Origin: an uncultured Poribacteria bacterium
GTDB lineage: Bacteria > Poribacteria > WGA-4E > WGA-3G
Reading direction: 5' to 3'
DNA: 64,000 bases
Assembly (NCBI GenBank): GCA_951812525.1
Contig: OX638316.1
Coordinates: forward strand, 3,218,506 to 3,282,505
Part shown: piece by piece, positions 1-64,000 of the stretch
Layout: every line of letters begins with the position of its first letter
How positions within the stretch are numbered: position 1 is the stretch's first letter
Notes under the pieces: model-generated
Told to the model about the DNA's origin: nothing
The model's input: only the letters and a program-made list of their open reading frames with translations
The model's database searches: none
Program-made: the position numbers and the translations under genes

Positions 1-2
1 CG

Positions 3-944
3 AAAGTTGGGCTTGCCAAAACCGGCAGGCGACGTTCTAACGTTTTTCAGGCACTGGACAATATACGCGAGGTGCTTACACCGAAGGTCCGTGAGCAGGT
101 GCTGTTGAAACCGAATTTTCTTTCCAGTACAAATCAGCTCGCTTCGTCGCATCCAGATGCGATGCGCGGTGCTCTTGATTTCTTACTGAGTACGCCACAG
201 CCGCCTAAAGAGGTGATCATCGCCGAAGGTGCCAATGAGAAATTTTCTGGTGAGGCATTTCAGGTTTTCGGCTATGAGGCACTCCAAGCCGAGTACGATC
301 TACCAATCCGACTCGTGGATTTACATCAAGAAACCGAGTGGGTAGAAACCACGGTTTTTCTTGCTGAACGTAATGAAGATACAGTCAGGATGCCGAAAAT
401 AGTCCTAGATTGTCCCTGCACGATCTCTGTTGCTATCGCTAAAACGCATGACGCTGGTGTTGTTACGCTTGCAATGAAGAATATGATTATGGGCACCCTG
501 CACAAGGATGACCGGATTAAAATGCACGGCTATCACAGCCACGCTGATCGAGTCCTTCCGCGCGAAGCACAGACGCTCAATATCAACTTGCTCCGTCTCT
601 CACGCCACCTTAAACCCGATATTGCTATCGTTGATGGCACTCTTGGATTACAAGGCAATGGACCCGGTGGCACGGATTCTGTCCCGCTCGGTATTGCAAT
701 TGCCAGTGATGATGTGTTCGCAGCCGACGCTGTCACGACCAAGGCGATGGGATTTGAACCGTTGGGGATTGGACTTTTCCATTACGCAAATGAAATGGGT
801 TACGGCATTGCAGATCTGAATAACATTGATGTCGTCGGACCCGCTGTTGAAACAGTTGCGACATCGTTTAAGCCGCATGAGACGGCTGAACTTCAATTCC
901 AGTGGCAGGAAACAAGTCCTGCAGAATATCTGGCAGCAGACTAA
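3..944 (+). CDS. DUF362 domain protein (5' partial)
   Basis: The reading frame is open from base 3 and runs to TAA at 942-944, giving 313 visible residues; the true start lies left of the window. A GTG at 72 is an internal valine, because the upstream codons (VGLAKTGRRRSNVF) continue the expected family N-terminus. The region KVREQVLLKPNF followed by a conserved H-P-D and later KTHDAGVVTLAMKNM is typical of DUF362 proteins, a family of unknown chemistry that is sometimes fused to ferredoxin domains; no cysteine cluster is seen here. The next gene starts 14 bases downstream, so the two may share a transcript. Family assignment is good, function unknown. Confidence 0.8.
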   Translation, partial: KVGLAKTGRRRSNVFQALDNIREVLTPKVREQVLLKPNFLSSTNQLASSHPDAMRGALDFLLSTPQPPKEVIIAEGANEKFSGEAFQVFGYEALQAEYDLPIRLVDLHQETEWVETTVFLAERNEDTVRMPKIVLDCPCTISVAIAKTHDAGVVTLAMKNMIMGTLHKDDRIKMHGYHSHADRVLPREAQTLNINLLRLSRHLKPDIAIVDGTLGLQGNGPGGTDSVPLGIAIASDDVFAADAVTTKAMGFEPLGIGLFHYANEMGYGIADLNNIDVVGPAVETVATSFKPHETAELQFQWQETSPAEYLAAD

Positions 945-957
945 CATAAGGAGAGTT

Positions 958-1848
958 ATGAAACGTTTCTATAATATCATTATTCTGTTTTCGATGCTTC
1001 TCACCGTGCCTGCGTGGGCTTGGTGGGGCGGTGGACACGATATCCTCACACAGGCAGCCGTCAAAGCACTTCCCGAAGAGATGCCTGAATTTTTTCGATC
1101 CGCCGAAAAAATGATTGCCCATTGCGTCTACGACCCAGACATATCGAAGGAGCGTGGCACACCACACGCACGACAAGCTGAATACGGTGAACACTACATT
1201 GACATAGAACTCCTAAAAGATCATCCCATTCCAGAGGGGCGAGAGGCACATATTAAGTTGTGTGCGGAGTTAGGACTTGCACCACGAGCGGTCGGCACAC
1301 TACCTTATGCCCTGGCAGAGTGGACTGAACGGCTCGCTGTCGCGTTCGCAGAGTATCGCAAATGGCCCGACAACCCAATGATTCAGAATAAATGCTATCT
1401 CTATGCCGGATTCCTTTCACATTATGCCCAGGATATGTGTCAACCCTTGCACCTAACCATTCATTTCGACGGTATGGTTCAGGAGGACGGGACGCGCTTG
1501 CATCGCGGTATCCATGAGAAGGTCGATTCGGCGGTGGAAATCTTGAAACTGGATCCGACAGAGCTCGCGAAAGCGCAACAGGTTGAAGCCGTTGACGATT
1601 TAATGCCAGCGATAATAGAACAGATTAAAGCAGGACACAGCTTGCTTGATAACGTTTACTCGCTCGCAGACGACTGGCAAAACTTGAAAAACCCGACACC
1701 CGAATTGGTCGATTTCACAAATGGTCGAGCGCGCGAATCGGTGCGTTGGACCGCATCACTCTATTTAACTGCGTGGAAACTTTCCGAGAATATTAAAATA
1801 CCGGGTTGGCTTGACCGCGCACAAAACGACGCAGATATGTCACATTAA
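958..1848 (+). CDS. Secreted S1/P1-type zinc nuclease / zinc-dependent phospholipase C fold protein
   Basis: The start chosen is ATG 958, nine bases after the beginning of AGGAG (949); an upstream in-frame codon at 826 would overlap the previous gene and spoil the signal peptide. Residues 1-21 form a signal peptide ending AWA, so the mature protein would begin with Trp22, as in nuclease P1, where the N-terminal Trp binds zinc. The expected zinc ligands can be traced: W22, H27, an Asp at 59 or 61, H79, H155, D159, H165, and the H186/D190 pair. With 296 residues the length fits the family. It probably acts outside the cytoplasm on nucleic acid or phospholipid; which substrate cannot be told. 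Confidence 0.8.
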   Translation: MKRFYNIIILFSMLLTVPAWAWWGGGHDILTQAAVKALPEEMPEFFRSAEKMIAHCVYDPDISKERGTPHARQAEYGEHYIDIELLKDHPIPEGREAHIKLCAELGLAPRAVGTLPYALAEWTERLAVAFAEYRKWPDNPMIQNKCYLYAGFLSHYAQDMCQPLHLTIHFDGMVQEDGTRLHRGIHEKVDSAVEILKLDPTELAKAQQVEAVDDLMPAIIEQIKAGHSLLDNVYSLADDWQNLKNPTPELVDFTNGRARESVRWTASLYLTAWKLSENIKIPGWLDRAQNDADMSH

Positions 1849-1877
1849 GATATATCATATTAAAAGGAGAAATAACT

Positions 1878-3266
1878 TTGCTACAACAATGGAAACCCGA
1901 TCCGACTTTTTACCCTTCCCCCAAGATGGCGATTGAAGCACCTGCTGAAGAGGTTGCTTATGTTGCGGCACCCCGGGATGACGGCAAACCCGATGCTATG
2001 TGTGTTGTTGATCTAAACGAAGCGTCTGATACATACGGACAGATTCTCAGTAGGTTGGAGCTCGGCGTTCGTGACGAAATTCACCACTTTAATTGGAACG
2101 CATGTAGTGCCTCACTCTGTCCGTACGCACCGCACCCTTACATAGAACGCCGCTACCTCGTTGTGCCAGCACTGCGCGGTTCTCATATCTATATCCTTGA
2201 TGTGAAACCCGACCCGAAAGCACCCCAACTCGTTAAAACCTTGACAGCTGATGAAGTTGAGGCGCGTTCGGGATATACCCGCCCACATACGGTGCATTGT
2301 GGACCCGAAGGAATCTACGTCAGTGCACTCGGTATGGCAGGTACGGAAGAGGGACCTGGCGGTATATTCCTCATGGATCACTACAACTTCAATATTCTGG
2401 GGCAGTGGGAAGTCGAACGTGGTGATCAATCCCTCTCTTACGATTTCTGGTGGCACTTGGGTTATGACATCGCCGTTACCAGTGAGTGGGGCACTCCGCC
2501 AATGATTGAAAACGGCGTAAGCCTTGAGGATTTAGGCGCGCGAAAATTCGGGCATAAGATCCATATTTGGGATATTCGACACCGTAAAAACATTCAGACC
2601 TTGGATTTGGGTGATGACTACCAGATGATCTTAGAATTGCGTCCCGCACATGATCCAACTAAGGCGCATGGATTCGTCAATGCAGTGCTGAATATGAACG
2701 ACCTTTCCAGTTCAATTTGGACATGGTACAAAGATGGAGACGATTGGGGTATTAAGAAGATTATTGATATCCCTGCGCAGGTGCCTGAGAATCCAGATGA
2801 CTTACCACCTGCCTTGAAGGATATCGGAATGATTCCGCCCCTTGTTACCGATCACATCCTTTCGTTGGATGACCGGTTCTTGTATATCTCCTGTTGGGGT
2901 ACTGGCGAACTGTTGCAATACGATGTCTCCGACCCATTCAACCCGAAGCATACTGGCACCCTTAAAATAGGCGGTATTACAAAATCGTATCCGCATCCGG
3001 CAGCCGGACCCGTCAGCGGCGGACCCCAGATGGTTGAATTAAGTCGAGACGGTAAGCGCCTCTATTTCACTAATTCTCTCTACGTCGCGTGGGATAATCA
3101 GTTCTACCCGGATGGCGCAAATGGATGGATGGTGAAGGCGGATGTAAATCCGGACGGCGGACTTGAATTAGATCCTAACTTCTTCGTTGATTTCGGCGAG
3201 AGTCGCGCCCATCAGATTCGCTTACAAGGTGGCGATAGTTCATCGGATACTTTTTGTTACTCGTAG
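1878..3266 (+). CDS. Selenium-binding protein (SBP56) family / methanethiol oxidase
   Basis: The TTG start at 1878 follows AAGGAG with eight bases of spacing. The 462-residue product matches the SELENBP1/MtoX beta-propeller family over its full length: RDEIHHFNWNACSASLC near residues 65-81 corresponds to the conserved His-rich and Cys segment, followed by YLVVPALRGSHIYILD, RPHTVHCGPEGIYVS and later SYPHPAAGPVSGGPQM and RAHQIRLQGGD. Characterised members oxidise methanethiol to formaldehyde, hydrogen peroxide and sulfide using copper. C76 is the candidate for the reactive or selenium-binding cysteine. No signal peptide is seen, while bacterial MtoX can be periplasmic. The family is certain, the substrate inferred. 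Confidence 0.9.
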   Translation: MLQQWKPDPTFYPSPKMAIEAPAEEVAYVAAPRDDGKPDAMCVVDLNEASDTYGQILSRLELGVRDEIHHFNWNACSASLCPYAPHPYIERRYLVVPALRGSHIYILDVKPDPKAPQLVKTLTADEVEARSGYTRPHTVHCGPEGIYVSALGMAGTEEGPGGIFLMDHYNFNILGQWEVERGDQSLSYDFWWHLGYDIAVTSEWGTPPMIENGVSLEDLGARKFGHKIHIWDIRHRKNIQTLDLGDDYQMILELRPAHDPTKAHGFVNAVLNMNDLSSSIWTWYKDGDDWGIKKIIDIPAQVPENPDDLPPALKDIGMIPPLVTDHILSLDDRFLYISCWGTGELLQYDVSDPFNPKHTGTLKIGGITKSYPHPAAGPVSGGPQMVELSRDGKRLYFTNSLYVAWDNQFYPDGANGWMVKADVNPDGGLELDPNFFVDFGESRAHQIRLQGGDSSSDTFCYS

Positions 3267-3373
3267 GGATAGGATAAAATTTCCCAATAGGCATGCCGCT
3301 GACAAGGTTTTAACGTCTTTTCTTAAGCGCGCACGCCTTTAAAACGCAGTTTTAAACGACGACTTTCTTAGAA

Positions 3374-3402
3374 GAGGGTGCGCAGTTCTCTGCAGCACCC
3401 TC
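3374..3402 (+). promoter_or_regulatory. Strong GC-rich hairpin upstream of membrane protein gene
   Basis: GAGGGTGC and GCAG pair with CTGC and GCACCCTC around a TTCT loop, with one bulged A. No T-run follows, so it is a poor intrinsic terminator. It lies 26 bases before the ATG at 3429 and could be a leader structure or a degenerate palindromic repeat. Confidence 0.45.
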
Positions 3403-3428
3403 ACACTATCAGTGGAAAGATATTTTTT

Positions 3429-4082
3429 ATGGACGCTATTTCATGGGTAGGCTACATTAGCCTCGGTGTATTTCACGGTATTAATCCGGGTATGGGATGG
3501 CTTTTTGCGGTTGCACTCGGCATGCAGGAAAAACGGAGAAGTGCTGTTATTGGGGCACTCTTCCCAATGGCACTCGGACATGCGATTTCGATCGGGGCTG
3601 TGGTTCTGGTGATCGTTTTCGCACAACAACAGATATCGGGGAATGTGCTTGGGATCGCCTGTGCAGTTGTTCTGTTCGGTTTTGGGTTATATAAGTTCTT
3701 CCGAGCGCGGCATCCGAGGTGGGTAGGGATGCGCGTTAATTTCAAAGACTTGACAATCTGGTCTTTTCTGATGGCTTCCGCACACGGGGCAGGTTTGATG
3801 CTCGCACCGCTGTTATTGCGGATGCCGACTGCATCGGCACATTCTGGGCATACCCACCACGCATCGGCAACTATGACGGATAGTGCGACAACATTATTAT
3901 CCGCAGTCGGCGTGCATACCCTCAGTTTTTTCGTTGTAACAGGGGTTGTAGCAGTTGTCGTTTATGAAGTGATAGGATTGGCACTGCTTCGCAAGGCGTG
4001 GTTTAATCTGGATCTGTTGTGGTCCATCGCTTTGATGATTGCTGGTGTTGTCACGGTCGTCATGCTTTTCTGGGGACATTAG
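3429..4082 (+). CDS. Polytopic membrane protein with histidine-rich loop (NicO/RcnA-like, uncertain)
   Basis: ATG 3429 is preferred; starting at 3378 would put the strong hairpin at 3374-3402 inside the coding region. The 217-residue product has about six hydrophobic segments. It opens with SLGVFHGINPGMGWLFAVALG, a segment seen in a family of bacterial inner-membrane proteins of unknown role that are sometimes annotated as transporters. A cytoplasmic or periplasmic loop near residues 137-150 is rich in His (AHSGHTHHASA), as in nickel/cobalt exporters of the RcnA/NicO group. Metal transport is therefore plausible but not shown. The ribosome site is weak (GGAAAG). No partner gene is evident. 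Confidence 0.6.
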   Translation: MDAISWVGYISLGVFHGINPGMGWLFAVALGMQEKRRSAVIGALFPMALGHAISIGAVVLVIVFAQQQISGNVLGIACAVVLFGFGLYKFFRARHPRWVGMRVNFKDLTIWSFLMASAHGAGLMLAPLLLRMPTASAHSGHTHHASATMTDSATTLLSAVGVHTLSFFVVTGVVAVVVYEVIGLALLRKAWFNLDLLWSIALMIAGVVTVVMLFWGH

Positions 4083-4174
4083 GCGAGAATGGATTTGGTA
4101 TAACTCCCGTGCTAAATGTTAATCTTGTACTTCAAATCGTTGGCTTCATCACCTGTTATGCCGCGGAAACCCCA

Positions 4175-4729
4175 TTATTCCTTAATCTGTTCAGCAAGCA
4201 ATGCAACGCCGTATCTTTCTTGCAATGCACGTAGGTCAGCGAAGTCTGTATCTTGCAACGTATAACCAGAATGTGAACGCACTTGATAATCGACCGACAA
4301 ACACTGTACCTCCCGTCCTCCGATAAAGCCCACGGCGTTCAACTCCGATTCGGTGATAACCCAGTCGATCTCCCCGGGACCGTAGATTGCGCCTCCATCT
4401 TCAGTAAGGTCGATGACATGAAAGTCAATCAGCCCGTGCAATTGATGTCCCATCACAAAGTTTCGATCCTTACGGTCATCTGTAGGGATGTCAACAAAAC
4501 CGCGTGCAAAGAGTGCTTCGGTAAGTATCGCTGCAGCTTCCCATGAGATGATAATATCCAGATCCTGATGCTCCCGAGTGCATTCACCTAATAGCGCATC
4601 AACACCCCAGCCACCATCAATCCAGACCTTGATGCCCAGTTCGTCAAAAAGATCGAGAAACCAGTGAACCATATCAGCAGTCATAGGACTTGCGCATTCA
4701 CAATCAGTAAGTGGGTAGTTACTTTTCAT
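4175..4729 (-). CDS. Nucleotidyltransferase, AadB/LinB-like fold
   Basis: The product (184 residues from ATG 4729; a TTG at 4753 is an alternative) carries IDGGWGVDALLG followed by a conserved HQDLDI, the nucleotide-binding and metal-binding pattern of small nucleotidyltransferases related to lincosamide and aminoglycoside adenylyltransferases. The last Asp pair would bind magnesium. The C-terminal part (SGYTLQDTDFADLRALQERYG) also fits this family. Many chromosomal members have no role in drug resistance, so no resistance phenotype is claimed. It sits first in a minus-strand group with the protease-like gene at 4767, but with no clear ribosome site. Confidence 0.75.
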   Translation of the reverse strand: MKSNYPLTDCECASPMTADMVHWFLDLFDELGIKVWIDGGWGVDALLGECTREHQDLDIIISWEAAAILTEALFARGFVDIPTDDRKDRNFVMGHQLHGLIDFHVIDLTEDGGAIYGPGEIDWVITESELNAVGFIGGREVQCLSVDYQVRSHSGYTLQDTDFADLRALQERYGVALLAEQIKE

Positions 4730-4766
4730 TTTATTCGTACGACTGTTATGCAATACGTTAAGAGTG

Positions 4767-5129
4767 CTATGATGTAGAAACCTTTTCTAACGCAACAGCT
4801 TGGTTCACAAAATTGATTGATAGTCTGTATTCTCTTAACAAATGGGTGCCTATAAGAATTTCATGATTAGCGACGAAAGTCGCCTCTGCTTGAATAACCC
4901 TACCATCAAAAGGAAAATCGACTAAGTACACAGATTCCTCAATTGTTTGTCCTCCAGCTAAAGCGGAAGTTACTTGACCAACATAACGATCATTCAAGGA
5001 ATTACGTAGAGATTCGGGTAATTCTAAATCTCCGTTGAAACCTGTATCAATGGTAGCTCTCCAATTTTGACCAGTAATCGATAGTATAATTGTTGGAACA
5101 CCATTAGTTGAAACTGTTCCCCGAATCAC
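4767..5129 (-). CDS. Retropepsin-like clan AA aspartic protease
   Basis: A 120-residue protein with IDTGFNGDL at residues 27-35, the D-T-G active-site turn of retroviral-type aspartic proteases, and a second hydrophobic segment (ILIGTHLLREYRLSINF) near the C-terminus that matches the family's GxxLL-type strand. Single-domain members work as homodimers, each giving one Asp (D28). Its start codon overlaps the stop of the upstream gene at 5126-5129 (ATGA), so the two are translationally coupled. Such small cytoplasmic proteases are often found paired with a short gene; substrate unknown. Confidence 0.75.
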   Translation of the reverse strand: MIRGTVSTNGVPTIILSITGQNWRATIDTGFNGDLELPESLRNSLNDRYVGQVTSALAGGQTIEESVYLVDFPFDGRVIQAEATFVANHEILIGTHLLREYRLSINFVNQAVALEKVSTS

Positions 5130-5377
5130 CGATGTCCTCCCTTGCGAAAATAGGTTTCAGAGCCAACGCGTTCAAAAAAGAGCGGAGAATCCAACCCTTC
5201 AGAGTTTCTTTGAAGAACAACATCTTGGATTGAGGTGCCAAACCAAATTCGCTTGCTCTTAGGGTCGATTCCTACTGTCTGTCCAATTCGATCCGAAAGA
5301 TTGTGTTGTTTTTGATATTCCTCCCAGATATGTTTGGCTTCTCGGGAATCAGTATGTGTCCAGTCTGGATGTTCCAT
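5126..5377 (-). CDS. Small hypothetical protein paired with the aspartic protease (DUF5678-like)
   Basis: ATG 5377 is chosen because AAGGGGG stands just upstream on the minus strand; the codon at 5425 has no such site. The 83-residue product begins MEHPDWTHTDSREAKHIW and contains GQTVGIDPKSKRIWFGTS, a layout like DUF5678 proteins, which are short and commonly adjoin retropepsin-like genes. The stop overlaps the next gene's start by four bases. It could be an antitoxin, a substrate or a chaperone of the protease; the sequence does not decide. Confidence 0.6.
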   Translation of the reverse strand: MEHPDWTHTDSREAKHIWEEYQKQHNLSDRIGQTVGIDPKSKRIWFGTSIQDVVLQRNSEGLDSPLFFERVGSETYFRKGGHR

Positions 5378-5476
5378 TATCAATTCCCCCTTTGTGTCAT
5401 TTTCGTTAACTACTACAAAATTCATTACGGTTACAGTCAGAAGACGCTGATTCCATTAAACCCACACGCATTATTA

Positions 5477-6040
5477 TCAAAGGACCTTCAACGCCGCTTC
5501 ATATCTGTCTCTAACAATATCTTGAACATCTTCCCGTAGTTTTTGCCAGCTCCGTTGCAGTTTTTCTTTCACCCATAGCCTACCTTCATCAATTCCCATT
5601 CCATGATGCACATAAGCCAAGTACAGAAGCGACGGGGGTTGTTCAATGTGAGACATGGCATCGGCATTAGCGAGACATGCTCCCTCTGCACTCCGATGTT
5701 CAATTCTTACACTTGCTCGGTGTGATGCAATAGCATCCTTGACCGCTTCTGTTTTTTCTTCTGGATAGCCGAAACGCTTGAGGAGTTTCTCTGCTTCAAT
5801 CGGACCGTGAATATGGTGATCCGCATAGAGTGCTTCGTCTTTTATGCTGGCGTAATCATGAAGTAACGCCGCAAATTCCACAATTTCAGGATCAGCATCA
5901 AAGCGAGGAGCGAGTTGTTTCGCGTTTTGAACGACCTGTAGGATATGGTGGGTCCAAATGTCGTAGCCGAAGATATTGGTATCAGCGGCACAAGCCTGTT
6001 CCACAATTTTCTCAATTTTATTTCTTATGGTTTCAATCAT
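5477..6040 (-). CDS. HD-domain phosphohydrolase
   Basis: The 187-residue product from ATG 6040 (AAGAAG upstream) contains the metal-binding HD signature: H31/H32, then HD at 61-62 in FAALLHDYAS, followed by DHHIHGP near 74-80 and a later D in LANADAMSH. This matches small HD hydrolases of the YedJ/PA4606 type, which cleave phosphate from nucleotides or related molecules. It is transcribed away from the DUF4432 gene; the 354-base gap between them holds a clear promoter for the opposite strand. Substrate not predictable. Confidence 0.75.
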   Translation of the reverse strand: MIETIRNKIEKIVEQACAADTNIFGYDIWTHHILQVVQNAKQLAPRFDADPEIVEFAALLHDYASIKDEALYADHHIHGPIEAEKLLKRFGYPEEKTEAVKDAIASHRASVRIEHRSAEGACLANADAMSHIEQPPSLLYLAYVHHGMGIDEGRLWVKEKLQRSWQKLREDVQDIVRDRYEAALKVL

Positions 6041-6394
6041 GAAGGATCTTCTTTTCAATCACTCATATCACAACATACTATTAATATTGCGAGTGAGTGC
6101 ATTCGGCACAGTGAATCGCGCAGTTGCCACGGTTCGTTTTCAACAACATTAAGAATACCATAAAATTGAGGTTGAAGCAACCGAAAATGAGGCTCCATAA
6201 AGATAGAGTCCTTACTTCTAAGGAGAGTGAATTCTCACTGTCCTAAAAGGGAAAACTTGCCTTTTTTTACCATCTGTGCTATAATTTCATTTCAATATAC
6301 TGAAATCTATGATTCGTTTTCTTAATACTGGCTTGAAAGGAACGCCCTTGAATCGAAACTCTCAAGCTGCACATCGAAAAAGGAGAACCTCAAC
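6041..6394. other. Divergent intergenic region
   Basis: This gap separates the HD gene (minus) from the DUF4432 gene (plus). It holds a good promoter-like pair at 6257-6285 for the plus strand. No open frame with a ribosome site or RNA gene is evident in the rest. Confidence 0.6.
6257..6285 (+). promoter_or_regulatory. Sigma-70-type promoter for the DUF4432 gene
   Basis: TTGCCT (6257) and TATAAT (6280-6285) are separated by 17 bases. Transcription would begin near 6292, leaving a leader of about 100 bases before the TTG start at 6395. Confidence 0.65.
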
Positions 6395-7483
6395 TTGATA
6401 AACCTATATGGAGCAACTTATGACAGAATGCAGCTGCTTCGCCACGTCGGAGATGTGTCGCAAATTGCCCATGCCAAAATATATCAGCTAACGGATGGCA
6501 ATGAAAAGGGCGTTGATGCAATTGACTTCCGAACTGGAAGTGGTCTTGGTTTCACCGTCCTACCGAGCCGCGGGTTAGATATCTCTTACGCCGAATATCA
6601 GGGCATTCCGCTCTGTTGGCGTTCCAGCACCGGTGATGTCAGCCCCGCATATTATGAACCGGATGGACTCGGTTGGCTACGCGGTTTCTACGGCGGTTTA
6701 TTGACTACCTGTGGTATGCGGCAGGTCGGCGTACCGAGCGAGGATAACGATGAGGCATTAGGACTTCACGGTAGAGTTTCGCATATCCCCGCGAAAAACG
6801 TTTGGGTCGATAGCCGATGGGAAGGGCAACGCTATATGCTCTGGGCGCAGGGGAAGGTTAAAGAAACCGCCGCTTTAGGTGAACATCTCTCGCGTACCCG
6901 CAGGATTTGGACAGAATTAGGTTCGCGGACGTTGCATATTGAAGATATCGTCGAAAACTTGGGATACCAAGATTCACCGCACATGTATCTCTTCCATATT
7001 AACGTTGGATTTCCGATTCTCACCCAAGACAGCGAACTGATCGCTCCCTCTTCACAAGTCACACCGCGGGATGAAACGGCTGCTGCAGACTTGAATAACT
7101 ATAACTTGTGTGAGCCACCAACTGTTGATTTTCAGGAACAGGCATTCTATCATGAAATGGAACCCGATGTTGATAATCACATCTATGTTGCACTCGTAAA
7201 TCGCAATTTTAACAATGGGCAAGGCATCGGCGTATCGGTACGCTACCACAAAACACAGTTCCCGAACTTCGTCCAGTGGAAAATGTGTGGTGAGGGTACT
7301 TATGTTATGGGCTTAGAACCATCAAACTGTGGCGTAGAAGGAAGAGCAAAGGAACGCGAACGCGGTACCCTACAGTTTATTGAACCCGGTGGCAGGAGAC
7401 ATTATGAAGTGGAGATCGGTGTGTTAACCTCTAACGCCGAGATTGATGAGTTTCAAGAGAAAATCGCAAGAACCCAAAATTAA
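6395..7483 (+). CDS. DUF4432 family aldose 1-epimerase-like protein
   Basis: TTG 6395 follows AAAAGGAGA with ten bases of spacing. The 362-residue product reads as a DUF4432 protein, a galactose-mutarotase-fold family: VLPSRGLDISYAEYQGIPLCWRS near 50-72, YGGLLTTCGMRQVG near 110, GLHGRVSHIPA near 127 and NVGFPIL near 203. Family members probably bind or epimerise sugars or sugar acids, and often accompany dehydrogenases and sugar permeases. No sugar operon is next to it here. Cytoplasmic, with no signal peptide. Confidence 0.85.
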   Translation: MINLYGATYDRMQLLRHVGDVSQIAHAKIYQLTDGNEKGVDAIDFRTGSGLGFTVLPSRGLDISYAEYQGIPLCWRSSTGDVSPAYYEPDGLGWLRGFYGGLLTTCGMRQVGVPSEDNDEALGLHGRVSHIPAKNVWVDSRWEGQRYMLWAQGKVKETAALGEHLSRTRRIWTELGSRTLHIEDIVENLGYQDSPHMYLFHINVGFPILTQDSELIAPSSQVTPRDETAAADLNNYNLCEPPTVDFQEQAFYHEMEPDVDNHIYVALVNRNFNNGQGIGVSVRYHKTQFPNFVQWKMCGEGTYVMGLEPSNCGVEGRAKERERGTLQFIEPGGRRHYEVEIGVLTSNAEIDEFQEKIARTQN

Positions 7484-7525
7484 CACCAATGTCAATGGAA
7501 ACCGAGTTATTAAGAGGAGAAACCA

Positions 7526-9508
7526 ATGAAAAAATATTTGCCTGTCATCGCGTTCCTACTACTGACGACGTTTGTATTTGTCGGTTGTAGTGCAAAAGAG
7601 ACACCACCAACACCAGCTGTTGCAGAGGCACCCGCAGTCCAAGAACCAGAAGACAAAGACGAATCACCCCTTCCTGAGACAGCACTAAAAGACGAACCTC
7701 AATCGCCTGAACAAGAAACATACCCAGAAACTACAACTGAAGAGACAATGGAAGAGACAATGCCATCCGTCGAGATTCCGAGCGGCAGTGTTCTCCATCT
7801 AATTCCAGGTGAGACATCGGGAGTTATTTATTGTCCCAGCCTGGCTGAGTTGGATGATCGGATTAACATGCTGGCGTTGGACTTATTGCCAACAGCTGGG
7901 CCACCAGAAGTCCTCGCCAGCATTTTGGCAGATACCTTTGGGGCTGGATTTGAAAGTCTCGCAGACTTAGAAGAAATCGGATTGGATCTAAACCAAGATT
8001 TTGCAATCTTCATTGCCTCCTTGGCCGCACCGGAACTTTCTGCAACTGTACATCTCACGGAGCCTGGAGCCATGAAACAGGTGATTGAAGCAGAAAGTGA
8101 AGGAAGTGCACCTACCGAATATAACGGTGTAACCTATTGGAGTGCGACCAGAGGAGAGGGTAATTTCGCTATCATAGAGAACACCCTCGTCTTCTCACAG
8201 TCTGCTGAAGTCTGTGAGAGTGTGATTGATACCTATAATGGCACTAAGAAGTCTGTTACGACAAATCCAAACTACGGAGAATTCCTTACTGATATTTCTG
8301 ACGGGGTGGCACAACTCGCTGTTCATTTTAATCTTGAATCCGTGGCACCCGACTTAAGTGCATCGCTTGAGGAAGAATTGGAATCGATGAGAGACAATCT
8401 TGAAAGCGATCCCACTGCTATGGCAATGGCACCCCTCTTTGAAGGTATATTTACGGTGGCTATAGATGTGCTGGATCAAGTAAAGTCTCTAAGTGCGACG
8501 CTTGAAGTGGAGGGAACTGATGTACAACTCGCACCGTTCCTGAAATTCAAAAGTGGTAGCAAGATCCAGAACGCATTGAAGGAGATGGATCCTCACCAAC
8601 TGGCACTTCTCGGTAACCTTCCAAACCAAGCGTTTATGAATGGTGGTTTTCAAGGTAAACCAGAGTTATTGATTGAAATGAATATGTTCTGGTTAAAGAT
8701 GCTTGCAAAAAGTGCGTCAGAACAGTCTGATTTGCTCAACTCCCTTCTCGAACAGACGGAAGCCTTTTTCAGCGCGCTTGGCAACGAATGGGCTTTTACT
8801 GTCAATTATGGCGATAGTATTCTTCCTGATTATCTGGTTATCTATGAAGTGACAGATGAACAGAGAGCAAAAACCTATATGGATGAGACGTTTCTCGAAC
8901 AACTCCGTAATTCAATGCAGATCATGCGGGGGGTTGTTGGGGATACACCATATTTGAATATCTATGATGGTGCTCACGCTGGCACGCCGATTATGCATAA
9001 CGGCGTTGAGATTAAAAGTTACGTGTTCCCTAATTTCGGTTCTATGTTCGGAGAGATCCCATCGCCAACTGCCGATGTGATGCCTAAGGAGTGGGAGTGG
9101 TACTATGCCTTTCATGAAGGACACCTTCTCTTCGCTATGGGCGGTTCCGAGCTCGTTAAGACGGCATTGGATCAACAAACTGAAGCTGCCGAAACGCTTT
9201 CTGAAAATCTGAGTTATCAAAAGCTCACTGAAATGTTAGGGACCGACAATAATTTGCTTTTGGCGATCTCTCCGATGACCGCTGCTAAAAGTGTTTTGCC
9301 TATTATAGCAAGAATGGATCCGGATGGTGCTGCCGCAATGCAAATGTTATCCGGAATGTTTATGAATATGCCTGAGACTTACAGCATCGGGTTTTCTGCC
9401 AAAGCTGAGGAGAGCGGTATTGCCACCAAACTTCTGCTCACCCTTGGGGACTTCAAGCAGATTATCCAAATGTTGGCAATGATGCAGGGCATGGGACAGA
9501 TGCAATAA
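7526..9508 (+). CDS. Large lipoprotein of unknown function (DUF3352-like)
   Basis: The 660-residue protein starts at ATG 7526 behind AAGAGGAG. Residues 1-21 form a lipoprotein signal ending FVGC, with C21 as the lipidated residue. An acidic, Pro/Thr/Glu-rich linker (about 22-85) precedes a long globular part with repeated hydrophobic helices and Met-rich stretches at the C-terminus. The pattern of an extracytoplasmic protein with alternating FAIFIASL and FNLESVAP-type strands resembles DUF3352, but the match is by eye only. A perfect intrinsic terminator follows directly. Confidence 0.65.
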   Translation: MKKYLPVIAFLLLTTFVFVGCSAKETPPTPAVAEAPAVQEPEDKDESPLPETALKDEPQSPEQETYPETTTEETMEETMPSVEIPSGSVLHLIPGETSGVIYCPSLAELDDRINMLALDLLPTAGPPEVLASILADTFGAGFESLADLEEIGLDLNQDFAIFIASLAAPELSATVHLTEPGAMKQVIEAESEGSAPTEYNGVTYWSATRGEGNFAIIENTLVFSQSAEVCESVIDTYNGTKKSVTTNPNYGEFLTDISDGVAQLAVHFNLESVAPDLSASLEEELESMRDNLESDPTAMAMAPLFEGIFTVAIDVLDQVKSLSATLEVEGTDVQLAPFLKFKSGSKIQNALKEMDPHQLALLGNLPNQAFMNGGFQGKPELLIEMNMFWLKMLAKSASEQSDLLNSLLEQTEAFFSALGNEWAFTVNYGDSILPDYLVIYEVTDEQRAKTYMDETFLEQLRNSMQIMRGVVGDTPYLNIYDGAHAGTPIMHNGVEIKSYVFPNFGSMFGEIPSPTADVMPKEWEWYYAFHEGHLLFAMGGSELVKTALDQQTEAAETLSENLSYQKLTEMLGTDNNLLLAISPMTAAKSVLPIIARMDPDGAAAMQMLSGMFMNMPETYSIGFSAKAEESGIATKLLLTLGDFKQIIQMLAMMQGMGQMQ

Positions 9509-9517
9509 ATTAACTTC

Positions 9518-9552
9518 AACTCGTCCACAAGCAAATTGTGGACGAGTTTTTT
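9518..9552 (+). terminator. Intrinsic terminator
   Basis: A perfect 13-base-pair stem (AACTCGTCCACAA with its complement), loop GCAAA and a run of six T. It closes the lipoprotein gene; the last T-run leads straight into the ribosome site of the next gene. Confidence 0.9.
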
Positions 9553-9567
9553 ATGGAGGAAGAATGT

Positions 9568-10875
9568 ATGTATTACTCACCTAAGAAGGAAGAACCGGGG
9601 CATATACAGATGCATCTTGTGTTCGGCTTCGGTTTTGCACTTTTACTAATCATTGCTTCATTCGCTATTGCTGATACAACTGAAGAGACAACAGAAGCCG
9701 TTGAGGCACCGGCACCAAAGAAAAGCCCTATTAAGATTGGCGGGGCAATGCGCGTCAACTACGTTTATGGTGCTTACGGGAGTGAGGAGAGTCCACACCC
9801 CCGAGGTGAGAAAATAGGCGATGTTGACCTCGAAATATTCCGACTCAATGCCGATCTTGACTATAACAACATCATTAGTAGACTTGAATACCGCTGGTAT
9901 GATGGCTACAGCATGATACACACCGCGTGGTTGGGATATAAACTTGGTGATTCCGGCACAGTTAAAGCTGGTATTGTGCGAGCACCTTTTGGTCCGTCCG
10001 CCTATGGCGTTTCTACGAGCTGGTTTTTTGACCAGCATTTTTATGTCGGGCTTGCCGATGATCCGGATCTCGGAATCACATGGAATGGCACACTTGATAA
10101 GCTGACGCTTGATGTAGGCTACTTCCTTATGAGCGAACCTCAGCCGATAAAGTATGGCAGTCTGGCGAGTTCGCGATACGGCTATGATGTCGTCAAATGG
10201 GAAGAGAAAGCTGATGCAACAGGAAAGGTCGAATGGGGTGCGGGTGAAAACGGATATGATGAGCAACATCAAATCAATTTCCGTGCAATCTACGCACTTG
10301 AAAACATCGCCGATTTAGGTGTATCGCTTCAGTATGGATTGCTTAAGGGCACGAATGTGGGTAATGATGATGGTGGCAACCACTATGCTTTCTCCGCACA
10401 TGCGAAAAACACTTTCGCAGACTTCACGCTCTTTTCACAATTCTCTTATTATGCCCATAATATCACTGAAAAGACTCCTTGGGGAACCGGAGAGTTAATT
10501 CCAATGGGTGCTTACGATTTTGCCTGGCCCATTGCATCGAAAGGATTAATACCTGCGCTATCGCTCCGGTATGGCGGTATAGATACCTCAAGTATCTCAT
10601 GGGTTGACAGCGTCACTCCTTATGTGGAGTGGAGCACCGTCCTCAAAACCGTAGACGACTACAACGCCAGTACCCTCGTGACAGTCGGTGCGAGTTGGAC
10701 GGTCTTGGGGGCACTCTATGTGTATAGTGATTTAGCTCTTTCCGATGGCAACTTCTTTGTTGGGAACACCGAAGATGACTACGGAAATATCTTAACAGGG
10801 GTTAATCACGTTGGTGCTAACGGGAATAATATATGGCATTGGCGTCTTAATTTTAACTTCGGCTATTATTTCTAA
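9568..10875 (+). CDS. Outer-membrane beta-barrel (porin-like) protein
   Basis: ATG 9568 lies seven bases after GGAGGA; earlier in-frame codons fall in the terminator or overlap this site. The first 38 residues include a long hydrophobic stretch (VFGFGFALLLIIASFAIA) as signal peptide. After a Glu/Thr/Ala/Pro linker comes a series of alternating aromatic strands (LDYNNIISRLEYRWYDGY, MIHTAWLGYKLG, GTVKAGIVRAPFGPSAYG) typical of porins of the phosphate-selective OprP/OprO type, and the protein ends in HWRLNFNFGYYF with the C-terminal aromatic needed for BAM insertion. This also shows the organism has an outer membrane. Substrate unknown. Confidence 0.75.
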   Translation: MYYSPKKEEPGHIQMHLVFGFGFALLLIIASFAIADTTEETTEAVEAPAPKKSPIKIGGAMRVNYVYGAYGSEESPHPRGEKIGDVDLEIFRLNADLDYNNIISRLEYRWYDGYSMIHTAWLGYKLGDSGTVKAGIVRAPFGPSAYGVSTSWFFDQHFYVGLADDPDLGITWNGTLDKLTLDVGYFLMSEPQPIKYGSLASSRYGYDVVKWEEKADATGKVEWGAGENGYDEQHQINFRAIYALENIADLGVSLQYGLLKGTNVGNDDGGNHYAFSAHAKNTFADFTLFSQFSYYAHNITEKTPWGTGELIPMGAYDFAWPIASKGLIPALSLRYGGIDTSSISWVDSVTPYVEWSTVLKTVDDYNASTLVTVGASWTVLGALYVYSDLALSDGNFFVGNTEDDYGNILTGVNHVGANGNNIWHWRLNFNFGYYF

Positions 10876-10896
10876 TCGGCTATGCGACCTTCCACC

Positions 10897-10950
10897 GTAG
10901 ACGCGCTTTCTAAGCGCGCACTTCGTTCCGTGCGCGGTTTAAAACCGCCA
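10897..10950 (+). repeat. GTAG-type palindromic repeat (composite)
   Basis: GTAG at 10897 is followed by a seven-pair stem CGCGCTT / AAGCGCG with loop TCT, then a second hairpin (GCGCAC / GTGCGC) and a short GGTTTTAAAACC palindrome. It fits the REP layout seen elsewhere in the window. A degenerate relative (CTTAAGCGCGCAC) occurs near 3323. Confidence 0.65.
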
Positions 10951-10973
10951 AATCAACTCTAATAAGGAGAATT

Positions 10974-12593
10974 TTGAAAATGCACGAAGAAGGAAAACAA
11001 CCACAATTCATGCAGGAAAGGGAATATAGGAAGTTATTTGGTTTAGAGATTTATCTCACACCTGTATTCGTTATTTCCAGTATCGCTATTATCGTTTTTA
11101 TTATCGGAGCTCTTGTTTTCCAAGAGGGTGCGACGAAACTCTTTGGAGATCTCAGAGTTTGGCTCACCACGAACCTCGACTGGTTGTTCATGATCACTAC
11201 CAACTTAGTCTTTCTTTTTTGTCTGGTCGTAGCGTTCTCCCCGCTCGGCAAGGTGCGCCTCGGAGGAGAAGACGCAAAACCCGAGTACTCCTACTTAACA
11301 TGGCTTGCTATGATCTTTGCGGCTGGTGTGGGTATTGGGCTTCTGTTCTTTGGAGTCTTGGAGCCAGTTACCTACTTTCAGAGTCCACCTCTCGGAGTAG
11401 AAACAGCTTATGACACAGAGACAGTCTACACCGCTGAAAATGTTCCCGACGCTGCAAATGCCAAAGTTAAGGCAGCAGCTTCATTAGGTATAGCCGCGAC
11501 GGTCTTCCACTGGGGACTGCAAGGGTGGGCAATCTACGGTGTTGTTGGACTTGCACTCGCATTTTATGCCTACAATAAGGGATTTCCACTCCTCATCCGC
11601 TCGGCGTTTTATCCGATATTCGGTGATCGGATATGGGGCTGGCCAGGACACATCATTGATACATTCGCCATATTCGCAGGTATCTTTGGGCTTGCAACCT
11701 CGCTCGGATTGGGGGTGCAACAGGTGACATCCGGCATGGAATACCTGTTTGGGATTCCAGCGAACGGTCTCACCATGGTTATCCTGATTGTGATAATCAC
11801 ATCCATTGCGTTGGTATCGGTGATGACGGGGATTAATGTCGGTATTAAGCGTCTCAGCCAATTCAACATAATTCTCGCTTTTGTATTGCTTTTAGCTGTT
11901 ATCCTCCTCGGTCCAACCCTCTACATTCTCCGGACGCTCTTCACTGGACTCGGCACCTATGTCATGAAGATTGTGCCACTCAGCAACTGGATCGGGCGCG
12001 AGGATACCGCTTTCTATCACGGATGGACGACGTTCTACTGGGCGTGGTGGATTGCTTGGGCACCGTTCATCGGTACCTTTATTGCTCGGATCTCAAAAGG
12101 GCGCACGGTTCGCGAGTTTGTTCTCTTCGTCCTTCTTTTGCCGACCCTGCTATGTTTAATTTGGTTTAGTGCCTTTGGTGGCACAGCTCTCCACCAGTTC
12201 CTCACTGGCGGTTACACGGGTGTAACCGAGATCGTCGAGGCATATAAACCAGAGATGGCTCTGTTTAAAATGTTTGAAGGTCTCCCGTGGACAATGTTTC
12301 TTTCTTGTATCGGTATGACGTTGACTATCATCTTTTTCGTTACTTCATCGGACTCCGGCTCTCTGATTATTGACATTATTGCAGCCGGTGGTAAAGTTGA
12401 TGCACCCATACCGCAGCGTGTCTTCTGGTGTACAGCAGAGGGATTAGTGGCTATCGCGCTACTGCTAGGTGGCGGGTTGAAATCGCTACAAGCTGCCTCT
12501 CTCGCGACAGGCTTTCCTTTCGCGATTGTGCTGTTAGGTATGGGTATTTGTGTCTGGATCGGGCTTAGTAAGGAAGTAAAGGAATCACGCTAA
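10974..12593 (+). CDS. BCCT family transporter (betaine/carnitine/choline)
   Basis: AAGGAG at 10964 serves either TTG 10974 or ATG 10980; both give nearly the same 539-residue protein. About twelve hydrophobic segments are present, with family signatures GVGIGLLFFGVLEPVTYF near residues 117-134 and the tryptophan-rich segment WTTFYWAWWIAWAPFIGTFIARISKG near 348-375 that lines the substrate site. Members import trimethylammonium solutes using sodium or proton gradients and often serve osmoprotection or osmolyte catabolism. The C-terminal tail is short, so osmosensing like that of BetP is less likely. An REP-like repeat lies just upstream. Confidence 0.92.
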   Translation: MKMHEEGKQPQFMQEREYRKLFGLEIYLTPVFVISSIAIIVFIIGALVFQEGATKLFGDLRVWLTTNLDWLFMITTNLVFLFCLVVAFSPLGKVRLGGEDAKPEYSYLTWLAMIFAAGVGIGLLFFGVLEPVTYFQSPPLGVETAYDTETVYTAENVPDAANAKVKAAASLGIAATVFHWGLQGWAIYGVVGLALAFYAYNKGFPLLIRSAFYPIFGDRIWGWPGHIIDTFAIFAGIFGLATSLGLGVQQVTSGMEYLFGIPANGLTMVILIVIITSIALVSVMTGINVGIKRLSQFNIILAFVLLLAVILLGPTLYILRTLFTGLGTYVMKIVPLSNWIGREDTAFYHGWTTFYWAWWIAWAPFIGTFIARISKGRTVREFVLFVLLLPTLLCLIWFSAFGGTALHQFLTGGYTGVTEIVEAYKPEMALFKMFEGLPWTMFLSCIGMTLTIIFFVTSSDSGSLIIDIIAAGGKVDAPIPQRVFWCTAEGLVAIALLLGGGLKSLQAASLATGFPFAIVLLGMGICVWIGLSKEVKESR

Positions 12594-12600
12594 TATTGCT

Positions 12601-12703
12601 GCCAGCAATCGGCAGTCTGAAGAATGGTTCTTGGTTGTTGGCAGTCGGTTAAAAGGTCTAATTAAGTCAATATCTTTTAACTGACTGCTGAAAGCCAAAA
12701 GCC
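12601..12703. repeat. Inverted-repeat element, GGCAGTCGGTTAA family
   Basis: GCAGTCGGTTAAAAG (12641-12655) pairs, with one mismatch, with CTTTTAACTGACTGC (12674-12688). The core GGCAGTCGGTTAA recurs as its exact complement near 22375. The element ends 14 bases before accA and replaces a normal ribosome site there. Confidence 0.6.
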
Positions 12704-12717
12704 AAAAGCTAATAAAT

Positions 12718-13689
12718 ATGAATACAGCAGAACTTGAATTTGAAAAACCGTTTATTGAATTGGAACGCCACCTCGCGCAACTGGAAGCCTTTGCGGAAAC
12801 CAATCCGGACCTGGATCTCGCAGAAGGGATTGGTGCGCTAAAGCAGAACGCCGATACACTTACGAAACAGGCATTCCAAAAACTGAGCCGTTGGGATAAG
12901 GTGAGATTAGCGCGCCATGCGCAACGTCCACAAGCTCCCTACTATATCAACGCACTTCTTGATGAACCCACCGAACTTCATAGCGATAAGTTATACGGTG
13001 ACGACCGCGCACTCATTGGAGGTTTGGCATGGTTTGATGGACAACCGCTCGTCTATCTCGCACAGCAGAAAGGCACTAACCTTGAAGAACGGCAGGAAAT
13101 GAATTTCGGCTACACGCATCCAGAGGGCTATCGCAAGGCAAAGCGGTTGATGCAGTTAGCAGATAAGTTCAACCGTCCGTTACTCTGCTTTGTCGATACA
13201 CCAGGTGCGCACTTCGATCTCCGTTCCGAAGAATATGGACAAGCGATGGCGATCGCCGAAAATCTCGCTGAGATGATGACGGTGCGCGTCCCAATTCTCG
13301 TCGTTATTATCGGTGAAGGTGGAAGTGGCGGTGCTTTGGCAATTGCAGTCGGAAACCGCGTCCTGATGATGGAATATGCCGTCTACTGTGTCGCTCCTCC
13401 TGAAGCCTGCAGTGGTATTGTCTGGAAGGACAAAGGTGAACATGCACCAGAGGCAACCGAGGGTTATAAACCTACCGCTCCAGATCTGCTCAAGTTAGGT
13501 ATCATCGACCAGGTTATCCGCGAACCGCTGGGTGGCGCACATAGAGATCCAGAAGCTGCAGTGCGCAGTGTCAGACGCTCAATACGTAGACATCTCACAG
13601 AATTGATGCAGATGACCCCTCAACAGTTGGTTCAGCAGCGGCACGAACGTTATCGACACATTGGGCTTTATGGCGAAGATTCTGCTTGA
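12718..13689 (+). CDS. accA: Acetyl-CoA carboxylase, carboxyltransferase subunit alpha
   Basis: The 323-residue protein has the usual AccA length and order. It opens with FEKPFIELERHLAQLEAF, has the NFGYTHPEGYRKAKRLM segment near 123-140, then DTPGAH and IGEGGSGGALAIAVGNRVLMMEYAVY, which forms the oxyanion and CoA-binding part. With AccD it transfers the carboxyl group from biotin to acetyl-CoA in the first step of fatty-acid synthesis; accD is not in this window. ATG 12718 lacks a recognisable ribosome site, and a repeat element abuts it. The DUF711 gene starts 18 bases after its stop. Confidence 0.95.
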   Translation: MNTAELEFEKPFIELERHLAQLEAFAETNPDLDLAEGIGALKQNADTLTKQAFQKLSRWDKVRLARHAQRPQAPYYINALLDEPTELHSDKLYGDDRALIGGLAWFDGQPLVYLAQQKGTNLEERQEMNFGYTHPEGYRKAKRLMQLADKFNRPLLCFVDTPGAHFDLRSEEYGQAMAIAENLAEMMTVRVPILVVIIGEGGSGGALAIAVGNRVLMMEYAVYCVAPPEACSGIVWKDKGEHAPEATEGYKPTAPDLLKLGIIDQVIREPLGGAHRDPEAAVRSVRRSIRRHLTELMQMTPQQLVQQRHERYRHIGLYGEDSA

Positions 13690-13707
13690 GGGATTGATAC
13701 GAGCGAT

Positions 13708-14838
13708 ATGAAAATTCGGACGATTACCACAGGAATTCCACTCCCTTTTGCGCCATACCAACTTCAGCGCGCAGTAAAGTTTAACACCGCCTGTCAAACC
13801 CATTTTGAAGCGAACGGTTACGACGTACAAACCACTCGCGTAAGTTGTCAAATCTGGGATGAGGCGCGGAGTGTAGATACAATCCTTAAGTTAGAGTCCG
13901 ATGCAAAAGCATTAGGAATCGAGTTCCTTAACTTGGGAACAATCCTGCCTGGGAAACGTCACACCACAACGCATCTCGCGCGTGTCGCCGATGTGATTGT
14001 CCAGAGTGAAATACTTTTCGCCACTGTAACCCTTACAACACAATCCGGGCATCTGGCATCGGACATCACCAAAAGCACAGCAGAGGTTATCCAACAGATA
14101 GCGCATAGCACCGACGCAGGTTACGGAAATCTCCGTTTTGCAGCGTTGATGAACTGCCCACCAAATACCCCCTTCTTTCCGGCTGCGTTCTGGCACGATA
14201 CCAGAACTAACTTCGGCATTGGGTGGCAAGCGTCAGACCTTGTGCAAGACGCTTTCGCGAATGCCCCTAATTTGGAAACCGGTTTGCAAAACCTAAAAAC
14301 CGTCATGGAAACCGAGGGACAAAAGATTGTCGCGCTTGCAGAAACGGTTGCGCGGGAGTGGGGCATAAAGTTTGTCGGTATCGATGTGTCACCCGCCCCA
14401 ATGGGCAATGAGAGTATCGCTTACGCTATGGAACAACAACTGCCTGGTTATTTTGGCGAGCGAGGCACATTAGCGGTCGCTGCAGGCCTAACACGAACAC
14501 TCCGAGCACTCGACCTACCGCTCTGTGGCTATTCAGGATTAATGCTTCCTGTCCTTGAAGATGTAGGATTAGGGCAACGCAGTGAAGCGGGCTATTTTAA
14601 CCTCGACAGTCTCCTGCTCTATTCTTCCGTCTGCGGTACCGGCTTGGATACTATTCCTATACCTGGCGATGCTTCGACATCTCAGATAGCCGCTATTCTA
14701 ACCGATGTTGCTGCCCTTTCCATCCAACTTACCAAGCCTTTATCTGTCCGTCTTTTCCCGGTTCCGGGATGCAAGGCAGGCGACATGACGCATTTTCAAT
14801 CTCCCTATCTAACAAATACTACAGTGATGCAGATATAG
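13708..14838 (+). CDS. DUF711 family protein
   Basis: The 376-residue product begins MKIRTITTGIPLPF and contains GIEFLNLGTILPG, FFPAAFWH, GIKFVGIDVSPAPMGNESIAYAME and SGLMLPVLEDVGL, a series matching the DUF711/UPF0210 group. That family is related in fold to glycyl-radical enzymes in some classifications, but no biochemical role is established. It lies 18 bases downstream of accA and so may be cotranscribed, without proof of a shared pathway. Cytoplasmic, no membrane segment. Confidence 0.7.
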   Translation: MKIRTITTGIPLPFAPYQLQRAVKFNTACQTHFEANGYDVQTTRVSCQIWDEARSVDTILKLESDAKALGIEFLNLGTILPGKRHTTTHLARVADVIVQSEILFATVTLTTQSGHLASDITKSTAEVIQQIAHSTDAGYGNLRFAALMNCPPNTPFFPAAFWHDTRTNFGIGWQASDLVQDAFANAPNLETGLQNLKTVMETEGQKIVALAETVAREWGIKFVGIDVSPAPMGNESIAYAMEQQLPGYFGERGTLAVAAGLTRTLRALDLPLCGYSGLMLPVLEDVGLGQRSEAGYFNLDSLLLYSSVCGTGLDTIPIPGDASTSQIAAILTDVAALSIQLTKPLSVRLFPVPGCKAGDMTHFQSPYLTNTTVMQI

Positions 14839-14959
14839 ACAAAACCCTCCGTTCTGAACTTTTTCACTTGTCAATTGTCCTATCTTTTGATAAGATGATG
14901 CGCGTTGAACGTGATGGGTCTTGTCCACTCATATTGATGCACATTGGAGGTACTTCACA

Positions 14960-15688
14960 ATGTATATGCGACATTGGTTACAGAGCCCTTCAAGCCTAAC
15001 ACACGGCAACATCATTAAACGCGAAATTTTTAGCAAGCGCACAGAGGACGTTGTCGATGAAGAAGGCGCAATCCTAAGATATGTTGATAGTTTCTCGCGA
15101 TGTTATCTCGAACCGAGAATAGCTTCAGTTCCGACAGCATTGGATGACCGTCAATTTATTTTTTATGTTGTTGATGGTACTGGTGTGTTTGAGTCGGAAG
15201 ACGTGAAACAGGAGGTAGGGGAAGGCGATGCAATCTTAGTTCCACCCGGAGTCACACACGTCTTGAATAATCCGGAGGATGCACCACTAGAATTCCTGAT
15301 GTTGGAAGAAGTTGTCCCGGATGGCGTAGATGCACCGCGCAAGGAACCACTCATCCGAAACTACCGAGAACGTCCGTTAGGACAGGGGCATTGGACGCAT
15401 CTTGTGCATCCGATTTTCGGTCCCGACGACGGTTTGGTAGTGCTGCATTCAGTGCTGGTGGTTCGGATTGAAGCAATGCAAACACCGGATACACACGGTC
15501 ACGGTCCTGATATGGATGAGGTCTGGTATATGCTTGAAGGCAACGGTATCCACGTCGTCAGCCGGAATGTATATCGGCAGATGCCGGGCGATGCTGTCTC
15601 TGTAGCTTCATCAAATCCAGGACATACCCTCATCAACGACACGGATGAACCTCTCAAGACTTTTTACTTCGCACGATATGATCGGTAG
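14960..15688 (+). CDS. Bicupin domain protein
   Basis: ATG 14960 is chosen because GGAGG stands nine bases upstream; a start at 14921 lacks one. The 242-residue product has two cupin halves: the first with VVDGTGVFESEDVKQEVGEGDAILVPPGVTHVLNN, the second with HGHGPDMDEVWYMLEGNGI and MPGDAVSVASSNPGHTLIND, where the His and Glu residues can bind a metal. Bicupins include oxalate decarboxylases, sugar isomerases and regulatory sensors. It precedes the sulfatase gene by 11 bases, which suggests a joint role in sugar or sulfated-polysaccharide use (inference). Confidence 0.75.
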   Translation: MYMRHWLQSPSSLTHGNIIKREIFSKRTEDVVDEEGAILRYVDSFSRCYLEPRIASVPTALDDRQFIFYVVDGTGVFESEDVKQEVGEGDAILVPPGVTHVLNNPEDAPLEFLMLEEVVPDGVDAPRKEPLIRNYRERPLGQGHWTHLVHPIFGPDDGLVVLHSVLVVRIEAMQTPDTHGHGPDMDEVWYMLEGNGIHVVSRNVYRQMPGDAVSVASSNPGHTLINDTDEPLKTFYFARYDR

Positions 15689-15699
15689 AAGGGATAACC

Positions 15700-17157
15700 A
15701 TGTCTGACAAACCACATGTACTTCTGATTTCAACGGATCATTGGCCCAATTCGCTATTAGGGGTCAATGGACATCCCGTCATTCAAACTCCGACATTAGA
15801 CGCACTCGCTCGCGCCGGCACCCGCTTCACGCGAGGTTACAGCGAATGTCCTGTCTGTGTTCCCGCACGAAAAACATTGATGACCGGGACAACAACGCGC
15901 ACCCACAAAGATCGGGTTTTTAACGATCAGCAGGGGATAAATGGACTCCCAACGATCGCGCAGACCTTTCGGAACGCCGGGTATCAGGCTTATGCTGTCG
16001 GTAAGCTGCATGTCTATCCCCAGCGGGACCGTATTGGGTTCGACGACGTGCTATTGGGTGAGGAAGGTAGACTGCAATACGGCGTAATCGACGATTATGA
16101 ACTTTTCCTTGGCGATAGAGGTTATGCCGGTCAGCAATTCGCACACGGTATGTGCAATAACGACTACCTCAACAGACCTTGGCATCTCCCCGAAGACTGC
16201 CACATCACGAACTGGAGCACGCAGCAGATGGTTCGGATGATTAAACGCCGTGACCCAACCCGTCCGGGGTTCTGGTATCTCTCCTATTGCCACCCGCATC
16301 CACCCTTGGCACCACTCCAGTGCTACATGGACATGTATCGCAATATTGACGTAGATATGCCGTATTGTGGAGAGTGGGCAAAGCAGACTGAGCAGCTACC
16401 CTTGCCCATAAAAGGGCGGCAGAAACAGGACGAACACTTTACGGAGGATCAGATGCGTTCAGCACGTCAAGCGTTTTATGCCCTCTGCACACACATTGAC
16501 CATCAGCTGCGTGTTGTCATCGGGACCTTGCGCGAAGAAGGCATGTTGAATAACACTATCCTGCTCTTTACATCTGACCACGGTGATATGCTCGGAAATC
16601 ATCGGATGTGGGCGAAACGGCTCTACTATGAAGACTCCACTAACGTTCCTATGATTTTGGTCGGCACGGCAGGCGATGAACGGGTTGGACATCATAGAGT
16701 AGATGACCGACTCGTCGGATGGCAGGACGTAATGCCGACCCTACTCCACTTAGCAGGAATTGACATTCCAGATACGGTGGAGGGGATACCGATGGTAGGC
16801 GATCAAAAGCGCGAGTGGCTATATGGCGAAATCGGTGATGGTGGGAGTGCAACCCGGATGGTTCACGGTGGGCGTTTCAAACTAATTTATTATGCTACTG
16901 GCAACTACCGACAACTCTTCGATTTGGAGGAAGATCCGAGAGAATTGAACGATCTCGCCAACTCGCCAGAGCATGCTGATATTCTCGATGAATTGACAAG
17001 TCATCTGATAGGTGAACTCTATGGGAGTGACGAAAGTTGGGTACAAGATGGTAAGCTCGTCGGTTTGCCAGACCGAGAGTATCGACCTTCTCCCAACCGA
17101 GCCTTATCAGGTCAACGTGGACTTCACTGGCCACCACAACCATCCACAGGACGTTGA
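15700..17157 (+). CDS. Type I sulfatase
   Basis: The 485-residue protein starts at ATG 15700 after GAAGGGA. It opens with PHVLLISTDHWPNSLLG, the first metal-binding Asp segment, and has CVPARKTLMTG at residues 53-63, the C-x-P-x-R motif whose Cys (C53) is converted to formylglycine. Later LLFTSDHGDMLGNHRMWAKR gives the second metal-site Asp/His and a catalytic Lys. No signal peptide is visible, so it may act in the cytoplasm or be exported by another route. Poribacteria are known for many sulfatases acting on host or algal glycans; the substrate here is unknown. Confidence 0.9.
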   Translation: MSDKPHVLLISTDHWPNSLLGVNGHPVIQTPTLDALARAGTRFTRGYSECPVCVPARKTLMTGTTTRTHKDRVFNDQQGINGLPTIAQTFRNAGYQAYAVGKLHVYPQRDRIGFDDVLLGEEGRLQYGVIDDYELFLGDRGYAGQQFAHGMCNNDYLNRPWHLPEDCHITNWSTQQMVRMIKRRDPTRPGFWYLSYCHPHPPLAPLQCYMDMYRNIDVDMPYCGEWAKQTEQLPLPIKGRQKQDEHFTEDQMRSARQAFYALCTHIDHQLRVVIGTLREEGMLNNTILLFTSDHGDMLGNHRMWAKRLYYEDSTNVPMILVGTAGDERVGHHRVDDRLVGWQDVMPTLLHLAGIDIPDTVEGIPMVGDQKREWLYGEIGDGGSATRMVHGGRFKLIYYATGNYRQLFDLEEDPRELNDLANSPEHADILDELTSHLIGELYGSDESWVQDGKLVGLPDREYRPSPNRALSGQRGLHWPPQPSTGR

Positions 17158-17175
17158 ATGACATCTCCAAAAGTG

Positions 17176-17200
17176 GTAGGTGCGGTTTGCAACCGCACCT
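17176..17200 (+). repeat. GTAG-type palindromic repeat
   Basis: GTAG at 17176 overlaps a perfect ten-pair hairpin, AGGTGCGGTT / AACCGCACCT with a TGC loop. Similar hairpins occur at 50037 and in degenerate form at 30961. Confidence 0.8.
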
Positions 17201-17274
17201 CAATCTGTGTCCTCTCACCATCCGTCTGATTCCATGATTCTGAAATCAACACCGGCATTGCCCAATTGAAGTCG

Positions 17275-17303
17275 TTGAATTTCTATATTAAGTGTGATAT
17301 TAT
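17275..17303 (+). promoter_or_regulatory. Sigma-70-type promoter upstream of the AlbA_2 gene
   Basis: TTGAAT (17275) and TATTAT (17298-17303) with a 17-base spacer, about 165 bases before the ATG at 17468. Confidence 0.5.
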
Positions 17304-17467
17304 TCTACAGACAAATTCGCCATAAGTATGTTGGTACAGAAGGACAAGAGAAAAATAACGAAACGTTGAGAGCATAGTGATACACTTGACTAAGCAGATA
17401 GTGAAGGGAAATAGTTGGATAATACCATCCGCCAGAATTTGGGAATGCTCGGATTTGGAGAGGGTTC

Positions 17468-19231
17468 ATGAGTTTTAGGGACGAAGAAATCAAACGCCAA
17501 ATACGCTTAGGTGAAGACAGCCACTGGGAATTCAAGGAAATTGAGTTCGCAGGAAACGAACCCAGATGCCCGCGTCGCGCTGATCTGGCGGACGAACTCG
17601 CTGCATTTGCCAATACAAATGGTGGTATAATCCTCTGTGGTGTAACCGATGGTGGTACTGTTCAAGGTATGTCACGTGCGGAAATGGATGGATTGGAACG
17701 ACTTTTAGTAGAGGTATGCACCGACATGATTAAACCTCCCATCCGTCCTACTATTCTCCGCAAAGAAATAGAGGAAGGACTACCGTTTTTGCTAATCGAA
17801 ATTCCACAAGGCGATGCTCAGTACGACAGCCCCGGTGGCAGCTACCATCGCGTTGGTAGCTCAAAACGCCGGATGACAAGCGATGAACGGCTACGTCTCG
17901 CACAGCAGCGTGCACAATCTCGCTTCCTTTGGTTCGACAAACAACCGGTTCTTGGGACAGGTTTCGGATCTTTAGATGAATCGCTTTGGAAGCCTTTGTT
18001 GAGTGCTGAAGGTGCTGCTGCCCCTGAGTTAGCACTCGAGAAGATGGGGCTTCTGACCAGCGACGAAAACGGAACCCTGCGTGCCACAGTAGCAGGGGTT
18101 CTGTTGTGCTGTCTTTCTCCTGAAGAATGGCTTCCTAACGCTTGTATTTCCGCGACCTGTTATCGTGGTAGTGACCAGGCATCTGGGCAGATAGATGCCC
18201 AGATAATCACTGGTCCCCTGAATCGGCAAATTGCTGACGCAGTAACCTTTGCAGTCCGCAATATGCGCGTCGGAGCATACAAGAATCCTGCTCGCACCGA
18301 CTTACCCCAATACAGCGAAAGGGCACTTTTTGAAGCAATTGTTAACGCTGTTGTTCACCGCGACTACTCCATTAGCGGCAGTCGGATTCGACTCTCAATG
18401 TTCGCAGACCATCTTGAAATAAACTCTCCGGGTGGTTTGCCGAACAACCTCACTATTGACAGTATGAATGTTCGCCAATCAACGCGAAATGAAGCCCTCG
18501 CCTCAATACTCGGACGAATACCCGCTGCAGGTATCCGTGGTTCTGGAGAGAGGCAGTTTTTCATGGAGCGGCGCGGAGATGGTGTGCCAACAATTTTTCA
18601 TGAGACAGAGGCTTTGAGTGGAAAAACTCCGGAGTATCAGCTCATTGATAATTCAGATCTATTTCTCACGATTCCGGCTGCCGATACTGAACCAACGCCT
18701 GCGACTGCTAATATTCTTGTTCGCTACAGTGGTAATCCCCTTTCCGATGTTGAATTATTAGTATTGTTTCCCAATAAAACATGGAAAAGCGCAACGACTG
18801 ACGAGAGTGGTAAAGCACAAGTGGATCTGCACACAACACACCTTCCTATGACGGTGTATGTGGTCGCTCCGGGATTTGCTGCACACCTTGAGCACGATTG
18901 GGTCCCAGCACTCGGAGATCTTGAGATTAAAATGCAAAGCCTACAAGATGGTGGATCGGTGATTTTTCCAGAGGCAACAGGCTATCTTCCGAGCTTGTCC
19001 GGACGTTTAAATCCTATCCGTGATACGAGTGACAGAACGTATCTTTATGCCTCCAATATCGCCATAAACGACGGACAGCAACAACCAGTTCATTTCATTC
19101 TTGGGGAGGCACTACGTCTCACCGATGCTAATGGAAGGGAATTGATGGTACGTATTGTTGCGATTATTGGTAGGTCTGCATTGATAGAGTATCGTCCTTA
19201 TCCCGAAGGATTGGGTGCCGTAGATAAATAG
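17468..19231 (+). CDS. AlbA_2 (Schlafen-type) / HATPase_c_4 protein with extra C-terminal domains
   Basis: The 587-residue product has an N-terminal AlbA_2 domain (HWEFKE near 19-24; ADELAAFANTNGGIILCGVTD near 40-60) and a central HATPase_c_4-like part (ALFEAIVNAVVHRDYS near 286-301; LEINSPGGLP near 317-326), the usual order in RecG-like transcriptional regulators. A further 190 residues contain a carboxypeptidase-regulatory-like, Ig-type stretch (VRYSGNPLSDVELLVLFPNK) and a final beta-rich domain, which is unusual for this group. ATG 17468 follows GGAGAGGG. Nucleic-acid or nucleotide binding is expected; actual role unknown. Confidence 0.75.
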   Translation: MSFRDEEIKRQIRLGEDSHWEFKEIEFAGNEPRCPRRADLADELAAFANTNGGIILCGVTDGGTVQGMSRAEMDGLERLLVEVCTDMIKPPIRPTILRKEIEEGLPFLLIEIPQGDAQYDSPGGSYHRVGSSKRRMTSDERLRLAQQRAQSRFLWFDKQPVLGTGFGSLDESLWKPLLSAEGAAAPELALEKMGLLTSDENGTLRATVAGVLLCCLSPEEWLPNACISATCYRGSDQASGQIDAQIITGPLNRQIADAVTFAVRNMRVGAYKNPARTDLPQYSERALFEAIVNAVVHRDYSISGSRIRLSMFADHLEINSPGGLPNNLTIDSMNVRQSTRNEALASILGRIPAAGIRGSGERQFFMERRGDGVPTIFHETEALSGKTPEYQLIDNSDLFLTIPAADTEPTPATANILVRYSGNPLSDVELLVLFPNKTWKSATTDESGKAQVDLHTTHLPMTVYVVAPGFAAHLEHDWVPALGDLEIKMQSLQDGGSVIFPEATGYLPSLSGRLNPIRDTSDRTYLYASNIAINDGQQQPVHFILGEALRLTDANGRELMVRIVAIIGRSALIEYRPYPEGLGAVDK

Positions 19232-19330
19232 AGAATGTCATTTCGAGATCTTGGACAGTCTTTTTTTGCTTCTATCCAGCAGATTTGCATGTCACGAAAA
19301 CTGGGTTGCCTCTAAAAATTCACTAAAATC

Positions 19331-19359
19331 TTGACAAAGTTTTTTTTATCAACTATATT
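19331..19359 (+). promoter_or_regulatory. Sigma-70-type promoter for the STAS gene
   Basis: TTGACA (19331) and TATATT (19354-19359) are 17 bases apart, about 80 bases upstream of the STAS start codon. Confidence 0.75.
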
Positions 19360-19442
19360 AACCTATTGAACATCTCTTTATTAGGGTATGGACCGGAGTC
19401 CTATATCAATAACTAATGCATACAACTAAGAAAGGAAAATAG

Positions 19443-19796
19443 ATGTTAGCAGAAATACGTCAAAGAGAAGGTGTTATCGTTATTCGACCGACTGGCCGCA
19501 TGATCGGTGCGGCAAACGCTGAAATTAGAGAACAGATTAATGAGGAGCTTGAGGAGCACTATGACTCTCCAAAGGTTATCTTTAACCTTGAAAATGTTAC
19601 ACGGATGGATAGTAGTGGACTCGGCACACTTGTTTCTGTGAATGTGACCGTCTCCCGTAAAGGTGGGCGGACCGCACTCGTTAACGCAGGTGCTCATATT
19701 CGAAATCTTCTCATCCTCGGTCGATTGATGAGCGTTTTCGAGACTTACAATAGTGAAGAAGAGGGAATCCTCGCGCTTACTTCTGAGGAAACATAG
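19443..19796 (+). CDS. STAS-domain anti-sigma factor antagonist
   Basis: The 117-residue protein is a single STAS domain: VIVIRPTGRMIGAANAEIRE at 11-30, KVIFNLENVTRMDSSGLGTLV at 44-64. The Ser in DSSGLG at position 57-58 matches the residue phosphorylated by the partner kinase in SpoIIAA/RsbV. Such proteins free a sigma factor by binding the anti-sigma kinase when unphosphorylated. No kinase or sigma factor gene is adjacent, so its partner is elsewhere. ATG 19443 follows AAGGAAA. It has its own strong promoter and is followed by overlapping hairpins. Confidence 0.88.
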   Translation: MLAEIRQREGVIVIRPTGRMIGAANAEIREQINEELEEHYDSPKVIFNLENVTRMDSSGLGTLVSVNVTVSRKGGRTALVNAGAHIRNLLILGRLMSVFETYNSEEEGILALTSEET

Positions 19797-19800
19797 TAAA

Positions 19801-19864
19801 CCGGGTAGAGCCATTTAGTTCATCCTCTACCCGGCTTTAGCCGAGACCGAAAACTAAATGGCTC
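19801..19864 (+). terminator. Two overlapping, mutually exclusive hairpins
   Basis: CCGGGTAGAG (19801-19810) pairs with CTCTACCCGG (19825-19834), a ten-pair stem followed by CTTT. The segment GAGCCATTTAGTT (19808-19820) can instead pair perfectly with AACTAAATGGCTC (19852-19864). Because the two share bases 19808-19810 and loop sequence, only one can form at a time. The layout fits a terminator or attenuator before the DUF6807 gene. Confidence 0.6.
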
Positions 19865-19903
19865 CAATCTAAGAGAGGAACCCAGATACAGAAAAGGGAA
19901 TTT

Positions 19904-21058
19904 ATGGCAAATCAGAACCTTCCGAAGTTTACTGTCAACGCCGGTTTCCACGATCGAGATGGATGTCCCGTGAGTGCTAACGTTGAGCACCTAGGTGTGA
20001 GCCAACTTCATGATCGTGCTGTCACTTTAACGGATGTGACAACGGGTAGCGTCATCTCAGCACAGTGCTACGCCAACGAGGATGGTGCCACTACCTTAAA
20101 TTGGATACTTGATGGACTCGCCGCCGGTGAATCGCGAACCTATACTCTTTCCGAAGGAAGCGTTACAGGTGAGTCAGGCGTTCAGTTAAAAGAGGAAGCC
20201 GAAACTATAGCAATTACACTCAATGATCGTCCATTTTCAACGTTCCGCTATGCTAAAACACAGTTCCGTCCTTATTTCTTCCCCGTCCTCGGTCCTAATG
20301 GACGCGAAGTAACACGCGGTGAAACGAGTGATGTCTCCGCCGATCACGTCCATCATCGTTCTCTCTACGTCGCCTACGGCGAGGTTAATGATGTCGATCT
20401 GTGGGGTGAAGGAAGTAATTCTGGTAAAGTCGTGCATCAAGGCTTCACGCAAAAACACGGTGGTGCTGTCGTCTGTAGAATCTATACCGAAAATAGTTGG
20501 GAGACTAAGGATGGGGACGTGTTGATGACAGACAAGCAGAACTTCCGTATCTATAACTTACCTGAAGATGCTGCACTGCTTGATCTGGATCTAACTTTTA
20601 TCGCTTCCGCTGGAGAGGTCTACTTTGGGGATACCAAGGAGGGCGGTATTATGTCGATCCGTGTCCATCCGTCGATGAATGCTTCTGACGGTGGAAAGAT
20701 AGAGAATGCTTTCGGTGGTATCAATGAAGATGAAACTTGGGGCAAACGTGCCAATTGGTGTGATTATTCCGGCATTGTTGATGGAACACCTGTCGGGATA
20801 ACTGTGTTTGATCACCTTGTCAATCCACGCTATCCAACATACTGGCATGTGCGGAATTACGGGTTAATGGGATCCAACATCTTTGGGGGCGGAACTTTTG
20901 AAGGCGACCCATCTAAGGATGGCTCCTACACACTCAAAGAAGGTGAACAGATGCACTTCCGATTCCGAGTCCTTATTCACGCAGGCGATGCAACCACTGG
21001 TAAGACCGCACAGAAATATCACGATTTTATCAACCCACCTGTCGTTGAGGTTTCCTAA
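19904..21058 (+). CDS. PmoA-like DUF6807 family protein
   Basis: The 384-residue protein begins at ATG 19904 and carries the family core RYAKTQFRPYFFPVLGPNGREVTRG near 118-142, then DHVHHRSLYVAYGEVNDVDLWGEG and later GGIMSIRVHPSM and YPTYWHVRNYGLMGSNIFGG. This group is annotated from distant likeness to a methane-oxygenase subunit but is widespread in Planctomycetes and relatives next to sugar dehydrogenases, and is probably a secreted or cytosolic glycan-related protein. Here a Gfo/Idh/MocA gene follows, the usual company. No signal peptide. Confidence 0.8.
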   Translation: MANQNLPKFTVNAGFHDRDGCPVSANVEHLGVSQLHDRAVTLTDVTTGSVISAQCYANEDGATTLNWILDGLAAGESRTYTLSEGSVTGESGVQLKEEAETIAITLNDRPFSTFRYAKTQFRPYFFPVLGPNGREVTRGETSDVSADHVHHRSLYVAYGEVNDVDLWGEGSNSGKVVHQGFTQKHGGAVVCRIYTENSWETKDGDVLMTDKQNFRIYNLPEDAALLDLDLTFIASAGEVYFGDTKEGGIMSIRVHPSMNASDGGKIENAFGGINEDETWGKRANWCDYSGIVDGTPVGITVFDHLVNPRYPTYWHVRNYGLMGSNIFGGGTFEGDPSKDGSYTLKEGEQMHFRFRVLIHAGDATTGKTAQKYHDFINPPVVEVS

Positions 21059-21186
21059 CCACGAATTCACACCACCGGAATAACCGAGATTTATGGGTAA
21101 ACTGAGGGTTCGTGCCTCGGTTTCTGTACGCTGCTTTAAGAAGCAATTCTAAGAATATTAACTTGGATATTAAAGGAGATTCACGA

Positions 21187-22257
21187 ATGCCGATCCCTAC
21201 TATTCACGTGGGGTGCACCCATTTCGCACACGGTCGTCTACAGGCGCAAATCAATTCAAAAGGACTTGAACCTGTCGCCTGTGTGGATATTAACCTCCCG
21301 GCAGCGCGCGAAGCTGTAGCAAGTTTGGAAGGGGATGTCCCCGACTGCCTCAGCGATCATATATACACAACAATAACCGAGGCAAAAGAGAAACACGATG
21401 CACAAGCGTGCCTTATCTATGCCTCAACAACCGTTCATGCCAAGTTAATCGTCGAAAGCCTGAATTTGGGTATGCATACCCTCTGTGTCAAACCAATCGC
21501 AACGACACAAGCAGAATTTCATGAGATTATCCAAGCACATAAGGCGAATCCCGGCTTGATGCTCGTTCAAGGGCAAAACAAACGCTGGAACCCTGCTGCC
21601 GCAAAAATGCGAGAATGGCTCCGAGAAGACGGTGGTATCGGTGAAATGTTAGCCGGTGAGTGTCGCTTCTGGATCCGGCAAAATTTGTACACTGGACCCA
21701 ATTCCCGACAACCAGATGCTTATGTTGACGGACTTTTCTTTCACGCTGGCACGAGCCACCAACTCGATCAACTTGTCGCTGCGAAGGGACTCCCTAAGTA
21801 TGTCACGGCACACGTTCACAATCGCCGTGAGCCTGAACTCGGACAAATTGGGGCGTGGGGGACCGCTGGTGGTAACGCTCTCATGGAGTACGCTAACGGC
21901 GCACCTTTCTCCTATGCAGGGACTCGGGCAGCGCATGCAAGTCCCTTCGGATGGAGTGGACACTGGAGTTTCCATGGACAAGACGGCGATCTCCGCCGAG
22001 ATGCCGGACACCTACAACGCTTCCGACTCGGCGAAACTATTGAAGATTTAACCCTCCAAGATCTGCATGCAGGTCTAATAGAAGATGATCGACTCCAATT
22101 TGATGCGTTTGCACAAGCGATCACGACAGGCACAGATCGTGAGTGGATGCAGGAGACAACCCTCGGTACATGGGTGCTGATGGAAGCATGCAATGAATCT
22201 GCAAGAACGCATGAGCGTGTTGATGTCGAAGCATTCGCTAAGAAAATGCTTGCTTGA
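21187..22257 (+). CDS. Gfo/Idh/MocA family oxidoreductase
   Basis: ATG 21187 has AAGGAG eight bases upstream. The 356-residue product lacks the classic GxGxxG at its start (IHVGCTHFAHGRLQAQ), but shows the family order: ACVDINLPAAREAV, ACLIYASTTVHAKLIVESLNLGMHTLCVKPIATT with the catalytic-loop Lys-Pro, and GLFFHAGTSHQLDQLVAA in the C-terminal sheet. NAD(P)-dependent oxidation or reduction of a sugar or inositol derivative is expected. Its partner is likely the preceding DUF6807 gene. Substrate not predictable. Confidence 0.85.
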   Translation: MPIPTIHVGCTHFAHGRLQAQINSKGLEPVACVDINLPAAREAVASLEGDVPDCLSDHIYTTITEAKEKHDAQACLIYASTTVHAKLIVESLNLGMHTLCVKPIATTQAEFHEIIQAHKANPGLMLVQGQNKRWNPAAAKMREWLREDGGIGEMLAGECRFWIRQNLYTGPNSRQPDAYVDGLFFHAGTSHQLDQLVAAKGLPKYVTAHVHNRREPELGQIGAWGTAGGNALMEYANGAPFSYAGTRAAHASPFGWSGHWSFHGQDGDLRRDAGHLQRFRLGETIEDLTLQDLHAGLIEDDRLQFDAFAQAITTGTDREWMQETTLGTWVLMEACNESARTHERVDVEAFAKKMLA

Positions 22258-22313
22258 TTAATTATTTCTTATTGTTGTCAATTGCTGGTTGGTATTCGGA
22301 ACTATTAGTTGAC

Positions 22314-22407
22314 GGCTGTCTGAAACTACCAAAAACTATTGGTGAAGAGGATTTAGCTTATCTAAATTCCTTCTTAACCGACTGCCAATTGCCGACTGCC
22401 GACAGCC
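22314..22407. repeat. Fold-back element of the GGCAGTCGGTTAA family
   Basis: GGCTGTC (22314-22320) pairs with GACAGCC (22401-22407), and inside lies GGATTTAG / CTAAATTCC. TTAACCGACTGCC is the exact complement of the core at 12640. Short GACTGCC units repeat at the right end. Confidence 0.55.
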
Positions 22408-22428
22408 ATTAAAAAATGGAGGCTTCAC

Positions 22429-24057
22429 ATGCAATCTCCACACGGTTCAGCGTTTCGTCCCTCTGTGATGGGTCGAAATGGTATGGTTACATCCGGACAC
22501 GTACTCGCCTCGCAAGCCGGAATTCAGACAATGATGGCAGGTGGTAACGCTGTCGATGCAGCGATCGCAAGTGCTGTAGCACTCGGTATGGTTGAGCCTG
22601 CTGGTTCCGGTCTCGGTGGTGACGGCTTTATTCTCATCTATTGGGCGGAAACCGGACAGGTCGAAGCAGTAAATGGAACTGGGCCCGCACCAAGTGCTGC
22701 AACACGGGAAACCTATCTCAATGATGGCGGAATCCCGATGAAAGGCATACGCAGTGTATCTGTGCCAGGGATTGTTGACGCATGGCTCCTCGCCCACGAA
22801 CGCTATGGGGTGCTCAAGTTAGAGGACGTTTTCGCTCCCGCAATTTCGCTTTGCGAAGACGGATTTCCTGTCAGCCATAGACTCGCTGGCGGTCTTAAAG
22901 GCGAGAACCCACGTTTCGCCGCCGAACCCGATAGCCGTGCTATCTTTACAAGCGATGGTGAACCCATTCCCGCAGGTCAATTTATTTCTAACCCCAATCT
23001 CGGTGCTACACTCCGAAAAATCGCAAAACACGGCAGAGATATATTCTACAAGGGCGAGATTGCTAAGGCTATCGCCGAATTCAGCCGTGCCTACGATGGA
23101 CTTTTGACAGCCGAGGATCTCGCGAACTTCCACGCTCACTGGGCTGATCCGATCCATGTCAACTATCGCGGACATGAGGTCTACGAAATGCCGCCCAATT
23201 CGAGTGGTCATATCTTACTTCAAGAACTAAACATTGTTGAGCTCTTTGATTTACAGGCACTAGGTTGTAATACTGCCGAGAGTGTGCATCTGATGGTTGA
23301 AGCCAAAAAACTCGCTTTCGCTGATCGGGAAAAATATATGGCAGATCCGAATTGGGTTGATATTCCTATGGATGGGATGTTATCGAAATCCTATGCCGCC
23401 GAACGAGCCGAAGAAATTAATTTAGATAAGGCAGCTATTGATGTACCCGCTGGCGGTCCAGAGGCACACGAGGATACAACCTGCTTTTGCACGGCAGACC
23501 GAGCCGGCAATCTCGTCTGTATACTGCAGAGCATCCAATCCGGATTCGGTTCCAGTTTAGTTGCAGGAGATACAGGGGTCCTGTTGAACAATCGGATGAC
23601 CTATTGGCACTTAGAAGAGGGACATCCCAACTGTTTGATGCCGGGCAAGCGCGTCCGTCACACGATGAATCCTGTCATTGTTACAAAAGATGGTCAACCG
23701 TTCATAGCGTGTGGTACACCGGGTGCCGATACACAGGTTCAGACGAACCTACAACTCGTTACCCACATGATTGATTTCGGAATGACGCCACAGGAAGCCG
23801 TTTCTGCCCCGCGCTGGCGCAGTTTGCAGAACCCAATGGAATCTACTATTCCGCACACCTGCTCTAATAACCTACAGTTAGAGAACCGATTTCCTTCGGA
23901 TACTAAAGAAGGTTTAGGACATAGGGGACATGAACTCGAAATCGTTGGTGATTGGGGTGGTCCCGGAAGTGCTCAGGCTATCATGGTGCATCCAGAATCT
24001 GGAGCACTCATCGGCGGCTCTGATCCGAGAACAGATGGGTATGCCGTCACTTTTTAG
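22429..24057 (+). CDS. Gamma-glutamyltransferase family protein
   Basis: ATG 22429 follows ATGGAGG. The 542-residue protein shows the large-subunit signature GMVTSGHVLASQAGIQTM, AVALGMVEPAGSGLGGDGF, and the small-subunit start EDTTCFCTADRAGN at 348-361, where T350 is the expected self-processing nucleophile. Later SIQSGFGSSLVAGDTGVLLNNRM and the GTPGADTQVQTNLQLV segment complete the fold. Family members hydrolyse or transfer gamma-glutamyl groups or, in related forms, act as cephalosporin acylases. No signal peptide is seen, unlike the periplasmic E. coli enzyme. Confidence 0.9.
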   Translation: MQSPHGSAFRPSVMGRNGMVTSGHVLASQAGIQTMMAGGNAVDAAIASAVALGMVEPAGSGLGGDGFILIYWAETGQVEAVNGTGPAPSAATRETYLNDGGIPMKGIRSVSVPGIVDAWLLAHERYGVLKLEDVFAPAISLCEDGFPVSHRLAGGLKGENPRFAAEPDSRAIFTSDGEPIPAGQFISNPNLGATLRKIAKHGRDIFYKGEIAKAIAEFSRAYDGLLTAEDLANFHAHWADPIHVNYRGHEVYEMPPNSSGHILLQELNIVELFDLQALGCNTAESVHLMVEAKKLAFADREKYMADPNWVDIPMDGMLSKSYAAERAEEINLDKAAIDVPAGGPEAHEDTTCFCTADRAGNLVCILQSIQSGFGSSLVAGDTGVLLNNRMTYWHLEEGHPNCLMPGKRVRHTMNPVIVTKDGQPFIACGTPGADTQVQTNLQLVTHMIDFGMTPQEAVSAPRWRSLQNPMESTIPHTCSNNLQLENRFPSDTKEGLGHRGHELEIVGDWGGPGSAQAIMVHPESGALIGGSDPRTDGYAVTF

Positions 24058-24268
24058 TTTTTTACATTAACAGAAATGTCAAACGAATGCTAACTTCCTC
24101 TCACATTTTGCTGTTATTATTTTCTTAATCTAAGTAGTTGTTTTCTGTAATTTTATCAGAGGCAGCTTGGGTTATTTTAAATTTAAACCTTTAGGGTACT
24201 GATTCGAGTTCCAGACGTGCTGCGAAGCTAATGTCGGTAACTTAATCAACACCAGTAGGAGAATTATC

Positions 24269-25123
24269 ATGAATAGCAGCATTGTGAGAGGCTTTGTGCA
24301 TGCGATCCTTATAACAACCTTTTGTCTCCCAGTATCACTGGTATGGGCAGCTGATACTGTTCTCTTTGAAGAGGATTTTGAGGATGTAACACTCGACTCC
24401 AGCATAAATGAACAGGTTAAAGACAAAAAAGTTTGGTCGGGTATACCACCTGAGGGTTGGGAAATTACAAACGAGAACCCCAAAGACCTCGGTATGCCGG
24501 AATGGCGAACATGGGCAATTGTTGACCTTGAGTGGTGGACAGCAACAGCGGAAGACCAACGTCGTAGCGAGTTCACAGGGGTCCACAATGATGGCAAGGG
24601 TGTCGGTAAAGGAGCAGTTGCTGATCCTGATGAGTGGGACGATTGGGAACTAAATGGCGACCCTGACGCTATTAGCCGTTGGAATGGACACCTAATTACG
24701 CCTTCCATTAAAATTAAAGGCGCAGCAGCAGATTCACTCGTCTTAACATTGGATTCGAGTTGGCGTCCTGAAGATACGCAGAATGGGGAAATAACAGTTA
24801 GTTTCGATGGCGGTAAGGAAGAGCGTATACTATTCTTCCAGAGCGTTGGTATTGACGCAGGCGCGCATACGCTTGTTACAATTCCTACTCTTAAGCTAAA
24901 AGAGGAAGAAATAAACGATGGGGAACAGATAAATGAAACGTTAGAAATCCCGATCGATAATCCCGCGGATGCTGCTGAGATGATTATTAGTTTCGGTGTC
25001 ATTGACGCACAGAATGATTGGTGGTGGGCGATAGATAACATAAATCTCATCAGCACTGCGTATGATGTAGAACCGAGAGATAAATTGGCAGTGAAATGGG
25101 CAGAAATCAAAGCCTTACAATAG
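24269..25123 (+). CDS. Secreted beta-sandwich protein with KLA-W tail
   Basis: ATG 24269 follows AGTAGGAG. Residues 1-27 are a signal peptide ending VWA. The mature 257 residues start with TVLFEEDFEDVTLDS, the usual first strand of jelly-roll or choice-of-anchor domains, and end in WWWAIDNINLIS. The last 13 residues (KLAVKWAEIKALQ) resemble the end of the protein at 28201 (KLATTWAHLKSLK), suggesting a shared C-terminal signal. Function unknown; a carbohydrate-binding or adhesin role is only a guess. Confidence 0.65.
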   Translation: MNSSIVRGFVHAILITTFCLPVSLVWAADTVLFEEDFEDVTLDSSINEQVKDKKVWSGIPPEGWEITNENPKDLGMPEWRTWAIVDLEWWTATAEDQRRSEFTGVHNDGKGVGKGAVADPDEWDDWELNGDPDAISRWNGHLITPSIKIKGAAADSLVLTLDSSWRPEDTQNGEITVSFDGGKEERILFFQSVGIDAGAHTLVTIPTLKLKEEEINDGEQINETLEIPIDNPADAAEMIISFGVIDAQNDWWWAIDNINLISTAYDVEPRDKLAVKWAEIKALQ

Positions 25124-25184
25124 ACGATCTGTGCTAAATTGAGGGTGCCTCAGCACTGCTTACAATTCGGCGATGACAGTCATA

Positions 25185-25223
25185 AAAAGAGTGATGCGCT
25201 TCCCTCAAGTGCATTACTCTTTT
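25185..25223 (+). terminator. Intrinsic terminator
   Basis: AAAAGAGT and following bases pair with the complement ending ACTCTTTT, with two mismatches in a stem of about 17 pairs and a small CCCTC loop. It lies between the secreted protein gene and the SDR gene. Confidence 0.75.
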
Positions 25224-25253
25224 ATGCCATATTGACTTTTAGGAGAAAAAGTC

Positions 25254-26306
25254 ATGAAAATTTTAGTTACAGGCGGCACAGGTCGGATTGGATCCAACCT
25301 TGTCAAACAGTTACTGGGAAAAGGACACGATATCCGCAGCTTTGTTTATCCGGGTGATGTCAATCGTGTCGGAAGATGGGATGGCGCGGAACGCGTTGAA
25401 ACCGTTCTCGGCGATCTACGCGAATACGAAGACGTTAAAAGAGCCGTTGAGGGTGTGGATGCTATCTACCATATTGCAGCTGCCTTTGGTGGTCCCTTTG
25501 ATAATCGTCAGTACTTGGCAATCAACGGTATGGGCACACTCAACATCTTAGAATGTGTTCGTGAGTTCAATCCAAACATTCATCGCCTTGTTTATGCCTG
25601 TACGGAAGCAATCTATTGGGAACTTACCCAAAAAGGGCGGCTGTTCAATGAATTGATCACCGAAGACATGGTTGCTAAATACCATCACATGCCCTATTTC
25701 CTTACCAAATGGATTGGAGAGGAACTGTGCATGAGTTATCACCACCAGTATGGCGTTCCGTCAACAGTCTTCAGATTCACAACCGTCATTGAACCGAGTG
25801 AATATCTCAACGAGGACGGTTTGCCGAGACAATTCGTCTTTAGTCCTATCTACAATCGGTACAAGAATTATACAGGTAATGACCCTGCCGAGTTAGAGGC
25901 TGCAGATACTGTCAAACGTCTCTGGGACGGGCAGGAAAAATTCATCCTGAAGCGGAATCCTGACGGACGGCCCTACAAGGAGCATTTCACCGATGTCCGG
26001 GATATTGTGCAAGGGCTGGTTTTAGGAATCGAAAAAGATGCCGCTGTTGGCGAAGAATTCACGCTTGGCGGAAATGGTGTTTTCAAACATGAAGAGGTCA
26101 TCCCATATCTCTGCGAACGCTACGAGAAGGATTTTGTTGATGTCCAACTCCCGCAATCCCTCTATTTTGAATTTGATTTGAGCAAAATTAAAACCTTGTT
26201 AGACTATGAACCGCAGCACGACTTGGCGAGTATTCTTGATGCCGCTGAAGCGATGCGGCGTGGTGAAGATATCGGGGTCATTCCGACAGGCGTTCGATGG
26301 AATTAA
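25254..26306 (+). CDS. NAD(P)-dependent epimerase/dehydratase (extended SDR)
   Basis: ATG 25254 comes after TAGGAGAAAAAGTC. The 350-residue product opens with MKILVTGGTGRIGSNL, the dinucleotide-binding TGGxGxxG motif. It has YHIAAAFGG as the NAD contact and a serine-to-threonine-like region (YACTEAIYW), but the classical YxxxK reads YHHMPYFLTKWIGEE, where Y146-like and K are shifted; catalytic activity on the usual substrates should be treated with care. Sugar-nucleotide or steroid-like substrates are possible. A terminator upstream isolates it. Confidence 0.8.
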   Translation: MKILVTGGTGRIGSNLVKQLLGKGHDIRSFVYPGDVNRVGRWDGAERVETVLGDLREYEDVKRAVEGVDAIYHIAAAFGGPFDNRQYLAINGMGTLNILECVREFNPNIHRLVYACTEAIYWELTQKGRLFNELITEDMVAKYHHMPYFLTKWIGEELCMSYHHQYGVPSTVFRFTTVIEPSEYLNEDGLPRQFVFSPIYNRYKNYTGNDPAELEAADTVKRLWDGQEKFILKRNPDGRPYKEHFTDVRDIVQGLVLGIEKDAAVGEEFTLGGNGVFKHEEVIPYLCERYEKDFVDVQLPQSLYFEFDLSKIKTLLDYEPQHDLASILDAAEAMRRGEDIGVIPTGVRWN

Positions 26307-26343
26307 TGCTTTTTCTGTAATTCCAGAGTCATTTGGTTTTTCT

Positions 26344-26388
26344 GTAGGAGCGAATCTCCATATTGTGCTATAAAAGCATAATTTGTCC
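26344..26388. repeat. Partial GTAG repeat joined to a dispersed AT-rich motif
   Basis: GTAGGAGCGAATCTCC (26344-26359) looks like the left half of the hairpin repeats found upstream of the WD40 genes. It is followed by AAAGCATAATTTGTC, which also occurs at 61708-61722. Confidence 0.5.
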
Positions 26389-26483
26389 GCCATACACTAT
26401 TCGTCATGAAAGCCGAAGCCACCCCAGCATTTTTACATTTCCCGATCCGTTCCAAGGTCTGAAAACTGACAACCGTATTTATC

Positions 26484-28136
26484 ATGAAAGTGCTTTTTCG
26501 GTACCTCATATCTTATCCGCTCGTTCTATCGGTCTTTATCTTCTTGACGATGAATTGCAGTAAAGTCTCGCCCACACCGCCCTCGCAAGTCTCATCAAGT
26601 ACCAAACACCTTGACCGACATGTTAACGCTGTGCTTAAAAGGGAAGGACTCCAACCCTCTGGGATGTCAAAAGATGCAGAATTTCTGCGTCGTGTTCATC
26701 TTGATATGACAGGGAAAATCCCAACCCCTGAAGAAGTACTCGATTTCCTGAAAGACGGTTCTCCAAACAAGCGTCAGGAAAAAATTGAGCACCTGTTTCA
26801 AAGTGAGGCATACGTCCACTATTGGACAGGTTTGTGGGTGAACTGGTTAATCGGTAGGCGTAGTGATAATGACGAGAGACGTATTGGGTTAACAGTTTGG
26901 GTCCGGGATGCCTTGCAGGAAAATATGCGGTACAATCAGTTTGTTCAAGAACTCATCGCCGCTGATGGTGAGTTACGCGACAATGGTGCCGGAAATTACG
27001 TCCTCCGCTATGGTCGTTCTCCGGTTTTTCTGACCTCGCATACCTCACGACTCTTTTTGGGGCTTTCTATGCAATGCGCCGAGTGCCACGATCACAAGAC
27101 AGAAACCTGGAGTCAAGAGGACTTCTACGGTATTGCTGCCTTTTTTACTGGTATTGAGAGTCAGCGGAAGGGGAACATTCAGACGGTGGATACATTAGGC
27201 AATGAGAGGAGAATAGGAAATTATCTTATTGCTAACGGATCCAAGGAATCTATTTGGGTAGAGAGACTTAATACAGACGTTTCGCCGCGTTTCCTCAATG
27301 AGGTTGGATACAACGGTTCTCCTCTTGAAAAACGTGAAGCACTCGCACAGTGGATGACCGACGAGTCAAACCTTTATTTTAGTCGGGCAATCGTGAATCG
27401 GATCTGGAAACACTTTATGGGACGCGCATTTGTCGAGCCACTTGATGGATTCGGAGAAGAAAATTTACCCACCAATCCTGCCCTATTAGAGTGGCTCGCA
27501 AAAGATTTCGCTATTCACGGATATGACCTACAACACTTAATGCGGACGATCCTGAATTCTGAGACTTATCAACGCACTTCAGAAACAAATGAAAGTAACA
27601 AAGACGATGAACGCTATTATTCGCATGCGTACGTCAAACCGCTCAGCGCAGAACAGTTTTTTTATTCCATGCTCCAAGCTACTGGTTTTGAAAGGTTCCA
27701 ACACGTTGAGATGAGAGGCATCACGAAGCGGGGAGGCAAAAACCGAGATGATATGCTACGTCAGCTTGAACTTATGAAACGTGAACATCTCAAAAAATTT
27801 CTTTTTCTTTTCAACAATGGTGAGATGGAAGAGATTGAAGCTTTTAACGGAACTATGCCCCAAGCACTCATGATGATCAACGGGAGCATCGTGAATGATA
27901 GTGCCAACCATGAAGAACTCGGTGGTTTTATAAATTACGTCCTTGGAAAGTGGCGCAACCCAATTGAGCGGATGGAGTATATCTATCTCAACGTTTTATC
28001 TCGACCACCAACTGATAAGGAGAAAGCCTATTTCCAACGCTATTTAGAATGGAGTCTTTATTCCGATAAAGACTTGGCTTACGAAGATCTCTACTGGGTC
28101 TTGTTAAATTCTGCAGAATTTTCGCTCAACCATTAA
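26484..28136 (+). CDS. DUF1549/DUF1553 domain lipoprotein
   Basis: The 550-residue product has a lipoprotein signal (LTMNC, C24-25). DUF1549 spans about 45-230 (FLRRVHLDMTGKIPTPEEV, YWTGLWVNWLIGRR) and DUF1553 about 280-540 (NRIWKHFMGRAFVEPLDGFGE). Between them MQCAECHDHKTETW holds C198-x-x-C201-H202, which has the form of a c-type heme site and is conserved in the family. Planctomycetes and related bacteria use these proteins, often with DUF1501 partners, in what is thought to be extracellular polysaccharide work. No DUF1501 gene is adjacent. ATG 26484 has no clear ribosome site. Confidence 0.88.
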   Translation: MKVLFRYLISYPLVLSVFIFLTMNCSKVSPTPPSQVSSSTKHLDRHVNAVLKREGLQPSGMSKDAEFLRRVHLDMTGKIPTPEEVLDFLKDGSPNKRQEKIEHLFQSEAYVHYWTGLWVNWLIGRRSDNDERRIGLTVWVRDALQENMRYNQFVQELIAADGELRDNGAGNYVLRYGRSPVFLTSHTSRLFLGLSMQCAECHDHKTETWSQEDFYGIAAFFTGIESQRKGNIQTVDTLGNERRIGNYLIANGSKESIWVERLNTDVSPRFLNEVGYNGSPLEKREALAQWMTDESNLYFSRAIVNRIWKHFMGRAFVEPLDGFGEENLPTNPALLEWLAKDFAIHGYDLQHLMRTILNSETYQRTSETNESNKDDERYYSHAYVKPLSAEQFFYSMLQATGFERFQHVEMRGITKRGGKNRDDMLRQLELMKREHLKKFLFLFNNGEMEEIEAFNGTMPQALMMINGSIVNDSANHEELGGFINYVLGKWRNPIERMEYIYLNVLSRPPTDKEKAYFQRYLEWSLYSDKDLAYEDLYWVLLNSAEFSLNH

Positions 28137-28200
28137 CCCGTTAAAAGCGTCTTTAGAGTATAAAGACTAAGTATGTACACACTGAAAGGAAAATTTTATT

Positions 28201-28923
28201 ATGTATCGGTTTCTACTATTTACCACTGTCTGTGCAATGATTTTTGGGATCGCTGCACTCGGGACAGCACAAACCTATTTTGAGGATAATTTTGATGACG
28301 CAAAAGCATCTAAAGAGAAATGGGTGCCACTTTTCGGGGAATGGGAATTCAAAAATGATGAATACCATCAACTCCAGAATGCCTCTAACTGCATGAGTGT
28401 TGTCGCTGACGAATTTTGGGATGATGCTTGGAACGAGTATACTTTTGAGGTGAAAGGCAGCAAAGTCAGTGGTGCCGAAGGTTTCCTGATTATGTTCCGC
28501 TGCCAAGGTCTGATGCAACCGCGTGGGCAGGCTCTTGAAGATCATCCACCGCGTATGGAAAAACTCAAGCCATCGCTGGAATACTGGTGGAATCTCGGAG
28601 GTTGGGGCAATACGCGCTCACAGGTTGAATCGTGGGGTGGCAAAGCCGGTGCCCATAGCAATCACACCATTGACGAAAAAGATTGGTATAATATCAAGAT
28701 TGTCAATACGCCTGATAGTTACACGCTAATTCTCAACGATGAAGAAGTCGCAAAGGTGGATGATGACACCGAGGGTGGTGTCGGACGCGTCGGCCTCGCA
28801 ACGTGGAGAACAGTCGCCATATATGACGAGGTCGTGGTTTATGGACCTGATGGACCGTCGTTACCGGTTGATGCGAAAAGTAAACTTGCGACCACTTGGG
28901 CGCATCTCAAGTCTCTGAAATAG
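28201..28923 (+). CDS. Secreted laminin-G/DUF1080-like protein with KLA-W tail
   Basis: ATG 28201 follows GAAAGGAA. Residues 1-24 are a signal peptide (FGIAALGTAQ). The core reads YFEDNFDDAKASKEKWVPLFGEWEF, LIMFRCQG, WYNIKIVNTPDSYTLILNDEEVAKV and GRVGLATW, strand order of the concanavalin A-like DUF1080 fold found in 3-keto-glucoside hydrolases and lectins. The last residues, KLATTWAHLKSLK, match those of the gene at 24269. It lies 64 bases after the DUF1549 gene and may be cotranscribed with it. Confidence 0.7.
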   Translation: MYRFLLFTTVCAMIFGIAALGTAQTYFEDNFDDAKASKEKWVPLFGEWEFKNDEYHQLQNASNCMSVVADEFWDDAWNEYTFEVKGSKVSGAEGFLIMFRCQGLMQPRGQALEDHPPRMEKLKPSLEYWWNLGGWGNTRSQVESWGGKAGAHSNHTIDEKDWYNIKIVNTPDSYTLILNDEEVAKVDDDTEGGVGRVGLATWRTVAIYDEVVVYGPDGPSLPVDAKSKLATTWAHLKSLK

Positions 28924-28948
28924 ATTTTAACTTTAAACCCTGAATAAC

Positions 28949-28980
28949 CTACAGCGCGGGGCAGCAATGCCTCGCGCTAC
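28949..28980 (-). repeat. GTAG-type palindromic repeat with GCAA loop
   Basis: AGCGCG plus GGCA pairs with TGCC plus CGCGCT around a GCAA tetraloop (28953-28978). Read on the minus strand it starts with GTAG, as the other repeats do. It could also end transcription of the gene at 28201, although no long T-run follows. Confidence 0.6.
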
Positions 28981-29013
28981 CTTTATACAGAGCCCTTCTA
29001 ATTTTTCCGAAGT

Positions 29014-30942
29014 ATGAAAGAACACCTTCAAACCGAACCTTCCAGCCCCACCTTTCAGCCTCGTATCACAACTCCGCATGGACGGATAGGCGAGTTTAGG
29101 TTCAGTACCAGCAATAGGAAGCTTGCAACACCATACTTATACCCTGTCATTAACTTTCTGACGGGTACCAGTACGCGCGGTGGTGGGGTTTGGAAATACA
29201 TTTTGCAAATCTTGATGCAGCGGCAGACACCTATGCTATCGCAGATCTTGCACTTTCTCGATTTTCCGCTCACTGGTCGCTACCTCGCAAATTGGTATGG
29301 AAAGTCAATGCGGGAACATTATCGTGAGCAAAATGGAGAGTATGAAGGTGCTTTTTTTTTAGATTCCGGTGGGTTCAAACTTCTCTACAAGACCGGCTTG
29401 GATTTGGAAGAATTTGGAATTTACAAGGAAACAGAAGCAGAGGATATCCTCAATCTGCAATTGGGTTTTGAGGGTGATATTGTTGCCTCTCTGGATTATC
29501 CGCTTCCACCCAATTTAGCACGTCCAGAGGCTGAAGCACGCATGGAACAGAGCATCGCAAATGCTGTCCAAGTTGCAGAGCGGCTGACAATGGATACCGC
29601 GGATATACCGACCGAGCCTTATCTCTACACCTGCTGTCATGGACAATCCGGGGAGGACATCGCAAATTACGTTCACCGCGTCTTCGCACGCATAGGAGGC
29701 ATGTTACCCTCTTTCGGGCTTGCTGTTGGATCGCTCGTGCCTTTCCGCGGTAAGAACGACTCGGAAATTATGGAGATGCTTAACGCCGTTGTTCAAGCCA
29801 TTCCTGAGGATCGGCGAGATACAACACCTATTCACGCCTTCGGTGTTTCAGGAGCACTCACGCCCCTTCTTGCCTATATCGGTGTTGACACTTTCGATAG
29901 TTCTGCCTACATTCAAACGTCGCGGAGTCTCGTCTACTCAGATCCGGAAACCCAAAAGAAGCTCAGAATCATGGAGATGGATGAAGTGGACTGCAACTGC
30001 TATATCTGCGAAGCCTATCCACTTCAAGAAATTCAGCAGGCGTTCATGGATAAACGGAGTTACAGAGCCACCTCCACTGGAAAGTTTAAGAGCGAATACT
30101 ACGCTGCTATAGCACTTCACAACTTCCAAATGGAAGCCGACATTCTCACCGAAATGCACACCGCAATTGCAGCAGGTGATGCGCTTGAATGTCTAATCCG
30201 GTATCTCACGAAATACCAACGCTTCCGTGGTTTGAAACGGGCGGCAGCGTGGCTTGCAGAAAACGATGGTACGCTTGCATCTCGATTAGCCCGTACGCTA
30301 ATTCCGATTTCTACACCGGTAACTGCGAAGCGCACACAGCGAAATTCCGATCAATTGGAACTCTTTCCTGATGCACATGGGAACGCTGACAAGAATGAAA
30401 AAGGTGAGCCTCATCCAACTGTTTCACTCGCTTATACACCTGATGATTTCCGAGTTCCTGACGATTACCAACCTCCAGATGGAAAAGAGATTCTCCTTAC
30501 GATTCCTTGTGCTGGCAAGAAACCGTATTCCGTGTCACGCACGCACACGATGATTACAAATAGATTGCAGTCTGTCTTTGCCGAAAAACAGGACTGTATC
30601 CATAAAATAACCCTTTCTGGGCTTTACGGTCCCGTCCCTGAAGAATTTGAGACTGAAGATGCAGTTATCCGTTACGATTTCCAACTCTCACATAAAAACA
30701 CCGCGCAAATTGAGTGCTGTGCAGAGCGATTGGTTGACTACCTCAAAAAGTATCAAAACAACTATAAATATATAATCGGATACGCTACGAGCAGAGCGTA
30801 CAGAGCAGTCTTCGCGCTCACAGAAAAGCGTTTTCCAGGATTCATTTTATTACCGGAAGCCCCACGGCAGCAACGCTTGGCAGAATTCTTCAGGCATGCC
30901 AATGTAGATGCTTTGGTTGAGGCGATACAGGAAAAAATTTAG
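29014..30942 (+). CDS. Archaeal-type tRNA-guanine transglycosylase fused to an ArcS-like (DUF5591) domain
   Basis: The 642-residue product has an N-terminal TGT domain with its active site intact: FFLDSGGFKL (D117, acid/base), GLAVGSLVPF at 235-244, HAFGVSGALTPLLAYIG, and DTFDSSAY at 292-299 with D295 as the nucleophile. Zinc ligands C327, C329, C332 and H369 follow. After a linker (about 435-490), residues 498-511 read PCAGKKPYSVSRTH, which fits the PC-X3-KPY-X2-S-X2-H motif known from archaeosine synthase ArcS. No PUA domain is seen. A role in 7-deazaguanine insertion in tRNA, or in DNA as for DpdA, is inferred; no queuosine or dpd genes are nearby. Confidence 0.82.
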   Translation: MKEHLQTEPSSPTFQPRITTPHGRIGEFRFSTSNRKLATPYLYPVINFLTGTSTRGGGVWKYILQILMQRQTPMLSQILHFLDFPLTGRYLANWYGKSMREHYREQNGEYEGAFFLDSGGFKLLYKTGLDLEEFGIYKETEAEDILNLQLGFEGDIVASLDYPLPPNLARPEAEARMEQSIANAVQVAERLTMDTADIPTEPYLYTCCHGQSGEDIANYVHRVFARIGGMLPSFGLAVGSLVPFRGKNDSEIMEMLNAVVQAIPEDRRDTTPIHAFGVSGALTPLLAYIGVDTFDSSAYIQTSRSLVYSDPETQKKLRIMEMDEVDCNCYICEAYPLQEIQQAFMDKRSYRATSTGKFKSEYYAAIALHNFQMEADILTEMHTAIAAGDALECLIRYLTKYQRFRGLKRAAAWLAENDGTLASRLARTLIPISTPVTAKRTQRNSDQLELFPDAHGNADKNEKGEPHPTVSLAYTPDDFRVPDDYQPPDGKEILLTIPCAGKKPYSVSRTHTMITNRLQSVFAEKQDCIHKITLSGLYGPVPEEFETEDAVIRYDFQLSHKNTAQIECCAERLVDYLKKYQNNYKYIIGYATSRAYRAVFALTEKRFPGFILLPEAPRQQRLAEFFRHANVDALVEAIQEKI

Positions 30943-31051
30943 GACTTACGTGTTTCACTGGTAGGTACGGTTTATAACCTCACCAATTCCATAGGGATAA
31001 CCGTTTGTGTTGTCCGAGGATGGTACCTCAGCTTAATTTTGCGTAAGTCCT
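30941..31051. repeat. MITE-like element with 10-base terminal inverted repeats
   Basis: AGGACTTACG (30941-30950) and CGTAAGTCCT (31042-31051) are perfect inverted ends, and flanking AATTT/AAATT extends them. Inside, a degenerate GTAG hairpin (30961) and nested pairs such as ACGGTT/AACCGT occur. The left end overlaps the stop codon of the preceding gene. Confidence 0.5.
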
Positions 31052-31074
31052 GAAATTATAGGAATTAATAAAAA

Positions 31075-32244
31075 ATGTTGAGTTATTTTTTACCCCCACG
31101 AATTGAATTTGGAGACGGCACTATCCAAAACTTGGGTGAGCATGTCAAAGCGTTTGATGGCAAGAAGCCGCTCTTGGTGAGCGATGCTGGTGTTATCAAT
31201 GCAGGGCTTCTCGCCAAAGCGATAGATGCGTTAGAAGCAGTCGGTTTAGCGCATGCCACATATTCAGACATCGAACCCAATCCCACAGACATCAGTATTA
31301 CACACGGCGTAGAAGCTTACAAAGCGGAAGTGTGCGATGTCGTTATCGCTGTCGGTGGCGGGAGTGTGATGGATGCTGCGAAAGCGCTTCGTCTCTTGAC
31401 AACCCATGAACCACCGTTGGAACCTTACTACGCTGATGTCGGTGGAATTGAGCGAATTCAGGATGATATGCCACCCCTAATATGCGTTCCAACAACCGCT
31501 GGCACTGGTAGCGAGGTCTCACAAGGCGCAATTATCACCGATACATCGCTACAGACAACCGATCGGTGGCGAAAGCGCGCAATCGTTACACCGTTCAACA
31601 TGGCAGACGTAGCGCTCCTTGATCCCGGCATAACACTCGGCATGCCGCCTGCCCTCACCGCCGCAACGGGTATGGATGCTATTACCCACGGTATTGAGGC
31701 GTATGTGGCAACGAAATACCATCCAATTGCCGAGGGAGTTGCATTGCAGGCACTCAAAATGTTGAGCACCAATATCCGACAGGTGTATCACCACGGGGTG
31801 GATGTAGTCGCGCGGGGAGAAATGCTTCTCGGATCATGCATGGCAGCGTTTTCATTCCAGAAAGGGCTCGGTGCCGTTCACTCACTGGCGCATCAACTCT
31901 CTACGGACGCACCTATCCCGCACGGTGTAGCGAATGCGATTCTCCTTCCACCCGTTATGGAGTTTAACTTTTCTCATGCAAGCGAGAAATATGCAGAAGT
32001 CGCACGGGCTTTAGGCATAAACACCACTGGCATGGATAGTGACGAGGCAGGACATGCCGCTATTGATAAAATCCGGGAGTTCAATGTTGAACTAAATATG
32101 CCCGCAGGACTTGGAGCTGCTGGCTTGGATCGTAAAAAGATTCCAAAACTCGCAGCGGATGCAATGCTCGATCACTGTCACAAATTCAATCCGAGGGAGT
32201 GTACAGAAGCGGATATGAACGCGTTATTTGAAGCATCGTTTTGA
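31075..32244 (+). CDS. Iron-containing alcohol dehydrogenase
   Basis: The 389-residue protein opens with MLSYFLPPRIEFGDGTIQNLG and has DVVIAVGGGSVMDAAKAL for NAD binding, PTTAGTGSEVSQGAIITD, MDAITHGIEAYVATKYHPIAEGVALQAL and GAVHSLAHQLSTDAPIPHGVANAILLP; the Asp and three His residues in the last segments form the iron site. It would interconvert an alcohol and an aldehyde with NAD(H). ATG 31075 has only a weak ribosome site, AGGAATTA. The MITE-like element directly upstream separates it from the transglycosylase gene. Confidence 0.92.
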   Translation: MLSYFLPPRIEFGDGTIQNLGEHVKAFDGKKPLLVSDAGVINAGLLAKAIDALEAVGLAHATYSDIEPNPTDISITHGVEAYKAEVCDVVIAVGGGSVMDAAKALRLLTTHEPPLEPYYADVGGIERIQDDMPPLICVPTTAGTGSEVSQGAIITDTSLQTTDRWRKRAIVTPFNMADVALLDPGITLGMPPALTAATGMDAITHGIEAYVATKYHPIAEGVALQALKMLSTNIRQVYHHGVDVVARGEMLLGSCMAAFSFQKGLGAVHSLAHQLSTDAPIPHGVANAILLPPVMEFNFSHASEKYAEVARALGINTTGMDSDEAGHAAIDKIREFNVELNMPAGLGAAGLDRKKIPKLAADAMLDHCHKFNPRECTEADMNALFEASF

Positions 32245-32338
32245 AAAAACTTGGCAGAAATTACAATCACTTGTATAATTCAAGGCAATTGGTTGTACGG
32301 GGGTAACGTTTTTTGTGATAACTTTAGGAGGTAGACAG

Positions 32339-32761
32339 ATGAATATGACTGAACAAGAACTCAGAGAAGCGAAAGAACGTGCTGATGCAATTGTGGCGAA
32401 AGTTAGAGCCTTGGTTACCTTAGAAGACAAGGTTCTGGAGGCACGGGAGTCTGCCAACGGTAACCCGACCAAACGTCCAGATGGACTGATGGCGTTGGAA
32501 TCACAATTGAAAGAAAGTGTTGAAGAGTTGGATGGGATTACAGACGAACTCAAATTCGCAACGCCTTGTTTCAGAGCTTACGTCTTACCGCAGATGAGTG
32601 AAATTGTGGGAACGCTTAAAGCTTGTGACGCAGCGGAGCGGAGTGAACTCGTACAACTCGTGACTGCGCTAACGGACGAAAACGCCGAATCCTCTGAGCA
32701 ATTGGAAGAGGCAATCATGACCCGACTCAAAGACAATCTTGAACGCACGTTTAGTCCCTAA
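32339..32761 (+). CDS. Coiled-coil protein, paralogue of the gene at 34809
   Basis: ATG 32339 lies behind a strong AGGAGG (32326). The 140-residue acidic protein is nearly all helical, with heptad-like spacing (EQELREAKERADAIVAKVRALVTLEDKV) and no signal or membrane segment. The stretch FRAYVLPQMSEIVGTLKACDAAERSELVQLV is also found, with few changes, in the gene at 34809. No known family is recognised. The pair brackets a sigma-54 activator gene, so a role as a modulator or structural subunit linked to it is a guess. Confidence 0.7.
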   Translation: MNMTEQELREAKERADAIVAKVRALVTLEDKVLEARESANGNPTKRPDGLMALESQLKESVEELDGITDELKFATPCFRAYVLPQMSEIVGTLKACDAAERSELVQLVTALTDENAESSEQLEEAIMTRLKDNLERTFSP

Positions 32762-32796
32762 TCGGCGGCGGTAACCTAACTTATACTCTAACCTAT

Positions 32797-32824
32797 CACT
32801 GGGCGGATGCCTGTTCGTCCAGTG
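32797..32824. terminator. Hairpin between convergent genes
   Basis: CACTGG (32797-32802) pairs with CCAGTG (32819-32824), with further partial pairing inside. It lies between the stop codons of the convergent genes at 32761 and 32829 and could end transcription from both sides. Confidence 0.45.
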
Positions 32825-32828
32825 CTCT

Positions 32829-33980
32829 TCATTCATTCACATCTTCTGTTTGTACGTACGTTTTGAGCGTCCGACGGTCTATGCCTAACGACTTTGCCGC
32901 TTGAGAAAGAGAACCGTGCTCTTTTATCCGTCGCTGGGCAACTTTCCCTAAAATTTGATTCCGATCCATACCACTTATCCGAATCGTATCCTGATGTCCG
33001 CCTAAAAGCGTTGATAAATGAAACGATGCCTCACGGATAACGGAGTGCTGTGTTTTCTCAGGGAGCACCCGCCAGACAGCGTTCGGTATTCCACCGAAAA
33101 TCAAGATGAACTCGGTCACTGAAATCTGTGTCAAAATCTGACGAACTTCCGTTGGAATAGGCGTCGGCGCGCTGGCGTCCGATGGAGGTGCAGCAATTAC
33201 CATCTGTGGCGCGATTGCAACGTCAGCCGGCAAATCACTGAATGTTAATTCATCTGTCTTGGTTAAGATGATTGCCCTTTCAATAGCGTTTCTGAGTTGG
33301 CGGATATTCCCGGGCCAGGCGGCGTGTTTGAGGAAATTATGTGCCTCAGGCGAGATCCTCATAACGCTTTTTCGATGTTTGATGTTGAATTCGGAGATGA
33401 AGGCATCTACTAAAGGCGGAATATCCTCACGTCGTTCCCGCAGCGGCGGTAGATGGATAGGAAAGTGATTAAGACGGTAGTAAAGGTCTTCTCTGAATAA
33501 TTTATTCTTAACTGCCGTTTCAAGGCATTTGTTTGTAGCCGTGAGGACGCGAACGTCCGATTTTATAGTCCTGTTTCCACCGACTCTTGTGAATTCTTGG
33601 ATTTCTAACACGCGAAGAAACATCGCCTGCACTTCAGCACTCATTTCAGCCACTTCATCAAGAAATAACGTCCCCGTGTCTGCCTGTTCAAACACACCCT
33701 TCCGTTGATGCGTTGCCCCAGTAAATGCTCCTTTCTCATGACCAAAAAGTTCACTCTGCAAGAGCCCATTGTCGGGGAAGGCACTGCAGTTAATAATTTT
33801 GAAGGGTTTATCCTTGCGCAAACTGGCTTTATGTATCTTATGAGCTACGATCTCTTTGCCAACACCCGTGTCACCTGTAATAAGGACAGTCGTGTCTGTT
33901 GGTGCGACTTGCTCTATCTGCTCATAAATCTTTTGCATCGGGACTGAGGTCAAAGCAATAGGTAGTGACTGATTCTTCAT
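32829..33980 (-). CDS. Sigma-54-dependent enhancer-binding protein (no receiver domain)
   Basis: Read from ATG 33980 (a TTG at 33989 is an alternative) the product is 383 residues. Numbering from the TTG: Walker A GDTGVGKE 39-46, the sigma-54 contact loop GAFTGA 87-92, Walker B TLFLDE 107-112, a sensor region with RLNHFPIHLPPLRERREDIPPL, and a C-terminal Fis-type helix-turn-helix (LSQAAKSLGIDRRTLKTY). It begins directly with the AAA+ domain, so it lacks a receiver or sensory N-terminus, as PspF does, and is probably controlled by a partner protein. Two perfect -24/-12 promoters lie nearby at 34423 and 35800. Confidence 0.92.
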   Translation of the reverse strand: MKNQSLPIALTSVPMQKIYEQIEQVAPTDTTVLITGDTGVGKEIVAHKIHKASLRKDKPFKIINCSAFPDNGLLQSELFGHEKGAFTGATHQRKGVFEQADTGTLFLDEVAEMSAEVQAMFLRVLEIQEFTRVGGNRTIKSDVRVLTATNKCLETAVKNKLFREDLYYRLNHFPIHLPPLRERREDIPPLVDAFISEFNIKHRKSVMRISPEAHNFLKHAAWPGNIRQLRNAIERAIILTKTDELTFSDLPADVAIAPQMVIAAPPSDASAPTPIPTEVRQILTQISVTEFILIFGGIPNAVWRVLPEKTQHSVIREASFHLSTLLGGHQDTIRISGMDRNQILGKVAQRRIKEHGSLSQAAKSLGIDRRTLKTYVQTEDVNE

Positions 33981-34422
33981 TTTTTTCAAAGGTCGTATGG
34001 GCCACTCTGTTTAAATGGTTGACATACGCCGCGGCTCTACTGTTAAGGTAAACTGAAGTTATCTAAGCAAAACAACGACGATTGAATCGCTAAAAACCGT
34101 GTTAGGATAATTGGGCTTGTGAGATGGTTTATTGAAGTCGTAAGGTCCTAACATGGTTAGGATAGCGTAACATAAAAAATAGAGCAAGAGGAAAGCAATA
34201 CCATTTAGAGGGCAACTTGGGTTAGGGCATTAAAAGAGATCCGTGCTGTGAATTTTAATCCCCCATGTATCACATGTTGTACCGAAAAAAGCAATTGTAT
34301 GCAACAAAAATCCACCGAATTAAGCAATTTTTACCTCTTGCGTTCTTCCGATCGCGCTTAACATATCCACTTTTTGGGTGTTATGAAACTGTTTTGACAA
34401 AGCACATTTTCCAATTGACATC

Positions 34423-34438
34423 TGGCACACTTTTTGCT
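34423..34438 (+). promoter_or_regulatory. Sigma-54 promoter
   Basis: TGGCACACTTTTTGCT keeps the invariant GG and GC with exactly ten bases between them, matching the -24/-12 consensus. Transcription would start near 34449 and give a leader of about 360 bases to the gene at 34809. Confidence 0.88.
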
Positions 34439-34619
34439 CATGTTTTATATATGGATGGTATTGTAGAAAATACTTAGAAATTTATATCTGCCTTTCTATT
34501 CTAACCTAAGTTATTCGTAATCAGAGGTATTGATTAAAACTCGAAAACATGTAGATGCGATAAATATATAATCAATATTAAAATATAATTATGCATAAAC
34601 ACGGTTTTTATACTATAAT

Positions 34620-34635
34620 TTGACTTATAAGTCAA
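34620..34635. promoter_or_regulatory. Perfect 16-base palindrome, possible operator
   Basis: TTGACTTATAAGTCAA is a perfect palindrome. It is directly preceded by TATAAT (34614-34619), so a protein bound here would cover a start site placed just downstream of that box. No known regulator can be named. Confidence 0.5.
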
Positions 34636-34639
34636 GTTA

Positions 34640-34680
34640 AACCTACTGAAAGAAGCCAGAATGTTTCTTACAGGTAGGTT
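34640..34680 (+). promoter_or_regulatory. Leader hairpin
   Basis: AACCTAC (34640-34646) pairs with GTAGGTT (34674-34680), and AAAGAA pairs with TTTCTT inside it. It lies in the predicted leader of the coiled-coil gene at 34809. Confidence 0.4.
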
Positions 34681-34808
34681 AAGGATGTAATCTCACTAAC
34701 AGGAAGATGGTAATCTGATCGGATTTGGTTATGTTGCAATCTCTGACAGTTATTTAGATTGTTACATTGATAATATCTTTACTAATGATAGTGAGGAAAA
34801 GAGAGCGG

Positions 34809-35276
34809 ATGACTGACAAAGAAACTGGACAGACGAGAGAACTCGCCGACATAATTGTAGAGAAGTTCAGAGCATTACTTGATTTAGAAAGTACGGTTCT
34901 GGATACAAGGGAGGAGGTCAGTCGAATTTCTGCTGCCCACAACACCACAAAACCGTCCGATCTGCAAGAAAAATCCATTGTTGAGTATCAGGAGATGTTA
35001 ACAACGTTGGCGTCGCAATTGGAAGAAGGCATTGAGGAGATGGAGAAAATTATGGACGAACTCAAATTGACGTCCCCTTCTTTCAGGACTTACATCCTAC
35101 CGCAGATGAGTGAAATTGTGACAACGCTCAGAGCGTACAATGCCGCAGAGCAGGTGGAACTCGCACAACTCGTTGCTGCGCTAACGGACGAGGAAAATAC
35201 ACAGTCCCTTGAACAATTAGAGGCGATCATCATAACCCGGCTCAGGGACAATCTGGAAAAAACATTCGGTACTTAA
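34809..35276 (+). CDS. Coiled-coil protein, paralogue of the gene at 32339
   Basis: From ATG 34809 the product has 155 residues, acidic and helical, with no signal peptide. The stretch FRTYILPQMSEIVTTLRAYNAAEQVELAQLVAALTDE matches its paralogue closely, and both end with a similar TRLxDNLExTF segment. A sigma-54 promoter lies about 385 bases upstream, with a palindrome and a hairpin in between. The likely reading is that this copy is controlled by the nearby activator. Start choice is moderately sure, since GAGGA stands rather far upstream (about 12 bases). Family and function unknown. Confidence 0.7.
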   Translation: MTDKETGQTRELADIIVEKFRALLDLESTVLDTREEVSRISAAHNTTKPSDLQEKSIVEYQEMLTTLASQLEEGIEEMEKIMDELKLTSPSFRTYILPQMSEIVTTLRAYNAAEQVELAQLVAALTDEENTQSLEQLEAIIITRLRDNLEKTFGT

Positions 35277-35444
35277 CCGGCGAAACATCACATTTTTCTG
35301 GCAGTAGAAAGTGACATTTCCCTATCGGTCTTCCGCACTGAATTTCCTTCCATTTCTGGGAAATGGTACCATACCTATCTAACAAGATCCCCAATCCACC
35401 AAATAACTGCTACCTCAATTCCTGATCACTGATGGTTGACCCCT

Positions 35445-35469
35445 GTAGGAGAGGTCTCCGAACCCCTAT
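35445..35469 (+). repeat. GTAG-type palindromic repeat (degenerate)
   Basis: GTAGGAGAGGTCTCCG is followed by AACCCCT; GAGGT and the A(A)CCCC part pair imperfectly around a TCCG loop, as in the other members. Confidence 0.5.
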
Positions 35470-35570
35470 CTATCTTTTGGAAGTACCAGAAAGTCGAAAA
35501 CTGGATCCTACTGGCACATCCCCTATTATACCTTAAAAGACGACTGCGCGCACAAATTGGTGAATTAATC

Positions 35571-35618
35571 AATTTTTGCACTATACAATTTTTGCACTAT
35601 ACAATTTTTGCACTATAT
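35571..35618 (+). repeat. Three tandem 16-base repeats
   Basis: AATTTTTGCACTATAC occurs three times head to tail, the last copy ending TAT. Each unit places TTGCAC and TATACA 16 bases apart with the next unit, so the array also forms two overlapping promoter-like pairs. Confidence 0.85.
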
Positions 35619-35799
35619 AAACTTGTATTATACAATATTGGAGGTGATAGGTTCATTTTATGCGAATACTGTTTTCCGGATTTACGATAGCACATCTCTG
35701 CTAATGTCCGCTCTTTTCCCTGTTTCTTTCCAAGTGCATTTCTTTTTCATTACACAACTTTAACCATTCCAGCACGCTCCGTTTTCCAAACTTGTCAAA

Positions 35800-35815
35800 T
35801 GGCACGCTTTTTGCT
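35800..35815 (+). promoter_or_regulatory. Sigma-54 promoter for the PA14 lipoprotein gene
   Basis: TGGCACGCTTTTTGCT matches the -24/-12 consensus exactly, with ten bases between GG and GC. A start near 35826 gives a leader of about 310 bases before the ATG at 36139. TTTTCCAA stands upstream both here and at 34423. Confidence 0.9.
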
Positions 35816-36074
35816 GTTGTACATTATGATGTTTTTATGGAGGAGATTTGTAAATTTGCATCTGCTATGTTTTAAGAGTTTGCTGGGGTATTACTTCTGG
35901 TATCCAAGGCTTGCCTGAAACCTAGACCTGGGCAGGTTTGCATCTCCAACCACGATGAAAATCAGTGGAATTAGGCATCGTTATGGTTCCTTATTCTAAG
36001 TGAGAGTATTTCGGTCATCTTCATATACGAGATATCAACCGTCTCCTCTCATGTACTATATAACTCAAACGAAT

Positions 36075-36110
36075 GCTTGTGCAGAGTGTCAAAGTATATT
36101 CTGCACAAGC
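36075..36110 (+). promoter_or_regulatory. Leader hairpin upstream of the PA14 lipoprotein gene
   Basis: GCTTGTGCAGA (36075-36085) and TCTGCACAAGC (36100-36110) form a perfect 11-pair stem with a 14-base loop. A diverged copy of this whole leader lies before the sister lipoprotein gene (about 37621-37689). Confidence 0.65.
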
Positions 36111-36138
36111 ATATCGTATACCTTTAAGGAGTGCATCA

Positions 36139-37563
36139 ATGCGAAAATACCAATGGGTAGTGATTCTTGCTCTAATTAGCTTCGTATTTGCCTTCGTCAG
36201 TTGCAATCGGATGCAGAAAGTGTTGCAACCTACTATGCCAGATCCGCAACCCATAGAAATGGTAGAAATGCCTGTCGAAGAAATACCGCAGGATGAAGGC
36301 ATCGGTATCTTTGACACCTCAGTGATGGCAGGACACGGTTTACTCACGGAGGTTTATGTGCCAGGTGGTAGACTCACGCACGTACCCGACTTTGATACTT
36401 TAACACCCTTCCGAACCTATACCGTAGCGAATATAGATGTTCCGAACAGAGAATATACACAAGGCTTTCCAGATCTCGGAATAGATGTCCTTGAAGATTT
36501 TGCAATCCGCTTGCGTGGACGACTAAAGGTTGAAACCGCTGGTACTTATGGCTTTACGCTGAATTCCGATGATGGCTCAAAGTTGTACATTGACGGAAGC
36601 CTAGTCATAGATAATGATGGACTTCATCCTATGAGGGCTATGCAGGGGAGCACGATGCTTGCAGCAGGATTTCACGACATTGAAATTCAGTATTTCCAAG
36701 GTCCCCGGACCCATATAGGGTTGCAATGGTTTTGGCAACCTCCAGGTAGCGTAAATGAGATCGTTCCACCCGGCGTGCTTTATCCGCCTGATATGACCGC
36801 AACACCAGTTGATGCGATGTTGGAACCGGTTCCGCAGGTGCCCACTGTTGACGATAGTATACCAACCGCTACTGATCCATCACTCATTCTGTATTTCTCA
36901 TTTGATGAACTTGATGGTAACTGGACAATTGACCACTCACAGTATGAGAATCAAGGCAGGTTAGTTGGGAATCCACAATTGGTTGATGGTAAGTTCGGTA
37001 AAGCATTGGAATTTAACGGTGAAACAGATGCTGTTGAAGTTCCACACCATAGCAGTCTCAATGTTACAGAAGCCGTTACTGTAATGGCATGGATTTATAC
37101 ACCGCGACAGAACCACCCAAGGTCAAATTGGCAAGGTATCCTCGCAAAAGGAGACCAACATCCCAGATCCTATAGTTTCTATACTGAAAGGGGTGGAACT
37201 TTACAACTCGCTCTTGACAATAGTGCTGCTACCACTATCGTTGAGGTTGACGGCGTACCTATACAACACTCTGAGGGTAACATTGCCAGCGAAGGAACAT
37301 TTGAATTGAATGAATGGCAACATGTCGCTGGGCGGATAGCGAATGGAGAACGTCAATTTTGGATAAATGGTCAAAGAGCCGGAACATCTGAGGTAGTAAC
37401 ACCTTTTCCAGGATTCGCTGATACTGCTTCGGTTCTGATCGGAGATACACACGAGACCAACCGGAACTTCCAAGGCATGATTGACGAAGTGCGTATCTGG
37501 AATCGCGCACTGAGTGAAGACGAGATTCTTGAACAAATGGGACAAGGTCTTACTTCCCAATAG
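36139..37563 (+). CDS. Lipoprotein with PA14-like and LamG domains
   Basis: ATG 36139 follows TTAAGGAG; an earlier frame start would run through the leader hairpin. The 474-residue product has a lipoprotein signal ending FVSC (C22), then a PA14-like domain (about 80-215: AGTYGFTLNSDDGSKLYIDGS, LVIDNDGLHPM, AAGFHDIEIQYFQG), then a LamG/concanavalin fold (about 250-470: LILYFSFDELDG, VTVMAWIYTPR, GMIDEVRIWNRALSEDEI). Such proteins bind glycans or anchor surface structures. It has a sister lipoprotein downstream with the same N-terminus and leader, and a sigma-54 promoter upstream. Confidence 0.85.
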   Translation: MRKYQWVVILALISFVFAFVSCNRMQKVLQPTMPDPQPIEMVEMPVEEIPQDEGIGIFDTSVMAGHGLLTEVYVPGGRLTHVPDFDTLTPFRTYTVANIDVPNREYTQGFPDLGIDVLEDFAIRLRGRLKVETAGTYGFTLNSDDGSKLYIDGSLVIDNDGLHPMRAMQGSTMLAAGFHDIEIQYFQGPRTHIGLQWFWQPPGSVNEIVPPGVLYPPDMTATPVDAMLEPVPQVPTVDDSIPTATDPSLILYFSFDELDGNWTIDHSQYENQGRLVGNPQLVDGKFGKALEFNGETDAVEVPHHSSLNVTEAVTVMAWIYTPRQNHPRSNWQGILAKGDQHPRSYSFYTERGGTLQLALDNSAATTIVEVDGVPIQHSEGNIASEGTFELNEWQHVAGRIANGERQFWINGQRAGTSEVVTPFPGFADTASVLIGDTHETNRNFQGMIDEVRIWNRALSEDEILEQMGQGLTSQ

Positions 37564-37689
37564 GATTATTCACGTTGGCTTCATAAGGCTGCTGTGCCTT
37601 AGAAGTTACACAATATCAAACGGATGCTTGTGCAAAATGTCCGAGCATGTTCTGTCCAAGCATATCGTACACCTTAAGGAGTATTAGCA

Positions 37690-38634
37690 ATGCAAAAGCA
37701 CCAATGGATAGTAATCGTCGTCGTTCTAATTGGCTGCATGTTTTCCTTCTCAGGTTGTCAACGGATACAGAAAATAGTATTATCGGAGGTCCCTGATCCG
37801 AAACCAGCGGAAATGGTAACAGTACCTACCGAACCAGTTGTACCAATGTTAGAGCCGGAAACACCTGCTGAGCTACCAATGGGTCCGGTAGATGTTCTGA
37901 TTTATACAGGTAGCACTTGGTGGATAACTCCCCAAGCCGCAGCAATTGAAGCTGAAACGACAAAAAGTCTCCTGCAGTCCGCAGGAATTCAAGTAGAAAT
38001 AACAGAAAGTGAGGAGTCCGTTAGCAGCTGGATGCTTCAAACAACTGCCAATGGTTCTGTTAATGTTTTAATTTCTTACGGTGTTATTCCTAACAGCGTC
38101 TATCCGAGGGGAAATACCCAACCCGATGGGTCTATCGCAGAAAATTGGATTGAGACACCAGACGGAGATACAATCTTGAATCAGGCGGATTATTTGGGTT
38201 GGAATAGTACGGGCGATTCCGAACGGGCTGGCGTTCCACCGCAGGAGTGGAATATAGCTAACCTTCCAAGTGTGGGATCGAACGAGGGTGGAGCACTGCA
38301 AAACCTCATGGATATTCCCAATATATCCCTTTTTCCTGGGGGTTCCGTTAGTGTTTCCATGTCTGTCACACCTGATGGAAATGCGTTAACCCCAAGCTTA
38401 GTCAATTTTGATTCTCACAGACCTCTTTCTTTAAATCAACTCCAAGGAGAGTGGTTTGCTGAAAAGGTTTTTGCAAGCGACACCGGAAATCCTCAGGCGA
38501 CGTATGCGGATCCAGTCATTGCTCGAGACGGAAATCGTGGCAGACTTGCCATGGTCCACCAAACTGCTTTGGAGGATAACCCTAAAGGTGAGGTTGCCGC
38601 AGAGATAATCATCAACTATCTTCTGTCTGAATAG
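37690..38634 (+). CDS. Lipoprotein, sister of the upstream gene, with ThuA-like core
   Basis: ATG 37690 follows TTAAGGAGTATTAGCA. The signal peptide and first mature residues (MQKHQWIVIV ... GCQRIQKIV) parallel those of the gene at 36139, with C23 lipidated. The rest differs: VDVLIYTGSTWWITPQAAAIEAETTKSLL and VNVLISYGVIPNSVYP suggest a ThuA or glutamine-amidotransferase-like Rossmann fold, though the catalytic triad is not evident. The two lipoproteins probably arose by duplication of promoter, leader and signal sequence followed by module exchange, and are likely coregulated. Confidence 0.7.
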   Translation: MQKHQWIVIVVVLIGCMFSFSGCQRIQKIVLSEVPDPKPAEMVTVPTEPVVPMLEPETPAELPMGPVDVLIYTGSTWWITPQAAAIEAETTKSLLQSAGIQVEITESEESVSSWMLQTTANGSVNVLISYGVIPNSVYPRGNTQPDGSIAENWIETPDGDTILNQADYLGWNSTGDSERAGVPPQEWNIANLPSVGSNEGGALQNLMDIPNISLFPGGSVSVSMSVTPDGNALTPSLVNFDSHRPLSLNQLQGEWFAEKVFASDTGNPQATYADPVIARDGNRGRLAMVHQTALEDNPKGEVAAEIIINYLLSE

Positions 38635-38689
38635 GTACAATACGTCGGACATATCAACGAAGTTTGAGTTGTTAGTCCTATAAGGAATT

Positions 38690-38757
38690 AAGACCGGTTT
38701 ACCATTGAAACATTAATGGTTTGCGACTATAGAGATGTATCATCGATTGCCGGTCTT
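38690..38757 (+). terminator. Long-range hairpin, possible terminator
   Basis: AAGACCGG (38690-38697) pairs with CCGGTCTT (38750-38757), enclosing a smaller ACCATT/AATGGT hairpin, and a T-rich stretch follows. It would end the lipoprotein transcript; a small structured RNA is also possible. Confidence 0.5.
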
Positions 38758-38883
38758 CTTATTTCTTTTCTGGCAACAAGGGAAAGATGAGATCGAGATG
38801 GAGAATGAAGTAATACAAAAAATGTAATATATGCGCAGTAAATGAGATTAAAAATAAATTTAAATCATTTTTTGTGTGAGTAT

Positions 38884-38911
38884 TGACATTTTTTGAGTTG
38901 TAATATATATT
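38884..38911 (+). promoter_or_regulatory. Sigma-70-type promoter
   Basis: TTGACA (38884) and TATATT (38906-38911) with a 16-base spacer, about 370 bases before the thioredoxin-like gene. Confidence 0.5.
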
Positions 38912-39277
38912 TAATGTCCAAATATGGCAATTGAAACTTATGTCATATTACATTCAGGTTCGTAAAAATCGCGTTGCCCTAACTACCCAGTTTGTGCTCG
39001 TGCTCTTTCATTGCGAGCAGTGTATTCCCTATGAGCGTTATAGCGGGGCAATAATGTGATTGTATCTGAAACATTAAAATTACCGCTTTACAAATCATAG
39101 CAACGGTTTGCGTCGTTCTCCTTTTCGCGCCTGCACACGCTTCACACTATATAAAATATTGCGTTGTGGGCTATTTGGGTTGCCTCCAACTTTCGCGGCA
39201 ATCTGTTCGCTTATGTCCTCAGTTCAACTGACGCAACACACTTTATCTCATATACCTTAACCCAGAAGGAGATATTA

Positions 39278-40447
39278 GTGAATTATTCTAAGTTAACCCA
39301 GATAGGTGTGGTCATTTTGTTAGTCCTCCAGATCAGTATATTGACGGGCTGCGAACAATATAAGGAACTCACCAATGACCCACCGAAAATAACCAATTTC
39401 ACCGTTCCACCAGAAGTCGCCTATGGTGAAACCGTTGAGTTTAGAGTTAGAGTCTTTGACTCCGAAGACGATGCTTTGACTTATTCATGGGACGTATCGC
39501 ACGGTGCCTTTATTGGGGAAGCAGGACCTACAGTTCAGTGGAAGGCACCTGAGTTGCCTAATAATGAGGAAAATGCCCCACCGACGACAGTGACCGTAGA
39601 TGTAGCCGTTCGGGATGGCGGGGACGAAGAGATCCGCCAAACAGCAGAAATCATGGTCTTTTCAAAACCCTACAAAATTGCGCAATCGATGAGTGGTGTC
39701 TATATACTCGTTTCCAAAGAAGTTCTGGGTGAGCCTGTTGCAGAAGGTGGAAACATGCGGCTGACACCGACAACATTTACGCGTGAGTTCCAGAAGATAG
39801 TCGATGGCGAGGTACAGGGACTATCTCAGTTTATTTCGGGGTCGTATAAACTGGTTGAACCCTTTGATGAGAGGAGGGGGACGATTCATTGGTATGCGAA
39901 TGCCGAGTCGGTGCCGTCTGCCAGCACCTATACTTGGGATGGTCGGCTTTTAGTGCTCTTTTGGCCTGACGATGCCACTCGGTATGTGTATTCGCTGATA
40001 AGTAAAGATTCCGAAGATTTACCACTCAATGAGGACGGTGCAGGTATTAATCCAGACCCAGCTAACACCAGAGGCGTACCTGTCGTTGGCGGCGATGTCG
40101 CTCCAGAACCCGCTAACCCAGGCGGAAAACCCATTGCGATAACCGATGCAACATTCAATGCAAAGGTGTTGGGCGCAAAATTGCCATTCGTGCTTGAATT
40201 TAGGGCAGATTGGTGTCCTTTCTGCAAACAGATGAAACCCATCGTTGAGGTGGTCGCATCGGAAAACCGGAATACCCTCATTATTGGGCGACTGGATATT
40301 GATAACAACCCTCTGACTACTAAGGAATATAAAGTTGATGGAATCCCGGTGTATATTGTGTTCCGAAACGGTAAGGAAGCCACAAGATTCGCAGGCGCAA
40401 TGCCCAAAGGCGTTTTTGTGGAAAAAGTCCTTAACGCACTGAAATAG
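39278..40447 (+). CDS. Lipoprotein with Ig/cadherin-like and thioredoxin domains
   Basis: GTG 39278 has GAAGGAGA upstream and begins a lipoprotein signal ending ILTGC (C25); upstream in-frame sequence lacks these. The 389-residue protein has a PKD/cadherin-like domain (about 35-140, VFDSEDDALTYSWDVSHGAF), an unassigned middle part, a Pro/Gly-rich linker, and a C-terminal thioredoxin fold (about 285-389) with W312-C-P-F-C316 as redox pair and a cis-Pro in VDGIPVYIVF. It would act on disulfides at the cell surface, perhaps in the secreted proteins encoded next to it, since several of these have paired cysteines. Confidence 0.85.
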   Translation: MNYSKLTQIGVVILLVLQISILTGCEQYKELTNDPPKITNFTVPPEVAYGETVEFRVRVFDSEDDALTYSWDVSHGAFIGEAGPTVQWKAPELPNNEENAPPTTVTVDVAVRDGGDEEIRQTAEIMVFSKPYKIAQSMSGVYILVSKEVLGEPVAEGGNMRLTPTTFTREFQKIVDGEVQGLSQFISGSYKLVEPFDERRGTIHWYANAESVPSASTYTWDGRLLVLFWPDDATRYVYSLISKDSEDLPLNEDGAGINPDPANTRGVPVVGGDVAPEPANPGGKPIAITDATFNAKVLGAKLPFVLEFRADWCPFCKQMKPIVEVVASENRNTLIIGRLDIDNNPLTTKEYKVDGIPVYIVFRNGKEATRFAGAMPKGVFVEKVLNALK

Positions 40448-40485
40448 ATTGCCACGCCGATAGTGCTAAAAAGGGGAGATTTTCG

Positions 40486-43400
40486 ATGAAAATTAGGCTG
40501 TTTTCGATTTTGGCTTTTATCTTTCTGTCATTTGCAGGCGTGCTAAATTGTTTCGCACAAGACTACACGCGATTTAATTTACCTGAAGGAGCAATAGCGC
40601 GCTTCGGTAAAGGGACACTAAAAGATATTGCATATTCACCGGATGGGAATCAGCTGGCAGTAGCGAGTAGTGTCGGTGTTTGGATCTATGATGCAAATAC
40701 GGGTGCCGAGCTCTCCCTGCTTCCGGGCGATACTTTTAGGATTGATACAATTGCCTATTCTCCCGATGGTCGTACAATAGCAGGTCTCAGTTATAAAATG
40801 GTAAATTTGTGGGATACCGCGACTGGGCACCATAAAGCAACACTTGATGAATTCGGTGGTGGTACTACTGGACTGGCGTATTCACCTGATAGTCGCACAC
40901 TCGCTGTTGCAATGGATGAGCGAAATAATAAAGATTGGGTTGTCAAGGTAAATTTATATGATGTGGATACGGGTGAAGCCAAAACTACGCTCATCCAGGA
41001 GCCTGGATTTTCCCACTCCGGTTTTGTAGTTAATAATTCTCTTGCATATTCGCCTGATGGTCGCACAATTGCTGTTGTAATTCGTCCTTTCGCGAATGGA
41101 AATGATGTTGAGGGTACGGTAAATTTATATGATGTGGATACAGGGGAAATCAAAGGCGCACTCACTGGATTTAAGTATCAGGTCGCTGGTCTTGCGTATT
41201 CACCTGATGGTCGCATACTCGCAACTATCAATGGATGGGATCGAAAAGTACAGTTGTGGGATGCGGCCACAGGACAAGTTAAAACCACACTTGAAGGGCT
41301 TACCGGATACTCAATCTTTCTTGCGTATTCACCTGATGGTCGCACAGTTGCCGGTGCCGATATCCATGGGGTGCAGTTGTGGGATGCGACCACAGGACGA
41401 GCCAAAGCCACGTTTGCAAGGAACGGATTTATTGATGCTGTTAAATATTCGCCTGATGGTCGCACAATCGCCGTTGGAGACCGGAACGGGAGCGTGCGAT
41501 TATGGGATAGTACGACAGGACATTCCAAGTCTACACTGATTAATGAGCATGAATCTTTCGATGAAGTCGCGTATTCACCTGATGGTCGATTCCTAGCAGC
41601 TGGCAGTAGTGACGGCACTGCCCGTTTGTGGGATGCCGTGAGTGGTACGCATCTCAAAACCCTTACAGGTCATAGAGGGGGAGTGGCGAGCATCGCTTTC
41701 AGCCCTGATGGTCGGCTCCTTGCGACTGGCAGTAGTGATAATACGGTTCGTTTGTGGGATGCGGTCAGTGGTACGCATCTCAAAACCCTTACAGGACATC
41801 ATGCAGAGGTTTGGACCGTTGCTTTTAGTCCGGATGGTAAAACGATCGCCGGTGGTGGGTGTCCGAATGATAAAATTAGTTTATGGGATGTGGCAACCGG
41901 TCAACTTAGAAAATCCCTTACAGGGCATACCACTGCCTTCCGGAGTATTGTTTTCAGCCCGGATGGCAAAACAATCGCTGGTGGCGGTGGATATGGGACA
42001 AGTGAGGAACATGTTTGCATTTGGGATGTGGCAACCGGTCAACATCGAGAAGCACTCATCGGTAAGAGTAATAACTATAAGAGTTTAGCCTTCAGTCCAG
42101 ATGGCAAGATGTTTGCGGCCAATGGATACGACAGTATGTTATGGGATACTGCAACATGGACACCAATTCAAAAGCTAAATGAATCTTGGTATGTAAGCAG
42201 TGTCGCATTCAATTCCGATGGTCGCATTTTGGCATTTGGTGGTAGTAATTTCTGGGCACATATCAGTGAAAGAGGTATCCAGTTATGGGATGTTGCGAGG
42301 GGTCAAGGGCTCCAAGTCTTCAGTGGACCAGTGGCTGCCAACAGTGTTGCTTTCAGCCCTGATGATAGCACAATCGCAAGTGTAATAGACGGTGTCGTGT
42401 ATCTGTGGCAAGTCACACCCGTCAACTTACCAAACCCACAAGATGCAGACACACAGCAGCAAGATACAGACACACAGCAGACGGCACAAGAAGAAAAAGG
42501 TATACAACCATACCAGCGTGAGTTGGTTCAACTCGTCTACTTTCGACCCAACGATCGTTTGCAGCAACAAGGTATAGACACACAGTTAGACACATTGATA
42601 AGAGATACACAGTATTTCTACACCGAACAGATGCAAGACCACGGCGGAAAAACCTTCGCCTTTGAAACCGACGATACCGGCAACGCTCGCGTCCATCATA
42701 TAACTGGCAAGTTTGACGATGCCTATTATCATGAGGATACCTACCACAAAGTGGTTGAGGAGGTTACTGAGCAGTTTGATACCTCAAAAAATGCCTTCCT
42801 TATTGCGATAGATGTGAGTACTGAAGTCATTAACAACGCAGGCACTTGTGGTATAGGAGGTGGCGGGTGGACTTCGCTGGACAATGAAGCATGGCGCCGA
42901 ACTTTTGGAGGGACAGCGGTTATTCCTGCTTCTGGTTTCTGTTTTAGTGCGCGTATTGCTGCACATGAGCTCGGACACGTTTTTGGTTTACAACACGATT
43001 TCCGAGATGATGCCTATCTCATGGCTTATGGCTCGCAAGAGCGGTTGTCGAGTTGTGCTGCCGAATGGTTGGATGCCCACCGTTTCTTCAACAACGATCC
43101 TACCTTTTTCGATGATACTGCAACGCTGAAGATGCGCGCTTCAATCGCTTCTGGCATGAATACCCGTCAACTCCGATTTGAACTGACCGATCCAGATGGC
43201 TTGCATCAGGCACAACTTCTTATCCCAACGACTCCCGTCGATCCTGCCCCTGGCGCGAAACTACATAGCTGCAAGTCCCTGAACGGTAAAAGTCAAGCCG
43301 TCGAGTTTACCGTCACTGGCTTAGCCGCTGCACCCGACTCAGAAGTAACGCTTCAAGTTATTGATGTGCGTGGCAACATCGCAAGGCAGGCATTTCCGGT

Positions 43401-43803
43401 TGTTTTGGATGATGGTATCGTCAACGCTTCACCGGTGGCAATCGGCACGGTTCCTGACCTCGCTTTAACGTTCCACGATTCTACGATGCAAAGTGCTTCG
43501 GCGATACCAACACAGACGACACTATTGCCTAATTACCCGAACCCATTCAATCCAGAGACATGGCTACCGTATCAGTTAGCGGTGTCTGCGGATGTGGCAC
43601 TGCACATCTATTCAATAAACGGTAGTTTGGTCCGAACCTTATCCTTCGGACATCAACCTGCGGGTATGTATCACGACAGAAGTCGTGCGGCATATTGGGA
43701 TGGCAAAGATGAAGTGGGTGCACCTGTCGCAAGCGGTGTGTACTTCTACACCCTCACCGCAGGCGATTTCACCGCCACCCGAAAGATGCTGATACGCAAG
43801 TAG
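40486..43803 (+). CDS. Secreted WD40 protein with zincin domain and FlgD-like C-terminal tail
   Basis: ATG 40486 follows AAAAGGGGA. After a signal peptide (1-25) the 1105-residue protein has about fourteen WD40 units (about 35-645; repeated YSPDGR and LWD), a Gln/Thr/Asp-rich linker, then a zinc metalloprotease-like domain with HELGHVFGLQH at 827-837, the HExxHxxGxxH pattern of metzincins. It ends with a FlgD/T9SS-like domain (about 1009-1105: LLPNYPNPFNPETW, YWDGKDEVGAPVASGVYFYTLTAG, TRKMLIRK). It is a likely exported protease presented on propellers; export by a type 9-like route is inferred only. Confidence 0.88.
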   Translation: MKIRLFSILAFIFLSFAGVLNCFAQDYTRFNLPEGAIARFGKGTLKDIAYSPDGNQLAVASSVGVWIYDANTGAELSLLPGDTFRIDTIAYSPDGRTIAGLSYKMVNLWDTATGHHKATLDEFGGGTTGLAYSPDSRTLAVAMDERNNKDWVVKVNLYDVDTGEAKTTLIQEPGFSHSGFVVNNSLAYSPDGRTIAVVIRPFANGNDVEGTVNLYDVDTGEIKGALTGFKYQVAGLAYSPDGRILATINGWDRKVQLWDAATGQVKTTLEGLTGYSIFLAYSPDGRTVAGADIHGVQLWDATTGRAKATFARNGFIDAVKYSPDGRTIAVGDRNGSVRLWDSTTGHSKSTLINEHESFDEVAYSPDGRFLAAGSSDGTARLWDAVSGTHLKTLTGHRGGVASIAFSPDGRLLATGSSDNTVRLWDAVSGTHLKTLTGHHAEVWTVAFSPDGKTIAGGGCPNDKISLWDVATGQLRKSLTGHTTAFRSIVFSPDGKTIAGGGGYGTSEEHVCIWDVATGQHREALIGKSNNYKSLAFSPDGKMFAANGYDSMLWDTATWTPIQKLNESWYVSSVAFNSDGRILAFGGSNFWAHISERGIQLWDVARGQGLQVFSGPVAANSVAFSPDDSTIASVIDGVVYLWQVTPVNLPNPQDADTQQQDTDTQQTAQEEKGIQPYQRELVQLVYFRPNDRLQQQGIDTQLDTLIRDTQYFYTEQMQDHGGKTFAFETDDTGNARVHHITGKFDDAYYHEDTYHKVVEEVTEQFDTSKNAFLIAIDVSTEVINNAGTCGIGGGGWTSLDNEAWRRTFGGTAVIPASGFCFSARIAAHELGHVFGLQHDFRDDAYLMAYGSQERLSSCAAEWLDAHRFFNNDPTFFDDTATLKMRASIASGMNTRQLRFELTDPDGLHQAQLLIPTTPVDPAPGAKLHSCKSLNGKSQAVEFTVTGLAAAPDSEVTLQVIDVRGNIARQAFPVVLDDGIVNASPVAIGTVPDLALTFHDSTMQSASAIPTQTTLLPNYPNPFNPETWLPYQLAVSADVALHIYSINGSLVRTLSFGHQPAGMYHDRSRAAYWDGKDEVGAPVASGVYFYTLTAGDFTATRKMLIRK

Positions 43804-43808
43804 TCCCT

Positions 43809-43882
43809 GTAGGAAGAGTTTCCAACCCCGATTGCTTGCTACCAACGATTCGTTCTTCGCTGACGAGATTTCCAACCTCGCC
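43809..43882 (+). repeat. Two GTAG/CGAGGTT-type palindromic repeats
   Basis: GTAGGAAGAGTTTCCAACC (43809) and, after a GATTCGTTCTTCGCTG stretch, CGAGATT-TCC-AACCTCG (43863-43879). The second unit and its left flank recur at 59141-59174. Confidence 0.6.
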
Positions 43883-43984
43883 GGTTTTCTCTGGGAATTA
43901 CGTGTGTTCGACCTGTAGGTTATGTTGAACTAGCGAACCCAGCATTAGTTACTGACAACTGACAACTGATAATTCATCTTCAAT

Positions 43985-44112
43985 ATAGGAACGATCTCCT
44001 GATCGCGGCATGGAAAAACTGATAACTCGTCTTCAATGTAGGAGCGACCTCCCGATCGCGACATGTGAAAAAGGGATCTTCAATGTAGGAGCGATCTCCT
44101 GATCGCGACATG
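43985..44112 (+). repeat. Three consecutive GTAG-type palindromic repeats
   Basis: Copies at 43985-44012, 44038-44065 and 44085-44112 share (G)TAGGA, the six-pair stem GCGATC / GATCGC with a TCCT or TCCC loop, and a trailing GACATG. The last copy ends 16 bases before the WD40 gene start at 44129. The first is slightly diverged (ATAGGAACG). Confidence 0.85.
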
Positions 44113-44128
44113 TAAAAAGGGATCTTCA

Positions 44129-47100
44129 ATGAAAACGAAGATATTTTCAATTTTTTTGACGTTGATTCTGTTTTCAAGTATGTATCTATTACCCAGCCTT
44201 GCGCAGGACTACACACAGTGGCATTTACCGGAAGGTGCCAAAGCCCGCATCGGAAAAGGCGGTGTATCTGAGCTAACATATTCCCCCGATGGCTCTCAAC
44301 TAGCAGTAGGCACTGAACTTGGGATTTGGATATACGACACACACGCAGGCACAGAGATTGATTGGCTCACGCCGGATCCATCCAATCCTACTTATGTTAC
44401 AAGTGTTACGTATTCCCCCGATGGTCGTTCACTCGCAGCGGGCGGTTCCCATAGGGTCTATTTGTGGGACGCTGTCGCAGGACAATCTGAAGATATACTC
44501 AAGGTTCCTGCTATTAACGGTTGGGTTTCTGGGGTCAATGGTGTGAAATATTCTCCCGATGGTCGCACGCTCGCAAGTGGGGGTTATGCTGACAATACAG
44601 TACGGTTGTGGGACCCCGTCACGGGTGCTTCTCTCGGAATTCTACGAGGACACACAAACCAGATTCACAGCATTGCCTTCAGTCCGGATGGCAAAATACT
44701 CGCGAGTGCCAGTGGTCGTAAATTCGGAGATGAAGATGTTGACAACACTGTAAGATTATGGGATACGGTGTCTGGCGTAGAAAAAGCGGTTCTCTCAGGT
44801 CATGCAGAGTATGTCAGTAGCGTCAGTTTCAGTCCGGATGGTAAAACCCTCGCAAGTGGAAGTAGGGATGCCACGATACGACTATGGGACGTTGGTACAG
44901 GGCAACTTTATTCTACACTTAAGGATGAAAGTGGAGTCCTGAGCGTCAGTTTCAGCCCCGATGGCAGGACTCTCGCAAGCGGAAATATGCGCGGAGGCGT
45001 CCAGTTGTGGGATATTGGTACAGGGCAACTCAAATCCACGCTTCGAGAACATACGAGTAATGTCGTGTCTGTTGCATTTAGTCCCGATGGTAGGACCGTC
45101 GCAAGTGGAAGTCTGGATGGTACGATACGGCTGTCGGATACTATCACTGGACAACTCATATCTACACTGCGAGGACATACACGTGAAGTTAAGAAAGTCG
45201 CGTTTTCTCGCGATGGTGTCACGCTCGTGATACAGGATTCCAAGGATGTGCAGTTGTGGAGTACTGTCACTGGACAACTTAAATTCACACTCCCTAATAA
45301 CGGATGGATATATGATATTGCCTATTCTCCCGATGGTCGCACGCTCGCTATTGCTGGGGCGGTTGACGTGCAACTATGGCGTGCTGACACAGGGCAGCAC
45401 AAAGCAACATTTATTGAACTTGAACGTGAACAGTACATTCTAAGTCTTGCCTATTCTCCAGATGGTACGACGATCGCAACTGGGAGTGTGAATGGCAAGA
45501 CGTATTTGTGGGATGCATTGTCCGGGGCACCTAAAGCCACGCTCTCAGGAGATGTAGAACGGGTTTATAGCATCGGTTTCAGTCCGGATAGTGCTATACT
45601 TGCCGGTGGAGGCGGACGTGCTGAAACTGTGCATCTGTGGGATACAAGCTCTGGTGCCCTTCTAAAAACTTTCGCAGAGCATCCAGAAGGTGTCATGAAT
45701 ATTGCCTTCAGTCCCGATGGCAATACACTCGCAGTGGAGACCCCAGGTGCGGGGTACTTTGATGCAAAAGTTGTACTGTGGGATGTTACCAGTGGGCAAC
45801 GCAAAGCCTCACTGCCAATCGCAAGATCCTGTTATTACTCTGGGGTCGCCTTTAGTCCTGATGGTGGCCTCGTCGCAAGTGGTGGGAATGGAGGACCCTT
45901 GTTAATGTGGGATGTTGCTACAGGTGAGTTATTAAATAGGTTTACTGGACATAGAGGTTGGATTCAGACGATCGCTTTTAGTCCGGATGGTGATACACTT
46001 GCCAGTGGAAGTATAGATGGCACAGTTTTCTTGTGGGATGTTACGCCGTTCGTTTCACAACGGCAAACCCAACAAGATACATACATAAAACAGACCGAAC
46101 GAGAGCTGGTGCAGCTGATATACTTCCGTCCGTCCGACCGTTTATCCCAACCAGGGATTGACGCAGCTTTAGACAAATTGATGAGGAACACACAGTACTT
46201 CTACACAGCCCGGATGCAGAGCCACGGTGGTAAAACTTTTGCTTTTGAAACCGATATTATTGGTAATGCTAAAGTACATCATGTGAATGGAAAGTTCAAC
46301 GATGCCTATTATCATGAGGATACCTACGACAGAGTACTCGAAGAGGTAGCTGAGCAGTTCGATATATCAAAGAATGTCTACCTTATTGCTGTAGATGTGA
46401 GTACCGAGGTCATTAACGATGCACACACCTGTGGGATAGGCGGCGGCGGTTGGAGTTCACGGGATAACGAGACATGGCGGCGAAGTTTCGGTGGGACAGC
46501 CATGATTCCGGCTTCTGGTGTCTGTTTTACCGAGCATATCGCTGCACATGAACTCGGACACGCTTTTGGCTTAGAACACGATTTTCGGGACGATGCATAT
46601 CTGATGGCTTACGGAACGCAAAAACGCTTGTCGGAAGGTGCCGCCGAATGGTTAGCTGCACATCGGTTCTTTAACCCAAGGCAAACCTTTTTCAATGAAA
46701 CCACAACAATTGGTATGATCTCTTCATTCGCCTCAGAGGAAAATACCCGTCGTCTGCGTTTTGAACTAACCGACCCAGAGGGCTTGCATCAGGTACAACT
46801 TCTTATCCCAACAGCTCCCGCTGATCCTGCACAAGGCACGAAGTTACATAGTTATCGATCCCTAAACGGTACAGGTCAGGCTGTTGAGTTTGTCGTCACT
46901 GGATTAGGGGATGATCCGGATACTGAAGTAACCCTGCAAGTAATTGATGGGTCTGGGAACATTACAAAACAGACCTTTCCTTTTGTGTTAGAGGGTGGCT
47001 TAGCAAACAGGTCTCCGGTGGCGGTCGGCACGATTCCATCCCAAACTGTGACGATTGGTGGTGATCCGAAAACGCTTGACATCTCGTCTTATTTTTCCGA

Positions 47101-48322
47101 TCCAGACGAAGATATTTTGAGTTATAATATTGAGTCATCCAATGAACATGTGGCAACGGTGAGTGTGACTGGAACCATACTTACAATTGTCCCAAGCGCT
47201 ATCGGTACCGCCAACATAGCACTGACAGCCAGTGATGGCAAATTGAGCGTCATACATCACTTTTCAGTCCATATTACCAGTCCACCCGTCGAAGAAACCC
47301 CAGAAGTTAGGGCTATCATAGCAACCGTCCGTACTGAGGATTTGGTGTTGTATCTCCCATTTGACGCTGGAACTGGAACGACAGCTGCAGATTCCTCGAA
47401 ACACCAGAATCACGGTACCCTTCACAAAGCGACATGGACAGATGGAAAAGACGGAAATGCTGTTGAGTTGACTGGCGAACCCGGCAGCTGGGTTGAAGTG
47501 CCAGATTCCCCCTCTTTAGACATTACCGATAAAATCACACTGATGGCGTGGGTGCATCCGACGCGGTTCACACATGAGTGGTTACGTATCATCGTCAAAA
47601 CATGGGCAGGAGACATTGCACCTTGGATGGTCTATGGACTCTATCAGCAAGGCGACTCCAACGGGAAAGTCGGTTTCATTATGTCTGTTGATGGCGGGCG
47701 AGAAGTGCGCTGCGGGAACGGACCAAGTCCGCAGCTACCCCTGAATGAATGGACACACCTTGCCGCAACCTACGATGGTACACGAATGAAACTTTACTAT
47801 AACGGTGAGTTAAAAGTGGAGACAGCCGCAACCGGTCAAATCGATACCAACGACGTGCCGTTGTCTATCGGTAGAAATAGTGAAAGCAATAGAGAACACT
47901 ACATCGGTCTGATTGACGAAGTGGCTATCTGGAGTGCTGCCTTGACTGAGTCCGAAATCAGACAGGCGATGGGAGACGCTTCTGTACAAGCAGCACCTAC
48001 GCTGGGTGCCTCGGTAGAAGTGTTGCCAACACAAACCGGTCTTTTGCCAAACTACCCCAATCCTTTCAATCCAGAGACGTGGCTGCCCTATCAGTTAGCA
48101 GATCCTGCTGATGTAACGCTACACATCTATTCGATAAATGGCACCTTAGTTCGCACACTATCCTTAGGGCATCAGGCTGCGGGTATGTATCACGGCAGAA
48201 GCCGTGCTGCATATTGGGATGGGCGCAATGCACAGAGTGAACCGGTCGCGAGTGGAATCTATTTTTACACTCTCACCGCCGGAGACTTCACCGCCACCAG
48301 AAAGATGCTGATACGCAAATAA
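44129..48322 (+). CDS. Secreted giant WD40 protein with zincin, cadherin-like, LamG and FlgD-like domains
   Basis: At 1397 residues this is the longest gene. ATG 44129 follows AAGGGATC. Signal peptide 1-25 is followed by QDYTQWHLPEGAKARIGKG, the N-terminus common to the WD40 group. About fifteen WD40 units span 40-645, a zincin domain carries HELGHAFGLEH at 807-817, a cadherin-like domain lies near 968-1055, a LamG domain near 1070-1285 (VLYLPFDAGTGTTAADSS), and the FlgD-like tail at about 1305-1397. The zincin region is a clear paralogue of that in the preceding gene. Probable surface or secreted protease/adhesin. Confidence 0.88.
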   Translation: MKTKIFSIFLTLILFSSMYLLPSLAQDYTQWHLPEGAKARIGKGGVSELTYSPDGSQLAVGTELGIWIYDTHAGTEIDWLTPDPSNPTYVTSVTYSPDGRSLAAGGSHRVYLWDAVAGQSEDILKVPAINGWVSGVNGVKYSPDGRTLASGGYADNTVRLWDPVTGASLGILRGHTNQIHSIAFSPDGKILASASGRKFGDEDVDNTVRLWDTVSGVEKAVLSGHAEYVSSVSFSPDGKTLASGSRDATIRLWDVGTGQLYSTLKDESGVLSVSFSPDGRTLASGNMRGGVQLWDIGTGQLKSTLREHTSNVVSVAFSPDGRTVASGSLDGTIRLSDTITGQLISTLRGHTREVKKVAFSRDGVTLVIQDSKDVQLWSTVTGQLKFTLPNNGWIYDIAYSPDGRTLAIAGAVDVQLWRADTGQHKATFIELEREQYILSLAYSPDGTTIATGSVNGKTYLWDALSGAPKATLSGDVERVYSIGFSPDSAILAGGGGRAETVHLWDTSSGALLKTFAEHPEGVMNIAFSPDGNTLAVETPGAGYFDAKVVLWDVTSGQRKASLPIARSCYYSGVAFSPDGGLVASGGNGGPLLMWDVATGELLNRFTGHRGWIQTIAFSPDGDTLASGSIDGTVFLWDVTPFVSQRQTQQDTYIKQTERELVQLIYFRPSDRLSQPGIDAALDKLMRNTQYFYTARMQSHGGKTFAFETDIIGNAKVHHVNGKFNDAYYHEDTYDRVLEEVAEQFDISKNVYLIAVDVSTEVINDAHTCGIGGGGWSSRDNETWRRSFGGTAMIPASGVCFTEHIAAHELGHAFGLEHDFRDDAYLMAYGTQKRLSEGAAEWLAAHRFFNPRQTFFNETTTIGMISSFASEENTRRLRFELTDPEGLHQVQLLIPTAPADPAQGTKLHSYRSLNGTGQAVEFVVTGLGDDPDTEVTLQVIDGSGNITKQTFPFVLEGGLANRSPVAVGTIPSQTVTIGGDPKTLDISSYFSDPDEDILSYNIESSNEHVATVSVTGTILTIVPSAIGTANIALTASDGKLSVIHHFSVHITSPPVEETPEVRAIIATVRTEDLVLYLPFDAGTGTTAADSSKHQNHGTLHKATWTDGKDGNAVELTGEPGSWVEVPDSPSLDITDKITLMAWVHPTRFTHEWLRIIVKTWAGDIAPWMVYGLYQQGDSNGKVGFIMSVDGGREVRCGNGPSPQLPLNEWTHLAATYDGTRMKLYYNGELKVETAATGQIDTNDVPLSIGRNSESNREHYIGLIDEVAIWSAALTESEIRQAMGDASVQAAPTLGASVEVLPTQTGLLPNYPNPFNPETWLPYQLADPADVTLHIYSINGTLVRTLSLGHQAAGMYHGRSRAAYWDGRNAQSEPVASGIYFYTLTAGDFTATRKMLIRK

Positions 48323-48335
48323 TATTTCTTCTAAT

Positions 48336-48430
48336 GTAGGGGTAGGTATTGTGCATACCCAATTTCGTTGCACGAAGATGCTGTGCTTCGTCTGCTAGTG
48401 CTGTATGAGCAATCTCCCGATCGCTACATG
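48336..48430 (+). repeat. Compound GTAG repeat block, paralogous to 56441-56534
   Basis: GTAGGGGTAGGTATTGTG with CATACCC, then a CTTCG-containing hairpin, then a GTATGAGCAATCTCCCGATC unit (48403-48430). The same order occurs after the gene ending at 56427, including the TTCTTCTAAT just upstream. Confidence 0.7.
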
Positions 48431-48448
48431 GAAAAAAGGAGACTTTCT

Positions 48449-50014
48449 ATGAAAACAAAGTTATTTTCATTTTTTTTCACATTCTTTCTGTGCTTAATAC
48501 TCCTCCTTCCGCAGACTTATGCCCAAAATTATACAACATTACGTTTATCTGAATTTGCCAAAGGACCTGTGGGTTCAGGCAGCATCAACAGCATACAGTT
48601 TTCTCCTGATGGCAAACTTCTGGCAGTTGCGAGTTCCACCAGTATTTGGATATACGATGTTGACACCAGTAAAGAACTGTATCGATTCATAGGACATGTG
48701 CAGACTGTTTCGAGTATAGCGTTCAGTCCGAATAGTAAAATGTTAGCGAGTGGAAGTTGGGATCAAACCGTCCGCTTATGGGATCCAAAAAAGGGGACGC
48801 ACCTGCGGACACTCACTGGGCATACAGGTAGGGTCCATAGCGTAGCGTTCAGTCCAAATGGTCGAACATTGGCAAGTAGCGGTGCTGACAAAATCGTCCG
48901 CTTGTGGGATACCGGAAAAGGCACACACAAACACGATCTCATTGGACATACAGCTGAAGTCTATAGTGTAGCCTTCAGTCCGAATGGTCGAACATTGGCG
49001 AGTGGCGGATGGGATGCCACTATCCGCTTATGGGATACCGGAAAAGGCACACACAAGCAGACGCTTAGACGTCGTACGGATAGGTTCAGTAGTGTAGCCT
49101 TCACGCCAGATGGTCAGATCCTTGTAAGTGTGGGTGGTAGACAGATTCGCTTGTGGGATCTCTCAACAGGCAGGGTAACAGAGACACTCACAGGACGGCA
49201 TACGGACAGTGTCAGTAGTATATCTATCAGTCGAGATGGTCAAGCACTCGCGAGTGGGAGCAGGGATACTACCATTCGTGTGTGGGAACTCCCATCTGGC
49301 AAGTACAGGCGATCGCTCATGGGGCATACCGGTAGTATTAGTAGCGTATCCTTCAGTCCAGATGGTAAGGCCCTGGCAAGTCGAAGTGGAACCGAAATTC
49401 GCTTGTGGGATCTCTCAGCTGGCATATTCACTGAGGGAGAAAACGAATTTAATAAAATGGGCAAACGTACGGGTTTTATCTGGGGAATCGGGGTTGGCAC
49501 CGGAACGACAAGTTACACACAATCTCTTGTTGAATATTGGGGAACCGCTTATGAAGGTCCCACGGTAACAGAACGCGGACGCGAGTCCGCTTTTGTAACC
49601 GATATCAGAATAGGACACGGATTTTCGGAGCAGTTCCTACTTTACTATACAAGTCGAATCACATGGCTACCGTTGCGCAATCTTTACAAGGACACTATGG
49701 TTGCCAACGGCACAGCTGGCGTTGGACTCACGATCTATCCTCTGTATAAATATAATTTTTATCTTACAGGTTCTGTCGGATTAGCAACCTTGGCAACATG
49801 GTTTCCACCCTTTGAATTGGACCAAGCACGCGCAACAGGGATGGCAGTTTCAGCAGGAATCGGTTACGAATTCTTCCGCCACTGTTCTCTTGACCTTACG
49901 GTAAGTTTCGGCAACGCCTCCGCAAAGCAAATTGAGCAACTGAGGCTGAATGAGGCTGAGCTGACAAATGAGGTCGTCACTGTTATATTGACGCTTAACG
50001 GACTTGCCTACTAA
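48449..50014 (+). CDS. WD40 propeller fused to an outer-membrane-type beta-barrel
   Basis: ATG 48449 follows AAAAAAGGAGACTTTC. The 521-residue protein has a signal peptide (1-25), about seven WD40 units (45-335; FSPNGRTLASSGADKIVRLWD), then instead of a protease or tail it has a C-terminal part of some 175 residues with alternating strands (GFIWGIGVGTGTTSY, FLLYYTSRITWLP, GTAGVGLTIYPLYKYNFYLTGSVGLATL, AGIGYEFFRHCSLDLTVSFG) ending in NGLAY. This fits an eight-stranded membrane barrel. It could anchor a propeller on the outer membrane. The arrangement is rare; topology is inferred. Confidence 0.78.
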   Translation: MKTKLFSFFFTFFLCLILLLPQTYAQNYTTLRLSEFAKGPVGSGSINSIQFSPDGKLLAVASSTSIWIYDVDTSKELYRFIGHVQTVSSIAFSPNSKMLASGSWDQTVRLWDPKKGTHLRTLTGHTGRVHSVAFSPNGRTLASSGADKIVRLWDTGKGTHKHDLIGHTAEVYSVAFSPNGRTLASGGWDATIRLWDTGKGTHKQTLRRRTDRFSSVAFTPDGQILVSVGGRQIRLWDLSTGRVTETLTGRHTDSVSSISISRDGQALASGSRDTTIRVWELPSGKYRRSLMGHTGSISSVSFSPDGKALASRSGTEIRLWDLSAGIFTEGENEFNKMGKRTGFIWGIGVGTGTTSYTQSLVEYWGTAYEGPTVTERGRESAFVTDIRIGHGFSEQFLLYYTSRITWLPLRNLYKDTMVANGTAGVGLTIYPLYKYNFYLTGSVGLATLATWFPPFELDQARATGMAVSAGIGYEFFRHCSLDLTVSFGNASAKQIEQLRLNEAELTNEVVTVILTLNGLAY

Positions 50015-50036
50015 GTGCTATGTCCATTTTAACTTT

Positions 50037-50062
50037 GTAGATGTGGTTTGTAACCGCACTGG
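50037..50062 (+). repeat. GTAG-type palindromic repeat
   Basis: GTAGATGTGGTT-TGT-AACCGCACT: the stem ATGTGGTT / AACCGCA(C) uses G-T pairs. It is a sequence relative of the hairpin at 17176. Confidence 0.7.
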
Positions 50063-50145
50063 ACAAAAATATTCAGAAACATTACATTTACCCACAATTT
50101 GAAAGTGGATGAAGCATTAGGTGTTTCCTTAGCAAGAGGTAAATT

Positions 50146-50898
50146 ATGAGCAAAAAAGGCGTATCACGGTTTTTTATAACAGTGGGATCGATGATAGTTT
50201 TGTTTGCATTCAACTTCATCAATTTGAATCTTATCGGTTGTGGGGCGGACGAAGCAGAAACCGAGAGCGGAACAGAACAACTCACGGATGAAGAACAGAA
50301 AAATCTGATCCGATTTGTAGAATACGTGCTTTTCCCAACAACCCCTTACATAGATAAATCGTGGGTAGAAATAGTCCCGGAAGAGGAGGTGGCGGAAGGG
50401 GAGCCAATTGACTTCGCAGCAGAGACCGCAGCGATCCAACAGACCTTCAACGAATTTTATAATGCCTATAACATAAATAGTGCACGCGCTGTTTTAGAGA
50501 CTTTCTGGTCTCGTGGCATCAGATTTCAAGGGAAGTTGAGTAAGGCTACAGCGAGATCCTACATTGAGACTAGATTTGTTGAAGCGAAGCGTGGGGGAGG
50601 GAAAGCCGCCTGGGGACCAACGCCTGAATTGGCAGCATTTTATATCCGTCGCGCGTATGTCCAGGCTCCCTATCCCGAAGCGAGCGCGTACGGGTTTAAT
50701 GGACCAAGCGTCAGCTTTGATGGAGATGACGTAAATCCGTTTAATGCTATCACCTATCTGTATCTGGTAAAACAAGGCGGTAGATGGTTAATTAATCAGC
50801 TTTCTACTGTTAGTCCACCTCAGAAATACTTTGACGATCCGGAATATGAAGCCCCTTTAACTACAATAGAATGGACTCCGCTTCCTGCTAACCGTTGA
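50146..50898 (+). CDS. Lipoprotein with NTF2/SnoaL-like fold
   Basis: ATG 50146 follows AAGAGGTAAATT. The 250-residue product has a long N-terminal hydrophobic stretch and lipobox LIGC (C32), an acidic linker, and a core IQQTFNEFYNAYNINSARAVLETFWSRGIRFQGK ... YLYLVKQGGRWLINQLSTV, which fits the alpha+beta cone of NTF2-like proteins. No catalytic residues stand out. It lies 28 bases upstream of the matrixin-TPR gene and is probably cotranscribed, perhaps as an accessory surface lipoprotein. Confidence 0.65.
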   Translation: MSKKGVSRFFITVGSMIVLFAFNFINLNLIGCGADEAETESGTEQLTDEEQKNLIRFVEYVLFPTTPYIDKSWVEIVPEEEVAEGEPIDFAAETAAIQQTFNEFYNAYNINSARAVLETFWSRGIRFQGKLSKATARSYIETRFVEAKRGGGKAAWGPTPELAAFYIRRAYVQAPYPEASAYGFNGPSVSFDGDDVNPFNAITYLYLVKQGGRWLINQLSTVSPPQKYFDDPEYEAPLTTIEWTPLPANR

Positions 50899-50925
50899 CG
50901 GTTCCATCTTCTAGAGACCCACATT

Positions 50926-53433
50926 ATGCAAATAAAAACACTTCATTTCCTCTTTACCCTTACGCTAATGGTTATTGTCTGTATAACACCAGCAGTCGCA
51001 CAAAACGCCACCGATAGTGAAACCAGAACAGACACTGCACCAGATTATTTCGATCAGGTCACACTATTCTCGGACGGCAGAATCACGCGCTTTACAGACA
51101 TGCCAATTTGGGTGCATATCTCCCCGACCCTCAAAGCACTCCCTTATTTACCCGAGATCCGTTATGCCATGAACACTTGGGAGACCGCATCCGACAGGAA
51201 AATTCGTTTTCAAGAAACTAAAAACTTGGAGCAAGCAGACATCCGCGTTACCACAACCGACAGTTCTCGTCTAAGATTCTTAGATACACAACTCGGCAGT
51301 GCTGAGTTAACGCGGCTTGCGCAAGACACATACACCGTCTCCGGCAATGATGTCCAGATACAAAATAACAAGACTAATCAAATTTCAAACACAGCAGCCA
51401 ATTTCACCGTAGAGGTAATCCTTGTATTAGAGGGTGATGGCACGACTGGAGAACTGACGCAAGCAGAGATGCGCACGGTCTGCTTGCATGAGTTTGGACA
51501 TGCCATCGGATTGTGGGGACACAGTCCCGATCCCCTTGATGTTTGTCATGCCACGGCGGCAACCCAATACCCAACTCCCCGCGATATCAGAACCTTGCTC
51601 AAACTTTACAACACGCCACTGCATACACCACAGCACGAAACCGCTATTAACTTATTAAAGAAGGAACTCCAACCAAACACGAGACGTGCCCGCCCACACT
51701 ACCTTCTCGGTGCCGTCTACTTTGACAAAGGCGACACGGCACTCGCAATCGCCAGTTTTCAGAACTGCCTCGGAATCGATCCTAATTATGAACCCGCAAG
51801 AGAGAAACTGATTCAGGCTTATGAAAAAACAGGACAGGCACACCAAGCCATTCGTCTTGTTGAACAAAGAGTGAAGAACCAGCATGGACATCGCGACTTC
51901 CGCGAGAGTGCCGACTCCTATAACGTCCTCGGCACGCTCCATTACCGACAAGGCGATATAGACAAAGCGATACAAGCATTTGAGAATGCTCTTGAACGTT
52001 CACCGCATCACAAAGCCGCAAAACGAAACCTACACCAACTCCTTCGCGAAAAAGCCTTTAATGCCTTGAAGATGAATGCTTTTGACGAGGCGACCATATA
52101 TTTTGAAAGAGCCATTCATCTCGACCCGCTAAATGCGACCACCTATCGACTCATGGGAGATGGATATGTCCACGTCTCTCAGTTTTCAAAAGCGATTGGA
52201 TACTACCAAAAAGCATTAGAAGTCGCTCCCAACGATGAGGTGACACAGAAGAATCTCACGCACTGCTATAATAACTATGGCGTGACGCTCAGGAATAACG
52301 GCAAATGGGATGAGGCGATCCGCGCCTACCAGAACGCCTTGAAGTTACAACCTACCTATCAACTCGCCAAAACAAACCTCAGCGATGTCCTGTGGGAGAA
52401 AGCGAATGCCTACCGACAATCTGGACGTTCCGCCGACGCAATTGCTACGTATCTTGAATTGCGGAAACTCCATCCAGACGATACAGATATCGCCAGTTTG
52501 CTTGGAGAGTTATATCTTAAAGTGCGAGATTATCCGGCAGCGATTTCGGCATTTCATAAAGTCTACACGGCACTCCCCACCGACAAACAGGCACAGCATA
52601 ATCTCATCGCTGCCTACCTACAATATGCGCAATCCTTGAGAGAGCGAAGAAACTATACTGCTGCAGCGACCGAGCTCCAAAAAGCAATAAATTTCTTTCC
52701 CACTGATCTCAAGCTCCGTCTGAGTTTATCCCAAGTATACCAGCGTATAGGCAAATACGATCAAGCACGAGACGAATTGAAATATATTTTGGTTCAAGAC
52801 CCCGATAATGAAAACGCAAAAACGGAACTCCTGAACCTCCAAATCCGGCGCGGAAACGCCTTGATGAATCGGAAGAGATACGCAGAAGCGGTTGCTATCT
52901 TTGAGGAGATTCCAGCATCTGCAAAAACCGTCGATATGCGCAACATGATTGGCTATCTCTATCTCGTGCAGGATGAACATCTTAAGGCGTTGGCGACTTT
53001 TGAAACGGTTCTCACTAACCACCCAAGGAATACCGTCGCGTATCAGAATGTGCTCTCACTTGAATCGCAACTGGAAGTGGCTCTTCACGAGACACAAACT
53101 GCTGCACAGACAAACACCGACCCTAACGAAGCTACATCACTCCCCGATACAATAGAGCCTACGCCTGATCCCACCGCAGAAAAATTGTCCCGTGTGCAGT
53201 GTGTTCTTGCCCGTTGTTTAATGAATCGCAAGCAACCTAAAAATGCACTGGAGAAATACCGACAGGCTTTAGAAGCGAAACCCTATACACCGGAATTGCA
53301 AGTGCTCCTGATTGACACCGGTAGATGGCTCGCCAATCAGTTCCAGAAGCGAAACGATACCGATAGTTATGACGAGATTGTGCGTTGGATGACGGAGTTG
53401 GATAGCGATTTTAAAGAGTCGCTTGAACCCTAA
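50926..53433 (+). CDS. Secreted matrixin-like metalloprotease with TPR repeats
   Basis: The 835-residue protein starts at ATG 50926. Signal peptide 1-25 (CITPAVA). The protease part (about 40-225) carries HEFGHAIGLWGHS at 188-200; the third His is one residue further than in classical matrixins, a variant common in bacterial relatives. From about 230 to 830 come many TPR units (ARPHYLLGAVYFDKGDTALAIASFQNCLGIDPN, YNVLGTLHYRQGDIDKAIQAFENALERSP). TPRs would bind partner proteins. Fusion of a metzincin to a long TPR superhelix in one exported protein is uncommon. Confidence 0.85.
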   Translation: MQIKTLHFLFTLTLMVIVCITPAVAQNATDSETRTDTAPDYFDQVTLFSDGRITRFTDMPIWVHISPTLKALPYLPEIRYAMNTWETASDRKIRFQETKNLEQADIRVTTTDSSRLRFLDTQLGSAELTRLAQDTYTVSGNDVQIQNNKTNQISNTAANFTVEVILVLEGDGTTGELTQAEMRTVCLHEFGHAIGLWGHSPDPLDVCHATAATQYPTPRDIRTLLKLYNTPLHTPQHETAINLLKKELQPNTRRARPHYLLGAVYFDKGDTALAIASFQNCLGIDPNYEPAREKLIQAYEKTGQAHQAIRLVEQRVKNQHGHRDFRESADSYNVLGTLHYRQGDIDKAIQAFENALERSPHHKAAKRNLHQLLREKAFNALKMNAFDEATIYFERAIHLDPLNATTYRLMGDGYVHVSQFSKAIGYYQKALEVAPNDEVTQKNLTHCYNNYGVTLRNNGKWDEAIRAYQNALKLQPTYQLAKTNLSDVLWEKANAYRQSGRSADAIATYLELRKLHPDDTDIASLLGELYLKVRDYPAAISAFHKVYTALPTDKQAQHNLIAAYLQYAQSLRERRNYTAAATELQKAINFFPTDLKLRLSLSQVYQRIGKYDQARDELKYILVQDPDNENAKTELLNLQIRRGNALMNRKRYAEAVAIFEEIPASAKTVDMRNMIGYLYLVQDEHLKALATFETVLTNHPRNTVAYQNVLSLESQLEVALHETQTAAQTNTDPNEATSLPDTIEPTPDPTAEKLSRVQCVLARCLMNRKQPKNALEKYRQALEAKPYTPELQVLLIDTGRWLANQFQKRNDTDSYDEIVRWMTELDSDFKESLEP

Positions 53434-53457
53434 CTTCACTGGCTTTCAATTTAATTG

Positions 53458-53482
53458 GTATACGAGGTTTCTAACCTCGCCA
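53458..53482 (+). repeat. CGAGGTT-type palindromic repeat
   Basis: Perfect stem CGAGGTT / AACCTCG with TCT loop (53463-53479), preceded by GGTAT in place of GTAG. Confidence 0.75.
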
Positions 53483-53575
53483 CCGATAGCGTATAGATAA
53501 TTGCGACTGTTCCTATAATTAATAATTCGGCAGAAGTTCTATAATCCTGAGAATCTCAAAAACCCTATCTTCAAT

Positions 53576-53650
53576 GTAGGAGCGATCTCCTGATCGCGAC
53601 ATTTGTAACATACAACATTTTCTGTAGTAGCGATCTCCCGATCGCGACAT
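53576..53650 (+). repeat. Two GTAG-type palindromic repeats
   Basis: Copies at 53576-53603 and 53624-53650, with stem GCGATC / GATCGC and loops TCCT and TCCC. They lie 20 to 95 bases upstream of the WD40 gene at 53671. In the second copy GTAGTAG replaces GTAGGAG. Confidence 0.85.
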
Positions 53651-53670
53651 TTCCAAAAAGGAGACCTTCC

Positions 53671-56427
53671 ATGAAAGCCAAATTGCTTTCAATATTTCTG
53701 ACTTTTATCGTATTTTCAACCGCGGGTCTACCGATAAGCTTCGCCCAGAATTACACAACATGGGGGTTACCAGAAGGTGCCAAAGTACGTTTGGGTAAAG
53801 GAGGTATATCTGAAATAAAGTATTCTCCAGATGGTTCGTTGCTTGCGGCAGCAGGTAGCATAGGTATATGGTTGTATGATACCCAAACACTCCAAGAACG
53901 TGCGCTGCTCTCCGAACTGGCAGTCGAAATCACGCACATTGTGTTTACTCCAGACGGATTGACGCTTGCCAGTGGAAGTTATGATGGTACAATTCGTTTA
54001 TGGGACGTAGAGAGTGCTACACTCATATCTACGCTCACTGGACATACAAGAGAGGTCAATAATATATCGCTCAGTCCGGATGGATTGACGCTTGCGAGTG
54101 GTAGTTGGGACAATACAGTGCGTTTATGGGACGTGGAGAACGCTGCTCTCAAATCCACGCTCACGGGGCATACGGGTAGTGTCTATGGTATCTCGTTCAG
54201 TCCGGATGGATTGACGCTTGCGAGTGGTAGTTGGGACAGTACGGTACGTTTGTGGGATGTAGGGAGTGGCACTCTCAAATCCACGCTCACGGGGCACACG
54301 CGCACTGTCTATAGTGTCTCGTTCAGTCCGGATGGATTGACGCTTGCGAGTGGTAGTTGGGACAACACAGTTCGTTTGTGGGATGTAGAGAGTGCTACTC
54401 TCAAATCCACGCTCATCGGACATTGGGATTCGGTTTGGGAGGTGTTGTTCAGTTCGGATGGATTGACGCTTGCGAGTAGGAGTAGTGACCATACAGCTCG
54501 TTTGTGGGATATAGAGAGTGCTACTCTCAAATTCACGCTCGACGGACATACGGACTGGGTCTATAGTATGTCGTTCAGTCCGGATGGTCGGACGTTAGCG
54601 ACTGGTGGTGCTAGTAAAGACCCGACGATTCATTTGTGGGACGTATCAACAGGTGTGCTTAAAAATACCATTACTGGAACGAGTCTAGTCTATAGTATGT
54701 CGTTCAGTCCGGATGGGGCGACACTTTCAGTTCCTGGTGACGCAGAGGTTCGTTTATGGGACGTATCAACAGGTGTGCTTAAGAACACCATCACTGGGCA
54801 TAGAGGCCAGGGCAACGGTGTGTCGTTCAGTCCGGATGGGACGACATTCGCGAGTGTGACTTGGGGCGGAGAAGTACATTTGTTGGACCTTCCGACAGGC
54901 ACCGTGAAGTCTACGCTCATAGAGCAAGGCACTTCAATTAGGAACGTATTGTTCAGTCCAGACGGTACGACGTTTGCGAGCGGGAGTTTGGATGGCACCA
55001 TCCGTCTGTGGGATGTATCAACAGGTGCTCTGAAAACAACAATTATGGCGGATGGACTGCCTATTATATCGTTCAGCCCTGACGGTTTGATGCTTGCGGA
55101 GGATTCTGCTGATAGGAGTAGGACGATTCGGCTGTGGGATGCAACCACAAGCTCACTGAATCGGGTGCTCACTGGTGGGCATACATCTCAGATCGATGGT
55201 ATAGTATTCAGCCCCGATGGCAGGACATTAGCGAGTTGGAGCTTGGACAATTGGATTGACGCTACCATCCACTTGTGGGATGTAGCGACAGGCGAAGAGC
55301 GACATATACTTGATGGGGATGAGTTCAGAGTCGCCGGTATTGAATTTAGTCCAGATAGTCAGACGCTTGCCAGCTTGCGGCAAAACGGAACGGTGCGTTT
55401 GTGGGATGTATCCACGGGTGTCCTCAAAGCCACACTCACGGCGAATACAGCATGGCCCAATGGTATTTCGTTCAGTCCAGATGGTCAGACGCTTGCCAGT
55501 GGCGGTTTTGGCGGAATGGTGCAGTTATGGGATGTATCAACGGGGGCGCTGAAAACGACTTTCACTGGGTATACAGAGCAACTCCGGAGTGTGTTGTTCA
55601 GTCCAGATGGTCAGACGCTTGCCAGTTGGGACAGCGAGGAGGATACTGTGGTATTATGGGATATAGGTAGTGAGACCCTCAAAACCACTCTCATAGGGCA
55701 TACGGAAAGGATCCGTAGCGTGTTGTTCAGTCCAGACGGAACAGCACTTGCTAGTGGAAGTGGAGACGGTACGATCCTGCTGTGGGATCTTGCACCGACA
55801 CCGTCTGAACCGCCACGTCTCGCATCGGATGTCAACGACGACGGTTCCGTAAACATCCAAGATCTCGTCGCCGTTGCTGGAGCATTCGGAGAAACAGAGG
55901 AATCACCCAACGATGTCAATAACGATGGACAAGTGAACATCCAAGACCTCGTCGCCGTTGCTGGAGCATTCGGGGAGATAGCTGCCGGCGCACCCACTAC
56001 AATGAATCTCTCCCGACTCTCTCCAGAAACTGTGCAGCAGTGGTTGACACAAGCACAACAACTCAATTTCACAGATGCAACTTCGCAACGAGGAATCCTT
56101 TTCTTAGAGCAACTTCTATTAGCGTTAACTCCAAAAGAGATGGCACTGTTGGCAAACTATCCCAACCCGTTTAACCCAGAAACATGGATTCCCTATCAGT
56201 TATCCGAACCTGCGGATGTAACATTGCACATCTATGCAGTAGACGGCAGTTTAGTCCGCACTATGTCATTAGGGCATCAGACGGTCGGTATATATCAAAG
56301 TAAGTCGCGTGCGGCATATTGGGACGGTAAAAACGAAGTGGGTGAACACGTGGCAAGTGGTGTATATTTCTACACGCTGATCGCAGGCGATTTCACCGCT
56401 ACTCGAAAGATGCTAATACGCAAATAA
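53671..56427 (+). CDS. Secreted WD40 protein with dockerin-like repeat and FlgD-like tail
   Basis: ATG 53671 follows AAAAAGGAGACCTTCC. The 918-residue protein has a signal peptide (1-25), some sixteen WD40 units (about 40-705), two calcium-loop repeats of dockerin type I (DVNDDGSVNIQD near 720 and DVNNDGQVNIQD near 749), and the FlgD-like tail (about 826-918). No protease domain. From 53941 to 54696 six blades follow each other at exactly 126-base steps with very little DNA divergence, showing recent tandem duplication. The dockerin pair could dock to a cohesin-like partner on the surface (inference). Confidence 0.88.
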   Translation: MKAKLLSIFLTFIVFSTAGLPISFAQNYTTWGLPEGAKVRLGKGGISEIKYSPDGSLLAAAGSIGIWLYDTQTLQERALLSELAVEITHIVFTPDGLTLASGSYDGTIRLWDVESATLISTLTGHTREVNNISLSPDGLTLASGSWDNTVRLWDVENAALKSTLTGHTGSVYGISFSPDGLTLASGSWDSTVRLWDVGSGTLKSTLTGHTRTVYSVSFSPDGLTLASGSWDNTVRLWDVESATLKSTLIGHWDSVWEVLFSSDGLTLASRSSDHTARLWDIESATLKFTLDGHTDWVYSMSFSPDGRTLATGGASKDPTIHLWDVSTGVLKNTITGTSLVYSMSFSPDGATLSVPGDAEVRLWDVSTGVLKNTITGHRGQGNGVSFSPDGTTFASVTWGGEVHLLDLPTGTVKSTLIEQGTSIRNVLFSPDGTTFASGSLDGTIRLWDVSTGALKTTIMADGLPIISFSPDGLMLAEDSADRSRTIRLWDATTSSLNRVLTGGHTSQIDGIVFSPDGRTLASWSLDNWIDATIHLWDVATGEERHILDGDEFRVAGIEFSPDSQTLASLRQNGTVRLWDVSTGVLKATLTANTAWPNGISFSPDGQTLASGGFGGMVQLWDVSTGALKTTFTGYTEQLRSVLFSPDGQTLASWDSEEDTVVLWDIGSETLKTTLIGHTERIRSVLFSPDGTALASGSGDGTILLWDLAPTPSEPPRLASDVNDDGSVNIQDLVAVAGAFGETEESPNDVNNDGQVNIQDLVAVAGAFGEIAAGAPTTMNLSRLSPETVQQWLTQAQQLNFTDATSQRGILFLEQLLLALTPKEMALLANYPNPFNPETWIPYQLSEPADVTLHIYAVDGSLVRTMSLGHQTVGIYQSKSRAAYWDGKNEVGEHVASGVYFYTLIAGDFTATRKMLIRK

Positions 56428-56440
56428 TCCTTCTTCTAAT

Positions 56441-56534
56441 GTAGCGGTAGGTCTTGTGTCTACCCAATCTTGTTGGACGAGGTTCCCGTGCCTCGTCCGC
56501 TGGCACTGTAGGAGCGATTTCCCAATCGCGACAT
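56441..56534 (+). repeat. Compound GTAG repeat block, paralogous to 48336-48430
   Basis: GTAGCGGTAGGTCTTGTG with CTACCC, a GACGAGG / CCTCGTC hairpin and a final GTAGGAGCGATTTCCCAATC unit (56508-56534). In the last unit the stem is GCGATT / AATCGC, a compensatory change from GCGATC / GATCGC. Confidence 0.75.
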
Positions 56535-56554
56535 TTCCAAAAAGGAGACCTTCC

Positions 56555-59128
56555 ATGAAGGCTAAATTATTGTCCATATTTCTGCTGTTTATCGTGTTTT
56601 CAAGCGTGTATCTACCCACCAGCCTTGCCCAAGACTACACAACATGGAGTCTACCCGAAGGAGCCAAAGCACGCCTCGGGAAAGGGTCTATCAGGGAGAT
56701 AAAGTATTCTCCAGATGGCAAGTTACTTGCAGTACAAACTTCCCCTGGTACTTGGTTCTACGATTCACACACTTATGAAGAACTGTCCCTACTCCCAGTC
56801 CGTGGTGTTGTGTTTAGCCCCGATAACCGTACCTTTGCGGTTGCGAGTGGACAGGAGGTGCATCTATATGATGTTGAAACGCTGCAGCTCACCACTATAC
56901 TGGCAGGACACACAAGTTGGATCACAGGTATTGCATATTCACCCGACGGCACCATTCTCGCTAGTGGCAGTGCTGACAAGACGCTGCGACTTTGGGATAC
57001 TGCCACCGGTGAAGTCAGGTCCATCCTCACAGACCATGAATGGTTTCTCTTTGCTTTCAGTCCGGATGGTAGCACTATCGCAAATGGTGATCGTGATAGC
57101 TCGGTACTGTGGGATGTTGCCACTGGCGAACGAAAGGCTGCCTTCCGATTGGCTTTGCCAAGACCACCTTTTAGTTGGGGTGCTATGCCTTTCAGTCCGG
57201 ATGGAAAACGGTTTGTGCGTGTCGGATTGGACAAATTCGTAGAAGTATGGAACGCAGAAACAGGTTTTCTCGAAACCGTATACCAAGGTCATTCTAATTT
57301 AGTCTATATCGCTACATATTCGCCTGATGGTATGACTATCGCAAGCGCTGGAACAACCGGTACAATAAGGTTATGGGATACCACCACACAGCAGCTCAGA
57401 GCCACACTCACCGGGCATAGTGCTGCTATCCTTCGACTTCTTAAGTTTTCACCTGATGGCACTGTCCTCGCCAGTGGAAGTGCCGACGGGACAGTGCGGT
57501 TGTGGGATACTGCGACTGGAGAGCTCAAACACATCCTTGATTATGGTTATGCCATTACGGCAATGAATTTCAGTCCGGACGGTAGCACTTTCGCCGGTGG
57601 TGGAGTTTTGTGGGATGTTGCGACAGGCAAGCGGATACCTGCGCTCACCGGACACCAATTTGAGATTTTTAGCGTATCTTTCAGTCCGGATGGTCAGACA
57701 CTGGCAAGTGGAGGCGTGGATAACACCCTCTATCTGTGGAATGCGCGTACCTCTACCCACCTCCGCTCCCTCACAGGGCATACGTGGCCCATCAACAGTG
57801 TATTATTCAGTCCAGATGGTCAGACGTTGGCAAGTGGGAGTTGGAGCAGGTCCATCCGTATATGGGATGTCGCAACAGATACCACCCTTCACACCCTCAC
57901 TGGATATACAAATGGTCTCTCGTTCAGTCCAGATGGTCAGATACTGGCGAATGGAAATGACAGGACGATCCTTTTGTGGGATGTGAACACAGGCACCACT
58001 GTCCACACCCTCACTGGACATACAGATGGAGTCAGGAGTGTATCTTTTAGTGGGGATGGTAAAACGTTGGCAAGTGGGAGTTTTGACAAAACCGTCCGCT
58101 TATGGGATGCTGTGACAGGATCGCCTCTCCGTACGCTCACTGGACATACGAATGAGGTGTGGAGCGTAGCATTCAGCCCTAATAATCAGGTGATCGCAAG
58201 TGGGAGTGAGGGGCGGACTAGTACTATCCGCTTATGGGATGCTGCGACAGGGGCGCACCTCCATACACTCACAGGACAGGCGGATACGGTCCAGAGCTTA
58301 TCCTTCAGTCCAGATGGTCAGACATTGGCGAGTGGGAGTCGGGATGCCACCATCCGCTTATGGGATGCTGCGACAGGGGCACACCTCCATACACTCACAG
58401 GACAGGCGAGTCGGGTCCAGAGCTTATCTTTCAGTCCAGATGGGAGCACTCTTGCCAGTGCGGGTTCCGGTGGCACAATCCTGCTCTGGGAGCTTGCACC
58501 CGCAGCCGAACCGCCACGCCTCGCATCGGATGTCAACAATGACGGTTCCGTAAACATCCAAGACCTCGTTGCTGTCGCTGGAGCATTCGGGGAAACAGGG
58601 GAATCACCCAACGATGTTAATAACGATGGACAAGTGAATATCCAAGACCTCGTCGCTGTGGCTGCAGCATTTGGAGAGATGGTTGCTGGCGCACCTACTG
58701 CATCCTATCCGTCTCAACTCTCTCCAGAAACCGTGCGGCAATGGCTCTCGCAAGCACAGCAACTCAATCTCACAGATGCCACTTCGCAACGAGGAATCCT
58801 TTTCTTAGAGCAACTTCTATTAGCGTTAACTCCAAAAGAGACGGCACTGTTAGCAAACTATCCCAACCCGTTTAACCCCGAGACATGGATTCCCTATCAG
58901 TTATCCGAACCCGCGGATGTAACGCTATACATCTATGCAGTAGACGGCAGTTTAGTCCGCACCATGTCATTAGGGCATCAGACGGTCGGTATATATCAAA
59001 GTAAGTCGCGTGCGGCATATTGGGACGGCAAAAATGAGGTGGGTGAACCTGTTGCAAGCGGTGTGTATTTCTACACCCTCACCGCAGGCGATTTCGCGTC
59101 GACGCGAAAGATGCTGATACGCAAGTAG
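56555..59128 (+). CDS. Secreted WD40 protein with dockerin-like repeat and FlgD-like tail (paralogue of 53671)
   Basis: ATG 56555 follows AAAAAGGAGACCTTCC; the in-frame sequence upstream is repeat DNA. The 857-residue product repeats the architecture of its neighbour: signal peptide 1-25, common N-terminus QDYTTWSLPEGAKARLGKG, about fourteen WD40 units (40-650), two dockerin-type loops (about 658-705) and a FlgD-like tail (about 765-857). The last 190 residues are almost identical to those of the upstream gene at both protein and DNA level, while the propellers differ, which points to recent exchange or duplication of the C-terminal cassette. Confidence 0.88.
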   Translation: MKAKLLSIFLLFIVFSSVYLPTSLAQDYTTWSLPEGAKARLGKGSIREIKYSPDGKLLAVQTSPGTWFYDSHTYEELSLLPVRGVVFSPDNRTFAVASGQEVHLYDVETLQLTTILAGHTSWITGIAYSPDGTILASGSADKTLRLWDTATGEVRSILTDHEWFLFAFSPDGSTIANGDRDSSVLWDVATGERKAAFRLALPRPPFSWGAMPFSPDGKRFVRVGLDKFVEVWNAETGFLETVYQGHSNLVYIATYSPDGMTIASAGTTGTIRLWDTTTQQLRATLTGHSAAILRLLKFSPDGTVLASGSADGTVRLWDTATGELKHILDYGYAITAMNFSPDGSTFAGGGVLWDVATGKRIPALTGHQFEIFSVSFSPDGQTLASGGVDNTLYLWNARTSTHLRSLTGHTWPINSVLFSPDGQTLASGSWSRSIRIWDVATDTTLHTLTGYTNGLSFSPDGQILANGNDRTILLWDVNTGTTVHTLTGHTDGVRSVSFSGDGKTLASGSFDKTVRLWDAVTGSPLRTLTGHTNEVWSVAFSPNNQVIASGSEGRTSTIRLWDAATGAHLHTLTGQADTVQSLSFSPDGQTLASGSRDATIRLWDAATGAHLHTLTGQASRVQSLSFSPDGSTLASAGSGGTILLWELAPAAEPPRLASDVNNDGSVNIQDLVAVAGAFGETGESPNDVNNDGQVNIQDLVAVAAAFGEMVAGAPTASYPSQLSPETVRQWLSQAQQLNLTDATSQRGILFLEQLLLALTPKETALLANYPNPFNPETWIPYQLSEPADVTLYIYAVDGSLVRTMSLGHQTVGIYQSKSRAAYWDGKNEVGEPVASGVYFYTLTAGDFASTRKMLIRK

Positions 59129-59140
59129 TCTTTTAACGAT

Positions 59141-59174
59141 CCATTCTTCGCTGGTGAGGTTTCCTAACCTCGCC
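59141..59174 (+). repeat. CGAGGTT-type palindromic repeat
   Basis: GGTGAGGTT (59153-59161) pairs with AACCTCGCC (59166-59174) around TCCT with one G-T pair. The left flank CATTCTTCGCTG also precedes the unit near 43853. Confidence 0.75.
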
Positions 59175-59312
59175 AATCAATAGTGTGGCGGTCTATAATC
59201 TTGAAAATCCTCAAATCCTGTGAATCCTGATTCAGACAATGGGTGGTCCACATTACCCAATTAAATCCTAAATCTTCATCTAACTGTGCCGATTTCTTGT
59301 AATCTCGCTTCC

Positions 59313-61592
59313 CTATTCGGAAATCGGCACAATCCACCCTCGCGTCAACGCAGGCTTATAAGCATTATCGCGCAGATAATCCGATGTCTGCCACAAACAG
59401 AGATGCTCACCATCTGGCATCCAGACAAGCGAGGTCAGCTTCATTGCCGTACGAGCGATAGGAAGTTTCTTGCCGCTCTCAAGGTCATAAACCCAGACCT
59501 TCCAGCGGATACCTTCGCAGTCCTCACGTTCCAGATATGCCAACCGTTTACCCGTCGGCGACCATGAAGGAGACGTATGTTTCAGAATCTCACTCTGTGT
59601 CTGTGCGCTCACTGTTTCTGATAGATGCAGCTGTTTATCGATCCTTTGTCCAGGTCGATTACTACCAGATAAAACGTATGCGATCCGCGTTCCATCCGCT
59701 GCCCAATCCACTTGATGGACCTGTTGATGTTGCGTCTGGATCTCTTTTATGCGTTTACCCTCTATATCTTGGATACGGATACCAACATACTTTGAGCTAT
59801 TTACACCGAAAGCGACGCGCGTGCCATCCACTGCCCATGATGGTGCAGATAGGTAGGTGTAGGTGCGCCGTGGACGTTCGATTGGCACACGAGCAATGCC
59901 ACTTAGACCGCTGCCGTCACTGTTGATGCGGTAAACAACATCCAGACCCTTTTCGTGTCTCCTAAACACCAGACGGTTGGACGTAGGTGAAAAGGCAGGT
60001 CCATCACCGCGGGTTAACCGCTTGGCTTGCCCAAACTTCCAATTCACTGTATAGATATACCGTTGACCCGCTTCATCCACCTCAAACGCCACAAGCCTGC
60101 TGTCCAGCGACCAAGAGACATGCGGATTGTAAAAATGTCCCGTATAGTATTTCCGGCCCCGTTCTCCTTTCCGATCCATAATCCACAACTCGTTCGCACG
60201 CCAGTACCTACTTTTCAGGTCTTCCCTTTTCAGAAACGCGATGAATTCTCCGTCGGGACTCCAGCGAGGGAATTCAGCACCCTCTATCAGTTGCAGACTG
60301 CGCGGTGCTACTATTGAATCATCATTCTCACGGCAAAAAGTGGTATTGAACAAAATACCGTCTATCTCCTTAAACTCTCCAAAGGCAAATTTATCCATCC
60401 ATCCGCGGACACCGTTCGGCAGTTCGACCTCGAATCCACCGCCTCCCATACGCCCATTTGGTGTTGGTGCGTCTGAGGTTTGCACAATTGGCAAGCGCGT
60501 GCCGCCATTAAGGTGTAACAATACGGACATCCTGTCTTTTGTTGCGTAGACGGGTGCAGCATCGTGTGCGACAACGCCCCATCGCCCCGTTTCCTCAGTT
60601 GCTGTGACTTCTGTTGCGGTTGTGAAGGCATAAACATATCCGTCGCCAGACGCCGCGTAGAGGATACCATCGGAAATAGCAGGCGCAGCGTCCACAAAAC
60701 CACCTGTTTGGTACGCCCAAGTTTCTGTCTGAGACACCGAATCGAAGCCGTGAATCCGTCCATCGCGTGCCCCGATGTAAACAGTACCGTTCGCTGTAAC
60801 CGGATAACTTTCACTTCCTGCTGTATGATCCCGCCATACCTTCGCGTTGTGCTCCGGACGGACGGGACGAAACACACCGTTTACGCATCCATATTCAGTG
60901 TTTCGGATTCGGACTGTCCGTTCACGCCTTGCTTCAAGTTCACCTGTTCTGGCGTTCAGCAGATAGATGTTTGACCGGAATGCGCCGACGTAAACTTTAT
61001 CATCGACAACAATCGGCGGTGCATCTATCCAACTTTTTGTTTTGAATTCCCACAGCTTCTCGCCTGTGTTCGCGTTCAGTGCGTAGACCTTGTTGTTCCG
61101 TGCGCTGAAGTAGACTTGATTTCCTAACACCGTCGCAGAATAACGGATAGCATCGCCCGCATCAAACACCCATTTGATACCCCACTGTTTTGCATCTAAC
61201 GCATACAATTTTCCGTCAGCTGAGCCGATATACAAGGTCCCGTTTGCAATCACTGGTGAGGCGTGAAGTGGTCCACCGGTCTTGAATTTCCACAGCAATT
61301 CCAACGGTGGGGTGAGGCTTTGATCAGGGCTAATCCCCGAAAAGCCTAAATCGTGCATGAATGTATGCCAATCTTCAGGGCGCGGCGGCGGTGTAACAGA
61401 CTCCATCGCTTGAGGTGATATAGTCTGCTGTGCCTCCGGCTGACGCGATGACCCTTTCTGTTCTGAGTCGCATCCCCAGGCAAGCAGGAGCACACATAGT
61501 ACTATGAACTTTTGGGCACAGTGCGCAGCTTTCCAAAACTTGTTATACGAAAATCTATTCCAGAAATACACATTAATCCTTTCCTGAAACAT
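59313..61592 (-). CDS. Lipoprotein with PQQ-type propeller, SH3-like domain and TolB-type propeller
   Basis: On the minus strand the frame starts at ATG 61592; a GTG at 61571 has AGGAAAGGA in front and may be the real start. A lipoprotein signal ends LLLAWGC. Residues about 90-335 form a PQQ-like beta-propeller (LYIGSADGKLYALDA, VYFSARNNKVYALNANTGEKLWEF), 345-415 an SH3b-like part (NGVRGWMDKFAFGEF), and 430-755 a TolB/PD40 propeller (FPRWSPDGEFIAFL, APSWAVDGTRVAFG, SPSWSPTGKRLAYL). No quinoprotein catalytic residues are obvious. Probably a surface scaffold. Confidence 0.8.
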   Translation of the reverse strand: MFQERINVYFWNRFSYNKFWKAAHCAQKFIVLCVLLLAWGCDSEQKGSSRQPEAQQTISPQAMESVTPPPRPEDWHTFMHDLGFSGISPDQSLTPPLELLWKFKTGGPLHASPVIANGTLYIGSADGKLYALDAKQWGIKWVFDAGDAIRYSATVLGNQVYFSARNNKVYALNANTGEKLWEFKTKSWIDAPPIVVDDKVYVGAFRSNIYLLNARTGELEARRERTVRIRNTEYGCVNGVFRPVRPEHNAKVWRDHTAGSESYPVTANGTVYIGARDGRIHGFDSVSQTETWAYQTGGFVDAAPAISDGILYAASGDGYVYAFTTATEVTATEETGRWGVVAHDAAPVYATKDRMSVLLHLNGGTRLPIVQTSDAPTPNGRMGGGGFEVELPNGVRGWMDKFAFGEFKEIDGILFNTTFCRENDDSIVAPRSLQLIEGAEFPRWSPDGEFIAFLKREDLKSRYWRANELWIMDRKGERGRKYYTGHFYNPHVSWSLDSRLVAFEVDEAGQRYIYTVNWKFGQAKRLTRGDGPAFSPTSNRLVFRRHEKGLDVVYRINSDGSGLSGIARVPIERPRRTYTYLSAPSWAVDGTRVAFGVNSSKYVGIRIQDIEGKRIKEIQTQHQQVHQVDWAADGTRIAYVLSGSNRPGQRIDKQLHLSETVSAQTQSEILKHTSPSWSPTGKRLAYLEREDCEGIRWKVWVYDLESGKKLPIARTAMKLTSLVWMPDGEHLCLWQTSDYLRDNAYKPALTRGWIVPISE

Positions 61593-61694
61593 CCATATCT
61601 GATTTTATTATAAAAAGATTCCTTATTAACCTATCACATTATTGGATCGCATGCAACTGAAAACCACCAACCCCCAATAGATAGGCACTCTTTC

Positions 61695-61722
61695 AAATTA
61701 TGCTATGAAAGCATAATTTGTC
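61695..61722. repeat. Dispersed AT-rich hairpin motif
   Basis: AAATTATGC pairs with GCATAATTT; its right half, AAAGCATAATTTGTC, matches 26373-26387. Confidence 0.55.
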
Positions 61723-61839
61723 TTAGCTTTACATTCAGCACCGATCTTCCGTTATAATACGCTTTTCCAAATTGACAACTAACTGCTTTTTTCAAAGAGA
61801 ATCGCATCAATCTGCAACTAATACAGTAGCATAATTCGT

Positions 61840-61872
61840 AGATTGGGTAGAGCGCAGCGAAACCCAACGCTT
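61840..61872 (+). repeat. GTAG-type repeat, GGGTAGAGCGCAGCGAAACCC class
   Basis: GTAG is followed by ATTGGGT, an AGAGCGCAGCGA loop and AACCCAA. This motif class is widespread in intergenic DNA of several bacterial phyla. Confidence 0.75.
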
Positions 61873-61946
61873 CACTAATAACTAACAACTTGCTTTCTCA
61901 CTAAATATAGAAAAACGACCCCTTCGTGCCAAAATTACGAAAAATT

Positions 61947-61975
61947 TGAATTTGCGACAAATCTGTGTTAAAATT
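61947..61975 (+). promoter_or_regulatory. Sigma-70-type promoter for glyA
   Basis: TTGAAT (61947) and TAAAAT (61970-61975) with a 17-base spacer; the expected start lies about 48 bases before the ATG. Confidence 0.65.
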
Positions 61976-62029
61976 TAATTCCTACAAGTCATATATCATC
62001 TACATTTTAATTGCAAGCGGTGAACGAAA

Positions 62030-63292
62030 ATGAACACGTTGGAATCCAAATTAGGTGAAGTCGATCCGCAAATCGTCGAAATCGCCTCCAAAGACTTAAC
62101 ACGCCAGCAAGATTCTCTCATGCTAATCCCGTCGGAGAACTACGCTAGCCGTGCTGTTATGGAGGCACAGAGCACCATTCTCGCCAATAAATATGCTGAA
62201 GGCTACCCGGGTGAGCGCTACTATAACGGGTGCAAATTTATGGACGATGTCGAATCACTCGCAATTGCGCGCGCCAAAGCACTCTTCGGGGCTGAACACA
62301 TTAATGTCCAACCGCACGCCGGTAGCCAAGCGAACATGGCAGCCTACCATGCGCTACTCGAACCGGGTGACACGATTTTAGCCATGTCTCTCAGTCATGG
62401 TGGCCATCTTACCCATGGCGATAATGTTAACTTTTCGGGACGCTATTACAATGTTGCAGCTTATGGCGTGGACGCTGAAACCGAGCGTATTGACATGGAA
62501 AAGATTGCCCGTCTGGCAACTGAGCATCGTCCGAAACTCATCGTTGTCGGTGCAACAGCCTATCCCCGACACTTCGACTTTGCTGCATGGCGGGAGGTTG
62601 CCGATTCCGTAGGTGCCTATCTCCTCACCGATATAGCCCATATTGCAGGACTTATTGCCGGTGGTGCTCATCCAGACCCTGTTCCGTATAGCGATGTCGT
62701 TACGACAACAACGCACAAGACTTTACGGGGGCCCCGCGGCGCAATGATTATGTGTAGATCTGAATACGCAGAAAAAATTGACCGAGCTGTGTTTCCCGGT
62801 TTACAAGGTGGTCCTTTTCTTCACACAATCGCAGCAAGAGCCGTCGCTTTCAAGGAAGCAAGCGAACCCGCTTTTAAAACGTATCAAGCACAGATTGTTA
62901 AAAATGCCAAGGCACTCGCTGCAAGGTTAATCGAAAACGGTTTCCGGTTAGTAAGCGGTGGTACCGATAATCACCTGATGCTGATAGATCTCACCTCCAG
63001 ATACGAAAAGCTGAGTGGACGACAAGCCGCTGATCATTTGGAAGATGCTGGAATTATTGTTAATAAAAATACGATACCTTTCGACAAAAGGAAACCGAGA
63101 ACTACGAGCGGTCTACGTATCGGGACTCCTATGATTACCACGCGTGGCATGAAAGAAGATGAGATGGTTCAGGTTGCCGATTTTATCGCAGAGACCCTCG
63201 AAAATAGGCAGAAAGCTTCAATCAAACGGCGAATTCGGGAGAAAGTCAAAGAGTTCTGCACACAATTCCCGATTTATGAATATTTAGGGTAG
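62030..63292 (+). CDS. glyA: Serine hydroxymethyltransferase
   Basis: The 420-residue protein has the standard GlyA length. Signatures are [30 protein letters not shown] near 33-60, the cofactor lysine K230 in [27 protein letters not shown] near 96, and the C-terminal [11 protein letters not shown]. It converts serine and tetrahydrofolate to glycine and methylene-tetrahydrofolate, using pyridoxal phosphate. The ribosome site is weak (GCGGTGAA). folC begins 67 bases downstream, a sensible one-carbon pair. Its stop codon TAG-TAG is part of a tandem repeat. Confidence 0.97.
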
Positions 63293-63355
63293 TAGGCACT
63301 CTCCCTATGCCGTAAAACTAAGGTAGTAGGTACCCTTCGTGTGCCGTAAAACAAA
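63288..63355 (+). repeat. Tandem 34-base direct repeat overlapping the glyA stop
   Basis: Two units (63288-63321 and 63322-63355) share GGTAGTAGG and GCCGTAAAAC with differences in the middle. Each includes GTAGG, as in the other repeats. Confidence 0.7.
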
Positions 63356-63358
63356 AGT

Positions 63359-64000
63359 TTGGACTATAAAGCCGCACTTGTCTATATCGAAAAGTTCATT
63401 GACTATGAAAGAAGCCCTGACTTTTCTCGGCAGGCGAGACGCTACAATCTGAATCGAATCTCGTTGTTGTTGGAGTTGCTCGGCAATCCACAAGAGAGAT
63501 TACGGGTTATCCATATTGCAGGAAGCAAAGGGAAAGGCTCTACCGCCGCATTCATAGCATCAGGACTGACCCATGCAGGCTATAAAACAGGTTTGTTTAC
63601 ATCCCCGCATCTCATTACACCGCGAGAGAGATGCCGGATTGATAATGAACTAATTTCGGAATCAGATATTGCCTTCTATATTGACAAGTTCAAGCCCGCA
63701 ATCGATGTCGTTTCCGCTTCCGAATTCGGGCGCGTTTCGTTTTTTGAAATATATACTGCCCTCGCCTTCTCCTATTTTGCTGACCAAGCGACAGATTTCG
63801 CTGTTATTGAGGTCGGTTTAGGCGGTAGACTCGATGCAACGAATGTCGTCACACCCGTCACAACTGTCATTACACCAATTGGTTTAGAGCATACGGCGAT
63901 ATTGGGAGAGACATATAGCGAAATCGCTGGTGAGAAAGCAGAAATCATTAAACACGGATGTCCGCTTGCACTCGCACCACAACATCCAGAAGCGCAAGCA
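63359..64000 (+). CDS. folC: Folylpolyglutamate synthase / dihydrofolate synthase (3' partial)
   Basis: The frame opens at TTG 63359 and runs off the right edge; TAA stands in frame just upstream, so the start cannot lie much further left. The visible 214 residues show the Mur-ligase fold: ARRYNLNRISLLLELLG, the P-loop HIAGSKGKGSTAAF at about 52-65, GLFTSPHLITPRERCRID, VIEVGLGGRLDATNV and the H of LEHTAILG. FolC adds glutamate to folates with ATP. No clear ribosome site precedes the TTG, so the start is tentative. Together with glyA it serves folate one-carbon metabolism. Confidence 0.9.
   Translation, partial: MDYKAALVYIEKFIDYERSPDFSRQARRYNLNRISLLLELLGNPQERLRVIHIAGSKGKGSTAAFIASGLTHAGYKTGLFTSPHLITPRERCRIDNELISESDIAFYIDKFKPAIDVVSASEFGRVSFFEIYTALAFSYFADQATDFAVIEVGLGGRLDATNVVTPVTTVITPIGLEHTAILGETYSEIAGEKAEIIKHGCPLALAPQHPEAQA

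Follow-up and report, generated by a model that had tools for sequence, protein, structure and literature searches.

The archaeal tRNA enzyme ArcS consists of a TGT-like half, reported to be degenerate, followed by a DUF5591 domain and a PUA domain. It adds lysine to preQ0, after which RaSEA completes archaeosine, and it accepts very small preQ0 substrates (PMC11298593). In DNA modification, DpdA has a conserved His196 (PMC6884629) and DUF6884 occurs in DpdC (PMC11888242), and phages with 7-deazaguanine DNA are restricted by the DUF262-bearing GrwAB (PMC12137116). BRIGADE systems are described only for halophilic archaea, in a preprint whose main text names neither TGT nor ArcS (PMC12458937), and a TGT with a HerA/FtsK-type partner is reported for BREX-related capture (BRC), the accessible part of that account making no mention of a DUF5591 fusion (PMC12839542).

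The window analysed here, a stretch of 64,000 nucleotides from an uncultured Poribacteria bacterium, encodes a protein in which a TGT domain and a DUF5591 domain are joined in one chain, with the following features.

29014..30942, + strand: TGT-DUF5591 fusion gene, 642 aa, ATG start (Pfam, homologues, dN/dS)
29341..30219, + strand: TGT catalytic domain (PF01702), residues 110-402 (Pfam match, Foldseek)
29362..29364, + strand: D117 of DSGGF, predicted general acid/base (aligned with 1IQ8)
29638..29640, + strand: H209, in place of the Gln of tRNA TGTs (residue type as in S. Montevideo DpdA, 7UI4)
29896..29898, + strand: D295 of FDSSAY, predicted nucleophile (aligned with archaeal TgtA, 1IQ8)
29992..30120, + strand: zinc site C327, C329, C332 and H369 (CxCxxC/His; aligned with 1IQ8)
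30301..30435, + strand: linker, residues 430-474, disordered and fast-evolving (pLDDT <50, higher dN)
30451..30816, + strand: DUF5591/ArcS core domain (PF17884), residues 480-601 (Pfam, 2Q07 profile match, Foldseek)
30505..30546, + strand: PCAGKKPYSVSRTH, the PC-x3-KPY-x2-S-x2-H motif, residues 498-511, with C499 and K503
30616..30645, + strand: SGLYGPVPEE motif, collinear with ILSAKHGLLHPE of DUF6884/DpdC

Both domains score above their curated Pfam cut-offs (TGT, E 1.8e-18 and 67.2 bits against a gathering score of 26.3; DUF5591, E 1.4e-14 and 54.6 bits against 26), bearing out the two-domain reading frame proposed in the first-pass annotation, and the E-values together with the residue invariance across homologues described below exclude a chance origin of both domains. 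The same Pfam scan gave TGT and DUF5591 alone, confirming that the window protein has no PUA domain. Among the NCBIfam models it falls below the cut-offs of both ArcS models (NF040592, 82.3 bits against 440; NF053620, 44.1 against 600), of archaeal TgtA (TIGR00432, 75.7 against 350) and of bacterial Tgt (31.2 against 306.75), and above its own cut-off only for a general TGT model (63 bits). By these scores it is related to ArcS, TgtA and bacterial Tgt but exceeds the equivalog cut-off of none; the TGT half lies nearer to archaeal TgtA than to bacterial Tgt. PADLOC DpdA profiles gave no match to the window protein at E <=1. The full-length AlphaFold model (mean pLDDT 81) has a confident TGT half and a confident DUF5591 half with the disordered linker between them, and a Foldseek search with it is dominated by TGTs, headed by TgtA 1IQ8 and bacterial TGT, with DpdA not among the 50 matches listed.

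The protein thus shares with ArcS (NF040592) the order of a TGT fold followed by DUF5591, and the PC-x3-KPY-x2-S-x2-H motif, but differs in having an intact TGT site and no PUA domain. TgtA provides its closest TGT profile, with the DSG, FDS and CxCxxC-H residues aligned, but the fusion has HG for QG, and carries DUF5591 where TgtA has its PUA module. With DpdA and DpdC (7UI4; DUF6884/DUF328) it has in common the TGT fold, the His seen in 7UI4, a C-terminal domain collinear with DUF6884 and, in some relatives, Dpd-like neighbours; unlike them it is a single chain, TGT and then modifier, and no DpdB-type gene was identified near the fusion.

The intact TGT active site claimed at first pass is borne out by the alignment of D117, D295 and the zinc ligands with 1IQ8, and D117, D161, H209, D295, C327, C329, C332 and H369 do not vary among 27 homologues, the most distant of them at 33% identity. 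In the base-binding loop, Gln is present in the Tgt of the same genome, TgtA and QTRT1, and His in all fusions and in DpdA 7UI4 (QG to HG). The annotated DpdA proteins of two other loci (L049 and L108) have Gln at the position equivalent to H209, and given these the His appears to be an imperfect marker of a DNA enzyme. Four loci in relatives (L021-L024; genomes G003, G012, G042 and G045) encode TGT-like proteins of about 400 aa that have HG for QG and are without the zinc cysteines; these match DpdA only weakly, where the comparison was made.

The claim that an ArcS-type motif lies on the same chain also stands, at residues 498-511. C499, K503, P504, Y505, S508, S535, G536, Y538, G539, V541 and P542 are invariant in all 27 homologues, with P498 and H511 kept in 26 of them, and the loss of the motif Lys or Cys in close homologues was not seen. 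The AF0587 structure 2Q07 matches the C-terminal domain by profile (E 1.2e-12), and when that domain was modelled alone (AlphaFold, pLDDT 92) 2Q07 was the sole Foldseek match at E <0.001 (E 1.6e-6). As AF0587 is a DUF5591 protein without known activity, and as the linker is long and disordered, the TGT half alone might be catalytic and the DUF5591 half a targeting or binding domain; we think this very unlikely, since the predicted catalytic residues of DUF5591 are all invariant and under purifying selection. A stand-alone DUF5591-like protein in a 347 aa frame was seen in another relative (L028, genome G082), with QCSVRRPF where the fusion family has PCxxxKPY (Lys to Arg).

Comparison of DUF5591 with DUF6884 by hhalign aligns four motifs in one order (PCSxxK/SCSxxK, SGLYGPVPE/SAKHGLLHP, YDFRL/YDRRM and AYR/EYR) with Cys and Lys kept, albeit in an alignment that is statistically weak (best single-comparison P 1.6e-4; probability 8-51% depending on the alignment). 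This suggests, as a lead rather than proof, that the two domains form one nitrile-handling superfamily. The fusion could act as a DpdA-DpdC-like enzyme, placing preQ0 in DNA and hydrolysing the nitrile to the amide (dADG), a variant that overlaps with the explanation we prefer and is consistent with the collinear motifs, their common Cys and Lys, the lack of RaSEA in carriers, and a DUF6884-DpdA fusion in the window's genus that has NurA-HerA partners, as does a TGT-DUF5591 fusion elsewhere. We regard it as somewhat doubtful, in that DpdC is far more distant from the C-terminal sequence than are AF0587 and the ArcS core, and that a Haladaptatus island has DUF6884 besides its fusions, which argues for different chemistry.

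Besides the fusion, the genome encodes a canonical Tgt, a full QueC and a QueF, and so can make preQ0; QueC is also at full strength in eight of the nine carrier genomes outside Poribacteria. None of the carriers searched has a RaSEA (TIGR01210) match above cut-off, which makes archaeosine by the ArcS-RaSEA route unlikely. For an amidinated product (archaeosine) we found no support, the domain also aligning with DUF6884 of DpdC; lysine or other amine adducts, or an amide, would remain as candidate products. A thioimide intermediate has been shown for QueF-L (PMC5485725), and we infer by analogy that Cys499 may form one. One genome of the Poribacteria class that lacks the fusion (L053:655-1863, genome G077) encodes a radical SAM protein of RaSEA type that scores marginally above the curated cut-off and is possibly contamination.

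The fusion is not a one-off in a single bacterium but belongs to a family that spans several bacterial phyla and haloarchaea. Eighteen of 98 genomes of relatives carry it, the window's own genome counted and one copy broken; the window protein shares 46-79% identity with the other copies from Poribacteria, and the closest homologues in public records bear Poribacteria titles. OX639992.1 and OX638352.1 are among the Poribacteria sequences that have the gene. Outside Poribacteria it is found in Cyanobacteria (3/390 genomes), Chloroflexota (5/400 genomes), one planctomycete record titled Kuenenia, and haloarchaeal plasmids of Haladaptatus and Natrinema (32-34% identity over 96% of the length); culturable carriers include strains of Planktothrix, Thermogemmatispora and Thermosporothrix. 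In a TGT-domain tree the fusions cluster together (support 91/87), separate from TgtA, 7UI4-type DpdA and canonical Tgt, and they form a monophyletic, sporadically distributed family. Viral carriage was rejected, as no homologue was found in viral and phage collections. A relative of Thermogemmatispora (L100:10383-16694, genome G554) has a second fusion copy a few kilobases from a serine-recombinase-like gene. Within the window's genus, pairwise dN is 0.05-0.15 and dS 0.47-1.6 (dN/dS ~0.1), with dN low in the TGT and DUF5591 halves and the linker evolving faster; both halves are under purifying selection. This ratio and the invariant active-site residues support the earlier suggestion that both halves are likely to be catalytically intact.

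In this genus the fusion occupies a fixed site, with a gene for a small secreted-type protein on one side and that for an iron alcohol dehydrogenase on the other, and two further features lie next to it in the window.

30943..31056, strand not assigned: short repeated element with inverted ends (GGACTTACG...CGTAAGTCC), between fusion and alcohol dehydrogenase and outside the enzyme
31075..32244, + strand: iron-containing alcohol dehydrogenase, a fixed neighbour and core gene of the genus, function probably unrelated

The flanking genes adjoin without the fusion in 22 of the 30 loci examined, and two genomes carry remnants, reduced to the first 26 codons in one (G035) and broken by a stop or frameshift in the other (G028); from these we conclude that the fusion is an accessory gene lost at least twice. 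No defence gene adjoins the fusion in the window or the genus, nor do dpd restriction or preQ0 genes, which adjoin it in distant relatives only; dpd genes in the genome itself were surveyed by family searches covering part of the set. The empty and broken sites and the lack of defence neighbours might mean that the gene is left over in this genus from a restriction system since lost and now serves no purpose. Against this, the copy in the window is intact and the low dN/dS holds between intact copies, and we consider a relic quite unlikely. The alcohol dehydrogenase adjoins the fusion in 10 genomes, but was rejected as a functional partner since it occurs in nearly all members of the genus that lack the fusion, beside the same upstream gene, and is probably a bystander.

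Outside the genus the neighbours are of a different kind. In cyanobacteria, DUF262/GmrSD_N and HEPN-type genes lie downstream on the same strand in all seven loci with readable downstream sequence (L074, L075, L076, L077, L084, L085 and L098), assigned by Pfam in L075 only and by plain sequence resemblance in the others; in L097 a DUF262 gene is visible before the sequence ends. A DpdJ-like helicase directly follows the fusion in L073 and L098, in the latter standing between the fusion and the DUF262/HEPN genes. No description of these three- or four-gene operons was found in the literature searched; that GrwAB restricts phages with 7-deazaguanine DNA (PMC12137116) shows that a response to a base of this kind is possible for a DUF262 protein. 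In Thermosporothrix, NurA-HerA lies directly upstream of the fusion, which recalls the HerA/FtsK-type partner of the BRC TGT, although the fusion loci show no PglZ or BrxC (BRC as described in the accessible part of PMC12839542). A Poribacteria genome of the window's own genus has NurA, HerA and the DUF6884-DpdA fusion in one row (L049:4655-10037, genome G006), a compact Dpd-like system, and as its NurA and HerA are homologous to those of Thermosporothrix (27% and 31% identity), two different modifier fusions fill the same slot. DrmB and DrmA adjoin the fusion in a Chloroflexi record (L082), convergent and on the opposite strand. A Haladaptatus plasmid (L086:2123-16658) carries two TGT-DUF5591 paralogues, a third TGT, DUF6884, PLD, a GHKL ATPase and helicases; this island and that of Natrinema, with their DUF6884, TGT and PLD or helicase genes, fit the description of BRIGADE (PMC12458937), whereas in bacteria the fusions have different partners or stand alone.

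These neighbourhoods bear on whether the substrate is tRNA or DNA, which the first-pass annotation left as alternatives. As a tRNA enzyme, the fusion would insert preQ0 into tRNA, perhaps at position 15, and turn it into a lysine adduct or a base resembling archaeosine; bacteria would have acquired the TgtA-ArcS pathway in fused form. ArcS and TgtA are indeed its closest profiles, the ArcS motif is kept in full, and the PUA domain may be dispensable because ArcS takes very small preQ0 substrates (PMC11298593). We nevertheless find a tRNA enzyme unlikely, given the lack of PUA, the change of Gln to His in the base-binding loop, the lack of RaSEA over cut-off in any carrier, the DNA-restriction genes that are its neighbours elsewhere, and a pattern of recurrent loss and frequent absence from close relatives that does not resemble that of a housekeeping tRNA modification. 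Plasmid carriage, patchy distribution, the defence settings and DpdA-type His209 favour the DNA alternative, perhaps some threefold, as a judgement and not a measurement.

The explanation we prefer, with a confidence a little better than even, is that the fusion hypermodifies DNA as a single polypeptide, first inserting preQ0 and then converting the nitrile of that base. Beyond the computed domains, active-site conservation, selection, family spread, neighbourhoods and preQ0 supply, we infer a DNA substrate, an order of steps, a kind of product and a role as a self mark. Working through a covalent intermediate at Asp295, the TGT half would cut the glycosidic bond of a guanine in DNA and insert preQ0 that the cell makes by its QueC pathway; the DUF5591 half, on its flexible linker, would then use Cys499 to attack the nitrile of this preQ0, and conversion would most likely be by addition of an amine such as lysine, as in ArcS, or otherwise of water, as in DpdC. 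The mark could serve as a self/non-self signal for adjoining restriction-type helicases and nucleases in haloarchaea, cyanobacteria and some Chloroflexi, and in the window's Poribacteria genus the gene would be a solitary accessory modifier. Several findings count against this: the absence of adjoining defence genes in the genus, the TGT half scoring nearest to the tRNA enzyme TgtA with no PADLOC DpdA match, Gln at the His position in some annotated DpdA, the lack of viral or phage homologues, the opposite strand of DrmA/B in L082, the weak DUF5591-DUF6884 alignment, and a helicase of another Poribacteria genus that usually accompanies its own methylase with the fusion not adjoining. On balance this is a real, conserved two-domain enzyme family that most likely modifies DNA with 7-deazaguanine in defence settings. 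More tentatively, insertion of preQ0 into DNA and its conversion to a lysine-adduct or archaeosine-type base may both be the work of one polypeptide in bacteria, and this compact modifier may have been combined with several unrelated restriction modules (DUF262-HEPN, NurA-HerA, DrmA-DrmB and BRIGADE-like) to give a family of restriction-modification systems; the base that these would use is not yet known from cellular bacteria.

If the preferred explanation is true, a single enzyme performs both chemical steps of 7-deazaguanine DNA modification, the archaeal tRNA enzyme ArcS is linked to DNA defence marks, the cyanobacterial operons are testable candidate restriction systems, and a one-gene tool for putting modified guanine into DNA could be at hand. 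A fusion with both halves active is also the kind of ancestor from which ArcS could have arisen by losing one activity.

The other Poribacteria genus just mentioned (g2) has methylase-PLD/SNF2 helicase genes upstream of the fusion, and helicase and fusion co-occur in genomes above chance (Fisher P 0.001, uncorrected for kinship); as a partner this system was left as weak, being found mostly elsewhere without an adjoining fusion. A system of an Eco57I-type methylase and a PLD/SNF2 helicase is conserved in Poribacteria (L152-L159), where additional genes frequently separate the two. The repeated element at 30943-31056 has five full or partial copies in the genome, and the gap between fusion and dehydrogenase is only ~13-20 bp in several orthologues; Rfam gave no match to a riboswitch or other known RNA in the window. 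Several large secreted-type paralogues are encoded at positions 40486-59128 of the window; they have WD40-like repeats and share the C-terminal sequence NYPNPFNPET, and some contain dockerin-like segments.
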